From positions 992,001 through 1,056,000 of the forward strand of contig JAGVVL010000013.1 of NCBI GenBank assembly GCA_018287875.1: 64,000 nt of DNA, given 5' to 3'. Below the pieces are notes generated by a model. The model was given only the letters and a program-made list of their open reading frames with translations. It did no database searches and was not told the DNA's origin. Positions 1 to 64,000 of the stretch are shown here, one piece after another. Numbering within the stretch: the stretch's first letter is position 1; the number at the start of each line of letters is the position of its first letter. The position numbers were made by a program, and so were the translations under genes. The DNA comes from Nigrospora sphaerica (lineage: Eukaryota > Ascomycota > Sordariomycetes > Amphisphaeriales > Apiosporaceae).

Positions 1-297
1 TTTCCAGGCTGTGCGGACTAGGTCCGTTAGCAACCGTAAGGCTGTTTCCGTGGAGCGGCCTTTCCGGTTGCCCATCTGTTCGTCCGGGAGCAGCCCGTTT
101 TCCTCCGCAAAGCTGGCTAGCCGTTGCGCCAGCAGGCTCTCGATCACCTTCCCCATGGTGTTAAGTAGCGCGATAGGTCTCCATCCGCCGGCTTGGTGGT
201 ACTCGTTTGGCTGCTTTCCTGGTTTCCGGAGGATAACGGTCACTGCTTTGCGGAACGCTGTTGGATAGTATCCTATACGCCAGCATGCTTCCGCTAG
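1..297 (-). pseudogene. LINE ORF2 reverse transcriptase fragment
   Basis: The minus strand encodes part of the LINE reverse transcriptase, from the segment with AEACWRIGYYP to the start of the DEQMGNRKGRSTETA block. It matches ORF2 at 32620-32910 nearly residue for residue. The fragment has no start of its own because the LINE was truncated here and joined to the module at 297/298. Confidence 0.85.
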
Positions 298-1427
298 GCC
301 TCCTATTCCCCGGGTCAAGTTCTCTGCGCTTTCTATAGAAAGGGGGGGAATAGAAGGTTTGCACCTTAAGCAGCCCGCAAGGGCATATCCCTCTCTACGA
401 CCACCGACATGCGCATCCGTCCTCTCGAGCCATAGCACGACCTCCTCGACCTGCAGCCTCCCAGGATAGCACCTGCGCCAGCGACACTCCGACAGAGAAG
501 ATGCCCTTTGGCACAATCGAAGGCAGCCCGTCTCATCCTTGTCTCCAGGTCCCTGGGCTGGCCTAATCCAGCTGTTCATCCCCTTCCACGGCAAGTCCTC
601 GAACCGGTTCCATCTCTGGTCGACCCTAGTGCGAGTAGGGGACGTAGGGGCTACCCTGTTCTTCTGCCGGTCCCGCGGTCGTCGTGCTATGCTACGGCCC
701 ACCGGTGTCCTAGGGTGGCGAGCCCTGGACCGGCTTCCCGTTGCTCGCCGCCATCTCTGCCGGCGAGCCGACTATATCTTGCCGTAGGCCTTCGGTAGGG
801 GGTACCACCACGCCGGCATAGTACCCCGTAAGGCCTCGACTAACCTGCCCTGATCCACTATATGTTCGTCTCCGGAGCGGTGCGCTGTCACCTTAAAGGG
901 CGACACGGGCGGCCAGCCGTAGCCACTATTACCTTAACGACTCCGTCCCCGTGTTCTTAACAACTTCCATTACTCCGTACGCACGTCCACTTAGGTATTC
1001 GTTCGATGCCCTCGCGGCTGTTCGCTGCAAGCCGTCTCAGAGCTCGGCAGGGCCGAGGGTGTCCTGTCGTCGCTTCGAGAACCGAGTCGACGTCGGATGG
1101 TTTTTCTACCCAAATCCCTCTATAAAGACGAGGGCCTTCGCTGCGCGGTCGATTTGTCGTCGATTCGGCGTCGCGTGGTGTCGATTTTCGAGGCTGCTTG
1201 CTACGTTTGGCGGGGGCGAAAAGTTTTCGGTTGTGCGATGCCCGAAAATCCCGCATCACAGATCGTATCAGCAAAACTCCAGAGCAGCGACATAGCAACG
1301 CAGCAATAGCGCCTCGCTGCACTTTCGTGCAGAATGCGTCTCTACATCGGCTCTTCCTCAGTCAATTGACCCAGGAAGATTTCCAGCCGGCGCCGCGGGG
1401 AGGCTGTAGAGTCCGACTTCGCCAGCC
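298..1427 (-). repeat. 1,130-bp LINE-associated module, copy A
   Basis: This is one of three copies of exactly 1,130 bp, aligned without indels to 29558-30687 and 39458-40587. On the minus strand it starts GGCTGGCGAAGTCGG and ends GGGGAATAGGAGGC, always at the LINE junction. It contains a 121-codon frame (957-1322, minus, starting MQRGAIAALLCRC) that is open in all three copies. A second, downstream frame is broken by TAG. I recognise no protein domain. It resembles in role the WEIRD part of Magnaporthe MINE elements, but sequence homology to WEIRD has not been tested. Confidence 0.85.
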
Positions 1428-1820
1428 GTGTTCTCCGATAAGCATTTGTTAGTGGCACTCTACTTGAGCGAAAGTGCTATTGAAGCCTGGAAACCTTGGC
1501 AGTGCGCAGTCTAACTAGCGTCAATGGCCGCCCAGATCCACGGATTCTTACAGGGTGTAGGGGTTGTGGGAGCGAAGGAAATTTATCTCCCATCGTTCGC
1601 CTTGGCGCTATCTATGTGCACATCGAATCTGCAGGCGACAAGTGTCAGCGGCAAGTATCGCATTGTCAGATGGCTTAACCTCTCCACTGGCTTGGATCTT
1701 ACGCAAAGCGAGGCTCCTCTCTCGGAACTTGTTCACTTTTCCCCTCTTCCATCAGTTAATCGTTCGTCGTGATAGCTTCAATCTAGCACACACGTAACTA
1801 AAAGAATTTGTCCTTGCATT
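1428..1820. other. No gene recognised
   Basis: This stretch lies between two LINE insertions. Only short overlapping frames are present (60-82 codons) and none looks like a known family. It is probably host intergenic DNA. Confidence 0.5.
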
Positions 1821-1834
1821 TTGCTGTCTACATT

Positions 1835-2421
1835 CAAAATCGAACAGCACGAGCCCCGGCAGCAACTAAGATGCCGCCAGACAAGCACGTCCTCAAGCTC
1901 CATAAGGGACTCCATAAGGCCGTGAGCTCCATCCTCGTCCAAGCGAGGACTGGCAAGATTAGGCTGCGAGACTTCCTTTTTAAGCGTAGGGTCCCAGGCT
2001 TTGACAGCCCCTGGTGCGACTGCGGTCAGGGCAGAGAGACCATCCGGCATATCCTCGTTTTCTGCCCACGGGAAAGAGAAAGACGAGAGCACCTCGTCCA
2101 AGCTCTAGGAGGACCGATAGACACGGACAGGATGCTCGACACCCCAGGAAAAGCAGGAATTATCGCGAGATGGCTACTCCGCTCGGGCAGGCTGGACATG
2201 TTCCAGCTTGCGAATCAACTCATGAGCTAGGAAGCGGGCACGCTGAGCCCGATCTCGGTAAGGCAGGTCAAAGAGCAGATAGAAGCGGTACGACGCAGCG
2301 GAACCTAGGTTTTTCACCCGGCCGGACGTTAGCCCGGAACGGTTTTCCTAGGCTAAGATGCGCAGGGGGTCCTCATGGCCTAGATAGGTCGCTAGGTGTA
2401 AGAATAATAAATAAATAAAAA
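1835..2421 (+). mobile_element. 5'-truncated LINE with 14-bp TSD
   Basis: This 587-bp insertion is the 3' end of the same LINE family. It encodes the last part of ORF2 (to the stop at 2230), including the zinc motif C-x-C-x8-H-x4-C in WCDCGQGRETIRHILVFC, then the 3' UTR and an AATAAATAAATA-type tail. The 14-bp sequence TTGCTGTCTACATT occurs immediately before (1821-1834) and after (2422-2435). That is the target-site duplication expected of target-primed reverse transcription. The copy is too short to be active. Confidence 0.92.
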
Positions 2422-2435
2422 TTGCTGTCTACATT

Positions 2436-3843
2436 TCAGACAGCGTCGTACAGCAACGCATCCACGTCACCAAATCGCGCCTTCACGATAGCCTTGGTTC
2501 CCATGACTGGACTGGTAGTGGTGGATCTAGGAACCTCTGCATTAAATCTAGCAGGATCTAGGATGATGGGCCTGGAGAGCGTCAAGGTCTATCACTGTAT
2601 TCACGTCCCCCAAGCATCAGAATCCTCACATCTGGGAACTCTCATGCCTTGTAGTTTGAACTACTAGAAGGCGTATTACGTTGTCTGTCTCTGCACACCT
2701 CAAGGCTACGTAAAGGTTTGCTGATCGAGATAACGCTCTCCATCTCTGTCTCACCGCCCGATTCAGCCTTGTTGTCCGACGCCACTAAGACGCCACAAAG
2801 GCGCCACGAAAAGCCCGGCCTGTTTAGCTCAACATTTCGCGTACGGATTTTAGCTTCTTGTCTGGTAGTTTCCCCCGGAAATAGATCCCGCTCCAGAAGG
2901 CTAGATCCTTTAGATGGGATTGGGAGCAGTTGAGCAACATCCACGCCAGAGCCAGAAGAAAAAAGGCGATGGCGATAAGGATAGATTTCACAGCGCCATC
3001 GGAGATCCATTACTGGAAGTCATCGGCCAATCGCGTGCTAGACACAACTGAGGGTGTCGACATCTTGACCGGTGATCTAAAACCAGGTGGGAAAAGCGTA
3101 AGAGCGGTCTCAGAGTCAGAAAGAGTAAGTAGTTGATGGTGGCCCTTAGAGCATGCCGTCAAGAATCAGCCAAAGGTAGAGCACAAGAATTACCAAGTTG
3201 CTTTCCAGCTGGTTCCTGATATAACGGTTAAAAGCTTTAGGGTCGGATAGCGGGCACGGAGCTCAGGGTCGAATTCAAAGTCCGGCGCGATCCCTATCTG
3301 GGCATATTTAGGAGTTAGGGGAAATCCGCAGTTCACGATGGGTACAGGAAAGCGAAACCCCCTCAACTGCTAATCCAGACCGGATCATACACCGAGGCAA
3401 ATCCATAAGTGTTGATTTTGTCGGGAAACTCTCCTTGAAAATGCAAGATGATGAGGAATCCCGTGTGCAAAACATTAAACCCGACCAGAAGAGCTGCACC
3501 AAAGATCACCGGTAGCTACTATGTCCTTAAGTTGGGGATAGCTGTTGGCTATGTTGCCTCGAACCACTATCGGTAGCCGAGCCGAGATTGCATCATAGTT
3601 CATCAAACGAGAACGAGCGAACGACATTGGGCAGGAAACATGATCAAAAAAAGAAGTGAACGTTAAATTGCAATCGTATGGATTACTAATTATAAACTAT
3701 GCGATGTCGTGTTACCTGGTGATTATCTCGTGTTGCCGTCTGTAGTCCCACCATCCTTCCATCTGCCTCTGCCCCCTACCCACACCTCACTGTCCCTCCG
3801 TCTGTTACGCATATCCGAGGCGCAAAGCTCCTCTACTTGTCAT
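2436..3843. other. Unassigned host DNA
   Basis: No recognisable gene was found in about 1.4 kb. Several frames of 64-122 codons exist on both strands but lack family motifs and splice-consistent extensions. The stretch may include untranslated or decayed host sequence downstream of the HsbA-type gene. Confidence 0.4.
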
Positions 3844-4696
3844 CTAGAGGCCCAAAGTTCCAAGGACCTGCTGGAAAACGTTGGAGACCATGTTGTGGGA
3901 CGTAGTCTGGACATTCTGGCAGATAGGCGCAACCTCGTTAACTGCGGTGCTCAGGGGCTCGTACTTCTGGAGCCAGCCGCGCACCGATGCCGGCAGCGTT
4001 GCCGGCGTGTTATCGCCGCCCTTGAAAGCGTCTAGAAGGTCCGAAGCCTTGTTCTCAATATTCATGAGCAGGCTTTCGTGCGTCAGGTCTAGCTATGTCG
4101 GGTATATGGGTCAGTAATTACAGCGGTCCGATATCCTTCCAAAGCCCGAAGAATGGTGAATCTGAGGAAGGGGGCAAGAGGAGAGACGAAGAATTGAGGG
4201 CAAAGACTCACAAAGGCCTTGGCATGGCATAAGAAGTGCTGCTCGTTATCCGTCAGAGTGTGGTTTCCGCTCAGCGAGTTGCGTAGGTTTTGTTCGAGGC
4301 ACACAATGTCGTGGATGTGCTGGAAGAGGTCCTGATGGGGAAACGCGCATACAAGTCAGCTGATGAACTGTTTTCTGGGGCCCCAGGGGAAATTAAAACG
4401 GGACTTACGGTGGACCCTTGAGGCAGGCTGCCCGAATTAATACCGCGAATCAGGGCGCTGCCATTCAAGCCCAGGTTGGAGATGTCGGTGAAGGCATCGA
4501 CCAGGTCCTGCAAGTTGTCGAGTATGTTACCACCGTTGTTTCCACTGTTGCCGTTGTTGCCGCCGTAGCCGTAGCCGTAGTTGTTGCGGTCGCAGTTGAA
4601 GTCGAAGATGTCGCCCTGGTTCTGGGCCTGGGCCAAGACGGTAGGAGCGAGGCCAGTAATGGCGGCGGCAAAGACGATGATGGACTTAGCGTACAT
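3844..4696 (-). CDS. Secreted HsbA / cell-wall galactomannoprotein-like
   Basis: Three exons read on the minus strand: 4696-4409, 4331-4212 and 4092-3844. The introns are 77 bp (GTAAGT...CAG) and 119 bp (GTGAGT...TAG), both between codons, and give a 218-residue product. The N-terminus (MYAKSIIVFAAAITGLAPTV, then LAQA) is a typical signal peptide. A Gly/Asn/Tyr-rich linker of about 25 residues follows, then helical sequence with three cysteines (D-I-V-C-L-E-Q, H-F-L-C-H-A-K and P-I-C-Q-N-V). Length, signal peptide and helical C-terminal part fit the HsbA family (hydrophobic surface binding protein A), which acts at cell walls or hydrophobic surfaces. The Gly/Asn linker is unusual. The family call rests on my reading of the pattern. 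The gene structure is firmer. Confidence 0.75.
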
Positions 4697-4876
4697 TTTG
4701 TCCGGTGTAGGTTTGAATGAGCTGGGGTGAGGATAATTTTGACGGAAGAAACGAGTCGCGTTGGTGTGAAAGAAAGTGAAGAAGCGATATTAACGAGTGA
4801 ATGGTTTGTGCGTTGAGCTGTGCAGATAGGATGGCGATAAAGAATTTGATTAGTACCTAGCTGGGGGACTCGCCGC

Positions 4877-4886
4877 CTTTTATGCC
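4877..4886 (-). promoter_or_regulatory. Candidate TATA box of the HsbA-type gene
   Basis: The minus strand reads GGCATAAAAGG about 180 bp upstream of the start codon at 4696, with no other gene between. Position and sequence fit a TATA element. The transcription start is not known. Confidence 0.45.
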
Positions 4887-4949
4887 AGTTTGCCAATATG
4901 GACGCCATGCTGGCGATGGTGATATTTGGTCTGATCTGAAAGGTCACTT

Positions 4950-5629
4950 CAACAGAGTCGGAAAGTTCCGTGGTTGTCTTGGCGGTGACGAGGATCGTGG
5001 TAGCTCCCGTCCCGGCACCCGGGTCATCGGGGCCAATATGTGGATCAGGCTGCTTTGGGATAGATCTTTGTCATTAAGAACCCTGAATCACCAGCTGATC
5101 ACTGCAGCCGGAGCGCATGCCTAAGGTAAGAGGCTGCATGTTTCAGACGCATTCGGTTAAGGCAGCGTTCCGGCAGCGCTGCCGCCTCCACACCGCCAAG
5201 ACCTTGCTTGTGCCGCATCTTACTAACGCCTTACCCGCGCAGCCGGGCCTATGATACTGCGCCCTGTTACATTACACCGCTCCTTGCATCTACGCGCCGG
5301 AAATCATGCTTGTAAGCTACCGGCGCGCAACCGGCGGATTTTCACTTTTGTCGATGCTATCCTAATTGTGGAGCGGACGAGCCTATATAGTTTGCATTGT
5401 ACAAATGAACCTCCTGCAGACAGAACGCTCCGCCGTGGGATCTGGAGCACAGGGTAAAGTGATCGGGTGTGATCGAAGGCTGATGAATCATCTGGTACTA
5501 TCAAAGCTCCGTGAATATCCCGAATAGTTGTTATACGCCCTTTTACTAATATGTGTAAACACCCACCTATTACGAAGCTGTCGCCCACATAAAGTACCAC
5601 CTTTTCGCGCCACCTAAGGATTCCATTAG
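4950..5629. other. Upstream intergenic DNA, no gene recognised
   Basis: This is the region upstream of the HsbA-type gene. It holds GC-rich stretches and short frames only (68-112 codons), none with a recognisable family motif. Confidence 0.4.
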
Positions 5630-5634
5630 TCTGA

Positions 5635-5833
5635 TGTCGCACTGAGGGAGGCGTGGCTAGCGATAGGTTTAAGGTTATCGGTTAGAAAGGACAAAAGAAA
5701 GAGCCAGACATGCCAGACTATATACTCGTAGCTGGGGATCGCTCCCCACATGCTCTATAGGACGTATATCAGGTCCCTATAGCTCCTCACGTGACCTGAT
5801 AGGCGAGGCTGGTGATAGCCTTATATTGCAAAG
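5635..5833 (-). mobile_element. Diverged solo LTR of a Ty1-copia element
   Basis: The 199-bp segment starts TGTCGCAC and contains CTCACGTGACCTGATAGG, which matches CACGTGACCTGGTAGG in the LTRs at 6337-6526 and 13623-13812. Its end (TATATTGCAAAG) resembles the reversed start of the second copia family LTR (CATATTGCGACA). Flanking pentamers TCTGA (5630-5634) and CCTGA (5834-5838) could be a TSD with one change. There is no internal region, so this is a solo LTR in the same orientation as the element at 6337. Confidence 0.6.
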
Positions 5834-5838
5834 CCTGA

Positions 5839-6331
5839 GTAGTAAACTAATATGTGTAATACTACCTTACTGATTCGCTTTCAGAAAGCCAATTACTTTT
5901 ATCCTCAATACCGCAGCACGCCTCGAGATGAACTTAGCGGGTGTGCCATAGATCTTTGAGGATTTCACCGCCGCGAAGGAAAGCTGGCGAACGAACCGAT
6001 CTAATACTGGTGCACGAGCGCTTAGAACTGCACAGCCTGTGTGAACATAAATGAGTGACTGACACCAACCATATAGCTACAATCCTGTGTTACCACCCTG
6101 AAACTTGTGACCTGAAACTGCAACTCGTATTTGTCCCCAGATAAGATCCTTCAGCCGAAATAAAAGCGTACGTAACGTGGGATACAATTGGAGAGAAGAA
6201 CTCCTGCTAGCGGCGTAAATGCGTAGTGAGAAAAGCTTTAAGGTCTACTGTCGCCGGCTAAATAGCCTTAATAAGTAGAAAATAGGGCAGTAGAATAAGA
6301 GAGATGTGTATAAAGTGAGACGCGTATAAAG
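5839..6331. other. No gene recognised
   Basis: This AT-richer spacer lies between the solo LTR and the full copia element. No coding frame, RNA gene or repeat could be supported. Confidence 0.4.
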
Positions 6332-6336
6332 TAAGA

Positions 6337-6526
6337 TGTCGCACTTCAGGGGACGTGAGTAACGAGGTTCTGATTGTTCTATTAGGAAAAACAAAGGAAA
6401 ACTATCTGAGGATCCAGACGTAGATATAGTAGTTCCGTAGCCTGCCTGACAGGCTAGGCTCTTGAGCTTACATAAAGTCACGTGACCTGGTAGGCTTGTT
6501 AGTGAAAATAGGCTCGTCTCGCGACA
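6337..6526 (-). repeat. 3' LTR of copia element 1
   Basis: This 190-bp long terminal repeat has TGTCGC...GCGACA ends. It differs from the partner at 13623-13812 by one A/G and one A/C. Because the element lies on the minus strand, this left copy is the 3' LTR. Confidence 0.92.
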
Positions 6527-6633
6527 CACCCCCTCAGCCGAACCAATCCGCTCGGTGTGGCTGAAAATCGCTTGGTAAGGGTCCTGTGAAGCGATCCTTT
6601 TGAGTTTTCGCTTACGGGCTGCGATCATCCCTA

Positions 6634-6694
6634 AGATCGGACGATGAGTTGTTGTAAGTAACAGCCGCGCATTGAGATCAGACGATGAGTTGTT
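6634..6694. repeat. 20-bp direct repeat pair
   Basis: AGATCGGACGATGAGTTGTT (6634-6653) is repeated with one change at 6675-6694. It lies inside the extra segment of copia element 1, about 280 bp before the TATA box of the opposite-strand gene. It might be an upstream regulatory repeat or a boundary scar of the captured segment. Confidence 0.5.
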
Positions 6695-6975
6695 CTGATC
6701 AATAGCATGTCAGAACTCCTCGCAGCCGCAACTTATACGAAATCACAACTCCTCTCTTTAAATACGGCACGTCTGCATCTTAACTCCTCTTATCGGTGAG
6801 AGCCACTGTGCTGCTTTACTGCACGCGTTGCTTAGCGATATCTTAGTCGTCTAAACTCTCGCGCTGCTTCTAAGTGAGTCAGTGTCCTGTCACTCGCTGC
6901 CCAGGTGGATTCATCGCGAGTCTGGTAGCTTCGGTAAACAACTTCGAATAGGGCGTGTCCTTAAAGGCTTAAGGG

Positions 6976-6983
6976 TATAAAGG
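6976..6983 (+). promoter_or_regulatory. TATA box of the antisense gene in copia 1
   Basis: TATAAAGG stands about 130 bp before the ATG at 7112. It is followed by a long CT-rich stretch (about 6990-7080), a layout common in fungal promoters. It points away from the copia transcript. Confidence 0.5.
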
Positions 6984-7111
6984 AAGCCCTCCCCTGGCTT
7001 CTTTTTCCCCTTATTATTATTATTGCGCTTCCCACTGTCTTCTGCACTTCTTCTCTCGCCTTTCAGGCTATCCATCTAGCTTCTTCTCGCTATTTTCCAG
7101 TATCATCAGCA

Positions 7112-7889
7112 ATGTCTGCCGGTTTGTTCGCACCTCGCTTGTTCTCTAGTGCTCATTTTGCTAACTTTTTGCTTCATAGCGGTTGGCCAGGGCAGTGGTA
7201 GGCGTGCGCCTTTCCAGGGCAGCGGTAAGCTTAGCCGCGATCACGAGGACAGCGAGTCCGATATAGACCCCGAGGAGCTTAAGCGTGCCAGAGAGCTTAT
7301 TAAGCGCGCTAGGGCTAAGGACAAGGCTCGCAAGGCCGCCAGCCTGTCTCGCGCTAAGATGGCTATTCTGCGGCGCTAGAAAGGTGACTTGCGCTTCACA
7401 CCCTGTCTCCCCTGTTTGCGTAGTGTCGAGCGTCATTCTCGTGGCCATTGCCATGATACTCGCTTGCCAGGTGCCTTGAAGTGCTATAAGTGCACTTTAA
7501 ATAACCATCAGTGCAAGGAGGTGCCCGAGTAGCTTGCCTTAGCTGCTCGTTCCCTGTTACGTGAGCTGAACCGCCCGGTCTAGAACGTTGTGAGTACCTT
7601 TTTACTGCTGATTCTCCTACTGGCTGTTCTAATAGGCTTGAAGCCTCAGATTCGTCGCATAAGAGCAACCGTGAAGGGCTTGCGCGACCTGCATGGCCTT
7701 CCTGATGACCACACGCTTTTTGGAGGCGACGTGGGCTCTCTTAAGCCTCGTAGCGCTCCTGCGTCCGACAGCTCTTCGCCGCTCTCTTCCCCTCCGCCTT
7801 CTGAGTCCTCTCCAGTGCCCGAGACGCCTACGCCTGGCCCTAGTGCGTGTACTAAGCTGCCTAAGAGGCGTGGCGAGCAGAGAAAGTAA
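7112..7889 (+). pseudogene. Extra gene inside copia 1, opposite strand, Cys-rich product
   Basis: The gene runs against the retrotransposon. A short first exon (7112-7121, MSA) is joined by a likely intron (7122-7179, GT...CATAG) to a frame reading GQGSGRRAPFQGSGKLSRD. A basic helix-like part (KRARELIKRARAKDKARKAA) follows, then a Cys/His cluster (C-L-P-C ... H-C-H-D ... C-Y-K-C ... H-Q-C), a hydrophobic stretch near 7590-7640 and a Ser/Pro-rich acidic tail. Three in-frame TAG codons (7377, 7530 and 7581) interrupt it, in line with RIP. A second intron is possible near 7590-7635 but would shift the frame. I do not recognise the protein. Zinc binding is an inference from the Cys/His spacing. 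Confidence 0.5.
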
Positions 7890-8129
7890 GACTTAAGCTC
7901 GAGCTCCAGTTCCTCCAGTGTTTCCGGCGACAATCCTGCAGAGCTTGGCCTTATTGTGGAGCTTAGGGAGTGCGCTCCTTATATACATTACCACACGAAG
8001 GAGGCTTAAAGGAAGGTAAAGCAGGGTCGGTACGTTTATAAATACTAAAGCCCTGCTCTTAGCAGTAGGTAGTATCTTATCCACGATGCTTTAAGATTCT
8101 TCAATCTATATACGTTGTTTTCCATTCTC

Positions 8130-11100
8130 TGCTTCCTTAATCGCTTATCGGATATCCTGAAGGTTAAGAGTCGCTTTAAATTGCTCAAATTTCGCCCATG
8201 GTAGATTCTTTATCAGTCCGTCGGCTGGCATATCCTTTATAGCGAGATAGATCAATTAAAATAAGCCCTTGGAGTATTCTTGGCGGAGCTAGAGGTTGTG
8301 TATATTAACGTGCCTTAGCTTTGTAGATACCCTTTCCTGATTGCCGATAATAAGGCGTATCGTCTGCTGGTTATTGCAGGAGATACTGAAAAGCGCGTCC
8401 AGGATAAGTTGGATGTCTCTAAATAGCCTCTGAAGTGCTATAGTCTCCTTAGCTGTCTTGCTGAGCGCTAGAAGCTCTGCCTCCGTGGTGGAAGTGGTAA
8501 CTGTCGTTTGTCGGCTGGCCTTCTAGGCTACTGGTCCTCCGAATAGCTAGATGAGGTATCCCTGGGAAGAACAACGCGTCTCCGGATTGTCTGCAAATGA
8601 AGCATCTGTTAAGGTAACTAGCGCCTATGGGATAGATTACACTGGTTTCTTCATTCTGTAGCGTATCGACATATATCGAGTGCTAAACGCGTACTGTATA
8701 CACCAGTCAGCTGCCTCGAGATGCTGTTGACTTGGATTCGTGAGGAAGCGAGATAGCTGTGAGTAGGCGAAGGAAAGGTCCGGCCTGATCAAAATAGCGC
8801 TGTAGAGGATGCTCCTAACGCGTTCCTAGTAAGCTTTAACTCGGTGAGCTGGAGCAGTATCTTAATAAGCTTCCAAGGCTGTGGACAGGAGTGGCGTCGC
8901 TGGTGACTTGTTGTCCTGGAGGTTAAAACGTCTCGCTATCTTCTTAAGATAGCTATCATACGAGAGCCAGAGTAATCCCTCGTTTCTCTTACGAGTGACC
9001 CTGACCCCTAGGTAGTAGCCTACAGATCCTTGGTCCTTCAGCTTATAGATCTCCTTGAGGGCTTCGATTAAGGCGAGTGCCTCCTCTTTAGCTTATAGGC
9101 TATAACAGACTAAGAAATCGTCTATATAGAACACAACGAAGATCGTGCGTTTCTTGTTATAAAATAGGCAGGGTTCCTTAAGTGTGCTGATAAGCCTAAG
9201 TCTTCGAAGTGAGCTCGAGAAGTCTCGGAACTATAGTTGAGGTGATTCCTTAAGTCTATAAAGTGCTCTATTTAGCTTAAGATAGTATCCTGGCTTTTTA
9301 TAGCCTAGTAGATGTTCCACGAAGATTGGTTCGGAGTTTTCTACAAAAAGTGCGTTCAGGAATATGTTAACAATGTCGAACTGTCTGACTTCCCAGTCGA
9401 AGTAGGCTGCTAGGGCCATGATAATCCTGAAGGACTTCGAGGCTAGCGTAGCAACGTACGTGCTAGCTAATGAAGTGACAATCTGCTTATCTCCTCGCAC
9501 GCAAATCCTTGCTTTACAGCGAAGGTGCTTATTGTTCTCATCGAATTTATCGGTGAAAACCCATTTCAAGGGCAGCTTAAAAAGCAAGGGAGCATCTGAA
9601 ACCTCCTCCCAGGCTTTCATAGCCACTGCCTTGTCGATCTCGAGCTTGGTAGCTTATCTAAACTGATCTCCTCTAGGGTGAGTAGCTAATTCACGCCAGG
9701 ACTTAGGTGGAGGTGCGAAGCCTTACGGTCCGCTTAGTTCGTCTAGCTCCTTAAGTGCTCTTTGAGACCGTGTTGACGCGAATATTCGCGTATAAATGGT
9801 TCTTAGGAGGTCCTCATCTTGGTTTGTGGCCTCCTTAGCGAGACAGGTGCTTAGGAGAGTATCGAGATGATCAGTCTCTTATTGGGTTATCTCCTTAAGC
9901 CCGAATAGCAGCGAAAGGAACGACTGCTAATCCGTTTCCTGTTCTCTCTGGAGTCTCGAGCTCCTCCTTGCCGGTTATGTCGGCTGTGAGGCTCGGGATC
10001 TCCTACCCCTAGTTGCTCTACAGCTCTCAGGCGGTCTCTAGTCCGTCTCTTCGTTAAGAGGCCGAACAATAATTTCGTCATGGATCTCTTCTTATAGATC
10101 CGTCTCTAGAGTCTGACCTTGCAGTCTCTGAGGAGTTATTTTCTGGTCTAGAGACTGACCATGCAGTCTCTAAGGAGCTATACTCCGGTCTGGTGTCCCA
10201 GTTGAGCTCGTCGGCCTGCGTACCGAGATGCCTGCTGGTTCTGACACTTCGGGTGAGCCTGAGAGTGGCCGCTCTGCTGCTCGTCCCGCGTTTTCTGACC
10301 CTGACTCTCCAGTAGTTGCAACTGGCTGGTGATCACTAGATCTATGCTGTGGTTCGCTTGTGAGGTGTTCTGTAAGGTAAAGCATGCTGTTTTCGCCCTC
10401 CGGCTCACTTAACTGGCGACTAGGTGTAAGAAGTCCTGTCTGTGCATCCGACATCCTAGGCCCATAAATTCCTTGGATGTCTTCAGGTGCGCATCTCACC
10501 CCCGAGTTCTTATCGACTGGTCCCTCAGGTGTGTTCGGCACCCCCGAGTCCACGAGATAAGCCTCTCGAGTGGAGTCGGGACATGTTTCAGGACTTATAG
10601 CGTCGTCTAGCTCCTTAAGAGCTTCCTAGAGCGGCATTGACTCGTTTGTAAAACCTGCTTCGCTTAATGGGATCTTTAAGGGCTGAACTTCTAGATATTC
10701 TATCGCCTCTAGCTTAGTATATTGCGAGTCTCGGCTAAAATAAAACTGCGTCTTATCGAAGGTGACGTCTTGTGTCTAAATGACTCTGCCGTGCTTGGGC
10801 AACCAGATCCTGTAGATGTTCCTAGCGGCGTAACCTACTAGATAACTGATCTGAGCCCTTAGTTGAACTTTGAACGCTCGTCGGTTTAGCCCAGCCGCTT
10901 GTCTCTAGTGTAATGTATACGCTTTACAGCCGAACACGTATATCCCAGACTAGTCTAGCCGCAGGTCTGCGTGGATATCACGCACCTAAGCTGGGCTGTA
11001 CCGCTCCTTATTCTGCAAAAACCAGGAGTTTAGCACCTTATCTGGGCTTCGGAAGCGTTGCGCCTATGATAGGCATATATTGATAAGCTTCGTTGCTGCT

Positions 11101-13472
11101 CTTGTTATTTCCGGCTAGAGCGCCTCGGGTAGCTTGGCGTGCTCCCTTAGCTTCAGTGCCCTATTGATGACCTCCTGACCTGCTCTTTCTGAGCCCCCAT
11201 TCGGCTTATGGGTGTTCGGAGGGGATATCTCTAATTCGATTCCTTCCTCCTCTACCTAACGCTTATATTCGGTTATACCCTGGATTGCTATCACCCCCTT
11301 CTCCCCGTCGTGCTTAAGGATTACGATATGAAGGTTGTAGCGCCTGAGGATATGCCTTTCGAAGCTTCGCAGTATTCGAAATAGCTGCGTATGTGACTTA
11401 GTAGGCGAAGTGAACGACCAAAGCTTTCCGCTGTAATTATCCTTTAGGACTATTAACCAGCAAGACCTATCATACCTACGTGGATAGTCAAATAGGTCCT
11501 AGAGTACCCTAAAAAATGGTCTTAGGGCTCTTTCTGCTGGAATTCGACTAATAAGTTGTCTAGCGTCCGTAAGTTTACAAGTCTCACACTTTATAAGCGT
11601 CTCGCCTTTAAAAGCGACATTCTGTCCTCTCTTAGCGAGTTTTCTAAGTGCATCTCGGCTTAAGTGTCCAGCCTTAGCATGCTAGAGTGCCTTAGAATCC
11701 ATCTATATCCTTGGTCTTATTTGTTAAGCTTCACCTATGGGTGCTTTTCGTATAGCGGGAAATGCTCTCACTATCCTAGCCAGTGCGGAGATAACTTAAG
11801 AGGCGAAAGAGAAGTAGGAGTAAAGAGGCTTGTATTCGAAGAACGTAAGGTTGCCTACTCTTTCCAACTTTCGCACTAGGACGCCTTCTCTGTGCTCACT
11901 ATAGTGTAGAGAGCACTCTCTACTATAGTACCAGATCCTTGCTTTCAGGAGTTTCGCCTTTAAGATAATGTTAGTGTGGAATCCTTCGACTAGTTGCACG
12001 TTATATAGCACCAGGTCTACCTTGCCACCCTTGGGACTATTTAGTAAGCCCCTTAGGATCCTTATGCCTGATCCCTTAATGGAAAAGGCCGATAAACCTG
12101 CCTCCATAACTGATCTAGGACGCGTAGGAGTGTAGCTTCCCTCCTTAAGTAGCTCTATAGAGTTGACAATATATAAGGAACTGCAACTGTTAACGATAGT
12201 CGACTGTGAGAGGTTGTGCGGGCCGATTTAAGCGGTAACAGCCAGGTTAATGTTAGCAGGCATGGGAAAGGTCTCAGGGACGATAGTAACCGCGACGAAC
12301 GGTTCAGCGGTGGTCTGTCCTGCTCCCTCACCTGGCTTCTTCTCCTCGATAAGCTTGCGGAGTGTGCCCCAGTGATTGGACATAGCTCTTTCTTGTATTT
12401 CCTTTGCCTTAGCGTTGATGAGGCCTCGGAACTTGACTCCGTTAGGTAGGAGGTCCGCAAAGCTATTCAGGGCAAACTGGAGACGTCTGCACACCTTGGG
12501 TTCCCATTGGTGCTTCTCTCTGCGAGGCAGGCAGGGACAGGCGTGTAGAGTGCCATTCTTCCGCTTTCTCGCCTGTGAGGTGGTCTGATAGGCTTCTCCT
12601 TAATCTCCTAACATAGCGAATGACTTGTGACGTCTGTCTAGTGTGCTAGAAGAAGTCACCTGCTTAAGAAAGATAGAGCTCAGCTAAGTTAACGTGAGTA
12701 GTTCCTTTCCTGTTACTTCGGCTTTAAGGATATCGTCTAATTAAATCTGAGCCCATTGTGGAGCCATGCGTTTACGAACTGCCTTTAGAAATGCCTTTAT
12801 TGTAAGTGCGCCTTGCACTTCAGGGATCCCATGGGTATCGGCGAGAGCGTGAATAGCAGTGAACTTGGCGTGCTAGGCTTCTAAAGAGATTCCCCCTTTT
12901 AACGCGCTTATCAGGACTCGTTAGTAGCGTTCTTATATTACGGAGAGGACAGAGGAGTCCGCTAGCTGATACTGCTTCCTTAGTTCCTTAAGAAGCTTCT
13001 GGAGCGTGTTAGTCTTGCTTCGCTCGATAGTCGTGGTCGTTCCGCTCTTAATAGCAGCGGTGGTATCGGTAGCTATTCTAACAAGCTCGAGTTTCTTCTC
13101 CTGGGCTTCGATACGTCCGTAAGCTACCGTGAGATACTCCTTTTTGACCGTCTATTTGACCCATTCGGTCAAAAACAGATAATGGTTGTTAAGAGTGTTC
13201 CAAGTGCTTGTGTCGGCGGTAAAGGTTCGCAGTTCTCCTTAAAAGCGCCTCTCTGCTATGTCCAGTGTAGTCGGAGAGTCTGAATTCGCTCCTTAAGGCT
13301 CCTGGTAGACTGGCCTTTCTGGGGGAGTGTTAATGTAGCTGTTAGGCTCCGCGTTTAGGTTAATGTAATCCCAGATATGTCGATCTTCAGCTCCTCTCCG
13401 AAGCGAGTTGTACTAATCAGGCCAGTCGTACTTGCTGACAAGCAGGACCTTCGTGAGCGTTTAGTCGGACAT
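8130..13472 (-). pseudogene. Ty1-copia Gag-Pol polyprotein (copia 1), RIP-damaged
   Basis: All recognisable pieces lie in one frame from the ATG at 13472, so there is no net frameshift over about 5.3 kb. Along the frame come Gag, a protease/GAG-pre-integrase part (around 12100-11800), integrase (around 11700-10800), reverse transcriptase and RNase H. The reverse transcriptase is marked by LPLKWVFTDKFDENN near 9570 and YFDWEVRQFDIVNIFLNALF near 9390. The RNase H C-terminus (DMPADGLIKNL) lies near 8215. Dozens of TAG/TAA codons stand where the sister element at 47891-53077 has Trp or Gln. The protein would have driven element transposition and is not functional here. Confidence 0.88.
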
Positions 13473-13607
13473 GTTAAACAGGGTTCGCAGTAAGGCTGGT
13501 CTCAGCTGCGAGTAAATAGATAGATAGATGGAAATAGGGTTTAAAGAGAGTCCTCACGATCCTGAGACTTGTATAGCGTTTTAAGTGCGTTGAGAGACGT
13601 AAGTAAA

Positions 13608-13622
13608 GGCCGGGCTTATAAC
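13608..13622 (-). promoter_or_regulatory. Primer binding site, half-tRNA-iMet type (copia 1)
   Basis: Directly inside the 5' LTR the minus strand reads GTTATAAGCCCGGCC. The sister element has GTTATGAGCCCGGCC at the same place. This is complementary to the anticodon-side end of the 5' half of initiator tRNA-Met (GGGCUCAUAAC), the primer type known from Drosophila copia. The G-to-A difference fits RIP. Confidence 0.7.
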
Positions 13623-13812
13623 TGTCGCACTTCAGGGGACGTGAGTAACGAGGTTCTAATTGTTCTATTAGGAAAAACAAAGGAAAACTATCTGAGGATC
13701 CAGACGTAGATATAGTAGTTCCGTAGCCTGCCTGACAGGCTAGGCTCTTGAGCTTACATAAAGTCACGTGACCTGGTAGGCTTGTTAGTGACAATAGGCT
13801 CGTCTCGCGACA
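13623..13812 (-). repeat. 5' LTR of copia element 1
   Basis: This is the partner of 6337-6526, 188 of 190 bp identical. It carries the promoter side of the minus-strand element and is followed outward by the TSD TAAGA. Confidence 0.92.
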
Positions 13813-13817
13813 TAAGA

Positions 13818-15185
13818 TGTATATAAAGTAGACCTTACTTGTAAGGATCCGAAGGAATCACAATGGCACCGTCAGGTATAGGGTAGCGAAGGGCAGGCTC
13901 AATTCCACTGCAAGACTGATTCTTGCAGAATCCAAGTTCAGGTCGGGCGCCAGCAGTGCGCCCGCTCCTTGCTAGTAGGCTGCCGGTGGGTCTGTACCGC
14001 AGGTCAGGTGACCAGCCTGCGGATGCACCTCTCCAGCGCCTCCTCCCTTACATTACTATAGAGTGGTCGGTATATAGGAACTAATTTATAACACGATTTA
14101 AAAAGAGGTAGTAGAACTCCTATCAATAAAGATAACGTACTTTAATATTAAGTTACCTACTTTAACTGTCACAGGATGACATCAGCATGCTAACCACTAA
14201 GCCAAAAGACTAGGTAGACTAAATCGGAGATCTAGTCTATCAGCATAACTTATATACTGGGAGACGTTTTCAGCTACCTTCTTATATTAACTACGTATTA
14301 AATATTAACTTCAAAAGAGGCGCATCGCTATCTTTATTAATGTCTCATATTATAAAAATAGTTATCTATTAACCTCTTAACCCTTAAGTATTAACTAGCC
14401 TTTATACAAAAAAACAGATTAATATTTACATCTTAGCTCGATATTTTTGCTTTACTTTACTACTATAAAGCCTTATTATTTAAGGGTTCACGCTTTAGTA
14501 ATAACCCTTCGATCTAAAATAGTGCTTTTATTTTTTACTATTTCTCTTAATAATGTTATAAAAATCCATTTTATGTTATTATATATTATACTACTTACTT
14601 AGTATAAGGGTTAATAACAGTTTTAATTTCATTAAAAAGAAAGCAGTCCTTAGAAAAGTCCTCTCTGAAAATCAAAAACTATACTAATAACCGAAAATTA
14701 AATGAATAAACCTTATTTAAAAGAAAGTTAAATAAATGTTGTTAAAGATAATTAATAGGGAAAGATGTAATGGAATACTTAGCGGTGGAGCTCATATTCT
14801 CGTACATAAGCACTCTTGCAAAACCTGTAGATAACACTAGCCTATTCGAACGGCAGGTCTGTCATCTCTTTTACAGGCAGCCTAGCCGAATAGCAGAGTA
14901 ATTGCCGTATCCTAACAGAATATATGGTATAAAAATGAGTTGTTAATATATTATGTTATAAATCTATTACAAAAGTATTTATTCATGAATTTGAACAATA
15001 ACCTTCATATTAGAAGTTGAATAAAAATTTAAAAATGTATTAATTTTATAAATACAGAGCTCATACTAAAATTAATATAATAAAGCTTTAATATTTTTTT
15101 ACATTCATTCTTATAATAAGACTTTTATAAAATAACGTAACCTAGATATATTAATAAATACTTGTTAAATAATACAACCCATATA
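13818..15185. other. AT-rich gene-free DNA
   Basis: From about 14050 the sequence becomes strongly AT-rich, with many TA dinucleotides and no coding frame of note. A less AT-rich island lies at 13850-14040. The composition suggests old, heavily RIP-mutated repeat DNA whose origin can no longer be read. Confidence 0.6.
14185..14204 (-). other. tRNA box A-like sequence
   Basis: The minus strand reads TGGCTTAGTGGTTAGCATGC, which fits the tRNA box A consensus. No convincing box B or cloverleaf follows. It may be a decayed tRNA gene or a tRNA-derived SINE. Confidence 0.3.
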
Positions 15186-15228
15186 ACGTAGATGTCATAT
15201 CAGCCGGACAGTCAGATCAGCCGGACAC
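15186..15228 (+). repeat. Fot1-like terminal inverted repeat
   Basis: This 43-bp end sequence follows a TA dinucleotide. It contains the direct repeat ATCAGCCGGACA twice, separated by GTCAG. An identical copy reads inward at 28727-28769. Confidence 0.85.
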
Positions 15229-16147
15229 TTATCGGCACCTTCGCGACAAATCAATCAATTACGCAACCACAACGCCTTAAATCAATCTAATCTAATCCGA
15301 ATCCGAATCTCCAGACGTCTCTACAACTATCTCACAAGTGCGCGCATTATGACCGGTGTTTCCGCAGGTGCCACAGCGCCTTTCGCGTGGTTGCGCCCTC
15401 CTCGCACGACTACTACTCGCATGCGTTTCGTCCCCTAACTGTCTATCTAGGTCCTTCTAGTTTAAAAGGTCTTGTCCCTCGCCGATACTAAGTATACCCC
15501 CTTACTTTACACGTGTTTTCTTTGCTCTGCGACGTTTTACAAGGCTGCTATTTGCCTCTCGAAAGGTACGGACCTTGGCTTTTAAAAGGGCATTCTCGTG
15601 CATTATCGCCATCGTACCCTTCGCAATCTGGTTAACTGCCGATAAAATCGGTGTCGGAGAGCTTCCTTAGTGATATCGGACTCGACTTTTAATATAATCA
15701 GTCTGCGAAGTCGCCTTAGTCGGGTTATATAGCATCTAAGAGGCCTATAGGATAGTTGCAGTCGGGAGGCTCCCAGTTAGTAAAAACGTCGATAACTTAA
15801 TATTTAGTTTCGATATAATCTATTCCGGGTTTAGAGGGACTAAACCAGCCCCTCTGAATCCGGCTTTAACGTTATTAAGTGTGAAAACTTTAGAAAACGC
15901 CGCCTGAAAGGTAATTAAGAACTCGGCCTTCGTGATATAATTCACGTGCGATTTTATAAACCCTTCGATCTTGCGACCGTACGCTTGCTTCAATGGACTA
16001 AAACACCCAACGTTAAGGAGCTAGAGAAGATGCGATAAATACGGAGGTATAGAGACTGTGATAATGTTTTTCTCTTTGCAGAAAGCCTGGAATTCGGCCG
16101 AAACGTGGCTCTTATACCCGTCGATAACTAGTATCCGATATAGTCCC
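15186..16147 (-). mobile_element. 3' half of a Fot1/pogo transposon
   Basis: The left end is a 43-bp terminal inverted repeat (15186-15228) after a TA, identical to that at 28727-28769. On the minus strand it encodes the second half of a pogo/Fot1 transposase: YRILVIDGYKSH (second catalytic Asp), then HLL-stop-LLNVGCFSPLKQAYG. In that block the usual third Asp of LDVG is Asn and a Gln is a stop. A C-terminal zinc knuckle C-x2-C-x4-H-x4-C (CGTCGNTGHNARTC) follows near 15350. The half ends where LINE1 begins. It does not overlap the half at 28727-29557 and lacks only about 25-30 residues between them. Confidence 0.85.
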
Positions 16148-16341
16148 TTTTATTATTATTATTATTGTTCTTACACCTAGCGACCTATCTAGGCCATGAG
16201 GACCCCCTGCGTATCTTAGCCTAGGAAAACCGTTCCGGGCTGACGTCCGGCCGGGTGAAAAACCTAGGTTCTGCTGCGTCGCACCGCTTCTATCTGCTCT
16301 TTGACCTGCCATACCGAGATCGGGCTCAGCGCGCCCGCTTC

Positions 16342-19300
16342 CTAGCTGATGAGTTGATTCGCCAGCTGGAACATGTCCAGCCTGCCCGAGCGGAGTAGCC
16401 ATCTCGCGATAATTCCTGCTTTTCTGGGGGTGTCGAGCATCCTATCCGTGTCTACCGGTCCTCCTAGAGCTTAGACGAGATGCTCTCGTCTTTCTCTTTC
16501 CCGTGGGCAAAAAACGAGGATATGCCGGACGGTCTCCCTACCCTGACCGCAGTCACACCATGAGCTGTCGAAGCCTGGTACCCTGCGCTTAAAAAGGAAG
16601 TCTCGCAGCCTAATCTTGCCGGTCCTCGCTTGGACGAGGATCGAGCTCTCTACCTTGTGAAGTCCTTTATGGAGCTTAAGGACGTGCTTATCTGGCGGCA
16701 TCTTGGTTACTGCCGGGGCTCGCGCTGTTCGGTTTTTCTGCGTTTGTTGCCATCTTTAGAGCCAGTCTCTCTCCTTAGCCTTGTGTGCTGAGTCTCCAGC
16801 TAGCTATTCGTTTAGCCACCTCTTGCGATTGGGAGCGTCGGGGCCTTTCGGTCTGCGCCGGCGAGTCGGTCTTGTTAGAATCTATCTGGCTGCGTTATCG
16901 CATCTTACTTGGATAAGCGAGGCGATGCGTGGCTGTTGGAGCCTTTCTTCCGAAGCCGCCACTCTTTTATTAAGCCATATATCTAAGGGCGATACGTAGG
17001 CTTCTGTTTCTAGTGTCGTGGCTGCTGTCGCCTTGAAGGCCCCCGTGACCTTATAGAGGCACTCAGTCTGAATGTCGCTTAGTGTTTTAGCCCTGCTTTT
17101 CGGAATATAATAGTGCCATTCTAAGGCTCCGTAGCCTATAGCAGACCGTACGACGGCTGTGTAGACTTAGCGGGCTCGCTGGAGGGACGCGCCCTATATT
17201 AAGCCGGCTATCTGGTCTAAGGCACAGACCTGCGTCGCCATCTTCTTCGATATCGACTGGATATGGACGTCCTAGCGGAGACGTCTATCCACCTGGATGC
17301 CAAGGACGCGGCAGGAGTCTTCTGGTTCGATTTCGTGCCCTTTTAAGGCTATCTTCGTGTCCGGACCTTTCCGTCTTCGAGAGAAGTGGACTAGGTGATA
17401 TTTCTGGACTGCGAAGGTTATACCGTGGCTGACTGCCTATTCTTTACAGATCCTATAAGCGGCTTCCAGCTGCTTACAGGTCTGCTCGGGGTTTAAACCG
17501 AAGCCCACGAGGTTTATATCGTCTACGAAGGCTATAGTAGCTATCCCTAGTATAGCGCGGAGAGCCTTATAGAGACCGGCTATATAGAGGCAGAAGAGGA
17601 TAGGTGATAAAAGTGAGCCTTGCGGGATACCTGCTGGGACTAGGATCTCGTCCGATTCCTGGCTATCGAAGAATAGCGTAGTAGACCGGTTAAATAGGAA
17701 GCTTCAGATCCAGCTGATAGTCTATATAGGGATCCTTAGCGCTGGCAAGTTAGCGAGGAGCCTTCTATAGTCGACAGAGTCGAAAGCGCCCGAAATATCC
17801 AGTGATAGAAGGGTTACTACACCTCCATGTTTCCAGGCTATGCGGACTAGGTCTGTTAGCAACTGTAGGGCTGTTTCCGTGGAGCGGCCTTTCCGGTTGC
17901 CCATCTGTTCGTCCGGGAGCAGTCCGTTCTCTTCAGTAAAGCTAGCTAGCCGTTGCGCTAGTAGGCTCTCGATCGCTTTCCCTATAATGTTAAGCAGCGT
18001 AATAGGTCTCCATCCGCCAGCTTGGTGATACTCGTTTGGCTGCTTTCCTGGCTTCCGGAGGATAACGGTGACTGCTTTCCGGAACGCTCTTAGATAGTAT
18101 CCTATATGCCAGCACGCTTCCGCTAGGGAGGCTAAGGCTTGGAAGAGGGGCTTTCCTAAGCGTTTAAGGAATCCGTTTAGAAGCTGGTCTGGTCTAGGTG
18201 CCTTCCACTGGCCTGCCTTAGTAAGGACGTCTTGGACTTGTTCTGCTGTCACCTTTCTGTCCATATCGAGAGGCGCTGCGAGCCGGTTCGTTATTCGGAA
18301 GCCGGTGTATGTAGCCTTAAGGAGGGGATAGAACCTCTCTTGGAAGGCCTCTGTTTTCTCCTTATGGGTCGTTGCTTCGCCACGCGGTGTGTAGAGTGTA
18401 GGGACTGCCGGGGGTAACGGCGGTGCTGCTCCTTCCGTTCTTGCCCATCTCGCGATATTCCAGACGCCAGCTGGCTGGCTAGACGCCTCGTGGAGCATAT
18501 GTCTCCAGGACGCCGTCTTAGCTTCTCGGATTGCTTTCTTCTTTAAGAGAGTTGACTGCCGGAGGGCTCACTAAGCTACGTCTATCCTGTCGGAAAGCTA
18601 TATCCGCTGGGCTCTTCGCTCCTTCTTTATAGCTTCTTCTATCTCGCGGTTCCACTAGGCTTTGCCTCTCCCTTTAAAGTAGTGGAGGGGGGCAACTAAG
18701 TCGGCTATCCGAGTTAGCTCCTTAGTTAACGTTTTAGTGTAGCTATCGATTTCTTCTGGTGTCTCGAGTCGCCCTGGCTATAGTAGGTGTGCTGCTTCTG
18801 CCTTCGCCTAGTTATAGTCAGCTGTTTTCCAGCTACGTCGTGGCCTATCTTAGCGGTCTATATAGGGTCTAGCCACGCGTATCACCTGGGGGAGGTGATC
18901 GGACCCAGCAAATGGGGCATACCTGTCGTAGGCAGCTCGGAGATCGTCCGTGACCCACGCTAAGTCGATCGTGGAGTCCGTGCACCCTCTTCGAGTCTAT
19001 ATCGGTGTTCCAGGGGGTGTGATCAGCTGGAGTCTCCAGGATTCTGCTAGCTGGAGCAGCTTATTAGCTGCCCTATGGGGTCGGACGTTGTGTCCTCCCT
19101 AAACAGGGTAGTGGACGTTAAAGTCTCCTACAAGGATTGTTCGTTGTAGCTGGGGTTCGGTATAGAGGGCTTCGATAGCTAGCAGGTCCGATCTGCTAGT
19201 GGACCTAAGGGGAGGCGAGTATATGTAGATAACCGTTATAGGACCGTCTAGTAGTTGGATTGTGATACGACACTTGTCTGGCTACGCCTTGTATATCCAC

Positions 19301-19530
19301 TGCACTGGGGTGTACTTCTTATTAATATAGATGCATACCCTACCTCCCTCGATCGAGTAAAGTAGGTAGTACAGAGAGGATCTCGGGTAGTAGGTAGTCG
19401 GCATATATAGGTTTCGCTAGGGCTCTTAGATAGCTAGGACGTTGTACTCTTCGGAGATAGCATCAACTGCCGGGATCTGTGCTTTCTTACTTTTTTGCGT
19501 GTTCCAGTGTAGGATCTTTAGCGCTGTCAT
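16342..19530 (-). pseudogene. LINE1 ORF2 (endonuclease-reverse transcriptase)
   Basis: The frame is 3,189 nt, identical in length to ORF2 of copy B, with no indel. It holds an APE-like endonuclease (near 19500-18900) and a reverse transcriptase whose active site reads A-F-V-D-D (near 17530). The C-terminal zinc motif lies near 16540. Many in-frame TAG codons destroy it. The segment at 17722-18498 shares several derived residues (for example APRPDQLLNGF) with chimera C, so the two copies have a common mutated ancestor or exchanged sequence. Confidence 0.85.
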
Positions 19531-20885
19531 GGTCGAGCGTAGATGCTGTTTAGTGTTAACTCTGGTGTTTCGATGTCTATGTCGTCTATCTCTTCGTGGG
19601 TTCTGCTGCGGGCTCTGCCAGTGCTTCTAGTACAGTAGCTAGTTACTCGACGCTTCCGCGGCTGTACTGTCTGCTAGTCTTCAGCTGTTGGCTTAGGGGG
19701 TTCTTGCGAGGGCAGTGCGAATCCCTTCGGTCTCGTGATATAAGCAGCCTTAGCGATCTGGACCTGCTCCTGGCGGACTGGACACTCCTTAGACCACGTA
19801 ATATGTGGTCCTCGGTATACTGGATAATAGTACCGGCTTTTATTCTCGGCTTCTAGGTATTCTTTATCGTTATACTTTGTTAAAGAGCAGAGCCCACACT
19901 TATATGCGTGGCGGCAGACACAGGCGATATATCCATAACGGTAGCAGTGGTAACATTGCTTAAGCTGTGCTCCTTCGGCGAAGGGCTCGTATAGATAGTA
20001 GCTATACTGCTATATAAGGCCGTCGCGGTATAGCTGTTCCGCTTGTTGGACTGTGGGTACTGCAATTTATAGGGCCGTGATCTTCTTAGACGAGGTCTTG
20101 GCGTTACGAGGGAGCTTGGCCTCTAGGACGTCGATAGGGCCGCCGGGCTGGTTCCGAAGCTGAATTCCTAGCTGACTTAGGTTCGTTTCTGCGGCTTCCT
20201 TATTGATGCCATGGGCCACCACCAGGATCTTTCTCTTCTGGATAGAGGCGTTCTCTCCGAAGGCCTCGGTAGTCCAGGCCCGGTCGGTTTCTAGTTGTCG
20301 CTTCTCTTCTGCTGTCTTACAGGTGATAGCGTAGTCTCCGCTAGGAAGCTTCCGTGCGGCTACTACTGTTTCTCTGCCTGTTGCTGCGTTGACTTTCCGT
20401 ACGATCTCTTCGTAAGTGCGGCCTTCGGTTCCCGCGGCCTTAACCGTGACCTCCCGTTCGTGTCGAGGAGGCAGTGTCTTGGCTACCTGAGGAGCCCTGG
20501 GTGTAGGAGCAGCGGTAGGGGCAACAGCTGCTGCAACGTATGTCTTAGGAGCTTTGATTTCCTTGTGGATAGCCTAGAGCGCGTTCTCGATGTTATCGAT
20601 ACGTCTTTCGATACTGGTCTGACTGTCTGGTTCCTTAGCTGCCGCCTCTAAGACCGGGATGGCGGCTTGTACAGCTGCGACCAAGGTCGCAACGTCGAAA
20701 TCACCGGCTAGGAAGCGTTTAAAGCTGTTTACGGTGCCGCGAATAGCTTCTGGACTGCGTCCAGGTGCGGTGTTGCTGCTTGGCGATGGCGTTCGCGAGT
20801 CTGGAGGCGACGGCTCAGGTGGTGGGGCGGCCTGTTGGCGGCTCCCACCACCCGCGTTTTGCCTCGCTGGTGGTGGATCGACCAT
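19527..20885 (-). pseudogene. LINE1 ORF1 (nucleic-acid-binding Gag-like)
   Basis: The frame starts MVDPPPARQNAGGGSRQQ and has the same 1,359-nt length as the open ORF1 at 37938-39296. It would encode a 452-residue RNA-binding protein with CCHC zinc knuckles near its C-terminus, but several TAG codons interrupt it. The final TGA overlaps the ORF2 ATG (ATGA, 19527-19530). Confidence 0.8.
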
Positions 20886-21013
20886 TTCTAGGGTAAATGA
20901 GGCCCTAGGAACAGTTTCCGGGCTATCCGGTAGGTTTTAGAGTCGTGGTTGTGAAGTTATCGCCGTGTGGAGTCGATTTCGAAAAGTTTCCCCTACATCC
21001 CTGTTGTGGGGTA

Positions 21014-21440
21014 TGAATAAGGGAAGTGTTCCACAATGCGGGCTTCAGGACGTGATGGAGCACTGCCAAGAGGACCGGAACACGCGAGAAGCAGCATGAA
21101 TCGTGCATCGGTAGCCAAGGAACTCCTTGCCTGCGGCCGGAACGGACGGTAATGGTCCAACATCAAATATACAGAGCGGGGAATAGTTGCTTACAGCTCC
21201 TGGAACACGTGTTTCCGCAGCTGGTCCTCCACCAGAGGTACGTGGAGGCCCAATTTGAGTGTGAGGCGAGTCATCAACATGCGCGACTGCAGAGTGTTGT
21301 CGAAGATGAGGACCGTAATGGCCTGCAGGTTCTGGAAGGCGTCGAAGATGGCCGTGTTCCGACTCAGCTTCTTGGTCAGCATGCTGGCCAGCTCGGCCAG
21401 GCAAGCTCCGGTAACGCTCAGCGCACCACACCATCACCGT
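21014..21440 (-). pseudogene. Host gene fragment ending at LINE1
   Basis: The minus strand contains the frame MLTKKLSRNTAIFDAFQNLQ (21382-21191), preceded in phase by LSVTGACLAELAS, with good codon usage. A further frame ends at the LINE boundary (ending ALWNTSLIHTP). I do not recognise the family. In the reconstructed order before the inversion, this fragment would lie directly before the P450 fragment at 45161 on the same strand. Both could therefore come from one locus. Confidence 0.4.
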
Positions 21441-22048
21441 GTCAGCGTTTGAAAGTCTGGAGATTTAGACGAAGCTCTAGTTCCAAGCACAAATATAAGA
21501 AGAAAAGAACATCTTAAGATGATGGCAAGTAGAGAATTAGCTTCCTCATATCCTGCTCTATCTATTAATCTTACGTTTTATTATGTGAACGAAGAACCGC
21601 ACGTTAAGGCTATTCGCGACGTCGTTAACGACATGTTAATCTGAGAAGCAGCCCTTACCCACGTCATCTCTAGGGATAGCCTCGGAGGGAGGCTTCTAGC
21701 GCGCCCCTTTAAGCCTCACGCCTAGCAACACCGGCAGAAGCTGTTTACAACGCTTAAACAGCGCCTAGCGCGTTAGTTCTGATTCAGGCACGCTTTAGTT
21801 GAGTTCCTCCGCACTTAAGGGGAGACGGAGATGTAGGGCGCGTGCACAGATTAATGGACCCGAATTGTATATCTCCTGTTAGGCATTCTCATGTAAAAAG
21901 GCATTGAAATTCAAGCACTGACTTCTATATACTGGCTCAAAATAAAGTAGTGTGACTGTGAAAAAGAAGAATTTGATAACGCCCCTAAATACACAAGCGC
22001 CCCCTCAGACGTTTTTTTCCTTTTCTGGAATGTTTCCCATCTCGCTGT
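21441..22048. other. Intergenic DNA with decayed coding-like stretch
   Basis: At 21520-21850 both strands give frames broken by stops (plus strand ends KAIRDVVNDML before a stop). It looks like a decayed element of unknown type. The rest is the 3' flank of the oxidase gene. Confidence 0.35.
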
Positions 22049-23368
22049 CTACAACCGTGCGGTAACCTCGGAATCGCCCAGACTTGCAGCTTGGACGTCA
22101 GCCACGGCAGGGCACGAGTCGACAACACCCTCCAGCTTCATGGGGCTCGGCGGAAGATCCAGCAAAGCCTCTTCCACAAGTGCGGCAACGTCCCCTGAGC
22201 AGCCGAAAGACAAAGACCATCCAGCACCGCCCTGGCCGTAGGTGTGAACAATACGGCTCGGCGTCGAGGCCCCTTTAGCCGGCCGCAGCTCTCTCTCTAC
22301 TCGGACATTCCGTTGCCGGAACGGCCGTAGGCCCTGGGCAAGAGGATAGTCGGGATCCAGACGAGCATTCTTTAAGCCAGGGAGGAAAGCCTCACAGCGC
22401 GCTCGCATCCGCTTGATGATGGGCGTTTCCAGTGTGAGATCCAGCTTGTCCACGTGCGGCTCAGTAATGCCGCCGATGAGCAGGATGTTGTCGTTTCGGG
22501 GTACGAGAAAGACAATCTCGCTGGCGGAATGGACGGCGTCTGCTGTTATGGTCAAGGCAGCGTCAACTTTGGGGAAGTCGCGGCCGTCATTAATAACGCG
22601 AATGAGACCGCCTCGAATCGGGTAGCAGGAGTTGTCGCCGGCCAGCTCGGTACCGGCAAGTCCGGTGGCGTTAATGATGACATCGGCGCCAAACTCCTCC
22701 CTCAGGGCCGCCTCCTGGTCTAAAAGGTCGCCCTTAACGGTTCGAGTAACCATCTTCGCGCCCTTTGCCTTGACCATGTCCATGAGAAATTGCATGGAAA
22801 CATCAGTATCAATGATGGGGGCCAGGTGCTCATAGGCGTCAACGGCGCCGTAAGCTGGGTTGATGTGGCGCTCTTCAATGATGGACGGGTCGTGGCGGAA
22901 GCCACGGACGCCGCTTGCCATAATCTCGTACATCTTGGACAACTGGGCTGGGTCCTGCTCGACAGGGACGGGGAAAAAGAAGTCGGCGGGCATCGTGCGC
23001 ACGCCCGACTTCTCCGACAGCTCCTTGGATGCCGCCATGGCGTCCCAGATGTGGTAGGCGACCATGCACCACCGCTTGGAGTTCTGGAGAGATATGGCGT
23101 CGGTATGCTGGCCACAGACAGCCGGGGGATACTCCCACAGGGCGCCGGCGATCTGTGACGTCATACGCTGCGATTTCCCATAGGAAGCCCAGTCCTTGGC
23201 CAGAACGGTCACATGGCAACCTTTGTCCAGCAGTGTCCAGGCCGTGACCAGCCCGGTAACGCCTCCTCCCACGATGAGAATGCGGGGCGAGTCCTTTTTA
23301 GGGGCGTGAAGAGGAGTAGGATAAGGGGTTAGGTCTCTCCAAAAGACGAGTCCATCCGGATTGGGCAT
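22049..23368 (-). CDS. FAD-dependent D-amino-acid oxidase family protein
   Basis: This single-exon gene encodes 439 residues. A Rossmann FAD-binding motif stands at residues about 30-45 (RILIVGGGVTGLVTAWTLL). The family signature near the C-terminus is VHTYGQGGAGWSLSFGCSGD, matching the DAO pattern H-x-Y-G-x-G-G-x-G. The enzyme would oxidise a D-amino acid to the 2-oxo acid, ammonia and H2O2. The last three residues, ARL, fit a type 1 peroxisomal targeting signal, which suits an H2O2-producing oxidase. The length is somewhat above the usual 340-370 because of a longer N-terminus and insertions. Whether the substrate is a neutral or an acidic D-amino acid (DAO or D-aspartate oxidase) cannot be decided. 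The gene is divergent from the MFS gene at 24423. Confidence 0.9.
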   Translation of the reverse strand: MPNPDGLVFWRDLTPYPTPLHAPKKDSPRILIVGGGVTGLVTAWTLLDKGCHVTVLAKDWASYGKSQRMTSQIAGALWEYPPAVCGQHTDAISLQNSKRWCMVAYHIWDAMAASKELSEKSGVRTMPADFFFPVPVEQDPAQLSKMYEIMASGVRGFRHDPSIIEERHINPAYGAVDAYEHLAPIIDTDVSMQFLMDMVKAKGAKMVTRTVKGDLLDQEAALREEFGADVIINATGLAGTELAGDNSCYPIRGGLIRVINDGRDFPKVDAALTITADAVHSASEIVFLVPRNDNILLIGGITEPHVDKLDLTLETPIIKRMRARCEAFLPGLKNARLDPDYPLAQGLRPFRQRNVRVERELRPAKGASTPSRIVHTYGQGGAGWSLSFGCSGDVAALVEEALLDLPPSPMKLEGVVDSCPAVADVQAASLGDSEVTARL

Positions 23369-24422
23369 CTTGTCTGAAAGGAGAGGACACGGGAGCCAAG
23401 AAGAAGAAAATTAGGAGCAGGATTCAAGTGGTATTTCGTGGGAGAACGGGAACTGGGTAGTCGTGACGGAAGGAATACAGCACGCCTCCCAGGTTCTCGT
23501 TCACGACTTAGTTGTCCTCTCGATGCGAATTTATTCGAACGATTTGCCTAGACCAGCTGACATTCTGCGCACCCCTTTTGGACCTCACCGAGTTCCACCA
23601 CCGTACTTGCCGGGCGCGTGACACCATTCCTTAAGGTCTGGACATCAGCACATTCGGAGGGAACCTTAAGCTGACCAGCCAGGGGACTGGAACTGAAGGT
23701 TCAACAACAGTGGTACTTGTGGTAAAGGAAACGATACCAGTAGTCTAGGCAGTGAATGCGTACCGCCCTTGGTTTCCCCCCTAGTTATGACTGGTACCGA
23801 TGGGTCGTAGCAGAATGTGCACACTCCCGGGCCTAAGGGGAACCACGCTCATGGCTCCGTTCGTCCCATGTACCCCATTACCGGCTGCAGAGGTAGCGGA
23901 GCTGCAACATTGTACCCGTTGCGCCGATTGCTTAGCTAATGGCGTGCGGTTCTGGGGAGAAACCCCCCGGTTGAGCCATGAGTCAGTTCACTGGCTGCAG
24001 ATTTTGTTTCTTTTTTTACCTTCGGCGACGGGATGGGGATCTCGGAGGGCTCGGGTCGCGTGTCATCTTCCTTCCGATTCTGGTAGTAAGATATGTACGG
24101 CTGACTCCTCCCAAGGGGCTGGAACAAGGGGCTATCACTGGAATTGTACTAGTGGGAAGGGACCAGATCCACAGGCTCAGCCGCCCGGGATGCTTGTTCG
24201 AACTTTAGTTTTAACTAACTAGAAATGGCAGGTCCCTTTTCGGCCCCCACCGCGCATTTTGTTAGGCAAGAGTTTGCGAGACTGGATCTCCAGGGTCTCC
24301 CTGCTTGGATCGTATAGTACCACGCTGCGCTATCGGAAGGGACTACCGCAATGGGAAAACACCGCGGGGAGCGCCAATTACGCGTGCCAATACCACTGCT
24401 CTCTTCTCCCCTCTAACTGACG
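23369..24422. promoter_or_regulatory. Divergent intergenic region between oxidase and transporter
   Basis: This 1.05-kb region separates the start codons of the two outward-facing genes and must hold both promoters. Frames within it look like noise. I identified no specific operator with confidence. Confidence 0.5.
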
Positions 24423-25884
24423 ATGTCTTCCGCTTCACACAAGTCACCGACCTCAGTCTGCTCCCGTCCATCGTACGAGCCTTTACCTTCCTCACCTACC
24501 CTTCTCTTGACAGCGACGATGGGGACATTATCCGCCGGGGAGAAGCCACGTCCAGACGTCGAGAAGGAGCCACAGGACGACAGCGAGGGCATTATTGCCG
24601 ACGTGATTGTCCCGCCTCCCGCCACTGCTTTCCCGCCGCCTCCTGATGGCGGACGCTTGGCATGGACACAGGTTTTCATGGGGCACTTGGTCCTGATTAA
24701 CAGCTGGGGCTACCTCAGTTCCTTCGGTCTGTTCCAGTCTTACTACACGTCCACCCTCGATGCCTCGCCGTCGGCCATCAGTTGGATCGGCTCTATCCAA
24801 ATTTTCCTCGTCTACCTGATCGGCACATTTTCGGGACGCGCTCTCGATGCGGGCCACTACCACGCTACTGTCCGGCTGGGCAGCTTTTTACAGGTTCTTG
24901 GCATCTTCATGACGTCCGTTTCGTCCCAGTACTGGCAGCTGTTCCTGGCCCAGGGTATCTGCAAAGGAATCGGCGATGGGCTTGTGTTTTGTCCCACCGT
25001 TTCGCTTGTCGCCACGTACTTTTCTAAGAAGCGGTCGCTGGCCATGGCCTGCACTGCTTCTGGAGGAGCCATTGGCGGCATCATATTCCCCCTGATCGCC
25101 CGCCAATGCCTTGGACCGCTCGGCTTTGGCTGGACTGTCCGTATCATGGGCTTCGTCGTCCTCTTCAACTCGATCCTCGTGGCCTTGCTCGCTCGGGTCC
25201 GGCTCCCGCCTCGCAAGGCCGGGCCCGTGTTCGAATGGGCCGCTTTCAAAGAGGCTTCATTCAGCCTCTTCTGCGCCGGCATGTTCTTTAATCTATGGGC
25301 CGTCTACTTTGCCTACTTCTATGTAAGTACAGCCCCCCGGTCGAACCTTCACGTCGCTCATATGTTACAAGATCAGCGCGTTCTCCAAATCCATTATCCA
25401 TGTCGGCTCCGCCACCTCCCTCACGCTTCTGTTGACCATGAACGCCGTGGGTGTGCCCGGCCGGCTTGTCTGCGGTCTGACAGCCGACCGCTTGCTTGGT
25501 CCAGTCAACACTCTTATCCCCGTCGCCTTTTGTGCAGGCGTGCTATTCTATAGCTGGGCCGCCGTGACCAACGAACCTGGGTTGTATGCATTCTGTATCA
25601 TCTACGGCTTCTTCGGTGCCGGCATCCAAAGTCTGTTCCCGGCAGCCTGTGCCAGCCTGACCAGCGACCTCAGTAAGATGGGCACGCGCACGGGAATGTG
25701 CTTTTCCATGGTATCGGTCGCATGCTTGACGGGGGCGCCCATTGCGGGCGCATTGATCCAGCGGCATGATGGGGCGTATTTGTACGCCCAGGCCTTTGGA
25801 GGGTCCGCGCTCATAGGCGGCAGCTTAACCCTACTCGCCGCCCGGGTATCCAAGACGGGGCTAACGCTACACACAAAGATGTAG
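24423..25884 (+). CDS. MFS monocarboxylate-type transporter
   Basis: Two exons (24423-25322 and 25372-25884) are joined by a 49-bp phase-0 intron (GTAAGT...CAAG), giving 470 residues. A second ATG at 24519 would give 438. The start of the membrane domain, PPDGGRLAWTQVFMGHLVLI, is the hallmark of fungal SLC16/Mch-like monocarboxylate permeases. About twelve hydrophobic segments follow, with a cytoplasmic loop between helices 6 and 7 near residue 275. It probably moves a carboxylate-type solute across a membrane. The substrate is unknown. Divergence from a D-amino-acid oxidase suggests, but does not prove, a shared catabolic role. Confidence 0.87.
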
Positions 25885-28726
25885 GGATTGGCAGGGACCC
25901 CGCGTGGTGGGTGGCTGGAAGCCGAAACCCCCGTACCTCTTACGGCTGGCGGTGTGGTGAGCTGACTTGCTTTGTGCGGCCAACAGTGGCCAGCTTATAA
26001 TAACAGTCGTCTCTGCATGGATACCATACACAGTACACCTTGTATAATAATATTTACTATATGTCTCTCATCCGTCGTCTTTCATCATGACCAAGGAGGC
26101 CCGAATGCCGTAAAAGCGCAGCCCAGCTCCGGCTTCTGTAGCCAGACGGTGTGGCCACCACACTGGCTGACCTGACAAGGAGTAGTGGAAATATGACTAG
26201 CAGGGGCAACTCCACCAAGTTCCACCATAAAGCCCCATCTAACGGTCGTACGTGGCGTGTCAGCCGCCTCTCCGCAAGTTAGTGCCTTAGGGGCGCCGAA
26301 CCTTGCTGCTTCGTGCCGAGCCGAGCTTAGCGGCTTGCCTTGTCACCGCGTGGCGGTCAAAAGCTGGTGCTGACTCAAGCCGTCAAAGTTTGTGGACCAA
26401 CTTCCGATTCGAGCGACTCCAGGCATTTGACGGGTGGGGCCGTAACCAAAACCAACTGTCTCGCGCCGTTTCCCCACTCTTCTAGCGATCCACTACCGTC
26501 GTGGGAGCCATTTTTCGGTGAAGTTACCAAGGTAGCAGTAACGGACCTAATATTCCATAGCGCGTACATCCATCCTCCATCGCCGGTGTTTTTTAGTGCG
26601 CTTGAATATATAGTTATCGGTAGAAGTTCCGCATCGAAGGAAACCTATAAGCTGGCATAGAAATTTAGCCCCGTCGCCGTTTGATAATGCACTTTCCAAT
26701 ATTGTCTCATCAGTAGGCTAAGTTTCCAGACCTTGAAACTGAACTATAAAGTCAACGGAGCATGGGTGCACAAATTGACTGTGAAAGAAGTCGCGTTAAG
26801 GGCAGGCTACTGAAGATGGTCCGTGGATGTTCGAGACAATGCGCCATGTCCTGTTACCGCGCACGCCCTTTCCATGATTCACCAGGGGTCTTTAAAGAGG
26901 AAGGAGATAAATTCGTAGGATGCAGTGGCACCTCCATAATGCCGCAATACAATGACCCAATTAGCTGATGGGAGGGTAGACTTTAGAGACGATTGTCTAG
27001 AAAAGGAAAGCGGGAACGGTAAAATTATATCCCACTCGGGGGATCTCAAAAATGGGAAGTGGCATGACTTATGTTGGATGGTTAGCTCATCCCCGTTCAT
27101 GTCGGCCAAGACCTAGACCAAGTGGCCGGACGCCACAGATCTCCATAAGATCTAGCCCGCTGTGGGGTCCAAGCGAGGGGTCACGGGCGACGCGGTCGCA
27201 ATATCGTTCCTGGATATCCTGGTATCCACCCTCTAACAGCTCGTTAGGCTACGGCGCACCGAAACCGGTCTAAAGGTGCAAGAGACACTGGAACGGTCCG
27301 CCCGGCACCGTCTCCGCGACGTGAAGTGACAGTAACAGGGGTCAGCATTGCCCTTCTTATGAGAACGTGAAAGAGACTTTTCTATAGGTATCGATACTCT
27401 CTGCCGCCATATAGGCACCTGGGGCTGCCCATTTCCAGATTTGGAGAATCCACTCCGACAGTGAAAGTAGGCAGGGAACGGATATACTGGCATATCACAA
27501 ATTAGCACGGAACATGATCGCCATAGTCCTAAGCGGACTGGAACTATGCTGTAGGCATGACGGACCTACTGAGTAACCCTAAGTGCGTAAAATTGCGTAA
27601 TACGCGTTATGGACGTATTGCCATTGGCGAATATAGTTGGGTACCTGAATGTTCTGCTCGTTTCGACTTGGATGGGGCAGCCCTCCCCACCGGCCCCGAC
27701 TTGCGTAGTTCTTTCGATAAGCTGCTAGCCTGCTGGCTCGTCTTTCATCCCGAAGATTATTCCCGGCGTCCGCGGGGCCGACGGGGTGGATCACAGCACT
27801 GGCGCTAGCGTTGGGCATATGTAGTCCAGATTTGCTGGGGTTCTCGGCGAGCATCGGCAGCACGCATGATTCATGCAATCACAAAGGAACAACACGTCGG
27901 CGATGAGACACGTGGGCTAGTATTTTGTCATTCTTCGCAAGCACTATAGTAAATCAACTTTAGATAATAAGTAGGAGTGATTAAAGCTCTTACCGAACAT
28001 TATTAGACGAAGCTTAAAGCTAACGAAAAAGGTCATGTGCAGTAAGTGGATGCGCCCTTTCACGGGAGGCCGTCGAAAGAATAAATAAAGCTATTTATAG
28101 GAGACGCGGGACAGCTGGAGCTGGATCCGGGAGGGAAAGAGCGTACAGCATGCCCACGGGGTGGCTAGACAATTACTTGCTAATAAAGTGGACCCGTTCG
28201 AGAGCCGTGCATAGCCGGACCACGATAGCGGCAGACGGCATTGCGTGCTCCTACTTACTTGGTGGCATAAGTCGGCTCGGTCACCGAGGATACTGATGCG
28301 TGCCACCACGGGGGGGGTGTGGGGGCGGCAATAACATAGTCTGCTAAACCGGATACCGTGGACATACATAGGCTAATTAAGAGCAGGATCTATCAACTGG
28401 CAGGTCCCCTACCTTTTACGCATTACATACCGGGCGGAAGTCAATAGTAAGCTGTCGGACGGATGGAAGAAGGAGGCTAATCGATGCGAATTCAAAACAT
28501 GCTATTAATTACTGTTTTTTGTCGTAAACGAGTGCGTGGTGCACTGATGACCGGGGTGAACGCGGAGACTCACAGTTCACAGTGGGGAGGCGGAGGATTG
28601 TTACATTAACCATGACATTCGGTGCGGGTACTAGAGGATTCCAATAATATCTGTGGCTTTAAAAGGAAGACGGTGATATGCTATAGTAGGAGACTGGAGG
28701 CAATACAACAGACTGGCCAGCTACTA
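25885..28726. other. 2.8-kb gene-free region
   Basis: I see no supported gene between the transporter and the Fot1-like fragment. Frames of 60-106 codons occur on both strands without family motifs. A homopolymer-like G run lies at 28309-28325. Confidence 0.45.
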
Positions 28727-28769
28727 ACGTAGATGTCATATCAGCCGGACAGTCAGATCAGCCGGACAC
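28727..28769 (+). repeat. Fot1-like terminal inverted repeat
   Basis: This 43-bp end is identical to 15186-15228, including the internal duplicated ATCAGCCGGACA. TA precedes it, as expected for Tc1/pogo target duplication. Confidence 0.85.
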
Positions 28770-29557
28770 TTCCCACTAATTTCCACTATCTTAACTTTAC
28801 CGTTACATAACTCCACCACGAATTATGGCAAAGCCTTTAAACGAGTCTCAGATTACGCTAGCGGTCCAAGCGATTTAAAAAGACCCAAAATTATCCATCC
28901 GACACGCTGTATCCATCTTTAATGTCCCTCGATCGACCCTCTTCGACAGAATAAAAGGCATATATACTGTACAGGATACCCGATCGGTCCGCTATCGATT
29001 AACGGAATTAGAAGAGAATGTGATTGTCATATATATAATTGACCTCGATTTGCGAGGGTTTGCTTCCCGGATTCCAGATGTGGAAGATATAGCCAATGTT
29101 ATTCTTACGACACGTCATATATCACGCGTTAGGACGCGCTAGGCCTCAAACTTTATTAAGCGACAACCACGACTAAAGACGCGTTTATCTTATATATACG
29201 ACTATTAGAGGGCCCTTTGCGAGGATCCTGAAAAGATCGCGGCTTAGTTTCGAGCTTTTCCATAATATGAGGGTTAAGAACGGCATTCTCGACGAGGATC
29301 TGTACAACTTCGACAAGACCGGCTTTATGATGGGCCAGATCGCGTCCTCGATAGTTGTTACAGGCGCCGATCGCGACGGAAAACGCAAGAAGATCCAGCC
29401 GGGTAATCGGGAATGGGTTACCGCCATCTAGGGCGTGTGTGCGGACGGCTGGTGTGTCCCGCCGTTTATAGCGGTAAAAGGCAAAACCTATCTCGCGAAC
29501 TGGTATACCGATAACACCTTACCACGCGACTGGGTAATTAAACCTACCTCGAATAGA
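28727..29557 (+). mobile_element. 5' half of a Fot1/pogo transposon
   Basis: It begins with a 43-bp terminal inverted repeat (28727-28769) after TA. The transposase starts at 28825 (MAKPLNESQITLAVQAI). It has an N-terminal helix-turn-helix (SIRHAVSIFNVPRSTLFDRI) and the first catalytic Asp in LYNFDKTGFMMG (near 29310). It stops at WVIKPTSN, where module B begins. TAG/TAA codons and one frameshift near 29250 inactivate it. The remainder of the protein is on the other strand at 15186-16147. Confidence 0.87.
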
Positions 29558-30687
29558 GGCTGGCGAAGTCGGACTCTACAGCCTCCCCGCGGCGCCGGCT
29601 GGAAATCTTCCTGGGTCAATTGACTGAGGAAGAGCCGATGTAGAGACGCATTCTGCACGAAAGTGCAGCGAGGCGCTATTGCTGCGTCGCTATGTCGCTG
29701 CTCTGGAGTTTTGCTGATACGATCTGTGATGCGGGATTTTCGGGCGTCGCACGACCGAAAACTTTTCGCCCCCGCCAAACGTAGCAAGCAGCCTCGAAAA
29801 TCGACACCACGCGACGCCGAATCGACGACAAATCGGCCGCGCAGCGAAGGCCCTCGTCTCTATAGAGGGATTTGGGTAGAAAAACCATCCGACGTCGACT
29901 CGGTTCTCGAAGCGACGATAGGACACCCTCGGCCCTACCGAGCTCTAAGACGGCTTGCAGCGAACAGCCGCGAGGGCATCGAACGAATACTTAAGTGGAC
30001 GTGCGTACGGAGTAATGGAAGTTGTTAAGAACACGGGGACGGAGTCGTTAAGGCAATAGTGGCTACGGCTGGCCGCCCGTGTCGCCCTTTAAGGTGACAG
30101 CGCACCGCTCCGGAGACGAACATATGGTGGATCAGGGCAGGTTAGTCGAGGCCTTACAGGGTACTATGCCGGCGTGGTGGTACCCCTTACCGAAGGCCTA
30201 CGGCAAGACATGGTCGGCTCGCCGGCAGAGATGGCGGCGAGCAACGGGAAGCCGGTCTAGGGCTCGCCACCCTAGGACACCGGTGGGCCGTAGTATAGCA
30301 CGACGACCGCGGGACCGGCAGAAGAACAGGGTAGCCCCTACGTCCCCTACTCGCACTAGGGTCGACTAAAGATGGAACCGGTTCGAGGACTTGCCGTGGA
30401 AGGGGATGAACAGCTGGATTGGGCCAGCCCAGGGACCTGGAGACAAGGATGAGACGGACTGCCTTCGATTGTGCCAAAGGGCATCTTCTCTGTCGGAGTG
30501 TCGCTAGCGTAGGTGCTATCCTAGGAGGCTGCAGGTCGAGGAGGTCGTGCTATGGCTCGAGAGGACGGATGCGCATGTCGGTGGTCCTAGAGAGGGATAT
30601 GCCCTTGCGGGCTGCTTAAGGTGCAAACCTTCTATTCCCCCCCTTTCTATAGAAAGCGCAGAGAACTTGACCCGGGGAATAGGAGGC
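29558..30687 (+). repeat. 1,130-bp LINE-associated module, copy B
   Basis: The boundaries are the same as in copies A and C (GGCTGGCGAAG ... GGAATAGGAGGC). The 121-codon frame 29663-30028 is open. A second frame from about 30079 runs to a TAA at 30367-30369 that is CAG in copy C. Differences from copy C are almost all transitions, for example TGACTGAGG versus TGACTAAGG. Confidence 0.87.
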
Positions 30688-31216
30688 CACGGTTCAACAA
30701 GCGGAACAGCTATGTCGAGACGGCCTTATTTGGCAGTATGGCTACTATCCATGCGAGCCCTTCGCTGAAGGAGCACAGCTTAAGCAATGCTACCACTGTT
30801 ACCGTTATGGACATATCGCCCGTGTCTGCCGCCACGCACGCAGGTGTGGGCTCTGCTCTTCAACAAAGCATGACGATAAAGAATGCCCAGAAGCCGAGAA
30901 TAAGAGCCGGTACTGCTGTCCAGCATGCCGAGGACCACACACTGCGTGGTCTAAGGAGTGTCCAGTCCGCCAGGAGCAGGTCCAGATCGCTAAGGCTGCT
31001 TATGTCACGAGGCCGAAGGGATTCGCCCTGCCCTCGCAAGAACCCCCTAAGCCAGCTGCCGAAGGCTGGCAGACAGTACAGCCGCGGAAACGTCGAGCAA
31101 CCAGCTGCCGTACTAGAAGCACTGGCAGAGCCCGCAGCAGAACCCACGAAGAGACAGACAACATGGACGTCGAAACACCGGAGTTAACACTGAACAGCAT
31201 CCACGCTCGACCATGA
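30688..31216 (+). pseudogene. LINE ORF1 3' part (chimera B)
   Basis: The 5'-truncated ORF1 starts at the segment before the zinc knuckles and keeps the CCHC-type array CYHCYRYGHIARVC-like, CGLCSSTKH and CCPACRGPH. It ends with TGA at 31214-31216 overlapping the ORF2 ATG. Without a 5' part it cannot make ORF1p. Confidence 0.8.
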
Positions 31217-34200
31217 CAGCGCTAAAGATCCTACACTGGAACACGCAAAAAAGCAAGAAAGCACAGATCCCGGCAGTCGATGCCATCTCCGAAGAGTACG
31301 ACGTCCTAGCTATCCAAGAGCCCTGGCGAAACCCACACCTGCCGACCACTTACTGCCCGAGATCCTCTCCATACTACCTTCTCTATGCCGCCGAGGGAGG
31401 CAGAGCTTGCATCTACATTAATAAGAAGCACCCCCCAGTGTAGTGGACTTATAAAGCGCAATCAGATAAGTGCAACATCACGATCCAGTTGCCAGATGGT
31501 CCTATAACAGTTATCTGCGTATACTCGCCTCCTCCTAGATCGATTAGCAGATCAGACCTGCCAGTTATCGAAGCCCTCCTCACCAGTCCCCAGCTAGGAC
31601 GAACAGTCCTCGTAGGAGACTTTAACGTCCACCACCCTGTCTGGGGAGGACACAACGTCCGACCTCATAAGGCAGCCGATAAGCTACTCCAGCTAGCAGA
31701 ATCCTGGAGACTCCAGCTTATCACTCCCCCTGGAACACCGACATGGACTCGAAGAGGGTGCATAGACTCCACGATCGACCTAGCGTGGGCCACGGACGAT
31801 CTCCGAGCTGCCTACAACGGGTACGCCCCATATGCTGGATCCGATCACCTCCCCCAGGTGATACGCGTGGCTGGACCTCAAAACGACCCCCAGAACAAGC
31901 CACGGCGCAGCTGGAAAACAGCTGACTATAACCAAGTGAAGGCCGAGGCGACACACCTTCCGCAGCTAGGGCTACTCGAGACACCGGGGGAAATCGATAG
32001 ATACACCGAAACGTTAACTAAGGAGCTAACTCGGATAGCCGACCTAGTTGCCCCCCTCCGCCACTCTAAGGGGAGAGGCAAGGCATAGTGGAACCACGAA
32101 ACAAAAGAAGCTATAGAGGAGGAGAGACGAGCCCAGCGAACATGGCTATCCGACAGGACAGACGCAGCCTGGCGAGCTCTTCGGCAAGCATCCCTTGCGA
32201 AAAAGAAAACGATCCGCACTGCAAAGACAGCGACCTGGAGAAACATGCTTCACGAGGCCTCTAGCCAGCCAGCTGGCGTCTGGAACATCGCGAGATGGGC
32301 CAGAACCGAAGGAGCCGCACCGCCGCTACCTCCAGCCGTCCCCACGCTTCACACACCGCGAGGCGAAGCAACGACCTATAAGGAGAAAACGGAGGCCTTC
32401 CGGGAGAGGTTTTACCCTCTCCCTAAGGCCATGTATACCGGCTTCCGTATAACAAACCGGCTCGCAGCGCCTCTCGACATCGACGGCGAGGTGACAGCGG
32501 AGCAGGTCCAAGACGTCTTAAGCAAGGCAGGCCAGTGGAAAGCACCCGGACCAGACCAGCTTCCGAACGGATTCCTTAAGCGCTTAGGAAAGCCCCTCTT
32601 CCAGGCCTTAGCCTCCCTAGCGGAAGCATGCTGGCGTATAGGATACTATCCAACAGCGTTCCGCAAAGCAGTGACCGTTATCCTCCGGAAACCAGGAAAG
32701 CAGCCAAACGAGTACCACCAAGCCGGCGGATGGAGACCTATCGCACTACTTAACACCATAGGGAAGGTGATCGAGAGCCTGCTGGCGCAACGGCTAGCCA
32801 GCTTTACGGAAGAAAACGGGCTGCTCCCAGACGAACAGATGGGCAACCGGAAAGGCCGCTCCACGGAAACAGCCTTACGGTTGCTAACGGACTTAGTCCG
32901 CACAGCCTGGAAACATGGAGGTGCAGCAACCCTTCTATCGCTGGATATCTCAGGCGCTTTCGACTCCGTCGACCATGGAAGGCTCCTCGCTAACCTGCGA
33001 GCGCTGAGGGTCCCTATATAGACTATTAGCTGGATCCGAAGCTTCTTATCTAACCGGTCCACTACGCTGTTCTTCGATGGCCAGGAATCGGACGAGATCC
33101 CAGTCCTAGCAGGCGTCCCGCAGGGCTCACCCCTATCGCCTATCCTCTTCTGCCTTTATACAGCCGGTCTCTACAAGGCCCTCCGCGCTGTACCAGGGAT
33201 AGCCACTATAGCCTTCGCAGACGACACAAACCTCGTGGGCTTCGGCTTAAACCCAGAGCAGACCTGCGAGCGGCTAGAAGCTGCTCATAGGGTCTGCAAA
33301 GAATGGGCAGTCAGCCACGGCATGACCTTTGCAGTCCAGAAATATCACCTAGTCCACTTCTCTCGAAGACGGAAAGGTCCGGACACAAAGATAGCCTTAG
33401 AAGGCCACGAAATCGAACCAGAAGACTCCTGCCGCGTCCTTGGCATCCAGGTGGATAGACGTCTCCGCTGGGACGTCCATATCCAGTCGATATCGAAGAA
33501 GATGGCGACGCAGGTCTACGCTCTAAACCGGATAGCCGGCTCGACGTGGGGCGCATCTCTCCAACGAGCCCGCCAAGTCTATATAGCTGTCGTATGGTCT
33601 GCGATAGGCTATGGAGCTTCAGAGTGGCACCGCCAGATCTCGAAAAATCGAGCCAAGGCACTTAACGACGTCTAGATAGAGTGCCTCCGAAAGGTCACAG
33701 GAGCTTTCAAAGCCACGGCCACCACAGTACTAGAAACGGAAGCTTACGTGTCCCCCTTAGACACGTGGCTCAACAGAAGGGTGGCGGCATCGAAAGAGAG
33801 GCTCCAATAGCCGCGTATCGCATCACTCATCCAAGCGAGATGCGAAAACGCAGCTAGATGGATCCTAACAAGACCAACTCGCCGGCGCAGACCGAAAGGC
33901 CCCGACGCTCCCGATCGTAAGAGGTGGCTAGACGAATGGCTAGCTGGAGACTCAGCATATAAGGCTGAGGAGAGAGACTGGCTTCAAAGATAGCAACAAG
34001 CGCAGCAAAATCGAACAACACGAACACCGGCAGCAACTAAAATGCCGCCAGACAAGCACGTCCTCAAGCTCTATAAGGGACTCTATAAAGCCGAGAGCTC
34101 CATCCTCGTCCAAGCGAGGACTGGCAAGATCGGGCTGCGAGACTTCCTTTTTAAGCGTAGGGTCCCAGGCTTCGACAGCCCCTAGTGCGCCTGCGGTCAG

Positions 34201-34401
34201 GGCAGGGAGACCGTCCGGCATATCCTCGCTTTCTGCCCACGGGAAAGAGAAAGACGAGAGCATCTCGTCCAAGCTCTAGGAGGACCGATAGACACGGACA
34301 GGATGCTCGACACCCTAGGAAAAGCAGGAATCATCGCAAGATGGCTACTCCGCTCGGGAAGGCTGGACATGTTCCAGCTAGCAAATTAACTTATCAGCTA
34401 G
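31213..34401 (+). pseudogene. LINE ORF2 (chimera B), only point stops
   Basis: The frame is full length, 3,189 nt, without any indel. The endonuclease shows GDFNVHHPVWGG (near 31620) and GSDHLP (near 31840). The reverse transcriptase keeps an intact active site AFADDTNLVGFG (near 33210). A C-terminal zinc motif lies near 34190. There is no RNase H domain that I can see. About eight in-frame stops, nearly all TAG at Trp codons (for example 31441, 32086 and 33019), inactivate it. The product would have nicked target DNA and copied LINE RNA. Confidence 0.88.
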
Positions 34402-34754
34402 GAAGCGGGCGCGCTAAGCCCGATCTCGGTATGGCAGGTCAAAAAGTAAATAGAAGCGGTACGACGCAGCGGAACCTAGGTTTTTCACCCGGCCGGACGT
34501 CAGCCCGGAACGGTTTTCCTAGGCTAAGATGCGTAGGGGGTCCTCATGGCCTTGATAGGTCGCTAGGTGTAAGAATAATAATAATACACCTAGCGACCTA
34601 TTTAGGCCATGAGGACCCCCTGCGCATCTTAGCCTAGGAAAACCGTTCCGGGCTAACGTCCGGCCGGGTGAAAAACCTAGGTTCCGCTGCGTCGCACCGC
34701 ACTTGTCTACTCTCTAGCCTGCCATACCGAGATCGGGCTCAGCGTGCCCGCTTC

Positions 34755-37700
34755 CTAGCTGATAAGCTGATTCGCAAGCTGGAACATGCCTAGCCTTCCC
34801 GAGCGGAGTAGCCATCTTGCGATAATCCCAGCTTTTCCTGGCGTGTCTAGCATCCTGTCTGTGTCGATCGGCTCTCCTAGAGCTTGGACGAGATGCTCTC
34901 GTCTTTCTCTCTCCCTTGGGCAGAAAACGAGGATATGTCGGACGGTCTCCCTGCCCTGACCGCAGACGCACCATGGGCTGTCGAAGCCTGGAACCTTGCG
35001 CTTGAAAAGGAAGTCTCGCAGCCCAATCTTGCCAGTCCTCGCTTGGACGAGGATGGAGCTCTCTGCCTTATGGAGTCCCCTATGGAGCTTAAGGACGTGC
35101 TTGTCTGGCGGCATCTTAGTTGCTGCCGGGGCTCGTGCTATTCGATTTTGCTGCGTTTGTTGCCATCTCTGAAGCCAGTCTCTCTCCTCAGCCTTATGTG
35201 CTGAGTCTCCAGCTAGCCATTCGTCTAGCCACCTCTTACGATTAGGAGCGTCGGGGCCTTTCGGTCTACGCCGGCGAGTCGGTCTTGTTAGGATCCATCT
35301 AGCTGCGCTATCACATCTCGCTTGGATGAGTGATGCGATACGCGGCTGTTGGAGCCTCTCTTCCGATGCCGCCACCCTTCTGTTGAGCCACGTGTCTAAG
35401 GGGACACGTAGGCTTCCGTTTCTAGCACTGCGGCAGCCGTGGCTTTGAAAGCTCCTGTGACCTTTCGGAGGCACTCTGTTTGGACGTCGTTGAGTGCCTT
35501 GGCTCTGTTTTTCGAGATCTGGCGGTGCTACTCTGAAGCTCCATAACCTATCGCAGACCGTACGACCGCTGTATAGACTTGGCGGGCTCGCTGGAGAGAC
35601 GCGCCCCATGTCGAGCCGGCTATCCGGTCTAGGGCATAGACTTGCGTCGCCATCTTCTTCGATATTGACTGGATATGTACGTCCCAGCGGAGACGTCTAT
35701 CCACCTGGATGCCAAGGATGCGGCAGGAGTCTTCTGGTTCGATTTCGTGACCTTCTAAGGCTATCTTCGTGTCCGGACCTTTCCGTCTTCGAGAGAAGTA
35801 GACTAGGTGATATTTCTGGACTGCGAAGGTCATGCCGTGGCTAACTGCCCATTCTTTACAGATCCTGTGAGCGGCCTCCAGCCGCTCGCAGGTCTGCTCG
35901 GGGTCTAAGCCGAAGCCCACGAGGTTCGTGTTGTCTACGAAGGCTATAGTAGCTATCCCTGGTATAGCGCGGAGAGCCTTATAGAGACCGGCTGTATAGA
36001 GGCAGAAGAGGATAGGCGATAGGGGTGAGCCCTGCGGGACGCCTGCCGGGACTGGGATCTCGTCCGATTCTTGGCCGTCGAAGAATAGCGTGGTGGACCG
36101 GTTAGATAGGAAGCTTCGGATCCAGCTGATAGTCCATATAGGGACCCTTAGCGCTCGCAGGTTAGCGAGAAGCCTTCCATGGTCGACCGAGTCGAAAGCG
36201 CCCGAAATATCCAGCGATAGAAGAGTTGCTGCGCCTCCATGTTTCCAGGCTGTGCGGACTAGGTCCGTTAGCAACCTCAAGGCCGTTTCTGTGGAGCGGC
36301 CTTTCCGGTTGCCCATCTGTTCGTCCGGGAGCAGTCCGTTCTCTTCGGCAAAGCTAGCTAGCCGTTGCGCTAGTAGGCTCTCGATCGCTTTCCTATAGTG
36401 TTGAGCAGCGCAATAGGTCTCCATCCGCCGGCTTGGTGATACTCGTTTGGCTGCTTTCCTGGCTTCCGGAGGATAACGGTGACTGCTTTCCGGAACGCTC
36501 TTGGATAGTATCCTATATGCCAGCACGCTTCCGCTAGGGAGGCCAAGGCCTGGAAGAGGGGCTTTCCTAGGCGTTTAAGGAATCCGTTCGGAAGCTGGTC
36601 TGGTCCAGGTGCCTTCCACTGGCCTGCCTTAGTAAGGATGTCTTGGACTTGTTCTGCTGTCACCTTGCTGTCCATATCGAGGGGCGCTGCGAGCCGGTTT
36701 GTTATTTAGAAGCCGTTCGGCCTAGCCTTAAGGAGAGGGTAAAATCTCTCGCGGAAGGCCTCTGTTTTCTCCTTATGGGTCGTTGCTTCGCCACACGGTA
36801 TGTGAAGAGTAGGGACTGCTGGGGGTAACGGCGGCGCCGCTCCTTCTATTCTAGCCCATCTCGTAATATTCCAGACGCCAGCTGGCTGGCTAGAAGCCTC
36901 GTGGAGCATATGTCTCCAGGTTGCCGTCTTTGCTTCGCGGATTGCCTTCTTTTTAAGGAGGGATGACTGCCGGAGGGCTCGCCAGGCTGCGTCCGTCCGG
37001 TCGGAAAGCCATGTTCGCTGGGCTCGTCTCTCCTCCTCTATAGCTCTTTCCGTGTCGTGGTTCCACCAAGCCTTGCCTCTCCCCTTAGAGTGGCGGAGGG
37101 GGGCAACTAGGTCGGCTATCCGAGTTAGCTCCTTAGTTAACGTCTCGGTGTAGCTATCGATTTCTTCTGGTATCTCGAGTCGCCTTAGCTGTGGTAGGTG
37201 TGCCGCCTCTGCCTTCGCTTGGTCGTAGTCAGCTGTTTTCCAGCTGCGTCGTGGTCTGTCTTGGCGGTCTATATGAGGTCCAGCCACGCGTATCACCTGA
37301 GGGAGGTGATCGGATCCTGCGTACGGTGCGTATCCGTCATAGGCGACCCGGAGGTCGTCCGTGGCCCAGGCTAGGTCGATTGTAGAGTCTATGCACCCTC
37401 TTCGAGTCCATGTTGGTGTTCCAGGGGGGGTGATCAGCTGGAGTCTCCAGTGTTCTGCTAGCTGGAGTAACTTGTTAGCTGCATTATGGGGTCGGACGTT
37501 GTATCCTCCCCAGACAGGGTGGTGGACGTTAAAGTCTCCCACGAGGACTGTTCGTCTTAGCTGGGGTTCGGCATGGAGGGCTTCGATAGCTGGCAGGTCT
37601 AGTCTGCTGATAGATCCAGGAGGAGGCGAGTACACGCAGATGACTGTTATAGGCCCGTCTGGCAGCTAGATCGTGATGTCACACCTATCTGGCTGCGCCT

Positions 37701-37941
37701 CGTATGTCCACTACGCTGGGGAGTACTTCTTATTAATGTAAATGCATGCTCTGCCTCCCTTAGCAGCGTATAGGAGGTAGTATGGAGAGGATCTCGGGCA
37801 GTAGGTGGTCGGCATATGTGGGTTTCTCCACGGCTCTTGGATGGCTAGGACGTCGTATTCTTCGTGGATAGCGTCGACTACCGGTATCTGTGCTTTCTTG
37901 CTTTTCTGCGTGTTCCAGTGTAGGATCCTTAGCGCTGTCAT
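34755..37941 (-). pseudogene. LINE2 ORF2 (endonuclease-reverse transcriptase)
   Basis: The frame is 3,187 nt, two short of the family length. The two single-base deletions are visible near 36395 (GGGAAAG region) and near 35400 (one C lost in a C run). The few stop codons include TAG near 37675-37710, TAG near 36707 and TAG at 35527. The endonuclease motifs GDFNVHHPVWGG and GSDHLP are present. The reverse transcriptase active site is changed to A-F-V-D-N (second Asp lost). The zinc-binding C-terminus is WCVCGQGRETVRHILVFC. Confidence 0.87.
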
Positions 37942-39296
37942 GGTCGAGCGTGGATGCTATCCAGTGTTGACTCCGGCGTTTCGATGTCCATGTCGTCTGT
38001 CTCTTCGTGGGCTCTGCTGCGGGCTCTGCCAGTGCTTCTAGTACGGCAGCTGGTTGCTCGACGCTTCCGCGGCTGTACTGTCTGCCAGTCCTCGGTTGTT
38101 GGCTTAGGGGGTTCTTGTGAGGGCAGTGCGAATCCCTTCGGTCTCGTGACATAAGCAGCCTTAGCGATCTGGACCTGCTCCTGGCGGACGAGACACTCCT
38201 TAGACCACGCAGTGTGTGGTCCTCGGCATGCTGGACAGCAATATCGGCTCTGATTCTCCGTTTCCGGGCATTCTTTTTCCTCGTGTTTAGTCGAGGAGCA
38301 GAGCCCGCATCGTCGTGCATGGCGGCAGACTCGGGCAATGTGTCCATATCGATAGCAGCGGTAACACTGCTTAAGCTGCGCTCCTTCAGCGAAAGGCTCG
38401 CATGGATAATAGCCATACTGCCAGATAAGGCCGTCTCGGCATAGTTGTTCTGCTTGTTGGACCGTGGCGACTGCGATATATAAAGTTGTGACCTTCCTAG
38501 ACGACGTCTTGGCGTTGCGAGGGAGCTTCGCTTCTAGGACATCGATGGGGCCGCTAGGCTGGTTTCGGAGTTGGGCTCCTAGCTGCCCCTGGTTCACCTC
38601 TATGGCTTCCTTGTTGATACCGTGGGCCACTACTAGGATCTTTCTCTTCTGGATGGAGGCGTTCTCTCCGAAGGCCTCGGCGGTCCAGTCTAGGTCGGCT
38701 TCTAGGGCTTGTTTCTCTGCCGCTGTCTTACATGTGATAGCGTAGTCTCCGCTAGGGAGCTTGCGTGTTGCTACTGCTGCCTCTCTCCCTGCGGCGGCGT
38801 TGACCTTGCGAACGATCTCTGCGTAGGTGCGTCCTTCTGTCTCTGTGGCCTTGACGGTGATCTCTCGTTCCTGACGAGGAGGAAGCGCCTTAGCTATCTG
38901 AGGGGCTCTAGGTGAGGGAGCGGCGGTTATGGCGGTGGCAGCAGCAGCGTATGTCTTAGGGGCCTTGATATCCTTATGGATAGCCTGAAGCGTGTTCTCG
39001 ATGGCATCGATGCGTCTCTCGATGCTAGTTTGGCTATCTGGTTCCTTAGCTGCCGCCTCTAGGACCGGGATGGCGGCTTGTACGGCTGCGACCAAAGTCG
39101 CAACGTCGGAATCACCAGCTAAGAAGCGTCTGAGGCTGTTTACGGTGCTGCGAATGGCTTCTGGACTGCGTCCGGGTGCCGTGTTGCTGCTTGGCGATGG
39201 TGTTCTTGAGTCCGGAGGCGACGGCTCGGGGGGTGGGGCGGGCCTATGGCGGCTCCCACCACCCGCGCTTTGCCTCGAGGGTGGTGAATCGACCAT
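37938..39296 (-). CDS. LINE ORF1 protein, open reading frame intact
   Basis: The frame encodes 452 residues from MVDSPPSRQSAGGGSRHRP to SIHARP with no stop. It is the only intact retrotransposon ORF in the window. The N-terminal third is Pro/Ser-rich. A helical, possibly coiled-coil part (about residues 60-110) precedes a central RNA-binding-like region. Zinc knuckles follow: C-x2-C-x4-H-x4-C (CYRCYRYGHIARVC), a second CGLCSSTKHEEKEC and a third CCPACRGPHTAW. The protein would coat LINE RNA. Its TGA overlaps the ORF2 ATG as ATGA at 37938-37941, suggesting coupled re-initiation. Confidence 0.85.
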   Translation of the reverse strand: MVDSPPSRQSAGGGSRHRPAPPPEPSPPDSRTPSPSSNTAPGRSPEAIRSTVNSLRRFLAGDSDVATLVAAVQAAIPVLEAAAKEPDSQTSIERRIDAIENTLQAIHKDIKAPKTYAAAATAITAAPSPRAPQIAKALPPRQEREITVKATETEGRTYAEIVRKVNAAAGREAAVATRKLPSGDYAITCKTAAEKQALEADLDWTAEAFGENASIQKRKILVVAHGINKEAIEVNQGQLGAQLRNQPSGPIDVLEAKLPRNAKTSSRKVTTLYIAVATVQQAEQLCRDGLIWQYGYYPCEPFAEGAQLKQCYRCYRYGHIARVCRHARRCGLCSSTKHEEKECPETENQSRYCCPACRGPHTAWSKECLVRQEQVQIAKAAYVTRPKGFALPSQEPPKPTTEDWQTVQPRKRRATSCRTRSTGRARSRAHEETDDMDIETPESTLDSIHARP

Positions 39297-39409
39297 TTCT
39301 AGGCTAAATGGAGCCCTAGGAACGGTTTCCGGGCTATCCGGTAGCTTATAGAGTCGTGGTTGTGAAGTTATCGCTGTGTGGGGTCGGTTTCGAAAAAGTT
39401 TTTTTTTTT

Positions 39410-39457
39410 GGTCGCTAGGTGTAAGAATAATAATAATAATAATAATACCCCACAACA
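39410..39457 (+). repeat. Residual LINE tail plus target sequence
   Basis: GGTCGCTAGGTGTAAG followed by (AATA)-like repeats is the 3' end of the LINE whose body lies left of LINE2. It is followed by CCCCACAACA (39448-39457). The same string AATAATACCCCACAACA occurs at 45144-45160 and its last 12 bases occur inverted at 21002-21013. Confidence 0.8.
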
Positions 39458-40587
39458 GGCTGGCGAAGTCGGACTCTACAGCCTCCCCGCGGCGCCGGCT
39501 GGAAATCTTCCTGGGTCAATTGACTAAGGAAGAGCCGATGTAGAGACGCATTCTGCACGAAAGTGCAGCGAGGCGCTATTGCTGCGTCGCTATGTCGCTG
39601 CTCTGGAGTTTTACTGATACGATCTGTGATGCGGGATTTTCGGGCGTCGCACGACCGAAAACTTTTCGCCCCCGCCAAACGTAGCAAGCAGCCTCGAAAA
39701 TCGACACCACACGACGCCGAATCGACGACAAATCGACCGCGCAGCGAAGGCCCTCGTCTCTATAGAGGGATTTGGGTAGAAAAACCATCCGACGTCGACT
39801 CGGTTCTTGAAGCGACGATAGGACACCCTTGGCCCTGCCGAGCTCTGAGACGGCTTGCAGCGAACAGCCGCGAGGGCATCGAACGAATACTTAAGTGGAC
39901 GTACGTACGGAGTAATGGAAGTTGTTAAGAACATGGGGACGGAGTCGTTAAGGCAATAGTGGCTACGGCTAGCCGCCCGTGTCGCCCTTTAAGGTGATAG
40001 CGCACCGCTCCGGAGACGAACATATGGTGGATCAGGGCAGGTTAGTCGAGGCCTTACGGGGTACTATGCCGGCGTGGTGGTACCCCCTACCGAAGGCCTA
40101 CGGTAAGACATAGTCGGCTCGCCGGCAGAGATGGCGGCGAGCAACGGGAAGCCGGTCCAGGGCTCGCCACCCTAGGACACCGGTGGGCCGTAGCATAGCA
40201 CGACGACCGCGGGACCGGCAGAAGAACAGGGTAGCCCCTACATCCCCTACTCGCACTAGGGTCGACCAGAGATGGAACCGGTTCGAGGACTTGCCGTGGA
40301 AGGGGATGAACAGCTGGATTAGGCCAGCCCAGGGACCTGGAGACAAGGATGAGACGGGCTGCCTTCGATTGTGCCAAAGGGCATCTTCTCTGTCGGAGTG
40401 TCGCTGGCGCAGGTGCTATTCTGGGAGGCTGCAGGTCGAGGAGGTCGTGCTATGGCTCGAGAGGACGGATGCGCATGTCGGTGGTCCTAGAGAGGGATAT
40501 GCCCTTGCGGGCTGCTTAAGGTGCAAACCTTCTATTCCCCCCCTTTCTATAGAAAGCGCAGAGAACTTGACCCGGGGAATAGGAGGC
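39458..40587 (+). repeat. 1,130-bp LINE-associated module, copy C
   Basis: Same ends and length as copies A and B. The 121-codon frame (39563-39928) is open. In the second frame, an uninterrupted 135-codon stretch runs from 40183 into the junction (ending ENLTRGIGG, then TAG at the first LINE bases). Upstream TAG codons in this frame replace Trp codons of copy B. Confidence 0.88.
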
Positions 40588-41771
40588 TAGCTGGTGAAGT
40601 CAACATTGCGGCCTTGGCTGTAGCAGTTCAAGCCGCCATTCCGGTCCTAGAGACGGCGGCCAAGCAATCGGACAACCAGTCCAGCATCGAAAGACGCATC
40701 AATGCTATCGAAAACACGCTGCAAGCTATCCATAAGGAAATCAAAGCTCCTAAGACATACGCTACAGCCGCTGTTGCCCCTATCGCCGCTCCTACACCTA
40801 GGGCTCCCCAGGTAGCTAAGACACTGCCTCCCCGACACGAACGGGAGGTCACGGTTAAGGCTGCGGGAACTGAAGGCCGCACCTACGAAGAGATCGTACG
40901 GAAAATTAATGCAGCAACAGGCAGAGAAACAGCCGTAGCCGCACGGAAGCTTCCTAGCGGAGACTACGCTATTACCTGCAAGACAGCAGAAGAGAAGCGA
41001 CAGCTGGAAACCGACCGGGCCTGGACGACCGAGGCCTTCGGAGAGAACGCTTCGGTCCAGAAAAGAAAGATCCTGGTGGTAGCCCATGGCGTTAACAAAG
41101 AAGCTGTAGAGGCGAACCAAGGGCAGCTCACAGCTCAGCTTCGAAACCAGCCAGGAGGCCCTATCGAGGTCCTCGAGGTGAAGCTCCCTCGCAGCACTAA
41201 GACCGCCAGCAGGAAAGTCACGGTCCTATACATCGCTGTCGCCACGATCCAGCAAGCCGAACAGCTATGCCGAGACGGCCTGATCTGGCAATATGGCTAC
41301 TATCCATGCGAGCCTTTCGCCGAAGGAGCGCAGCTCAAGCAATGCTACCACTGTTACCGTTATGGACACATCGCCCGTGTCTGCCGCTACGCACGTAGGT
41401 GCGGGCTCTGCTCTTCAACAAAGCATGACGACAAAGAATGCCTAGAAGCCGAAAACAAGAGCCGGTACTGCTATCCAGCATGCCGAGGACCACACGCTGC
41501 GTGGTCCAAGGAGTGTCCAGTCCGCCAGGAATAGGTCCAGATCGCCAAGACTGCTTATGTCACGAGACCGAAGAGATTCGCACTGCCCTCGCAGGAACCC
41601 CATAAGCTAATAGCCGAGGACTGGCAGACAGTACAGCCGCGGAAGCGTCGAGCAACCAGCTGCCGCACTAGAAGCACTGGCAGAGCCCGTAGCAGAACCC
41701 ACGAAGAGACAGACGACATGGACATCGAATCACCGGAGTCAACACTGAACAGCATCCACGCTCGACCATAA
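40588..41771 (+). pseudogene. LINE ORF1, 5'-truncated (chimera C)
   Basis: ORF1 begins at AGEVNIAALAVAVQAA and continues through the helical region and zinc knuckles (CYHCYRYGHIARVC). One TAG stands at 41532. The end codon is TAA (41769-41771) and the overlapping ORF2 ATG has become ATA. Confidence 0.82.
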
Positions 41772-44700
41772 CAGCGCTAAGGATCCTACACTGGAACACG
41801 CAGAAGAGCAAGAAAGCACAGATCCCGGCAGTCGATGCTATCTCCGAAGAGTATAACGTCCTGGCTATCCAAGAGCCCTGGCGGAACCCACACATGCCGA
41901 CCACCTACTGCCCGAGATCTTCTCCGTACTACCTACTTTACGCGATCGAGGGAGGTAGGGCATGCATCTACATCAACAAGAAGTACACCCCAGCGCAGTG
42001 GATATACGAGGCGCTGCCAGATAGGTGTCGTATCACAATCCAACTACCAGACGGTCCCATAACGGTTGTCTGCATATACTCGCCTCCCCCTGGGTCCACC
42101 AGCAAATCGGACCTGCCCGCTATCGAAGCCCTCTATACCGAACCCCAGCCAAGACGAACAGTCCTTGTGGGAGACTTCAATGTCCACCACCCCGTATGGG
42201 GAGGATACAACGTCCGACCCCATAAGGCAGCTGACAAGCTGCTCCAGCTAGCAGAATACTGGAGACTCCAGCTGATCACACCCCTTGGAACACCGATATG
42301 GACTCGAAGAGGGTGCACGGACTCCACGATCGACTTAGCGTGGGTCACGGACGATCTCCGAGCTGCCTACGACGGGTATGCCCCATTTGCTGGGTCCGAT
42401 CACCTCCCCTAGGTGATACACGTGGCTGGACCCTATACAGACCGCTAAGATAGGCCACGACGCAGCTGGAAAACAGCTGACTATAACCAGGCGAAGGCAG
42501 AAGCAGCACACCTACCACAGCCAGGGCGACTCGAGACACCAGAAGAAATCGATAGCTACACTGAAACGTTAACTAAGGAGCTAACTCGGATAGCCGACTT
42601 AGTTGCCCCCCTCCGCTACTCTAAAGGGAGAGGCAAAGCCTGGTGGAACCGCGAGATAGAAGAAGCTATAAAGAAGGAGCGAAGAGCCCAGCGGATATAG
42701 CTTTCCGACAGGACAGATGTAGCTTAGCGAGCCCTCCGGTAGTCAACTCTCTTAAAGAAGAAAGCAATCCGAGAAGCCAAGATAGCGTCCTGGAGACATA
42801 TGCTCCACGAGGCGTCTAGCCAGCCAGCTGGCGTCTGGAATATCGCGAGATGGGCAAGAACGGAAGGAGCAGCACCGCCGTTACCCCCGGCAGTCCCTAC
42901 ACTCTACACACCGCGTGGCGAAGCAACGACCCATAAGGAGAAAACAGAGGCCTTCCAAGAGAGGTTCTATCCCCTCCTTAAGGCTACATACACCGGCTTC
43001 CGAATAACGAACCGGCTCGCAGCGCCTCTCGATATGGACAGAAAGGTGACAGCAGAACAAGTCCAAGACGTCCTTACTAAGGCAGGCCAGTGGAAGGCAC
43101 CTAGACCAGACCAGCTTCTAAACGGATTCCTTAAACGCTTAGGAAAGCCCTCTTCCAAGCCTTAGCCTCCCTAGCGGAAGCGTGCTGGCATATAGGATAC
43201 TATCTAAGAGCGTTCCGGAAAGCAGTCACCGTTATCCTCCGGAAGCCAGGAAAGCAGCCAAACGAGTATCACCAAGCTGGCGGATGGAGACCTATTACGC
43301 TGCTTAACATTATAGGGAAAGCGATCGAGAGCCTACTAGCGCAACGGCTAGCTAGCTTTACTGAAGAGAACGGACTGCTCCCGGACGAACAGATGGGCAA
43401 CCGGAAAGGCCGCTCCACGGAAACAGCCCTACAGTTGCTAACAGACCTAGTCCGCACAGCCTGGAAACATGGAGGCGTAGTAACCCTTTTATCGCTGGAT
43501 ATTTCGGGCGCTTTCGACTCTGTCGACTATAGAAGGCTCCTCGCTAACTTGCCAGCGCTAAGGATCCCTATATAGACTATCAGCTGGATCCGAAGCTTCC
43601 TATTTAACCGGTCTACTACGCTATTCTTCGATAGCCAGGAATCGGACGAGATCCTAGTCCCAGCAGGCATCCCGTAGGGCTCACCTTTATTACCTATCCT
43701 CTTCTGCCTCTATACAGCCGGTCTCTATAAGGCTCTCCGTGCTATACTAGGGATAGCTACTATAGCCTTCGCAGATAACACAAACCTCGTGGGCTTCGGT
43801 TTAAACCCCGAGCAGACCTGCAAGCGGCTGGAAGCCGCTTATAGGATCTATAAAGAATAGGCAGTCAGCTACGGTATAACCTTCGCAGTCCAGAAATATC
43901 ACCTAGTCCACTTCTCTCGAAGACGGAAAGGTCCAGACACGAAGATAGCCTTAGAAGGTCACGAAATCGAACCAGAAGACTCCTGCCGCGTCCTTGGCAT
44001 CCAGGTGGATAGACGTCTCCGCTGGGACGTCCATATCTAGTCGATATTAAAGAAGATGGCGATGTAAGTCTATGCTTTAGACCGGATAGCCGGCTCGATA
44101 TAGGGCGCGTCTCTCCAGCGAGCCCGCCAAGTCTATACAGCCGTTATACGGTCTGCGATAGGCTATGGAGCTTCAGAGTGGCACCGCCAGATCTCGAAAA
44201 ATAGAGCTAAGGCACTTAACGACGTCTAGATAGAGTGCCTCCGAAAGGTCACAGGAGCTTTCAAAGCCACGGCCACCGCAGTACTAGAAACGGAAGCTTA
44301 CGTGTCCCCCCTAAACACGTGGCTTAATAGAAGGGTGGCGGCATCGGAAGAGAGGCTCTAATAGCCGCATATCGCATCACTTATCTAAGCGAGATACGAT
44401 AGCGCAGCCAGATGGATCCTAATAAGACCGACTCGCTAGCGCAAACCGAAAGGCCCCGACGCTCCCGATTATAAAAGGTAGCTAAACAAATGGCTAGCTG
44501 GAGACTCAGTATATAAGGCTGAGGAGAGAGACTGGCTTTAAAGATGGCAACAAGCGTAGCAAAATCGAACAGCGCGAACCCCGGCAGCAACTAAGATACC
44601 GCTAGATAAGCACGTCTTTAAGCTTTATAAGGGACTCCATAAGGCCGAGAGCTCTATCCTTATCTAAGCGAGGGCTAGTAAGATTAGGCTGCGAGACTTC

Positions 44701-44955
44701 CTTTTTAAGCGTAGGGTCCCAGGCTTCGACAGCCCCTAGTGCGCCTGCGGTCAAGGCAGGGAGACGGTCTGGTATATCCTCGTTTTCTGCCCACGGGAAA
44801 GAGAAAGACGAGAGCATCTCGTCTAAGCTCTAGGAGGACCGATAAACACAGACAGGATACTCGACACCCTAAGAAAAGCAGGAATTATCGTAAGATGGCT
44901 GCTCCGCTCTGGAAGGCTGGACATGTTCCAGCTAGCGAATCAACTTATTAGCTAG
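41768..44955 (+). pseudogene. LINE ORF2 (chimera C), heavily damaged
   Basis: The frame is 3,188 nt, one base shorter than the family because of a deletion near 43148 (C run). The start codon is ATA and more than a dozen TAG codons occur. The reverse transcriptase active site reads A-F-A-D-N. Several changes are shared with LINE1 (17722-18498). Confidence 0.85.
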
Positions 44956-45160
44956 GAAGCGGGCGCGCTGAGCCCGATCTCGGTATGGCAGGTCAAAGAG
45001 TAGATAGAAGCGGTACGACGCAGCGGAACCTAGGTTTTTCACCCGGCCGGACGTTAGCCCGGAACGGTTTTCCTAGGCTAAGATGCGCAGGGGGTCCTCA
45101 TGGCCTAAATAGGTCGCTAGGTGTAAGAATAATAATAATAATAAATAATACCCCACAACA

Positions 45161-45929
45161 TAGGGTTGCCACAGAGGATGCGTAGACATCCATTAACGAG
45201 CTGGCGCTGTCGCGGCGGCTGGTCCACCGTGGCGTCGCTACAAAGTTTGTATTCGAGCTGCGCGAGGACGAGGGCTACCTGGCGACGGCCATCGACTACT
45301 CGGAGCATGGCTTCAAGCACAACTTTATGCTGCGCGTCTTCCCGGACCGCGTAAAACCCGTCTTGGCCTGGCTGCTCCCCAAGAGCTGGGGCATGAACCG
45401 GGCGCTACGCCGGGCCAAGCGCATGGTCATCCCCATAATGCGTGCGCGTGCGGCCGCCGCCCTGGGCACCAAGCTGCCCGACGACCTCCTGCAGAACCTC
45501 ATCGACGGCGGCCGCGAGCTTGGCGACGACGAGGCCACGACCATAAACGGCCCGGCGAGGCCAACGGGCACCGGAAGCCGTCGTCCTTTTTCGTTACCTC
45601 CCCCGGATTGGGGGTCCCACATCTTTGCACTGCCGGCCTCCGTTCTCTCTGGGGAGTCTAACTCCGTCTTTTTTCAGGGTTTACTACGACTAGCGAAAAA
45701 ACCAAAAATCCATTTCGGACAGGGCAGGACTGTCTACCCGGGCTGTTTCTTCGCCAACCATTCGGTGAAGCTGATCACTGCCAAAATTCTGCTGCGCTAT
45801 CACCTTCGCTTCCCCGGCGGTTCCACCGAGCGTCCCTCTGACCAAAACATGTACGACCTGCTGATCCCGGACCTCAGCATCTGCATTGAGTTCAATCTCC
45901 GGAAGGACGCATCGCAGTATGTCTTCTAG
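45161..45929 (+). pseudogene. Cytochrome P450 remnant, heme Cys lost
   Basis: The frame reads INELALSRRLVHRGVA, then a helical part with EDEGYLATAIDY and RVFPDRVKPVLAWLLPKSWG typical of the middle of fungal P450s. It ends at LIDGGRELGDDEATT. A jump follows over the missing I-helix and K-helix to a heme-binding block, HFGQGRTVYPGCFFANHSVK (near 45713-45775). The consensus F-G-x-G-R-x-x-C-P-G-R-F-F-A has lost its Cys ligand (TAC, from TGC by G-to-A) and Arg has become Cys (TGT, from CGT). The N-terminus is absent at the transposon boundary. It cannot be a working monooxygenase. Confidence 0.78.
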
Positions 45930-46850
45930 AGGCTCAATGGAAGTAAACGACTTCTCACAGATGCTGTAGTGGTATTTTCAAGGGTAGCCCATCATGTATG
46001 AAATACCACAAAGTCTCATGAGATACCTCAAGATGCGTCTGACTAACCGTTGACTACACACACGAGGTTTTAACCTTGTTCCTTTGGAAATTCAGCGCGT
46101 TCCGCCACAAAAATGGGCCATTGATATGGCGAATAACGACAGGAAGTGGTTAGGTGCAGCCAGTGAGGCCTGCTCAGCTGAATCGCGGGATACAACGAAC
46201 AGGTCACACGGCAAGCTTTCCCGTCGCACACCACATAGAGGAGATTATTTTTGAGATGCATATTACTTAAATTCTTTTCCAACTACCACTATCTCCAATT
46301 CCCTTTTAGTTGCTTTCTGCTCGATTGATTCTGAAAGCGCATGTTGGGACTAATGTACGCGAGGTTGCTTGGTCTTGTTTTCCCTTCTGTTAATACCATA
46401 GGCCTTTGGTGGTGGTGTTGACGAAAGAATTCAGGCAAAAGAAATTCGCGAACTCTTTTACGGAGCTCGGGACGCCCAGACTCTAGCTTTAGTCAAATTA
46501 TGGCTTTGAATTCGATGGCGACTACGCGATCCCGAGGGTATTTAGGAGAGTGGATTGCTACCGTGGAGCTTTTGCCGGTCCATGCCGCCTTCCGGTATCC
46601 GGGATCCTCGTATTTCTCGAATCGCCGTGAAGCATGGCCACGTTTCCAGCTATAATTCGAGCAAATATCATTTCGGAGAGAAGCGGGTTTAAACAGAATT
46701 CCTCAAAAGTGGTATCGATCTGGCCAAGCCCCGTGAGCTAGCAGAAGCCACCTTTTATTAACGAATCTCGAGGTCGAAAGTACAGTATTGGCGAGAACCC
46801 ACCTTGGTGATAATTAAGTTGAAAGCCGTTTATGCGCTCCGTATACATAT
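45930..46850. other. No gene recognised
   Basis: This lies between the P450 remnant and the 3' end of the methyltransferase. One 70-codon frame (46070-46282, minus) shows no family features. Confidence 0.4.
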
Positions 46851-47543
46851 TCATACGATCGGTGATATAAGACGCAGACGAAACGCAAGAAGCATGGGGA
46901 ACTGCTGAAAATTGTGATAAGATTGCAGCTGGGCGGCATCTTTTGGTCCCGTAAAACCAGGCTCCCGCATAGCGTCCATCACAAGTCCATTCCGGAAAAA
47001 AGGGTCCAGCAAAGACCAGAAGGGGCGATGATACAAAGCCTAATGGTTCAATAATAGAAGGGTAAACGGGAAGGCCTCGGAGCACGTACAAGTGGATGGG
47101 GCTGGCCTCTAAGCGCTTCACTTTTGACCGGTTCGATATCGAGGTACTTGGTCACTTTGATGTGTCGGTGGAACTCTTGTTTTCCCGTCTCGATGTTCTC
47201 TAAAACCTCCATAGCGCGGTGACCAGCAGGTTTTGAGAAGGCAGGGTGTAAGTTGACGATGACGATCCTTGACAGGGTACTCATCAGTGACGGCCATTTT
47301 CCCGAGTATTCGGACTATTACCTGCCATGGGGCGCGAGAAATTTTGGAAGAGCAGTCGCCAGGGGCTCGAGGTTCGGCAATTCCTTCAGCGTCATGCTGC
47401 AGGTGATCAAGTCGAATCTGCGATGGGTCAGTATCACCTGCCAATAACCAATGTGGGCACGCCGTGGAGCTTACTTGGGGTGGCGCTGACCAAAGCTGTC
47501 GAGGCTGGCGGAATCGAGCAGGTTGACAACGTCGAAGACTATG
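46851..47543 (-). pseudogene. SAM methyltransferase, 3' portion split by copia 2
   Basis: Minus-strand exons: 47543-47475 (rest of exon 1), 47417-47322, 47267-47090 and 47039-46851. The introns are 57, 54 and 50 bp with GT...AG ends, and codon phases match at every junction. The product continues the methyltransferase begun at 53680. It has the post-motif part KFDLITCSMTLKELPN, the strand RIVIVNLHPAFSKPAGHRAM and a C-terminal lid with YHRPFWSLLDPFFRNGLVMD ending SPIV. No stop or frameshift lies in these exons. The gene would encode 288 residues if uninterrupted. Class I methyltransferases of this kind methylate small molecules. The substrate is unknown. Confidence 0.82.
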
Positions 47544-47738
47544 TGTCGCAATATGAGACTATTCACGTGGCTTAGGCTCTCCTACCAGGTCACGTGGCTC
47601 CTCTTCACATGCCAGGATTCACATGGTGACAGGGGTCCTGAGCTACTATATGTACTACTGCACCTACAGACAGATTTCCTTTGTTTCCTTCTAATGGATA
47701 ACTTGAACCTCGCTTTCCACGATCTCTGCAGTGCGACA
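47544..47738 (+). repeat. 5' LTR of copia element 2
   Basis: This 195-bp LTR has TGTCGC...GCGACA ends. It is 194/195 identical to 53146-53340 and related to the LTRs of copia element 1. Confidence 0.95.
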
Positions 47739-47753
47739 GTTATGAGCCCGGCC
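47739..47753 (+). promoter_or_regulatory. Primer binding site, half-tRNA-iMet type
   Basis: GTTATGAGCCCGGCC directly abuts the 5' LTR. It is complementary to the anticodon-side end of the 5' half of eukaryotic initiator tRNA-Met (GGGCUCAUAAC). This is the primer used by Drosophila copia-type elements rather than a tRNA 3' end. Confidence 0.72.
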
Positions 47754-47890
47754 TTCACTTGCAATTCTCAGAGCAAGTAACACGCTACGCAAGATACTCA
47801 GAGTCGTGGGATAACCTCAATTCCCCATTTCCATCCATCCTTCTCTTCCCCTCGCTCCTAAGACCAGCCTCAGAGCGACTATCCAGCACG

Positions 47891-50800
47891 ATGTCCGATA
47901 ACAAGATCACTAAGTTCGCCCTTAACACCAAGTACGACTGGCCTGAATAGTTTGAGACGCTTCAGAGCGCAGCTAAAGAGCGACGCATCTAGGAACACAT
48001 CGACCTAGACGCTGCTAACAACTTCGTCCTTATCGATCCTCCAAAGGAGCCATCCTACCAGGCCCCTCAAGGTGCTAAGGAGAACGACTCTACTGCACTG
48101 CTCGAAGCAGATAAGCAGTACAACCGCGATATGAAGTCCTATTCGATTAAGGTGCACCACTGGCAAGCGAAAAATGGCCATTACCTCGCCCTTCTCAATT
48201 AGGTGGAGACGACGGTCAGAAAGGAGTACCTCATGGCAGCCAGGAGCCGAATCAACTCAGCAGACGCAGACGTTTCACATGCGAAGACGGTCGCCACGGT
48301 GTTCACGACGATGACCGCGACATCCGAAGGAGCAACGCCAGTCAGACCAGCTGAGGGGGTGGACAAACCCCCTAAGAAAACCAACACGCTCCAGGCCTTA
48401 CTTCGAGAGCTACGGGACCAGTATCAGCCATCAGCCACCTCGGTCATCTCTCAGGTCCAGGATCGCTACCAGCGCGTGCTAGCGAGCGCCTCCAACGGTG
48501 GAGTTTCTCTTAAAGGATGGCACTCTAAGTTCACTACTGCTTATTCGCTCGCAGTGGCATATAAGATTCCCGAAGTGCAGGGGACTCTTGCCGTTAAAGC
48601 GTACCTTAAAGCAGTCCAAGAGCGAATAGCGCCACAGTGGGCTCAGAATCGCCTAGACGATATCTTGACCGCCAAAATGATAAGGGGTGTTCCCCTCACG
48701 CTAACGCAGCTTAGCTCAATCTTTTTAGAGCAGCTGACTATATCCGGCATGCGACATAACAAGAAGTTAAACTCTTTCGCAGCCATCGGCCAGTAAGGAG
48801 ACGCCCAAGCTTAAGCCTATTAGGCCACCCAGAACGCGAAAGGCAAAAAGAAGAGTGTTGGAAAGCAATGCCCATGCTTTATGCCCACGCGATCACATGT
48901 TTAGGAGCCTATAGACTGTCGTCAGCTACAGTTCGCTCTTAGAGGATCAGCAGACCCCCTGCCGAACGGCAAGCCGTTCAATAGCATGTCCGCTACGAAG
49001 GTTGAGGACATCAAGAAACGACTCGAGGATAGTCAGTGGGCCTTATTACGCAAGCTCCTCGAGGAAAAGGGATGGTACAGCGACGCCTCTCATGGGGCGT
49101 TCAACGCCGTCGTAATCAGCTCCACGCTATTCCCGACCCCAGCTAACATTAACCTAGCAGTCGCGTCTTAAGCCGGTCTACACAACCTCTCGCAGTCGAC
49201 TGTTGTCGACAGCTGCGGCTTATCGCACATCGTCAACTCTGTTGAGCTGCTTAAGGCAGGATCATTCACACCGGCAGATATCGGAAGTGTTGTCGAGGCA
49301 GGCACTGCGGCCTTTCCTATCAAGGGATATAGGAGAAGGGTCCTGAAGGGCGCTTTGAACATCAAGGGGCGTGGCAAGGTCGATCTCGTGCTACATAACG
49401 TCATTGTGGTTGAGGGATTCCACATTAACATCATCTCTGAGGCTCTTCTTCTGAAGGCTGACATCTGGTATCATAGTAGAGACTATGCTCTGCGACACGG
49501 GCCTGGAGAAGGCTCTGTGGTGCGATAGTTATAGAGAGTGGGTAATCTTACGTTCTTTAAATACAAGCCTCTTTACACCTACTCTTCTTTCGCCTCTCAG
49601 ATCACCTGGACACCAGCTAGAACAGTTCGTGCGTTTCCAGTTATCCGCCGAGCACCTACTAGGGAAAGACAAAAGACCAGACCTAAGGTCAGGATGGATT
49701 CCGAGGCCCTCTAGCACGCTAGGGCTGGACACCTAGGCAGAGAGGCACTCAGGAAACTTACCGAGAGCGGCTAGAACGTCGGCTTCGTTGGCGAGCCGCT
49801 CGAGGAGTGCGAAACTTACAGACTTTCGGATGCCAGACGCGTTATTAGCCGAGTTCCAACGGAACGGGCCCCAAGGCCGTTCTTCAGGGTGCTCTAGGAC
49901 CTCTTTAAGTATCCTAGAGGCTACGATGGATCTCGCTGGCTACTGGTACTGAAGGACGACTACAGTGGCAAGCTGTGGTCGTTTGCAACGCTCACCAAGT
50001 CACACACGCAGCTATTTCGGATACTGTATAGCTTTTAAAGGCATGTCCTTAGGCGCTATAACCTCCACGTGGCTATTCTTAAGCACGATGGCGAGAAAGG
50101 TGTGATAGCAATCCAAGGCATGACTGAGTACGAGCAATGGGCTAGAGATAAGGGGATTGACCTGGAGATCTCCCCTCTACACACACATAAGCCGAATGGG
50201 GGCTCAGAAAGGGCAGGCCAGGAGGTCGTTAACCGCGCACTCAAGCTGAGGGAGCATGCCAAGCTTCCCGAGACTCTCTGGCCGGAAGCAACAGCTGTAG
50301 CAACGAAGCTCATCAACATGAGCCCGTCCCCAGCGTAGCGTTTCCGCAGCCCAGATGAGGTGCTAGACCACTGGTTTATTCAGAATGAGGAGCGATACAG
50401 CCCAACTCAGGTGCGAGACATCCATGCAGACCTACGACCAGACTGGTCGGGGATCTACGTCTTCGGGTGTAAAGCATACGCACTACACTAGAGGAGAGCA
50501 GCTGGGCTAGACCGCCGAGCGTTTAAAGTTCAACTAAGGGCTCAGATCGGATATCTAGTAGGCTATGCTGCTAAAAACATCTACCGAATCTGGCTACCAA
50601 AGCATAGCAGAGTGATTCAGACGCGAGATGTCACATTCGACGAAACGCAGTTCTATTCCGGTAAGGAGACGCAACGTCTCGAACCGGAAGCGATAGAATA
50701 TCTGGACGTCGATCCCTTAAGCATCCCACTAGCCGAGACAGGCTTCACATCGGAGTCGATGAAGCTATAGGAAGAGCTTAAGGAGCTAGACGAATCTGTC

Positions 50801-53077
50801 AGTCTTGCAGACCGTCTTGAAGGCACACGAGAAGCTCAACTCAAAGCCTCGGGGGTGGCAGACACACCTGAGGGACCCGTCGACAAGAACTCGGGGGTGG
50901 AATGCATACCTAAAGACAGCTTAGGAGTTCATAGACCTAAGTTATCTAATGCGTATGTAGGACTTCTCTCGCCGAGTCACTTATCAGAGGACCGAGATGG
51001 AGAGGATACACACTAATATCCGGCACAAGATGCTGAAGAGCTATCGCTCACAGCCGAAGATGCTGAGGAAAGGAGTCAAGCTCTATAGATGGCCTAGGAG
51101 CAGACTCCATCCGCGGATTAAGAGATTCGCGAGGAGATCATAGTCCGACCTCTTAATAAAGATGCGGTAACCACCTTTAAGAACCGACCCAGTATTAGAG
51201 GAGGAAGAACTCGTGCTCCTAGATCAGCCTAACCGGCTAGGAGGAGTGCTAGAGTTAGGGAGAAAGAGGAGAACCAGCAGTCATTCCTTTCGCTACTATT
51301 TAGGCTTAAGGAGACGCAGTTGCAAGAGACTGATCATCTTAAAGCACTCCTAAGCACCTTTCTCGCTATTACAGAGATATCCGAGCACGACGACAATCTC
51401 CTCAGGACCGTTTATACACGAGTCTTTATATTAACTAGGTTAAAACATGCACTCGAGCAGCCTGCTAAACCGAGCGTACAACAGTTCGCTCCTCCACCGA
51501 AGCACTGGCGTGAATTAGCTACTCATCCCAGAGGAGAACAGTTTAAGTAAGCTACCAAGCTTGAGATTGACAAAGCAGAGGCAATGAGAGCCTAGGAGGA
51601 GATCCCTAATCGGCCTTCACTCTTCAAGCTGCCTCTCAAATGGGTTTTCACTGATAAATTCGATAAGAACAACTGCCACCTACGCTGCAAAGCTAGGATC
51701 TGCGTACGAGGAGACAAGCAAATCATCTCTTCTCTAGCTAGCATATACGCTGCCACGCTAGCCTCCAGGTCCTTTCGTATTATCATAGCGCTAGTGTGCT
51801 ATTTCGACTGGGAAGTAAGACAATTCGATATTGTCAACGCCTTCTTGAACGCCCTTTTCGCAGAAGGCTCACTGCCTATTTATGTGGAGTATCCTCCAGG
51901 CTACCAGAAGCCAGGGTATTGCCTCAAGCTTAACAAGGCACTCTACAGGCTTAAAGAGTCACCTCAACTGTGGTTCCGAGACTTCTCCAGCTCACTTCGC
52001 CGTCTAGGGCTTATCAGCATACCCGAGGAACCCTGCTTGTTCTATAACGAGAAACGCACCATCTTCGTTATCTTCTATATAGACGATTTCCTTGTCTGCT
52101 ATAGCCCACAGGCTACAGCAGAGGCAACTGCTCTAATGGACGCGCTTAGGAGCATCTATGAGCTGAAAGATCAAGGACCTGTTAACTATTATCTAGGTGT
52201 TAGAGTCGTCTGTAAGCGAGAAGAGTCACTTCTGTGGCTGTCGCACGACGCTTACCTCGAGAAGGTGGCTAAACGTTTCGGCCTCACTAACGGAAAAGCT
52301 CCAGCTACACCACTTCCTTCAGCTAACTTAGCACCGTACCAGGGCACGTCACCGCCTCACAGGGTTAAGGCCTATCAAGAGCGTATTGGGAGCATCCTAT
52401 ATAGCGCGATAATGGTCAGGCCTAATCTGTCGTTCGCCTGCTCACAGCTATCACGTTTCCTCACGAATCCGAGCCAAGAGCACCTTAAGGCAGCTGATTA
52501 TTGCATCCGCTATACGTATAGCACCCGGCACGTCTCAGTCCGCTATGGAACGAGCAAGGCGCCGCATCCAGTTCCCTAGGCGCTTGCAATCTCGACCGAC
52601 GCTTCTTTCGCAGACGATCCAGAGTCCAGAAAGTCCTCTCAGGGCTATCTTATCCAGTTATTCGGCGGTCCGGTGGTCTGGAAAGCGAATCGACAGTCCA
52701 CAGTCACTACCTCAACCACCGAGGCGGAGCTCCTAGCGCTTAGCGAAACGGCGAAGGAGACCATGGCACTTCAGAGGCTATTCCGGGATATTCAACTCGT
52801 TCTCGACGCTCCGTTCAGCATCTCCTGTGATAATCAGCAGACCATACGCCTAGTTATCGGCAACAACGACAGGGTATCTACCAAGCTACGCCATATGGAT
52901 ATTCATAACTTGTGGCTCCGCTAGGAGTACGCAAAGGGCGCTTTTCAACTCACATACCTTGCCATAAAGGACATGCCAGCCGACGGACTAACGAAGAACC
53001 TCTCACGAGCGAAATTCGAACACTTTAAGAGTCTCCTGAATCTCCAGGACATCCGACAGGCGATTGACCTAATATGA
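47891..53077 (+). pseudogene. Ty1-copia Gag-Pol polyprotein (copia 2)
   Basis: One frame of 5,187 nt (1,728 codons plus stop) runs from MSDNKITKFALNTKYDWPE to the TGA at 53075 without any net frameshift. It is broken only by point stops, mostly TAG. Domains in order: Gag (to about 48800), protease/GAG-pre-integrase with HARAGHLGREALRKL near 49710, and integrase (DDYSGKLWSFATLTKSHTQL near 49955, then HKPNGGSERAGQ near 50190). Reverse transcriptase follows (LPLKWVFTDKFDKNN near 51630, active site FYIDDFLVC near 52070). RNase H (STTEAELLALSETAKE near 52710) ends the frame. It is non-functional. Confidence 0.92.
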
Positions 53078-53132
53078 GAAATAGGATCACGGAGGAGCTA
53101 GCACGCGAAGCCAGCAACGCCATTACTGTCGC

Positions 53133-53145
53133 TGCTGAGGGGGTG
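53133..53145 (+). promoter_or_regulatory. Polypurine tract region of copia 2
   Basis: GCTGAGGGGG with a following TG directly precedes the 3' LTR, the expected place for plus-strand DNA priming. Copia element 1 has the same GGCTGAGGGGG. Confidence 0.65.
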
Positions 53146-53340
53146 TGTCGCAATATGAGGCTATTCACGTGGCTTAGGCTCTCCTACCAGGTCACGTGGC
53201 TCCTCTTCACATGCCAGGATTCACATGGTGACAGGGGTCCTGAGCTACTATATGTACTACTGCACCTACAGACAGATTTCCTTTGTTTCCTTCTAATGGA
53301 TAACTTGAACCTCGCTTTCCACGATCTCTGCAGTGCGACA
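53146..53340 (+). repeat. 3' LTR of copia element 2
   Basis: This 195-bp LTR is followed by the TSD CTATG, which is also methyltransferase coding sequence. Confidence 0.95.
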
Positions 53341-53680
53341 CTATGTCCATTCGGTCTTTGCTTGACCTCAACTCGGCCCTTTCGAGCATTCTCTTGGAGC
53401 CATCCACGGCCGTGACGTGAGCGCCAGAGGCGGCCAAAACGGCAGCAATCACGCCGCTGCCCGTCCCTAGGTCAAGCGCTCGCTCTCCGCTTTGAGGGTT
53501 ACCGAGCTCGCGAATGGCTGGGAGCAGGCATTCGTGGTACATGTCGTTGCCATTGCCAAGCGTCTGGTCCCAATAGCTGGCGATGTTGTCCCATGCTTCG
53601 AGGTTGTTCACCTCTTGCTGGTTAAAGGCCATGCCAGCGAGATTCTGTCTGTTGTCGCCCATCCCACATGTGACCTCCAA
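53341..53680 (-). pseudogene. SAM methyltransferase, 5' portion split by copia 2
   Basis: The start codon is at 53680 (MEVTCGMGDNRQNLAGM). The sequence NNLEAWDNIASYWDQTLGNG precedes the SAM-binding motif I, ALDLGTGSGVIAAVLAASGA, and motif II, VTAVDGSKRML. The frame breaks after KDRMDI at 53341, where the LTR begins. Removing 47544-53340 and one copy of the 5-bp TSD CTATG continues the frame directly into FDVVNLLDSASLDSFG at 47543. An earlier in-frame Met lies seven codons in. Confidence 0.85.
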
Positions 53681-54254
53681 TGACTATGACGAAGAGAGTT
53701 GCCTACGAGTTACGTGGCTATGGAAGAGTTTTGGCTGAAGTACTCGCTTCTGCCCCGCTTTCCATCGTAGGAAGCCTTACTGTATCTCTAGTCTTGATGT
53801 GGCAGGGATTGTCGATTACCCCGCTTTCCAATGCAGCTTATCACATGGTGTAGCATGGTGATATGATGGGGTGGCACTGTTTTAACAGATTTCTCTGTAC
53901 CTTTCAAATTTACTCCTCTTCTATGCTAACCAATTGCTCGGTAGAGGCGTAGATGTTAAAAGATAAAGGTACTTTATTGCCTACGTGCTTTAACCCGCGT
54001 GTCCAAAGTACCAAGAGCCTTATCGGAGAGCCTACACTATACTAAATATGGTATAGATCCTTGGCGTCAAGTCCCTCATGACTTCTCTGGATACTGAGAT
54101 ATTTGTTGAAGATATTGTCATCCCACTGTACCTCCGTCTGGTAAGTTGTGTTATCGTGCACATCGACGCATACGTAGGCCATAATGGAACGGGGGTTCCA
54201 AGAGGATGAAGGCGCCATGATGAAGGGATTCCATCAACGCCAAGAAACTCCACG
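53681..54254. other. Upstream flank of the methyltransferase, no gene recognised
   Basis: This 574-bp stretch should hold the methyltransferase promoter. No clear TATA or coding frame could be supported. Confidence 0.4.
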
Positions 54255-54342
54255 ATATGTATGTATGTATGTGTGTTTTATTCGTCTTGAGGCTGCCACC
54301 GAAGGCGGTGGCCACTACGTCCATTAGGGGACATTAGACGTG
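54255..54342 (-). mobile_element. Tiny retroposon insertion with 12-bp TSD
   Basis: The 88-bp insert is flanked by AGAAACTCCACG at 54243-54254 and 54343-54354. Read on the minus strand it ends AATAAAACACACATACATAC, a short tandem CATA tail. That fits a strongly 5'-truncated LINE or a SINE inserted by target priming. An internal hairpin-like pair (GCCACCG...CGGTGGC) is present. It differs from the ATA-tailed LINEs elsewhere in the window. Confidence 0.7.
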
Positions 54343-54354
54343 AGAAACTCCACG

Positions 54355-54810
54355 GTAGGCACACAACACTAGACGTAGTCTGTCTTCCAGTACATCATCT
54401 ACCTCCTCCACTGGCTAGAGCATGCTGCTTGGTATATAATCAGTCACTCATCTCTTTTCGTCACTTCCGACGTGGAATAGGGAGGCAGCCTCCTGCAAAT
54501 GAGAAGCCCATGTCTTGAATGATCTCTTGGTTCCGCCAAAATGCCACGGTAGATAGGCTGCGTGAAGGGGTTTTTCCCGTTCTTCTCCTTGGCCCCACTT
54601 CCCCTTGTTCCCGTATCACACGGCTAATTCATAGACCCACCACACCGGTTGTGTTTGACCCCGCTTCCGCTCGTGCCGCCTTATTTGTAATATGCCTCAG
54701 CATAAAATACGAATCCGTCTGGTGCCTTTGGCACAATTTCGGACGAAAGTACCGTGCCAACTCGATTCTCCCGCTTGCCTTTCAGCGGCCTAGCATCTGC
54801 GACAAGCTCC
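54355..54810. promoter_or_regulatory. Upstream region of the TPR-ankyrin-TIR gene
   Basis: This non-coding region before the ATG at 54811 contains a pyrimidine-rich stretch at about 54565-54615 and TATATAA near 54434. Its use as a promoter is inferred from position only. Confidence 0.35.
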
Positions 54811-56668
54811 ATGTCCGCAGCAACAACCAGCCCGTCCCACATATGGGAGCGATTCCATCAACAAGGTCTCAGTCACACCCGTCGAAACGAACTGGAGGAA
54901 GCGCTGCTAGCTCACCGTTGCGCCCTGACGACATGTGACGGCGACCCGGATCTTATACGTGCGACACAAAATCGCTACGTGTCCCTTGCTGAGCTTGGCT
55001 ATGTGTACAGAATGCTCGGTCGCTTTTTGAAAGCCTGCGACTGCCTCGAGAACGCTGTCCAGAACATGCCACACAATGGTGCCCGCTTAAAAGCCCTTGG
55101 AGAACTTGCGGTCGTGTATCGGCATCTCGACAAGCTGGGTGACGCCAAAAAGGCTTGCGAAGAACAATACAAATCCGCCAAAGCAATGGGGTTGGAGCAA
55201 GAGATGGAGCGTGCAATTGGCAACCTGGGCATGGTAAACTACCAACTGTTTCTCCTCAATCAAGACCAGGAGTACTTGGCTCTGGCCATACGGCAGCTGG
55301 AAGAACGTGTCAGCATATGCCAGCGGCTGAGGAAATCAACCGAGGATCCAGAGGATCCCCAGGTCCGAGCCGCCAAGATCCAGACCGCCACAGCACGTGA
55401 GGCTATTGCTTTTGCGCGCCTCTCCTTGTGCTACACGTCTCAAGGAGAGATTTTAAAGGCGATTAGTGCTGCCTTGGAATGCCAAGTGCTCTCGGTCCAG
55501 TCGGGCGACCCAAGCAAAATAGCCTTCTCAAGGTTGTTCTACGGCCGAGCTCTACTCTTGAATGGACAGAGAGAAGAGGCGCTTGCCCAGTTCAACCCTC
55601 CGGATGGCAACACGCCAATCTCAGCATTGGCGAAGGAACCTTGCGAAGAATACCGTGGCTATATTCGCGAGATGATTGACGCCGGGGCAGACTTGACTTT
55701 ACGCGACAAATCCGGCTACTCGGCACTGGACTACGCAGTCTACAACGGCGATGAGCTCACGCAGGATCTTTTGGTCCAGGCACTTCGTTTAAAGATCAGT
55801 CATGCAGAAGTCGAGAGCCATCGATGGGAATCAAGCCTCAGGAAAGGATACCGCGAGCTGCTTCAAGATATTCTGCGGCCGGTACTGCTGGATAGCGATA
55901 AGAAAACGAGCACCAAGCGATTGCGGCAGGCGTACGCGAAAACCCTAGCCATAGACGAAGAAAAGGCCCGCCAATTCGACAGGTTCAAATACGTGCGCTT
56001 AGCTGACTTTACCCGCAACGGCAGGCTGCCCAAATCAACCGACAGCCTCACACAGAGCATCATGAGCGACGCCGACGAAGACGTCTTCGTGATTTTCATC
56101 TCCTACACATGGCACAAAAAGCAGGGCGGCGACAACTTGACACCGGACGACGCGCAAACACCAAGTATCACCGGATGGTCAATGCCATTGAAAGCTTCCT
56201 CCAAGCACATACCGACGTGGACCCAAAGCGGGTGGGTTTATGGCTTGTACGCATCTGAGGTTTCCCACCATCTCCACCACGGCACTGACAAAGCACTCAC
56301 AGGACTGGGCTTGCATCGACCAGCTGGACGCCGAGATCCAGGCGCGCGGTGTCGCGTCGCTGCCCATGTTGATTGCCCAGTGCAGTGCCATGGTCAGCAT
56401 CATCGACGAGACATACTATGAGCGTGCGTGGTGCTGCGTCGAGGTCATGACGATTCGCGCACTGCAGAGGTCATACGGTGCCCATTGGTGGCATGAGTAC
56501 GCGTACGACCAAGGGCGGGGAAAGTGGTTTCTGCAGAAGGGCCGAGTGGACAGAACGCTCAGCGCCGCCTCGGCCAATGTCACTATGGAGAGCGACCGTC
56601 CGAAGATCATGTTCCTCGAGCGGCAGACGATACTACTAGAATACGCTGTCAAAGTGGAAAGACCTTGA
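54811..56668 (+). pseudogene. TPR-ankyrin-TIR-like protein, one frameshift
   Basis: Exon 1 is 54811-56246 and exon 2 is 56303-56668, with a 56-bp intron (GTACGC...ACAG) joining GLWL to DWACIDQLDAE. About 600 residues are encoded. Residues 20-300 are helical tetratricopeptide-like repeats (YVSLAELGYVYRMLGRFLKA and ELAVVYRHLDKLGDAKKACE). An ankyrin-like unit (IDAGADLTLRDKSGYSALDY) follows. The C-terminal domain begins VFVIFISYTWHKKQ and contains YYERAWCCVEVMTI. F-I-S-Y and W-C-x-x-E are typical of TIR domains, the Glu being the NADase residue in plant TIRs. One base is missing in the A-run at about 56156 (CAAACACC where CAAAACACC would keep frame). Without it the gene would be intact. A sequencing error is possible. 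Confidence 0.72.
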
Positions 56669-58039
56669 AGTGATGCCGTGCTTATTTGGGCTTGGGTACA
56701 GTCAATATGCAGTCACAGAGTCGCCCGGGTTAATTTGACCAATATACTGAGGGGAGAAGAAGGAGAAGAAGTATATGCACGAGCCTCCTCGCCGCTTGAT
56801 ATATCCGCACTCTCCCAACACGTGGCCATAAAATTAGTATTGCGATAGCAATCAGCCGTCACCTTACGAAGGCAGGATAAAAAATAAGCTTCTCCCAAGT
56901 TGACAGGGGGATGCACGCGTTGTACCCAAGGGGCAGTTGTTTAATACATCACAATTAAACATAAGGCATGCTGTTTTGCATCCCGTCTACCGCTGCTACA
57001 GAAAGGAAGACGACATCGGAGCCTTGGATGATGTTAGAAGGATTCTCTCGAGAGCATTTAATCAGCTCCAGTGGCCTGTTAGATTATGTTACAGACCCAG
57101 TCGCCTAGAGCGATTTCGGGCTCATCCTGACATTCATGTGTTCATCCATCTCCAGCCTGTTCCAGTCGGGCCTTTATTAGTCGCATAATGGGACGTACGA
57201 ATGTTTCCCACTCAATACGGCCCGAACCCCTATCCATTAAGCCGTGTATATTCTATCGATCGCCACTACGACCTTAAGCGAGCCTTATGTACTGAGAACA
57301 CCGCCAGCGATGACATTAGGCCTGCTATGTTACAGTCTCTACTATTTATTAGTGAGCACGTTGACAAATGAATATTGAACGAAGCGGCGATGGGTCTAAA
57401 GTGCTGATTGAGGGCATCGCATTGTCTTCGGGCACCCTGAAACACGCGAATGACGAAACAATTCTAATATCGCCTTCTTTCATGGCGCTCTTCCCCCGTG
57501 TTAGCCTCATCACCATGTCCACTCCACGATCCATAAATCACTTCGTCAGAATATCCATGTGCCTATGGCCCTGCTGATTGACAGCGTTGCTGTCCTCGTG
57601 ACCTCTCTGCCCATGACTTTTGCCGAGCCGCACACCATTGGCGGCCTTCCGCTCTGACTCGTACTCATCGAGGAGGCGGACATCAGCAGATTGTGCCAAA
57701 TCCACCAGGCTAGAGATGATCGCCTCTCCGGCTGCTTAGATATACCAGCCACGCCGACGCAGAAACGACGGGCTTTCATGTGCAACCACTTGACCTACAT
57801 AGGATGTTGGAACAGTTCTACTGGTCTGTACTTTGGGTCATTCGGCATGGAAGCAGCGCTCACCTTTGCGCCCCCACAATATAAAACTTTTCAGCGAATA
57901 TCACCGGTACATACGACCATAGCTTCCAGAAAACTCGGGATCCCGTCCGCTCTCCCATAGATAAGCTGGAAAGCGCCGAATTAGTACTAGGGTCGGTGAC
58001 GACCTGGGAATCCTCGGTGTTGTATGTATTTTGTGCCTC
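56669..58039. other. Intergenic DNA, no gene recognised
   Basis: Frames of 60-89 codons occur on both strands without family motifs. The plus-strand frame near 57560 reads like coding sequence for about 30 residues but ends in stops. Confidence 0.4.
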
Positions 58040-58425
58040 TTATTTTTTGCCCCCCGTCGCGGTCATCACGGTATCAAGAAACTGAAGTTTAGGAGGATGG
58101 GCCACCTGCACATGGAGAGTACAAGCATAATCCGGAGGGGAGATGCGTCGGTCGGTTTCAATGGTGACAGCGTATGGCCAATCAATCGTTGCATCGTCTG
58201 GGTCAGTCGGGATGTCCGAGATGGATAAAATTGAAGGAGGCGAAAGAGGGGGAGGACGAGATGAGAAGATGGTGATGATGTGGCATCGAGATTGAGTCGA
58301 TGTATATGGCGTCGATGGCAATGGCGTCTCTTGAATTAGCGTCCATAGAAACCGAGTAAATTGAATTGATGGACGGGTGTGGAGTTGGGTAAAAGAGATA
58401 CGTACTTACCTTTTAAAACTTGCAT
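58040..58425 (-). CDS. Possible small spliced gene, 57 residues
   Basis: A short exon (58425-58410, MQVLK) ends at a perfect donor GTAAGTACG. A 212-bp intron ending CCCAG joins it to 58197-58040, which reads DDATIDWPYAVTIETDRRIS and ends ATGGKK before TAA. The sequence is protein-like, but I do not recognise a family, and it could be the last exons of a longer decayed gene. Confidence 0.3.
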
Positions 58426-59012
58426 CGTGAGAGTTGGCGGGCTGAAGTTGCGTACCCTTGCTAAATCTGATGGAGAAATCCAGGCTGACGCGAATATCTC
58501 TATGAAGAGTAAAGAAATACGGTCGCAATTGAAACCGGGCGGACGGCTATGTTGTTGCCATCGTGGGTTTCCTTGTTGGTCACGTCCAGACCCAGGGATA
58601 GTAAAGCCATCGTAGCGGGCGACGATACACGCATGCGTGGCCAAGCATGCGGGGGGACGGGGACCCACGGCCGGCGAGTGCATGAATTGCGAACGCGATG
58701 GAGTAGGAGATGCCATACTGGCAATGGATGCGATGCGTTGGGAAACCACGAAAACGATGCCGATTGCAGATGCCATGGTGGTGATGGAGATGAAGTTGGG
58801 ACGGCAAATGGTCAGCCATTTCTAAGCGGGTAGACCGACCAGTTTTCTGCTCTTTTCCCTTTTCCTTAACGTGGATGTCATAAGCTAGGGTACCCCTTCG
58901 CGAGCCAGGTGCTTCGCGAGACACCGGTTTCAGAGACGTCTTAAGATGCCCCCTTCTAACAGAAAGACGAATATCTTAATAACCACATAAGCTAGGATCT
59001 TCGTTTTTGTTT
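58426..59012. other. Intergenic DNA, no gene recognised
   Basis: GC-rich short frames occur to about 58850. After that a stretch with CTTCGCGAG repeated twice (58888-58923) may be near the end of the Fot1-like remnant that follows. Confidence 0.35.
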
Positions 59013-59573
59013 TCAAAAGACGATAATACACTCCTCTACACTGCTATCGCTTTCTTCTTCTAAATCTGACTGATCTACCCATCCTTCTCCGTCCGAATCT
59101 AATTCTGGCTTATTAGGTAAGATCCCCATCTCCCTTTTGACTCTTTTGACGTCCTAAATAGTAACGAACTGCTCTTGCGCTGTCGTATACACTTTACGCC
59201 GTTTCTAAGGCTTTTAGCGTTCTAAAGCAGCTGCTAGCTGGTCTCTCTTATACGTGAGGCTCGAGATCTGGCCTGCTGCTTCGTTAAGGGTCTTGCTAAG
59301 CTTGCGAACGAATAACCGGAACGTTAGCAGACTGTACGCTGGCTCCAGCGTACGCATATCTTAAGCGACGTCGTTAACTTGCTGTGAACTCTTCGGTGTG
59401 GCGAACACTATAGCAGACATTGAGACCGGGCCAGGGCTCTTACGTAAGCCTTGATCAAGGGTTTACACAAGTATAAGTTAGGCCTCGGAAGCCCAGTTCA
59501 TAGTTTAGAAGACAGCGCGCTTTTTCCCTCCTTTTAATACACTGCTACTCTTACTACGGCACTTCACGCTCAT
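59013..59573 (-). pseudogene. C-terminal part of a second Fot1/pogo-type transposase
   Basis: The minus-strand frame of 187 codons runs from MSVKCRSKSSSVLKGGKKRA to ECIIVF-stop. It contains TLEPAYSLLTFRLFVRKLSK and LNEAAGQISSLTYKRDQLAA followed by KRRKVYTTAQEQFVTI. This looks like the region after the DDE domain in fungal Fot1-like transposases. TAG/TAA codons interrupt it. It has no zinc knuckle like the element at 15186, so it is another subfamily. The rest is missing toward the gypsy element. Confidence 0.55.
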
Positions 59574-59724
59574 TTTTCGTGACTATTTTGAGCTTCTTTT
59601 ACTTCCCTACGTTAAGGATCATCTTGATCAACGATATCCTCACCTGATTGTCCCTTGGGATCGACCTTACGACCGTGTCTTTCCACCAAACTCCCTACAG
59701 TTTAGGGTTTCTTAGTTCCATAGC

Positions 59725-59783
59725 TCCCCCCTACAGGCTCGAACTGTGAACCTCTTGATTAACAGTTAGAACTAACTAGGATA
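59725..59783 (-). ncRNA. tRNA-Asn-like 3' half, degenerate
   Basis: The minus strand reads CTAACTGTTAATC (anticodon GTT), a variable loop, then CACAGTTCGAGCCTGTA as a T-arm and GGGGGGA as an acceptor-like end. Mismatches in the anticodon and T stems are all explained by G-to-A changes. The D-arm side is not readable. On the plus strand CCATAGCTCCCCCC could be a mutated retroelement primer site (TGG to TAG). Either reading is possible. Confidence 0.3.
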
Positions 59784-60513
59784 GATGGCGACAACTAACT
59801 GAACAGAATGAACGTGGAGAATTGAGGAGAATATAAGGCAAGAGCTGGAAGTCGGGAATGATGAGTACCCCCAGTATAGATGAAAATATTGTTACCCCTC
59901 CCCACGAAAAGAAACACTGCAAGGCGGTGGAGATTATTGATCAAATAACGCAGAACACGATAAATAAGAAAGCCGAAAGATACCGGGCTAATGTCGGTGT
60001 CCGAAGAAATACCTCGGTATAGAAATAACGGGAACTTACGCTGACTGTGGCTAACCTAGCTAACGAACTAACCTGCCTAATGTGGCAACTTATAGAGAGG
60101 CTAATAAGAGTTGCCGTGTTACTCTTAACATTCTTAATTAGGACCAGCTCCTATGCCCTTAAGACGCTGTAATAGATAATACAAATAAGACTAATGATTT
60201 TAATAGAGATATGTGAAGTTATCGGTGAGCGAACGGATTAAGGGATTCTAGTGTGCGAATGCCGACATCTAAGGCCAGCCAGGAAGCAAGTCATATACCG
60301 GTTCTCAAGGAACCGATTAACTATCCCAAGACGACTATATAAGAATCCTCCTAGACAACGGAAAAACAACATGAGCACTAGATCTAACAGATAAGCCGCG
60401 GATTAAGAGACTTTACGTATAATAGAGTTTGTGGAGCCTTCCTTTACGATAACCATATATAAGCAATTAACTGCCCCTTTAGTCTAAACGCCCAGCCCCT
60501 CCCCGAACTTAAC
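59784..60513 (+). other. Probable LTR/leader of the gypsy element
   Basis: AT-rich non-coding DNA leads up to the Gag start. It contains TGTCGGTGTCCGAAG at 59993, a plausible LTR start, and TATATAAG near 60459. The LTR limits cannot be fixed because the 3' LTR is outside the window. Confidence 0.35.
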
Positions 60514-63500
60514 GATGTCTGCCACTTCCACTCCTAAGAGTGAGAGTCCTTAGGGTATCCCTAATTAAGGGAATCCACCTTTACGACTCTCGGACCTGAG
60601 ACTCTTACCCGACCTAGGGCATTACCCGTACCTGAGGTTTAACAGCAACAACATCACGGCCTTCCTAGAAGATTAGGAGAGACACGCCTAGCGGTTCCGT
60701 TTCTCCGAAACCGACAAGATTATAGAGCTGATAGCCTACTGTATCGGTTAAGGAACACTCTCCTAGATCCATCTAGTAATTAAGGAGTATACTACCTGGC
60801 CGGATTTTAAGCAGCGCCTCCTTTCTGACTTCAAGATAGGGGACCTCTTACACCAGCTTCCCTTAAGCGCGAAGTTGTTGGAACTCGAATCTGGACTTAA
60901 GCTATCAGACTATTAAAAGATATACAACTACCTTGTCGAGTATAAGCAAGTCGCCAATACTTTAAAGGCTGTATCCGCAGTATAAGGAGGTGTCACTAAA
61001 CTAACGCGAGAGGGTTTGATTAAGCGTTTGCACCCGGATATCTAGCACATGCTATTTAAGAAGAACTGGCTTGCAGAATATAAAGACACCTTTAAGGACA
61101 TCTCGGACTGGTTAATCGAGGAGCGCATATTTAACAACACCCTTAATACTGATACCGCTAAAATACGTGCTGCGAAGATGATGCTAGACAGGAAGAACCT
61201 CGTGTAAAGAGAGAGAACTAAAAGAATGACTAAAGACGACACGCGCGTGGATACCAGGATGATCGATAATACAATCGACAAGATAACTAAGAAGTTCGAA
61301 AGTCTCGGGGTTAACCGGATTCAAGCTTTAATCGACGAAAGACTGAAGCAGTTATAGCCGCCTCACTTGCAAGACAACTCACAGACCTATCCCCATGTTA
61401 GCAACATTCAGGTAAGAGAGATAACAGCAGGCGTCGTCGATCGAGACTCCTTTCGACACGGGGCACCTGGATCAGGGTTTTCCTCCTATAGGAGAGGTGG
61501 CCGAGGCAGTAGAGGCTCTTACGACCGTATCCTCCCGGATAACAGCGTCTAGTTACATAACACGTACGGACCTGGAGACTGCTATGCTTGCAGTGAGCCT
61601 AGCTACAGGAGCAATCGATGCCCTATGTTAGCATACTGCACCAAGCAAGGCTTCCTACACTAGGATGCTGATACCTAGAGATACCGAGCGGGCAGACGAG
61701 GAGAAGGCCACTGGCTAAACGAGCCGATCTTAGGAGACTACCTCTGCTGAAAAAAACTGGCCATTTGGATATGCCTAATAGATATCTTCTTCAATAGACT
61801 GGGAACATATTAGCAGTAAGCGCACGCTAGGAACGAACTATTTAAGCAAGACCTGATCACTTAAGAGAACATGAACGAATTCGCAGCCTATTATAGAAAG
61901 AGGCAAATCGTTGATTAAGGATAAGCATAACCAGCTATAATAACTGTCAACTCAGTCGAGACCTGCGAAACGACTTGTTAACCAAATATTGACTTCGAAT
62001 TCATATACATCGGGCACGACTTGGATAATCGAGAGATCCTGCGTGTTGTGGAAAGGTAAGCCGTGCCACCACGAATTGCCTCGATTAAGGAAGTTTCAGA
62101 CGAAGAAACAGTAGCTGTTATAATGAACGCGGGAGAAAAGAGAGTAAGACTGGAAGATGGCAGGTACGCCCTAAAGGATGCCACTCAGCTAACGAACAGC
62201 CGGGTAAAAGGAGACAACGACGCAACTACCTCGCGACTAAAGGAAAAGCTTAATTAAAATGATATCGACAAATAGACCAAGCGAATCCTCTAGGAATTTG
62301 GCGATAAGAAGTTCATAGTCACTTAGTCAGACCTAATTACGGAAGTCCCCAATTTTAGCTAAGGACTGCTGAAGGTGGCGACAGACGCTATAGATAAACA
62401 TTAAGGGATTGAAGAAATAATCGACACACGCGGGGCTTCTTAAGACCCCGACTGTATCACTATAAGGACCAGTGGAGACCCTAGGAACAGCACTACGACT
62501 AAAGGATTAGTAAGGTTTACTAATAGAGCACACCTAGCTAATGAACTACGATAAAAGTGGAGAACACGGAATGTTACGAAGCGCACTAATTAAGACTCCC
62601 CACATACCGTTAACGCGACCGACTTCTTCATAAGACCAGACGAGATCAAAGCAGCGAGACCCTTAAGACGCCTTCCAGTGAGAGTCGGACCCAACAGCGA
62701 TGAGACTTTAGTACGAGGTCTGCTGGACACCGGAGCCGCGATCAATGTTATCGTGGACACCTACTGCAAGAAGAACAACCTGCCTTTTATGGCATCCAGC
62801 ATAGTCCTAAGAGGATGGACGGCAAATTCCACACCCACCGAGTTAATAGGGACCCTAGCCAACTACCTTTGGATTAGGGGACGCAAAATCCGGACTTCCT
62901 TTTAAGTTATCAAGGTTGAGAATAGCAGTTATAATATAATTCTCGGCTTACCTTTCATCTGCTATAGTCGTGCGGTTACATCTTATAACGTACCCGAGGG
63001 CACTCCACCGATAGCCTAGCTTATCATAGGCAATGCGAAGCTCTATATTCCAGTGATCCCCGATAAGAGGAGCGCTAATTAAGGGAATGTAACCGAAGGC
63101 AGCTCCTTAAAAGGCGCGCTACTAAGGAAGACAGCCAGCTTAGTAGCGATCATAGGCTAGCAAAACCGTCTTTCTTAGCCACACGCTATATACTGGCAGA
63201 ATTAGTTGTCAACACGATCACAGCTGCAGAATCACCTAATTAAGACCTTCCACGACTAGGAAAGGATAAGACGATCGTCAACAAGATCTCCGATAACGGG
63301 CTCCTACTCCTGCTTCAGGGGCTGAGAGATAAGTGCATAGGGGACGAGGAGGCCACAGCCAGGAACAAGGAGATGCCCTCACCCCCTCAGCCTAGACACA
63401 CTTCACAACAGCAAGAGTGTTACTTAAGCCACGCCCATAAGAACGGAATAACCAAACAGATTAACACTATATATAAAACAGTCGCCCAGAAAGTGCAGCC

Positions 63501-64000
63501 AATAGACGATTACCCTTCGGACGGATCAGTCCCAGCCGGATCGACATCGTGGAAACAAAAGGCCCTGGAAGAAATCGCAGGCAGGCTTACACTTAAGCCG
63601 CTAGATAGCCCGATAAAGAACATACAGCTAAGGTTCACTACTATAGGACTTAAAGAGCGACTAACAGATAAGCGATAGGCGGAAATCCTTAATCAGCTGA
63701 AACCCTCAGAAATGACACCGGAAGAAACGGCTATTTTTAAGCAAATCCTCTAAAACCGAGAAGCATGCCTAGCTTGGGACACTATGGATATGGGCTATAT
63801 TCGGCTAGAGATCTCACCCCTATACGAAATCCGCACGGTACTGTACGTTACATGGCAAGCTAAGAGTGTACCAATCCCAGGGGCGCTGATGCTAAAGGCA
63901 ATTGAGGTCCTTAAGAAACGCCTTGCTAAAGGATAGCTCGAGGAAGGCCACGGCCCCTATAGGAACAGCTGGTTCGTGGTCGCAAAGAAGGACGGCAACA
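60514..64000 (+). mobile_element. Ty3-gypsy retrotransposon, RIP-damaged, runs off the window
   Basis: Gag starts at 60514 (MSATSTPKSESP) and shows a retrotransposon Gag-like part (DKIIELIAYCIG ... DFKQRLLSDFK near 60715-60840). A Cys-containing motif (DCYACSEP...RSNRCPM near 61580) follows. A protease with LLDTGAAINVIVDTYCKK lies near 62720 and ILGLPFICYSRA near 62945. At the right end is the start of reverse transcriptase (EEGHGPYRNSWFVVAKKDGN, 63941-64000). TAG/TAA codons are frequent and the frame shifts at least once. The element continues past 64000. Confidence 0.85.

Follow-up and report, generated by a model that had tools for sequence, protein, structure and literature searches.

A 1.1-kb module with a predicted HDV-like ribozyme is fused, very probably by template switching, to 5'-truncated LINEs in a fungal relative of Apiospora

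Chimeric LINEs in the window

The window, i.e. the whole stretch of 64,000 nucleotides that was analyzed (positions 992001-1056000 of one contig), contains three copies of a module (A, B and C), each joined at its 3' end to a 5'-truncated LINE (Table 1); the genome searched is the 51.6-Mb assembly of 33 contigs. According to the preliminary description of this DNA, the modules are exactly 1,130 bp long with identical ends, and the alignment bears this out: A, B and C align without gaps over all 1,130 bases with 97.6-98.1% identity, from the common 5' start GGCTGGCGAAG to the common 3' end GGGGAATAGGAGGC. The LINE parts belong, as had also been described, to one LINE (LINE1) entered at different points: R2873 in A (the start of the reverse transcriptase region), R944 in B (just before the zinc knuckles of ORF1) and R289 in C (early ORF1), with the placement in the ORFs judged by eye.

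Table 1. Chimeras, reference copies of LINE1 and associated features, in window positions
Feature	Position	Strand	Evidence
Module A, 1,130 bp, class 1	298..1427	-	alignment
Module B, 1,130 bp, class 1, copy of the putative acceptor RNA	29558..30687	+	alignment, genome search
Module C, 1,130 bp, class 1	39458..40587	+	alignment
Predicted HDV-like ribozyme fold, module A	1340..1427	-	descriptor match
Predicted HDV-like ribozyme fold, module B	29558..29645	+	Rfam matches below cut-off, descriptor match, pair counts
Predicted HDV-like ribozyme fold, module C	39458..39545	+	descriptor match
Predicted 3'-terminal hairpin of module B, 13-bp outer stem and unpaired C at 30687	30628..30687	+	folding
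LINE1 part of chimera A, joined at R2873, extending left beyond the window (locus L014)	1..297	-	
LINE1 part of chimera B, 5'-truncated, joined at R944; tail interrupted by the LINE at 34586-39409	30688..34584	+	
LINE1 part of chimera C, 5'-truncated, joined at R289, TAA-repeat tail	40588..45143	+	
LINE1 copy R, with RVT_1 and Exo_endo_phos_2 domains and its own 5' end but no module; lies within the tail of LINE B; LINE1 reference	34586..39409	-	
LINE1 copy F, own 5' end, no module; second LINE1 reference	16150..20989	-	
5' target-site duplication of chimera A, TATCGGAGAACAC when read along the element; its counterpart is in L014, beyond the window	1428..1440	-	
5' target-site duplication of chimera C, AATAATACCCCACAACA; first bases could also be TAA tail	39441..39457	+	
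3' target-site duplication of chimera C	45144..45160	+	

Copy R lies tail-to-tail in the tail of LINE B and has on both sides an unusually long repeat of 29 bp (34558-34586 and 39410-39438). Elsewhere in the window, two long stretches (8139-12260 and 49139-53065) are ~74% identical to each other; the latter includes a fragment of a copia-like reverse transcriptase (51794-52579, judged by eye).

Copies of the module in the genome

The module does not occur by chance: the genome contains at least 42 matches to it (40 of 83 candidates scored). The module 3' end occurs, with up to three mismatches, in 52 places, of which 50 are in loci that were read (the other two have three mismatches); 49 are module ends and one (L065) is not a module. 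Together with five variant ends (L010, L049, L050, L051 and the second module of L023) and with L018, whose module lacks the last base (C), this gives 55 module 3' ends. The element that follows is LINE1 in 47 cases, LINE2 or the LINE2 5' region in five (L023, L028, L043, L044, L059), a second module in two and another partner in one (L048). The preliminary description had proposed a search for free modules: none of the 55 ends read is followed by plain flanking DNA, and no free-standing module gene was found, with partial copies present at L009, L031 and L067. A search with the middle of the module returned 62 candidates, and the 40 that were scored all fall at already known places (compared by eye).

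The modules form two classes of about 1,130 and 1,132 bp, with 92-97% identity between them. L010, L050 and L051 have the same flank, which marks them as copies of one insertion, and L064 very likely duplicates L063. The 47 LINE1 joints therefore represent at most 44 insertions. Loci without a module 3' end (L042/L066, L031, L009, L067 and the second ribozyme family described below) were left out of the joint counts. In L042 and L066, which look like one duplicated insertion, module bases 1-441 are followed by ~34 unrelated bases and then by LINE1 at R27.

The possibility that the module encodes a protein was considered and rejected. Its 99-aa ORF is intact in only 14 of 37 full modules, the variable sites are distributed as 25, 29 and 34 over the codon positions, and 61 changes are nonsynonymous and 29 synonymous. 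The module is more likely to be non-coding, since the ORF is often broken and the variable sites are spread over the codon positions.

LINE partners of the module

Both main partners are LINEs (non-LTR elements of the APE type), with reverse transcriptase and endonuclease domains (LINE1: RVT_1, 1.1e-33; Exo_endo_phos_2, 1.1e-16; LINE2: RVT_1, 1.5e-12; Exo_endo_phos_2, 2.1e-12). LINE1 ends with a tail of TAA repeats and has a 5' end of its own. Its 5' region has 198 matches in the genome, counted without reading the upstream sequence. At ten distinct loci with a match near this end, six distinct copies share a single 5' start but differ in their flanks and lack a module, and the other four (L017, L041 and the L042/L066 pair of duplicates) carry a module or module part joined at R27-R99.

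These observations bear on the simplest alternative, in which a longer parent LINE normally carries the module at its 5' end and has given rise to the chimeras by internal deletions. Such deletions would also leave a fixed module followed by a variable LINE start, and two joints agree with it, as L044 joins at the start of the LINE2 5' region and L041 about 20 nt from the LINE1 5' end. However, LINE1 begins without a module at its own 5' end, so the module is not part of a longer LINE1, and the four module-joined loci near this end begin at R27-R99 rather than at the native end; for LINE1, the finding that the preliminary description had named as fatal to its own reading was thus not made. At least nine further copies of the LINE2 5' region share the same starting point, with no module match adjoining any of them (40 of 198 candidates scored), and the same module 3' end is found on at least two LINE families, with some modules in tandem. 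We therefore regard an origin of the chimeras by deletion as highly unlikely.

L044 was counted with LINE2 because nine other copies run from the start of its partner into LINE2. When the 820 bases from this start were used as a query, 27 of the 41 matches listed reached no further than about base 633, so the first ~614 bp may constitute a separate repeat, a copy of which adjoins the module of L059. That module may thus be interrupted rather than truncated. The partner in L048 (370 bp read) has nine matches in the genome including itself, only two of the others above 80% identity, and no reverse transcriptase or endonuclease domain match within the 370 bp; it is perhaps a third LINE.

Joints and site preference

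The genome-wide map of LINE 5' junctions that the preliminary description had proposed places the 47 LINE1 joints on 35 distinct sites, with five further joints on the LINE2 side. Joints were placed by BLAST on the two reference copies, extrapolation never exceeding 2 nt, and the preceding base is that of the reference copy, not of the chimera. On these terms, C immediately precedes the joint in 43 of the 47 LINE1 cases if the closer reference is used and in 46 if either is accepted; L018 is the sole exception by both references, and its module is the one without the final C. After the joint, LINE1 starts with C in 43 cases and with T in four. Counted by distinct sites with the closest reference, C precedes the joint in 31 of 35 and CC spans it in 30 (33 by either reference). 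Given the composition of LINE1 (C 0.30, CC 0.085), the chance of such counts is 7e-13 for C and 1e-27 for CC if the sites are independent. The C at the joint can be assigned to neither side, so a one-base match between the cDNA end and the acceptor end is possible at nearly every joint.

One fixed module 3' end with many LINE starts would likewise be expected if the module were an exon of a long module-LINE transcript, spliced to many cryptic acceptors in the LINE before reverse transcription. Yet AG stands just 5' of the joint in none of the 47 cases by either reference, which rules out splicing to AG acceptors; moreover, no parent with a module and a full LINE was found, and tandem modules of different lineages would be left unexplained. 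The probability of splicing is, in our judgment, close to negligible.

Five LINE1 sites (289, 1006, 1571, 2873 and 4010) were used by modules of both classes. At sites 289 and 4010 the LINE parts are only 85-87% identical between users of different class, which indicates that the events were independent and that the same nucleotide was hit at least twice. On the LINE2 side, base 1 is joined by L023 and L043, both with class-2 modules, and the class-1 module of L028 is joined two bases away. Two loci contain two different modules in a row, as expected from two successive switches: in L047 a class-2 module leads into base 31 of a second module, of another lineage, and then into LINE1, and in L023 a class-1 module is joined to base 435 of a class-2 module, followed by LINE2.

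Reuse of sites raises the question of whether only some of the joints are primary, the chimeras having subsequently spread as new masters. The LINE parts of L026/L055 and of L027/L056 are identical over about 220 bp at the same joint, and these chimeras may indeed have been re-copied. Further, eight of the 49 module 3' ends have no 5'-end match (the second module of L047 not counted), as in truncated copies left when copying stops inside the module; one of these modules starts at base 40 (L085, the only such start read), and the others could also be decayed or interrupted. Against a small number of fusions stand the 35 distinct LINE1 sites, each of which needs a fusion of its own, and the five sites reused by both module classes, including the two with diverged LINE parts. 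As a general account, re-mobilization thus appears very unlikely.

Integration of the chimeras

Among 20 loci of 10 kb, the LINE1 tail was identified in 14 chimeras and no tail was found in six. Target-site duplications of 12-17 bp surround the whole chimera in 11 of these 14, including A and C, and abut base 1 of the module on one side and the end of the LINE tail on the other; the first bases of some of them may instead be part of the TAA tail, and that of L026 has 16 bp with one mismatch (13 exact). In a control, none of 182 wrong pairings scored above 7. The three chimeras in which no duplication was found are L011, L015 (B) and L024; the tail of B is disturbed by the nested LINE and by chimera C.

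Predicted ends of the acceptor RNA

The first 88 bases of the module are predicted to form an HDV-like double pseudoknot that begins at base 1 (P1: 1-7/37-43; P2: 17-23/82-88; P3: 24-26/34-36; P4: 50-60/65-75). HDV-like ribozymes have a G-U pair at base 1 and a conserved C in J4/2. In the module, G1-U43 and C78 are present in 17 of 17 variants and C79 in at least 90%. The Rfam matches at the module start are all below the gathering scores (RF00094, score: 30.7 bits, cut-off: 50, E: 0.035; drz-agam-1, score: 22.6, cut-off: 37; HDV-F-prausnitzii, score: 20.1, cut-off: 44), the best of all HDV matches being 33.6 vs. 50 bits for RF00094 and the best E 0.035; a fourth match, to the snoRNA sR49, lies elsewhere in the module at chance level (E 1.5). 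When ten loci were scanned, six yielded a total of 15 matches at E<=10, every one to an HDV type and in these 5' regions, and the other four (L067, L068, L072, L074) yielded none. At gathering scores, only a 5S rRNA was reported for the window.

A structural descriptor of the ribozyme, run on both strands of the window, matched only at 29558(+), 39458(+) and 1427(-). In the 20 loci of 10 kb it matched 19 module starts and, once, the same ribozyme in a shifted register, and it found nothing in 20 first-order random single strands of 64 kb; as it was written after the module had been seen, these results demonstrate its specificity and not discovery. Standard pairs occupy 95.1% of the pair cells in the 17 variants, vs. 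92.1% after shuffling and 41-50% after sliding. The covariation score is 0.121 vs. 0.075 for shuffled alignments (0 of 500 as high) and comes only from P4; the number of covarying pairs (3 vs. 2.6 shuffled, 301/500) and of pair types (171/500) is not above that in shuffles. P1 contains a G-G mismatch in five of the 17 variants, all of the second family. Nucleotide diversity in the ribozyme (pi 0.021) is half that of the module body (0.044), with 8% of windows equally low, in a comparison that leaves out five of 41 modules. The 5' region of the module is predicted to be a self-cleaving ribozyme with the nested P1-P4 pseudoknot of the HDV type and with P1 at the cleavage site.

The same ribozyme is not confined to the module, as it also occurs in a second family (L068, L072-L075 and L077), which has only ~119 bases in common with the module, those of the ribozyme, at 81-83% identity. 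The pattern of the module 5' end has 66 matches in the genome, of which 14 begin with GGCGGGC or GGTGGGC, as this family does (six read). Here the predicted ribozyme lies inside a GC-rich repeat with a conserved upstream sequence of its own and with internal short tandem arrays. At C13:364088 and C14:5289 (apparently duplicates), the LINE1 5' region is found ~1,460 bp downstream of a member of this family.

At the opposite end, the last 65 bases of the module are predicted to fold into a hairpin with a 13-bp outer stem and one free C (z: -2.96 for class 1, -1.97 for class 2). The hairpin is no more conserved than the module body (pi 0.044 each), and we suggest that it may set the 3' end of the acceptor RNA. 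The acceptor looks like a discrete RNA, since base 1 coincides with the predicted start of the ribozyme and the 3' hairpin leaves a free C; it is likely a free RNA with a 5' end made by the ribozyme.

Proposed mechanism

Four lines of evidence, namely the map of joints, the duplicated target sites, the reuse of sites and the two loci with double modules, best support template switching from LINE RNA to a second RNA during target-primed reverse transcription of the LINE, as the preliminary description had proposed, and we consider this origin of the chimeras very probable. The LINE enzyme would start at the 3' end of the LINE RNA, often stop at a C-C site and continue on the 3' end of a discrete non-coding RNA of ~1,130 nt. 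The 5' end of this RNA would be cut by the HDV-like ribozyme (base 1 of the module being the predicted cleavage site), and its 3' end would be set by the 13-bp hairpin with a one-base overhang, a C to which the final G of the LINE cDNA could pair. Copying would then proceed to the 5' end of the module, and integration of the complete chimera would leave one target-site duplication.

More tentatively, we speculate that the module could be a selfish non-coding RNA that multiplies only as a second template. With its 5' end cut by a ribozyme and its 3' end given by a hairpin, it would be re-made from the fused copies, so that no master gene would be needed, and, available as an acceptor, it would be carried to new sites by whichever LINE enzyme jumps onto it. 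SINEs imitate the 3' end of a LINE; unlike them, the module would, if this possibility is true, be a parasite of template switching. We hold it to be less probable than its negation.

Comparison with MINE and other systems

Chimeras of WEIRD and MGL, the MINE elements of Magnaporthe, were reportedly described by Fudal in 2005, and the preliminary description anticipated a comparable system in another genus. The host is indeed a relative of Apiospora: its RPB2 fragment is 95% identical to that of Apiospora arundinis, 93% to Monosporascus, 92% to Pseudomassariella and 99% to an unnamed protein. Apiospora is assigned in paper titles to the Apiosporaceae of the Amphisphaeriales, and the host is therefore not Magnaporthe; a D-amino-acid-oxidase-like gene was uninformative about its identity.

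For MINE, the accessible text of PMC2104539 lists 31 WEIRD-MGL chimeras, 28 switch sites among 33 chimeric elements, six reused switch sites, one double switch, no solo WEIRD, the switch motif GCC*A/U and, as of 2007, no function for WEIRD. The present system shares with it a full-length non-coding RNA of ~1.1 kb on the 5' side and a 5'-truncated LINE with a variable start, joined directly and in the same orientation, on the 3' side, one target-site duplication around the whole chimera (here in 11 of 14), reused switch sites, a double-switch chimera and other donor types. As to solo copies of the acceptor, none of the 55 module 3' ends read here is free, with 40 of 62 candidates from the module's middle scored and partial copies present at L009, L031 and L067. 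The present system differs from MINE in its host, which is of another lineage, and in its motif: C precedes the joint in both systems, but the joint is C*C here, with CC at 30 of 35 distinct sites by the closest reference, and GCC*A/U there. It also differs in the acceptor, which here has a predicted HDV-like 5' fold and 3' hairpin, features of which no mention was found in that part of PMC2104539.

The comparison of the module with WEIRD/MINE that the preliminary description had called for was made with the published primers (taken from the accessible part of PMC3978060), by primers alone, so that a much diverged relative of WEIRD is possible. WEIRD125F, WEIRD967R and MNR2 have 7-9 mismatches of 20 with modules A, B and C, vs. 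7.7 on average for shuffled primers, and WEIRD125F has one three-mismatch match in the genome, the same number as its reversed control. The match at chance level and the host RPB2 rule out that the module is the WEIRD of Magnaporthe, and we classify the system as one that works like MINE but is not MINE, with a different acceptor and a different motif after the joint. In a search of mostly non-subscription literature, the Magnaporthe work was the only report of chimeric fungal LINEs of this kind. Contrary to the preliminary description, MINE is not the only described case of such fusion; mammalian chimeras have also been described (Gogvadze et al. 2007, PMC2104539). The preliminary description also lacked the 5' ribozyme fold, the 3' hairpin, the further LINE partners and the double modules. 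According to the accessible part of PMC2104539, the chimeric retrogenes of mammals, U6/L1 among them, likewise have a cellular RNA on the 5' side, a truncated LINE on the 3' side and a template-switch model; unlike these, which involve known small RNAs and joints described as random, the fusions found here involve a 1.1-kb RNA new to description and a strong site preference.

With respect to the ribozyme, R2 elements begin exactly at an HDV-like cleavage site, and L1Tc/ingi elements have an HDV-like ribozyme in a conserved 5' region (PMC3774820 and PMC4035085, as far as accessible). The module resembles R2 in beginning at the predicted cleavage site, but the ribozymes of R2 and L1Tc/ingi belong to the LINE or its relatives, whereas the one predicted here is on a separate RNA joined to LINEs, and the 5' end of LINE1 itself starts with another sequence. 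HDV variants are known from fungi, with 230 examples from 26 species and cleavage demonstrated for two of the examples (Li and Breaker 2017, PMC5640933, accessible part); they typically have a C-G pair at the cleavage site and a loop E, unlike the module, which is of the same HDV class but has a G-U pair and a plain P4. The word "transposon" is absent from the main text of PMC5640933, and in a search of mostly non-subscription literature we recognized no report of a ribozyme in a fungal retrotransposon.

Taken with MINE, these fusions indicate that the phenomenon is not peculiar to one fungus and one RNA, as an apparently unrelated RNA has been a habitual acceptor for at least two LINE families in another lineage. 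The predicted ends of the acceptor and the C-C preference offer a testable account of how the RNA and the jump site are chosen, and raise the question of whether WEIRD also begins with a ribozyme.

Other features of the assembly

One chimera is found with the same flank on contigs C3, C18 and C27, which are short or contain it close to an end, and a duplicated stretch is common to contigs C13 and C14. A bacterial rpoB gene is found on contig C19 (L071, C19:616954-618630; judged by eye from the translation), so that a bacterium, either associated with the fungus or a contaminant, is part of the assembly.
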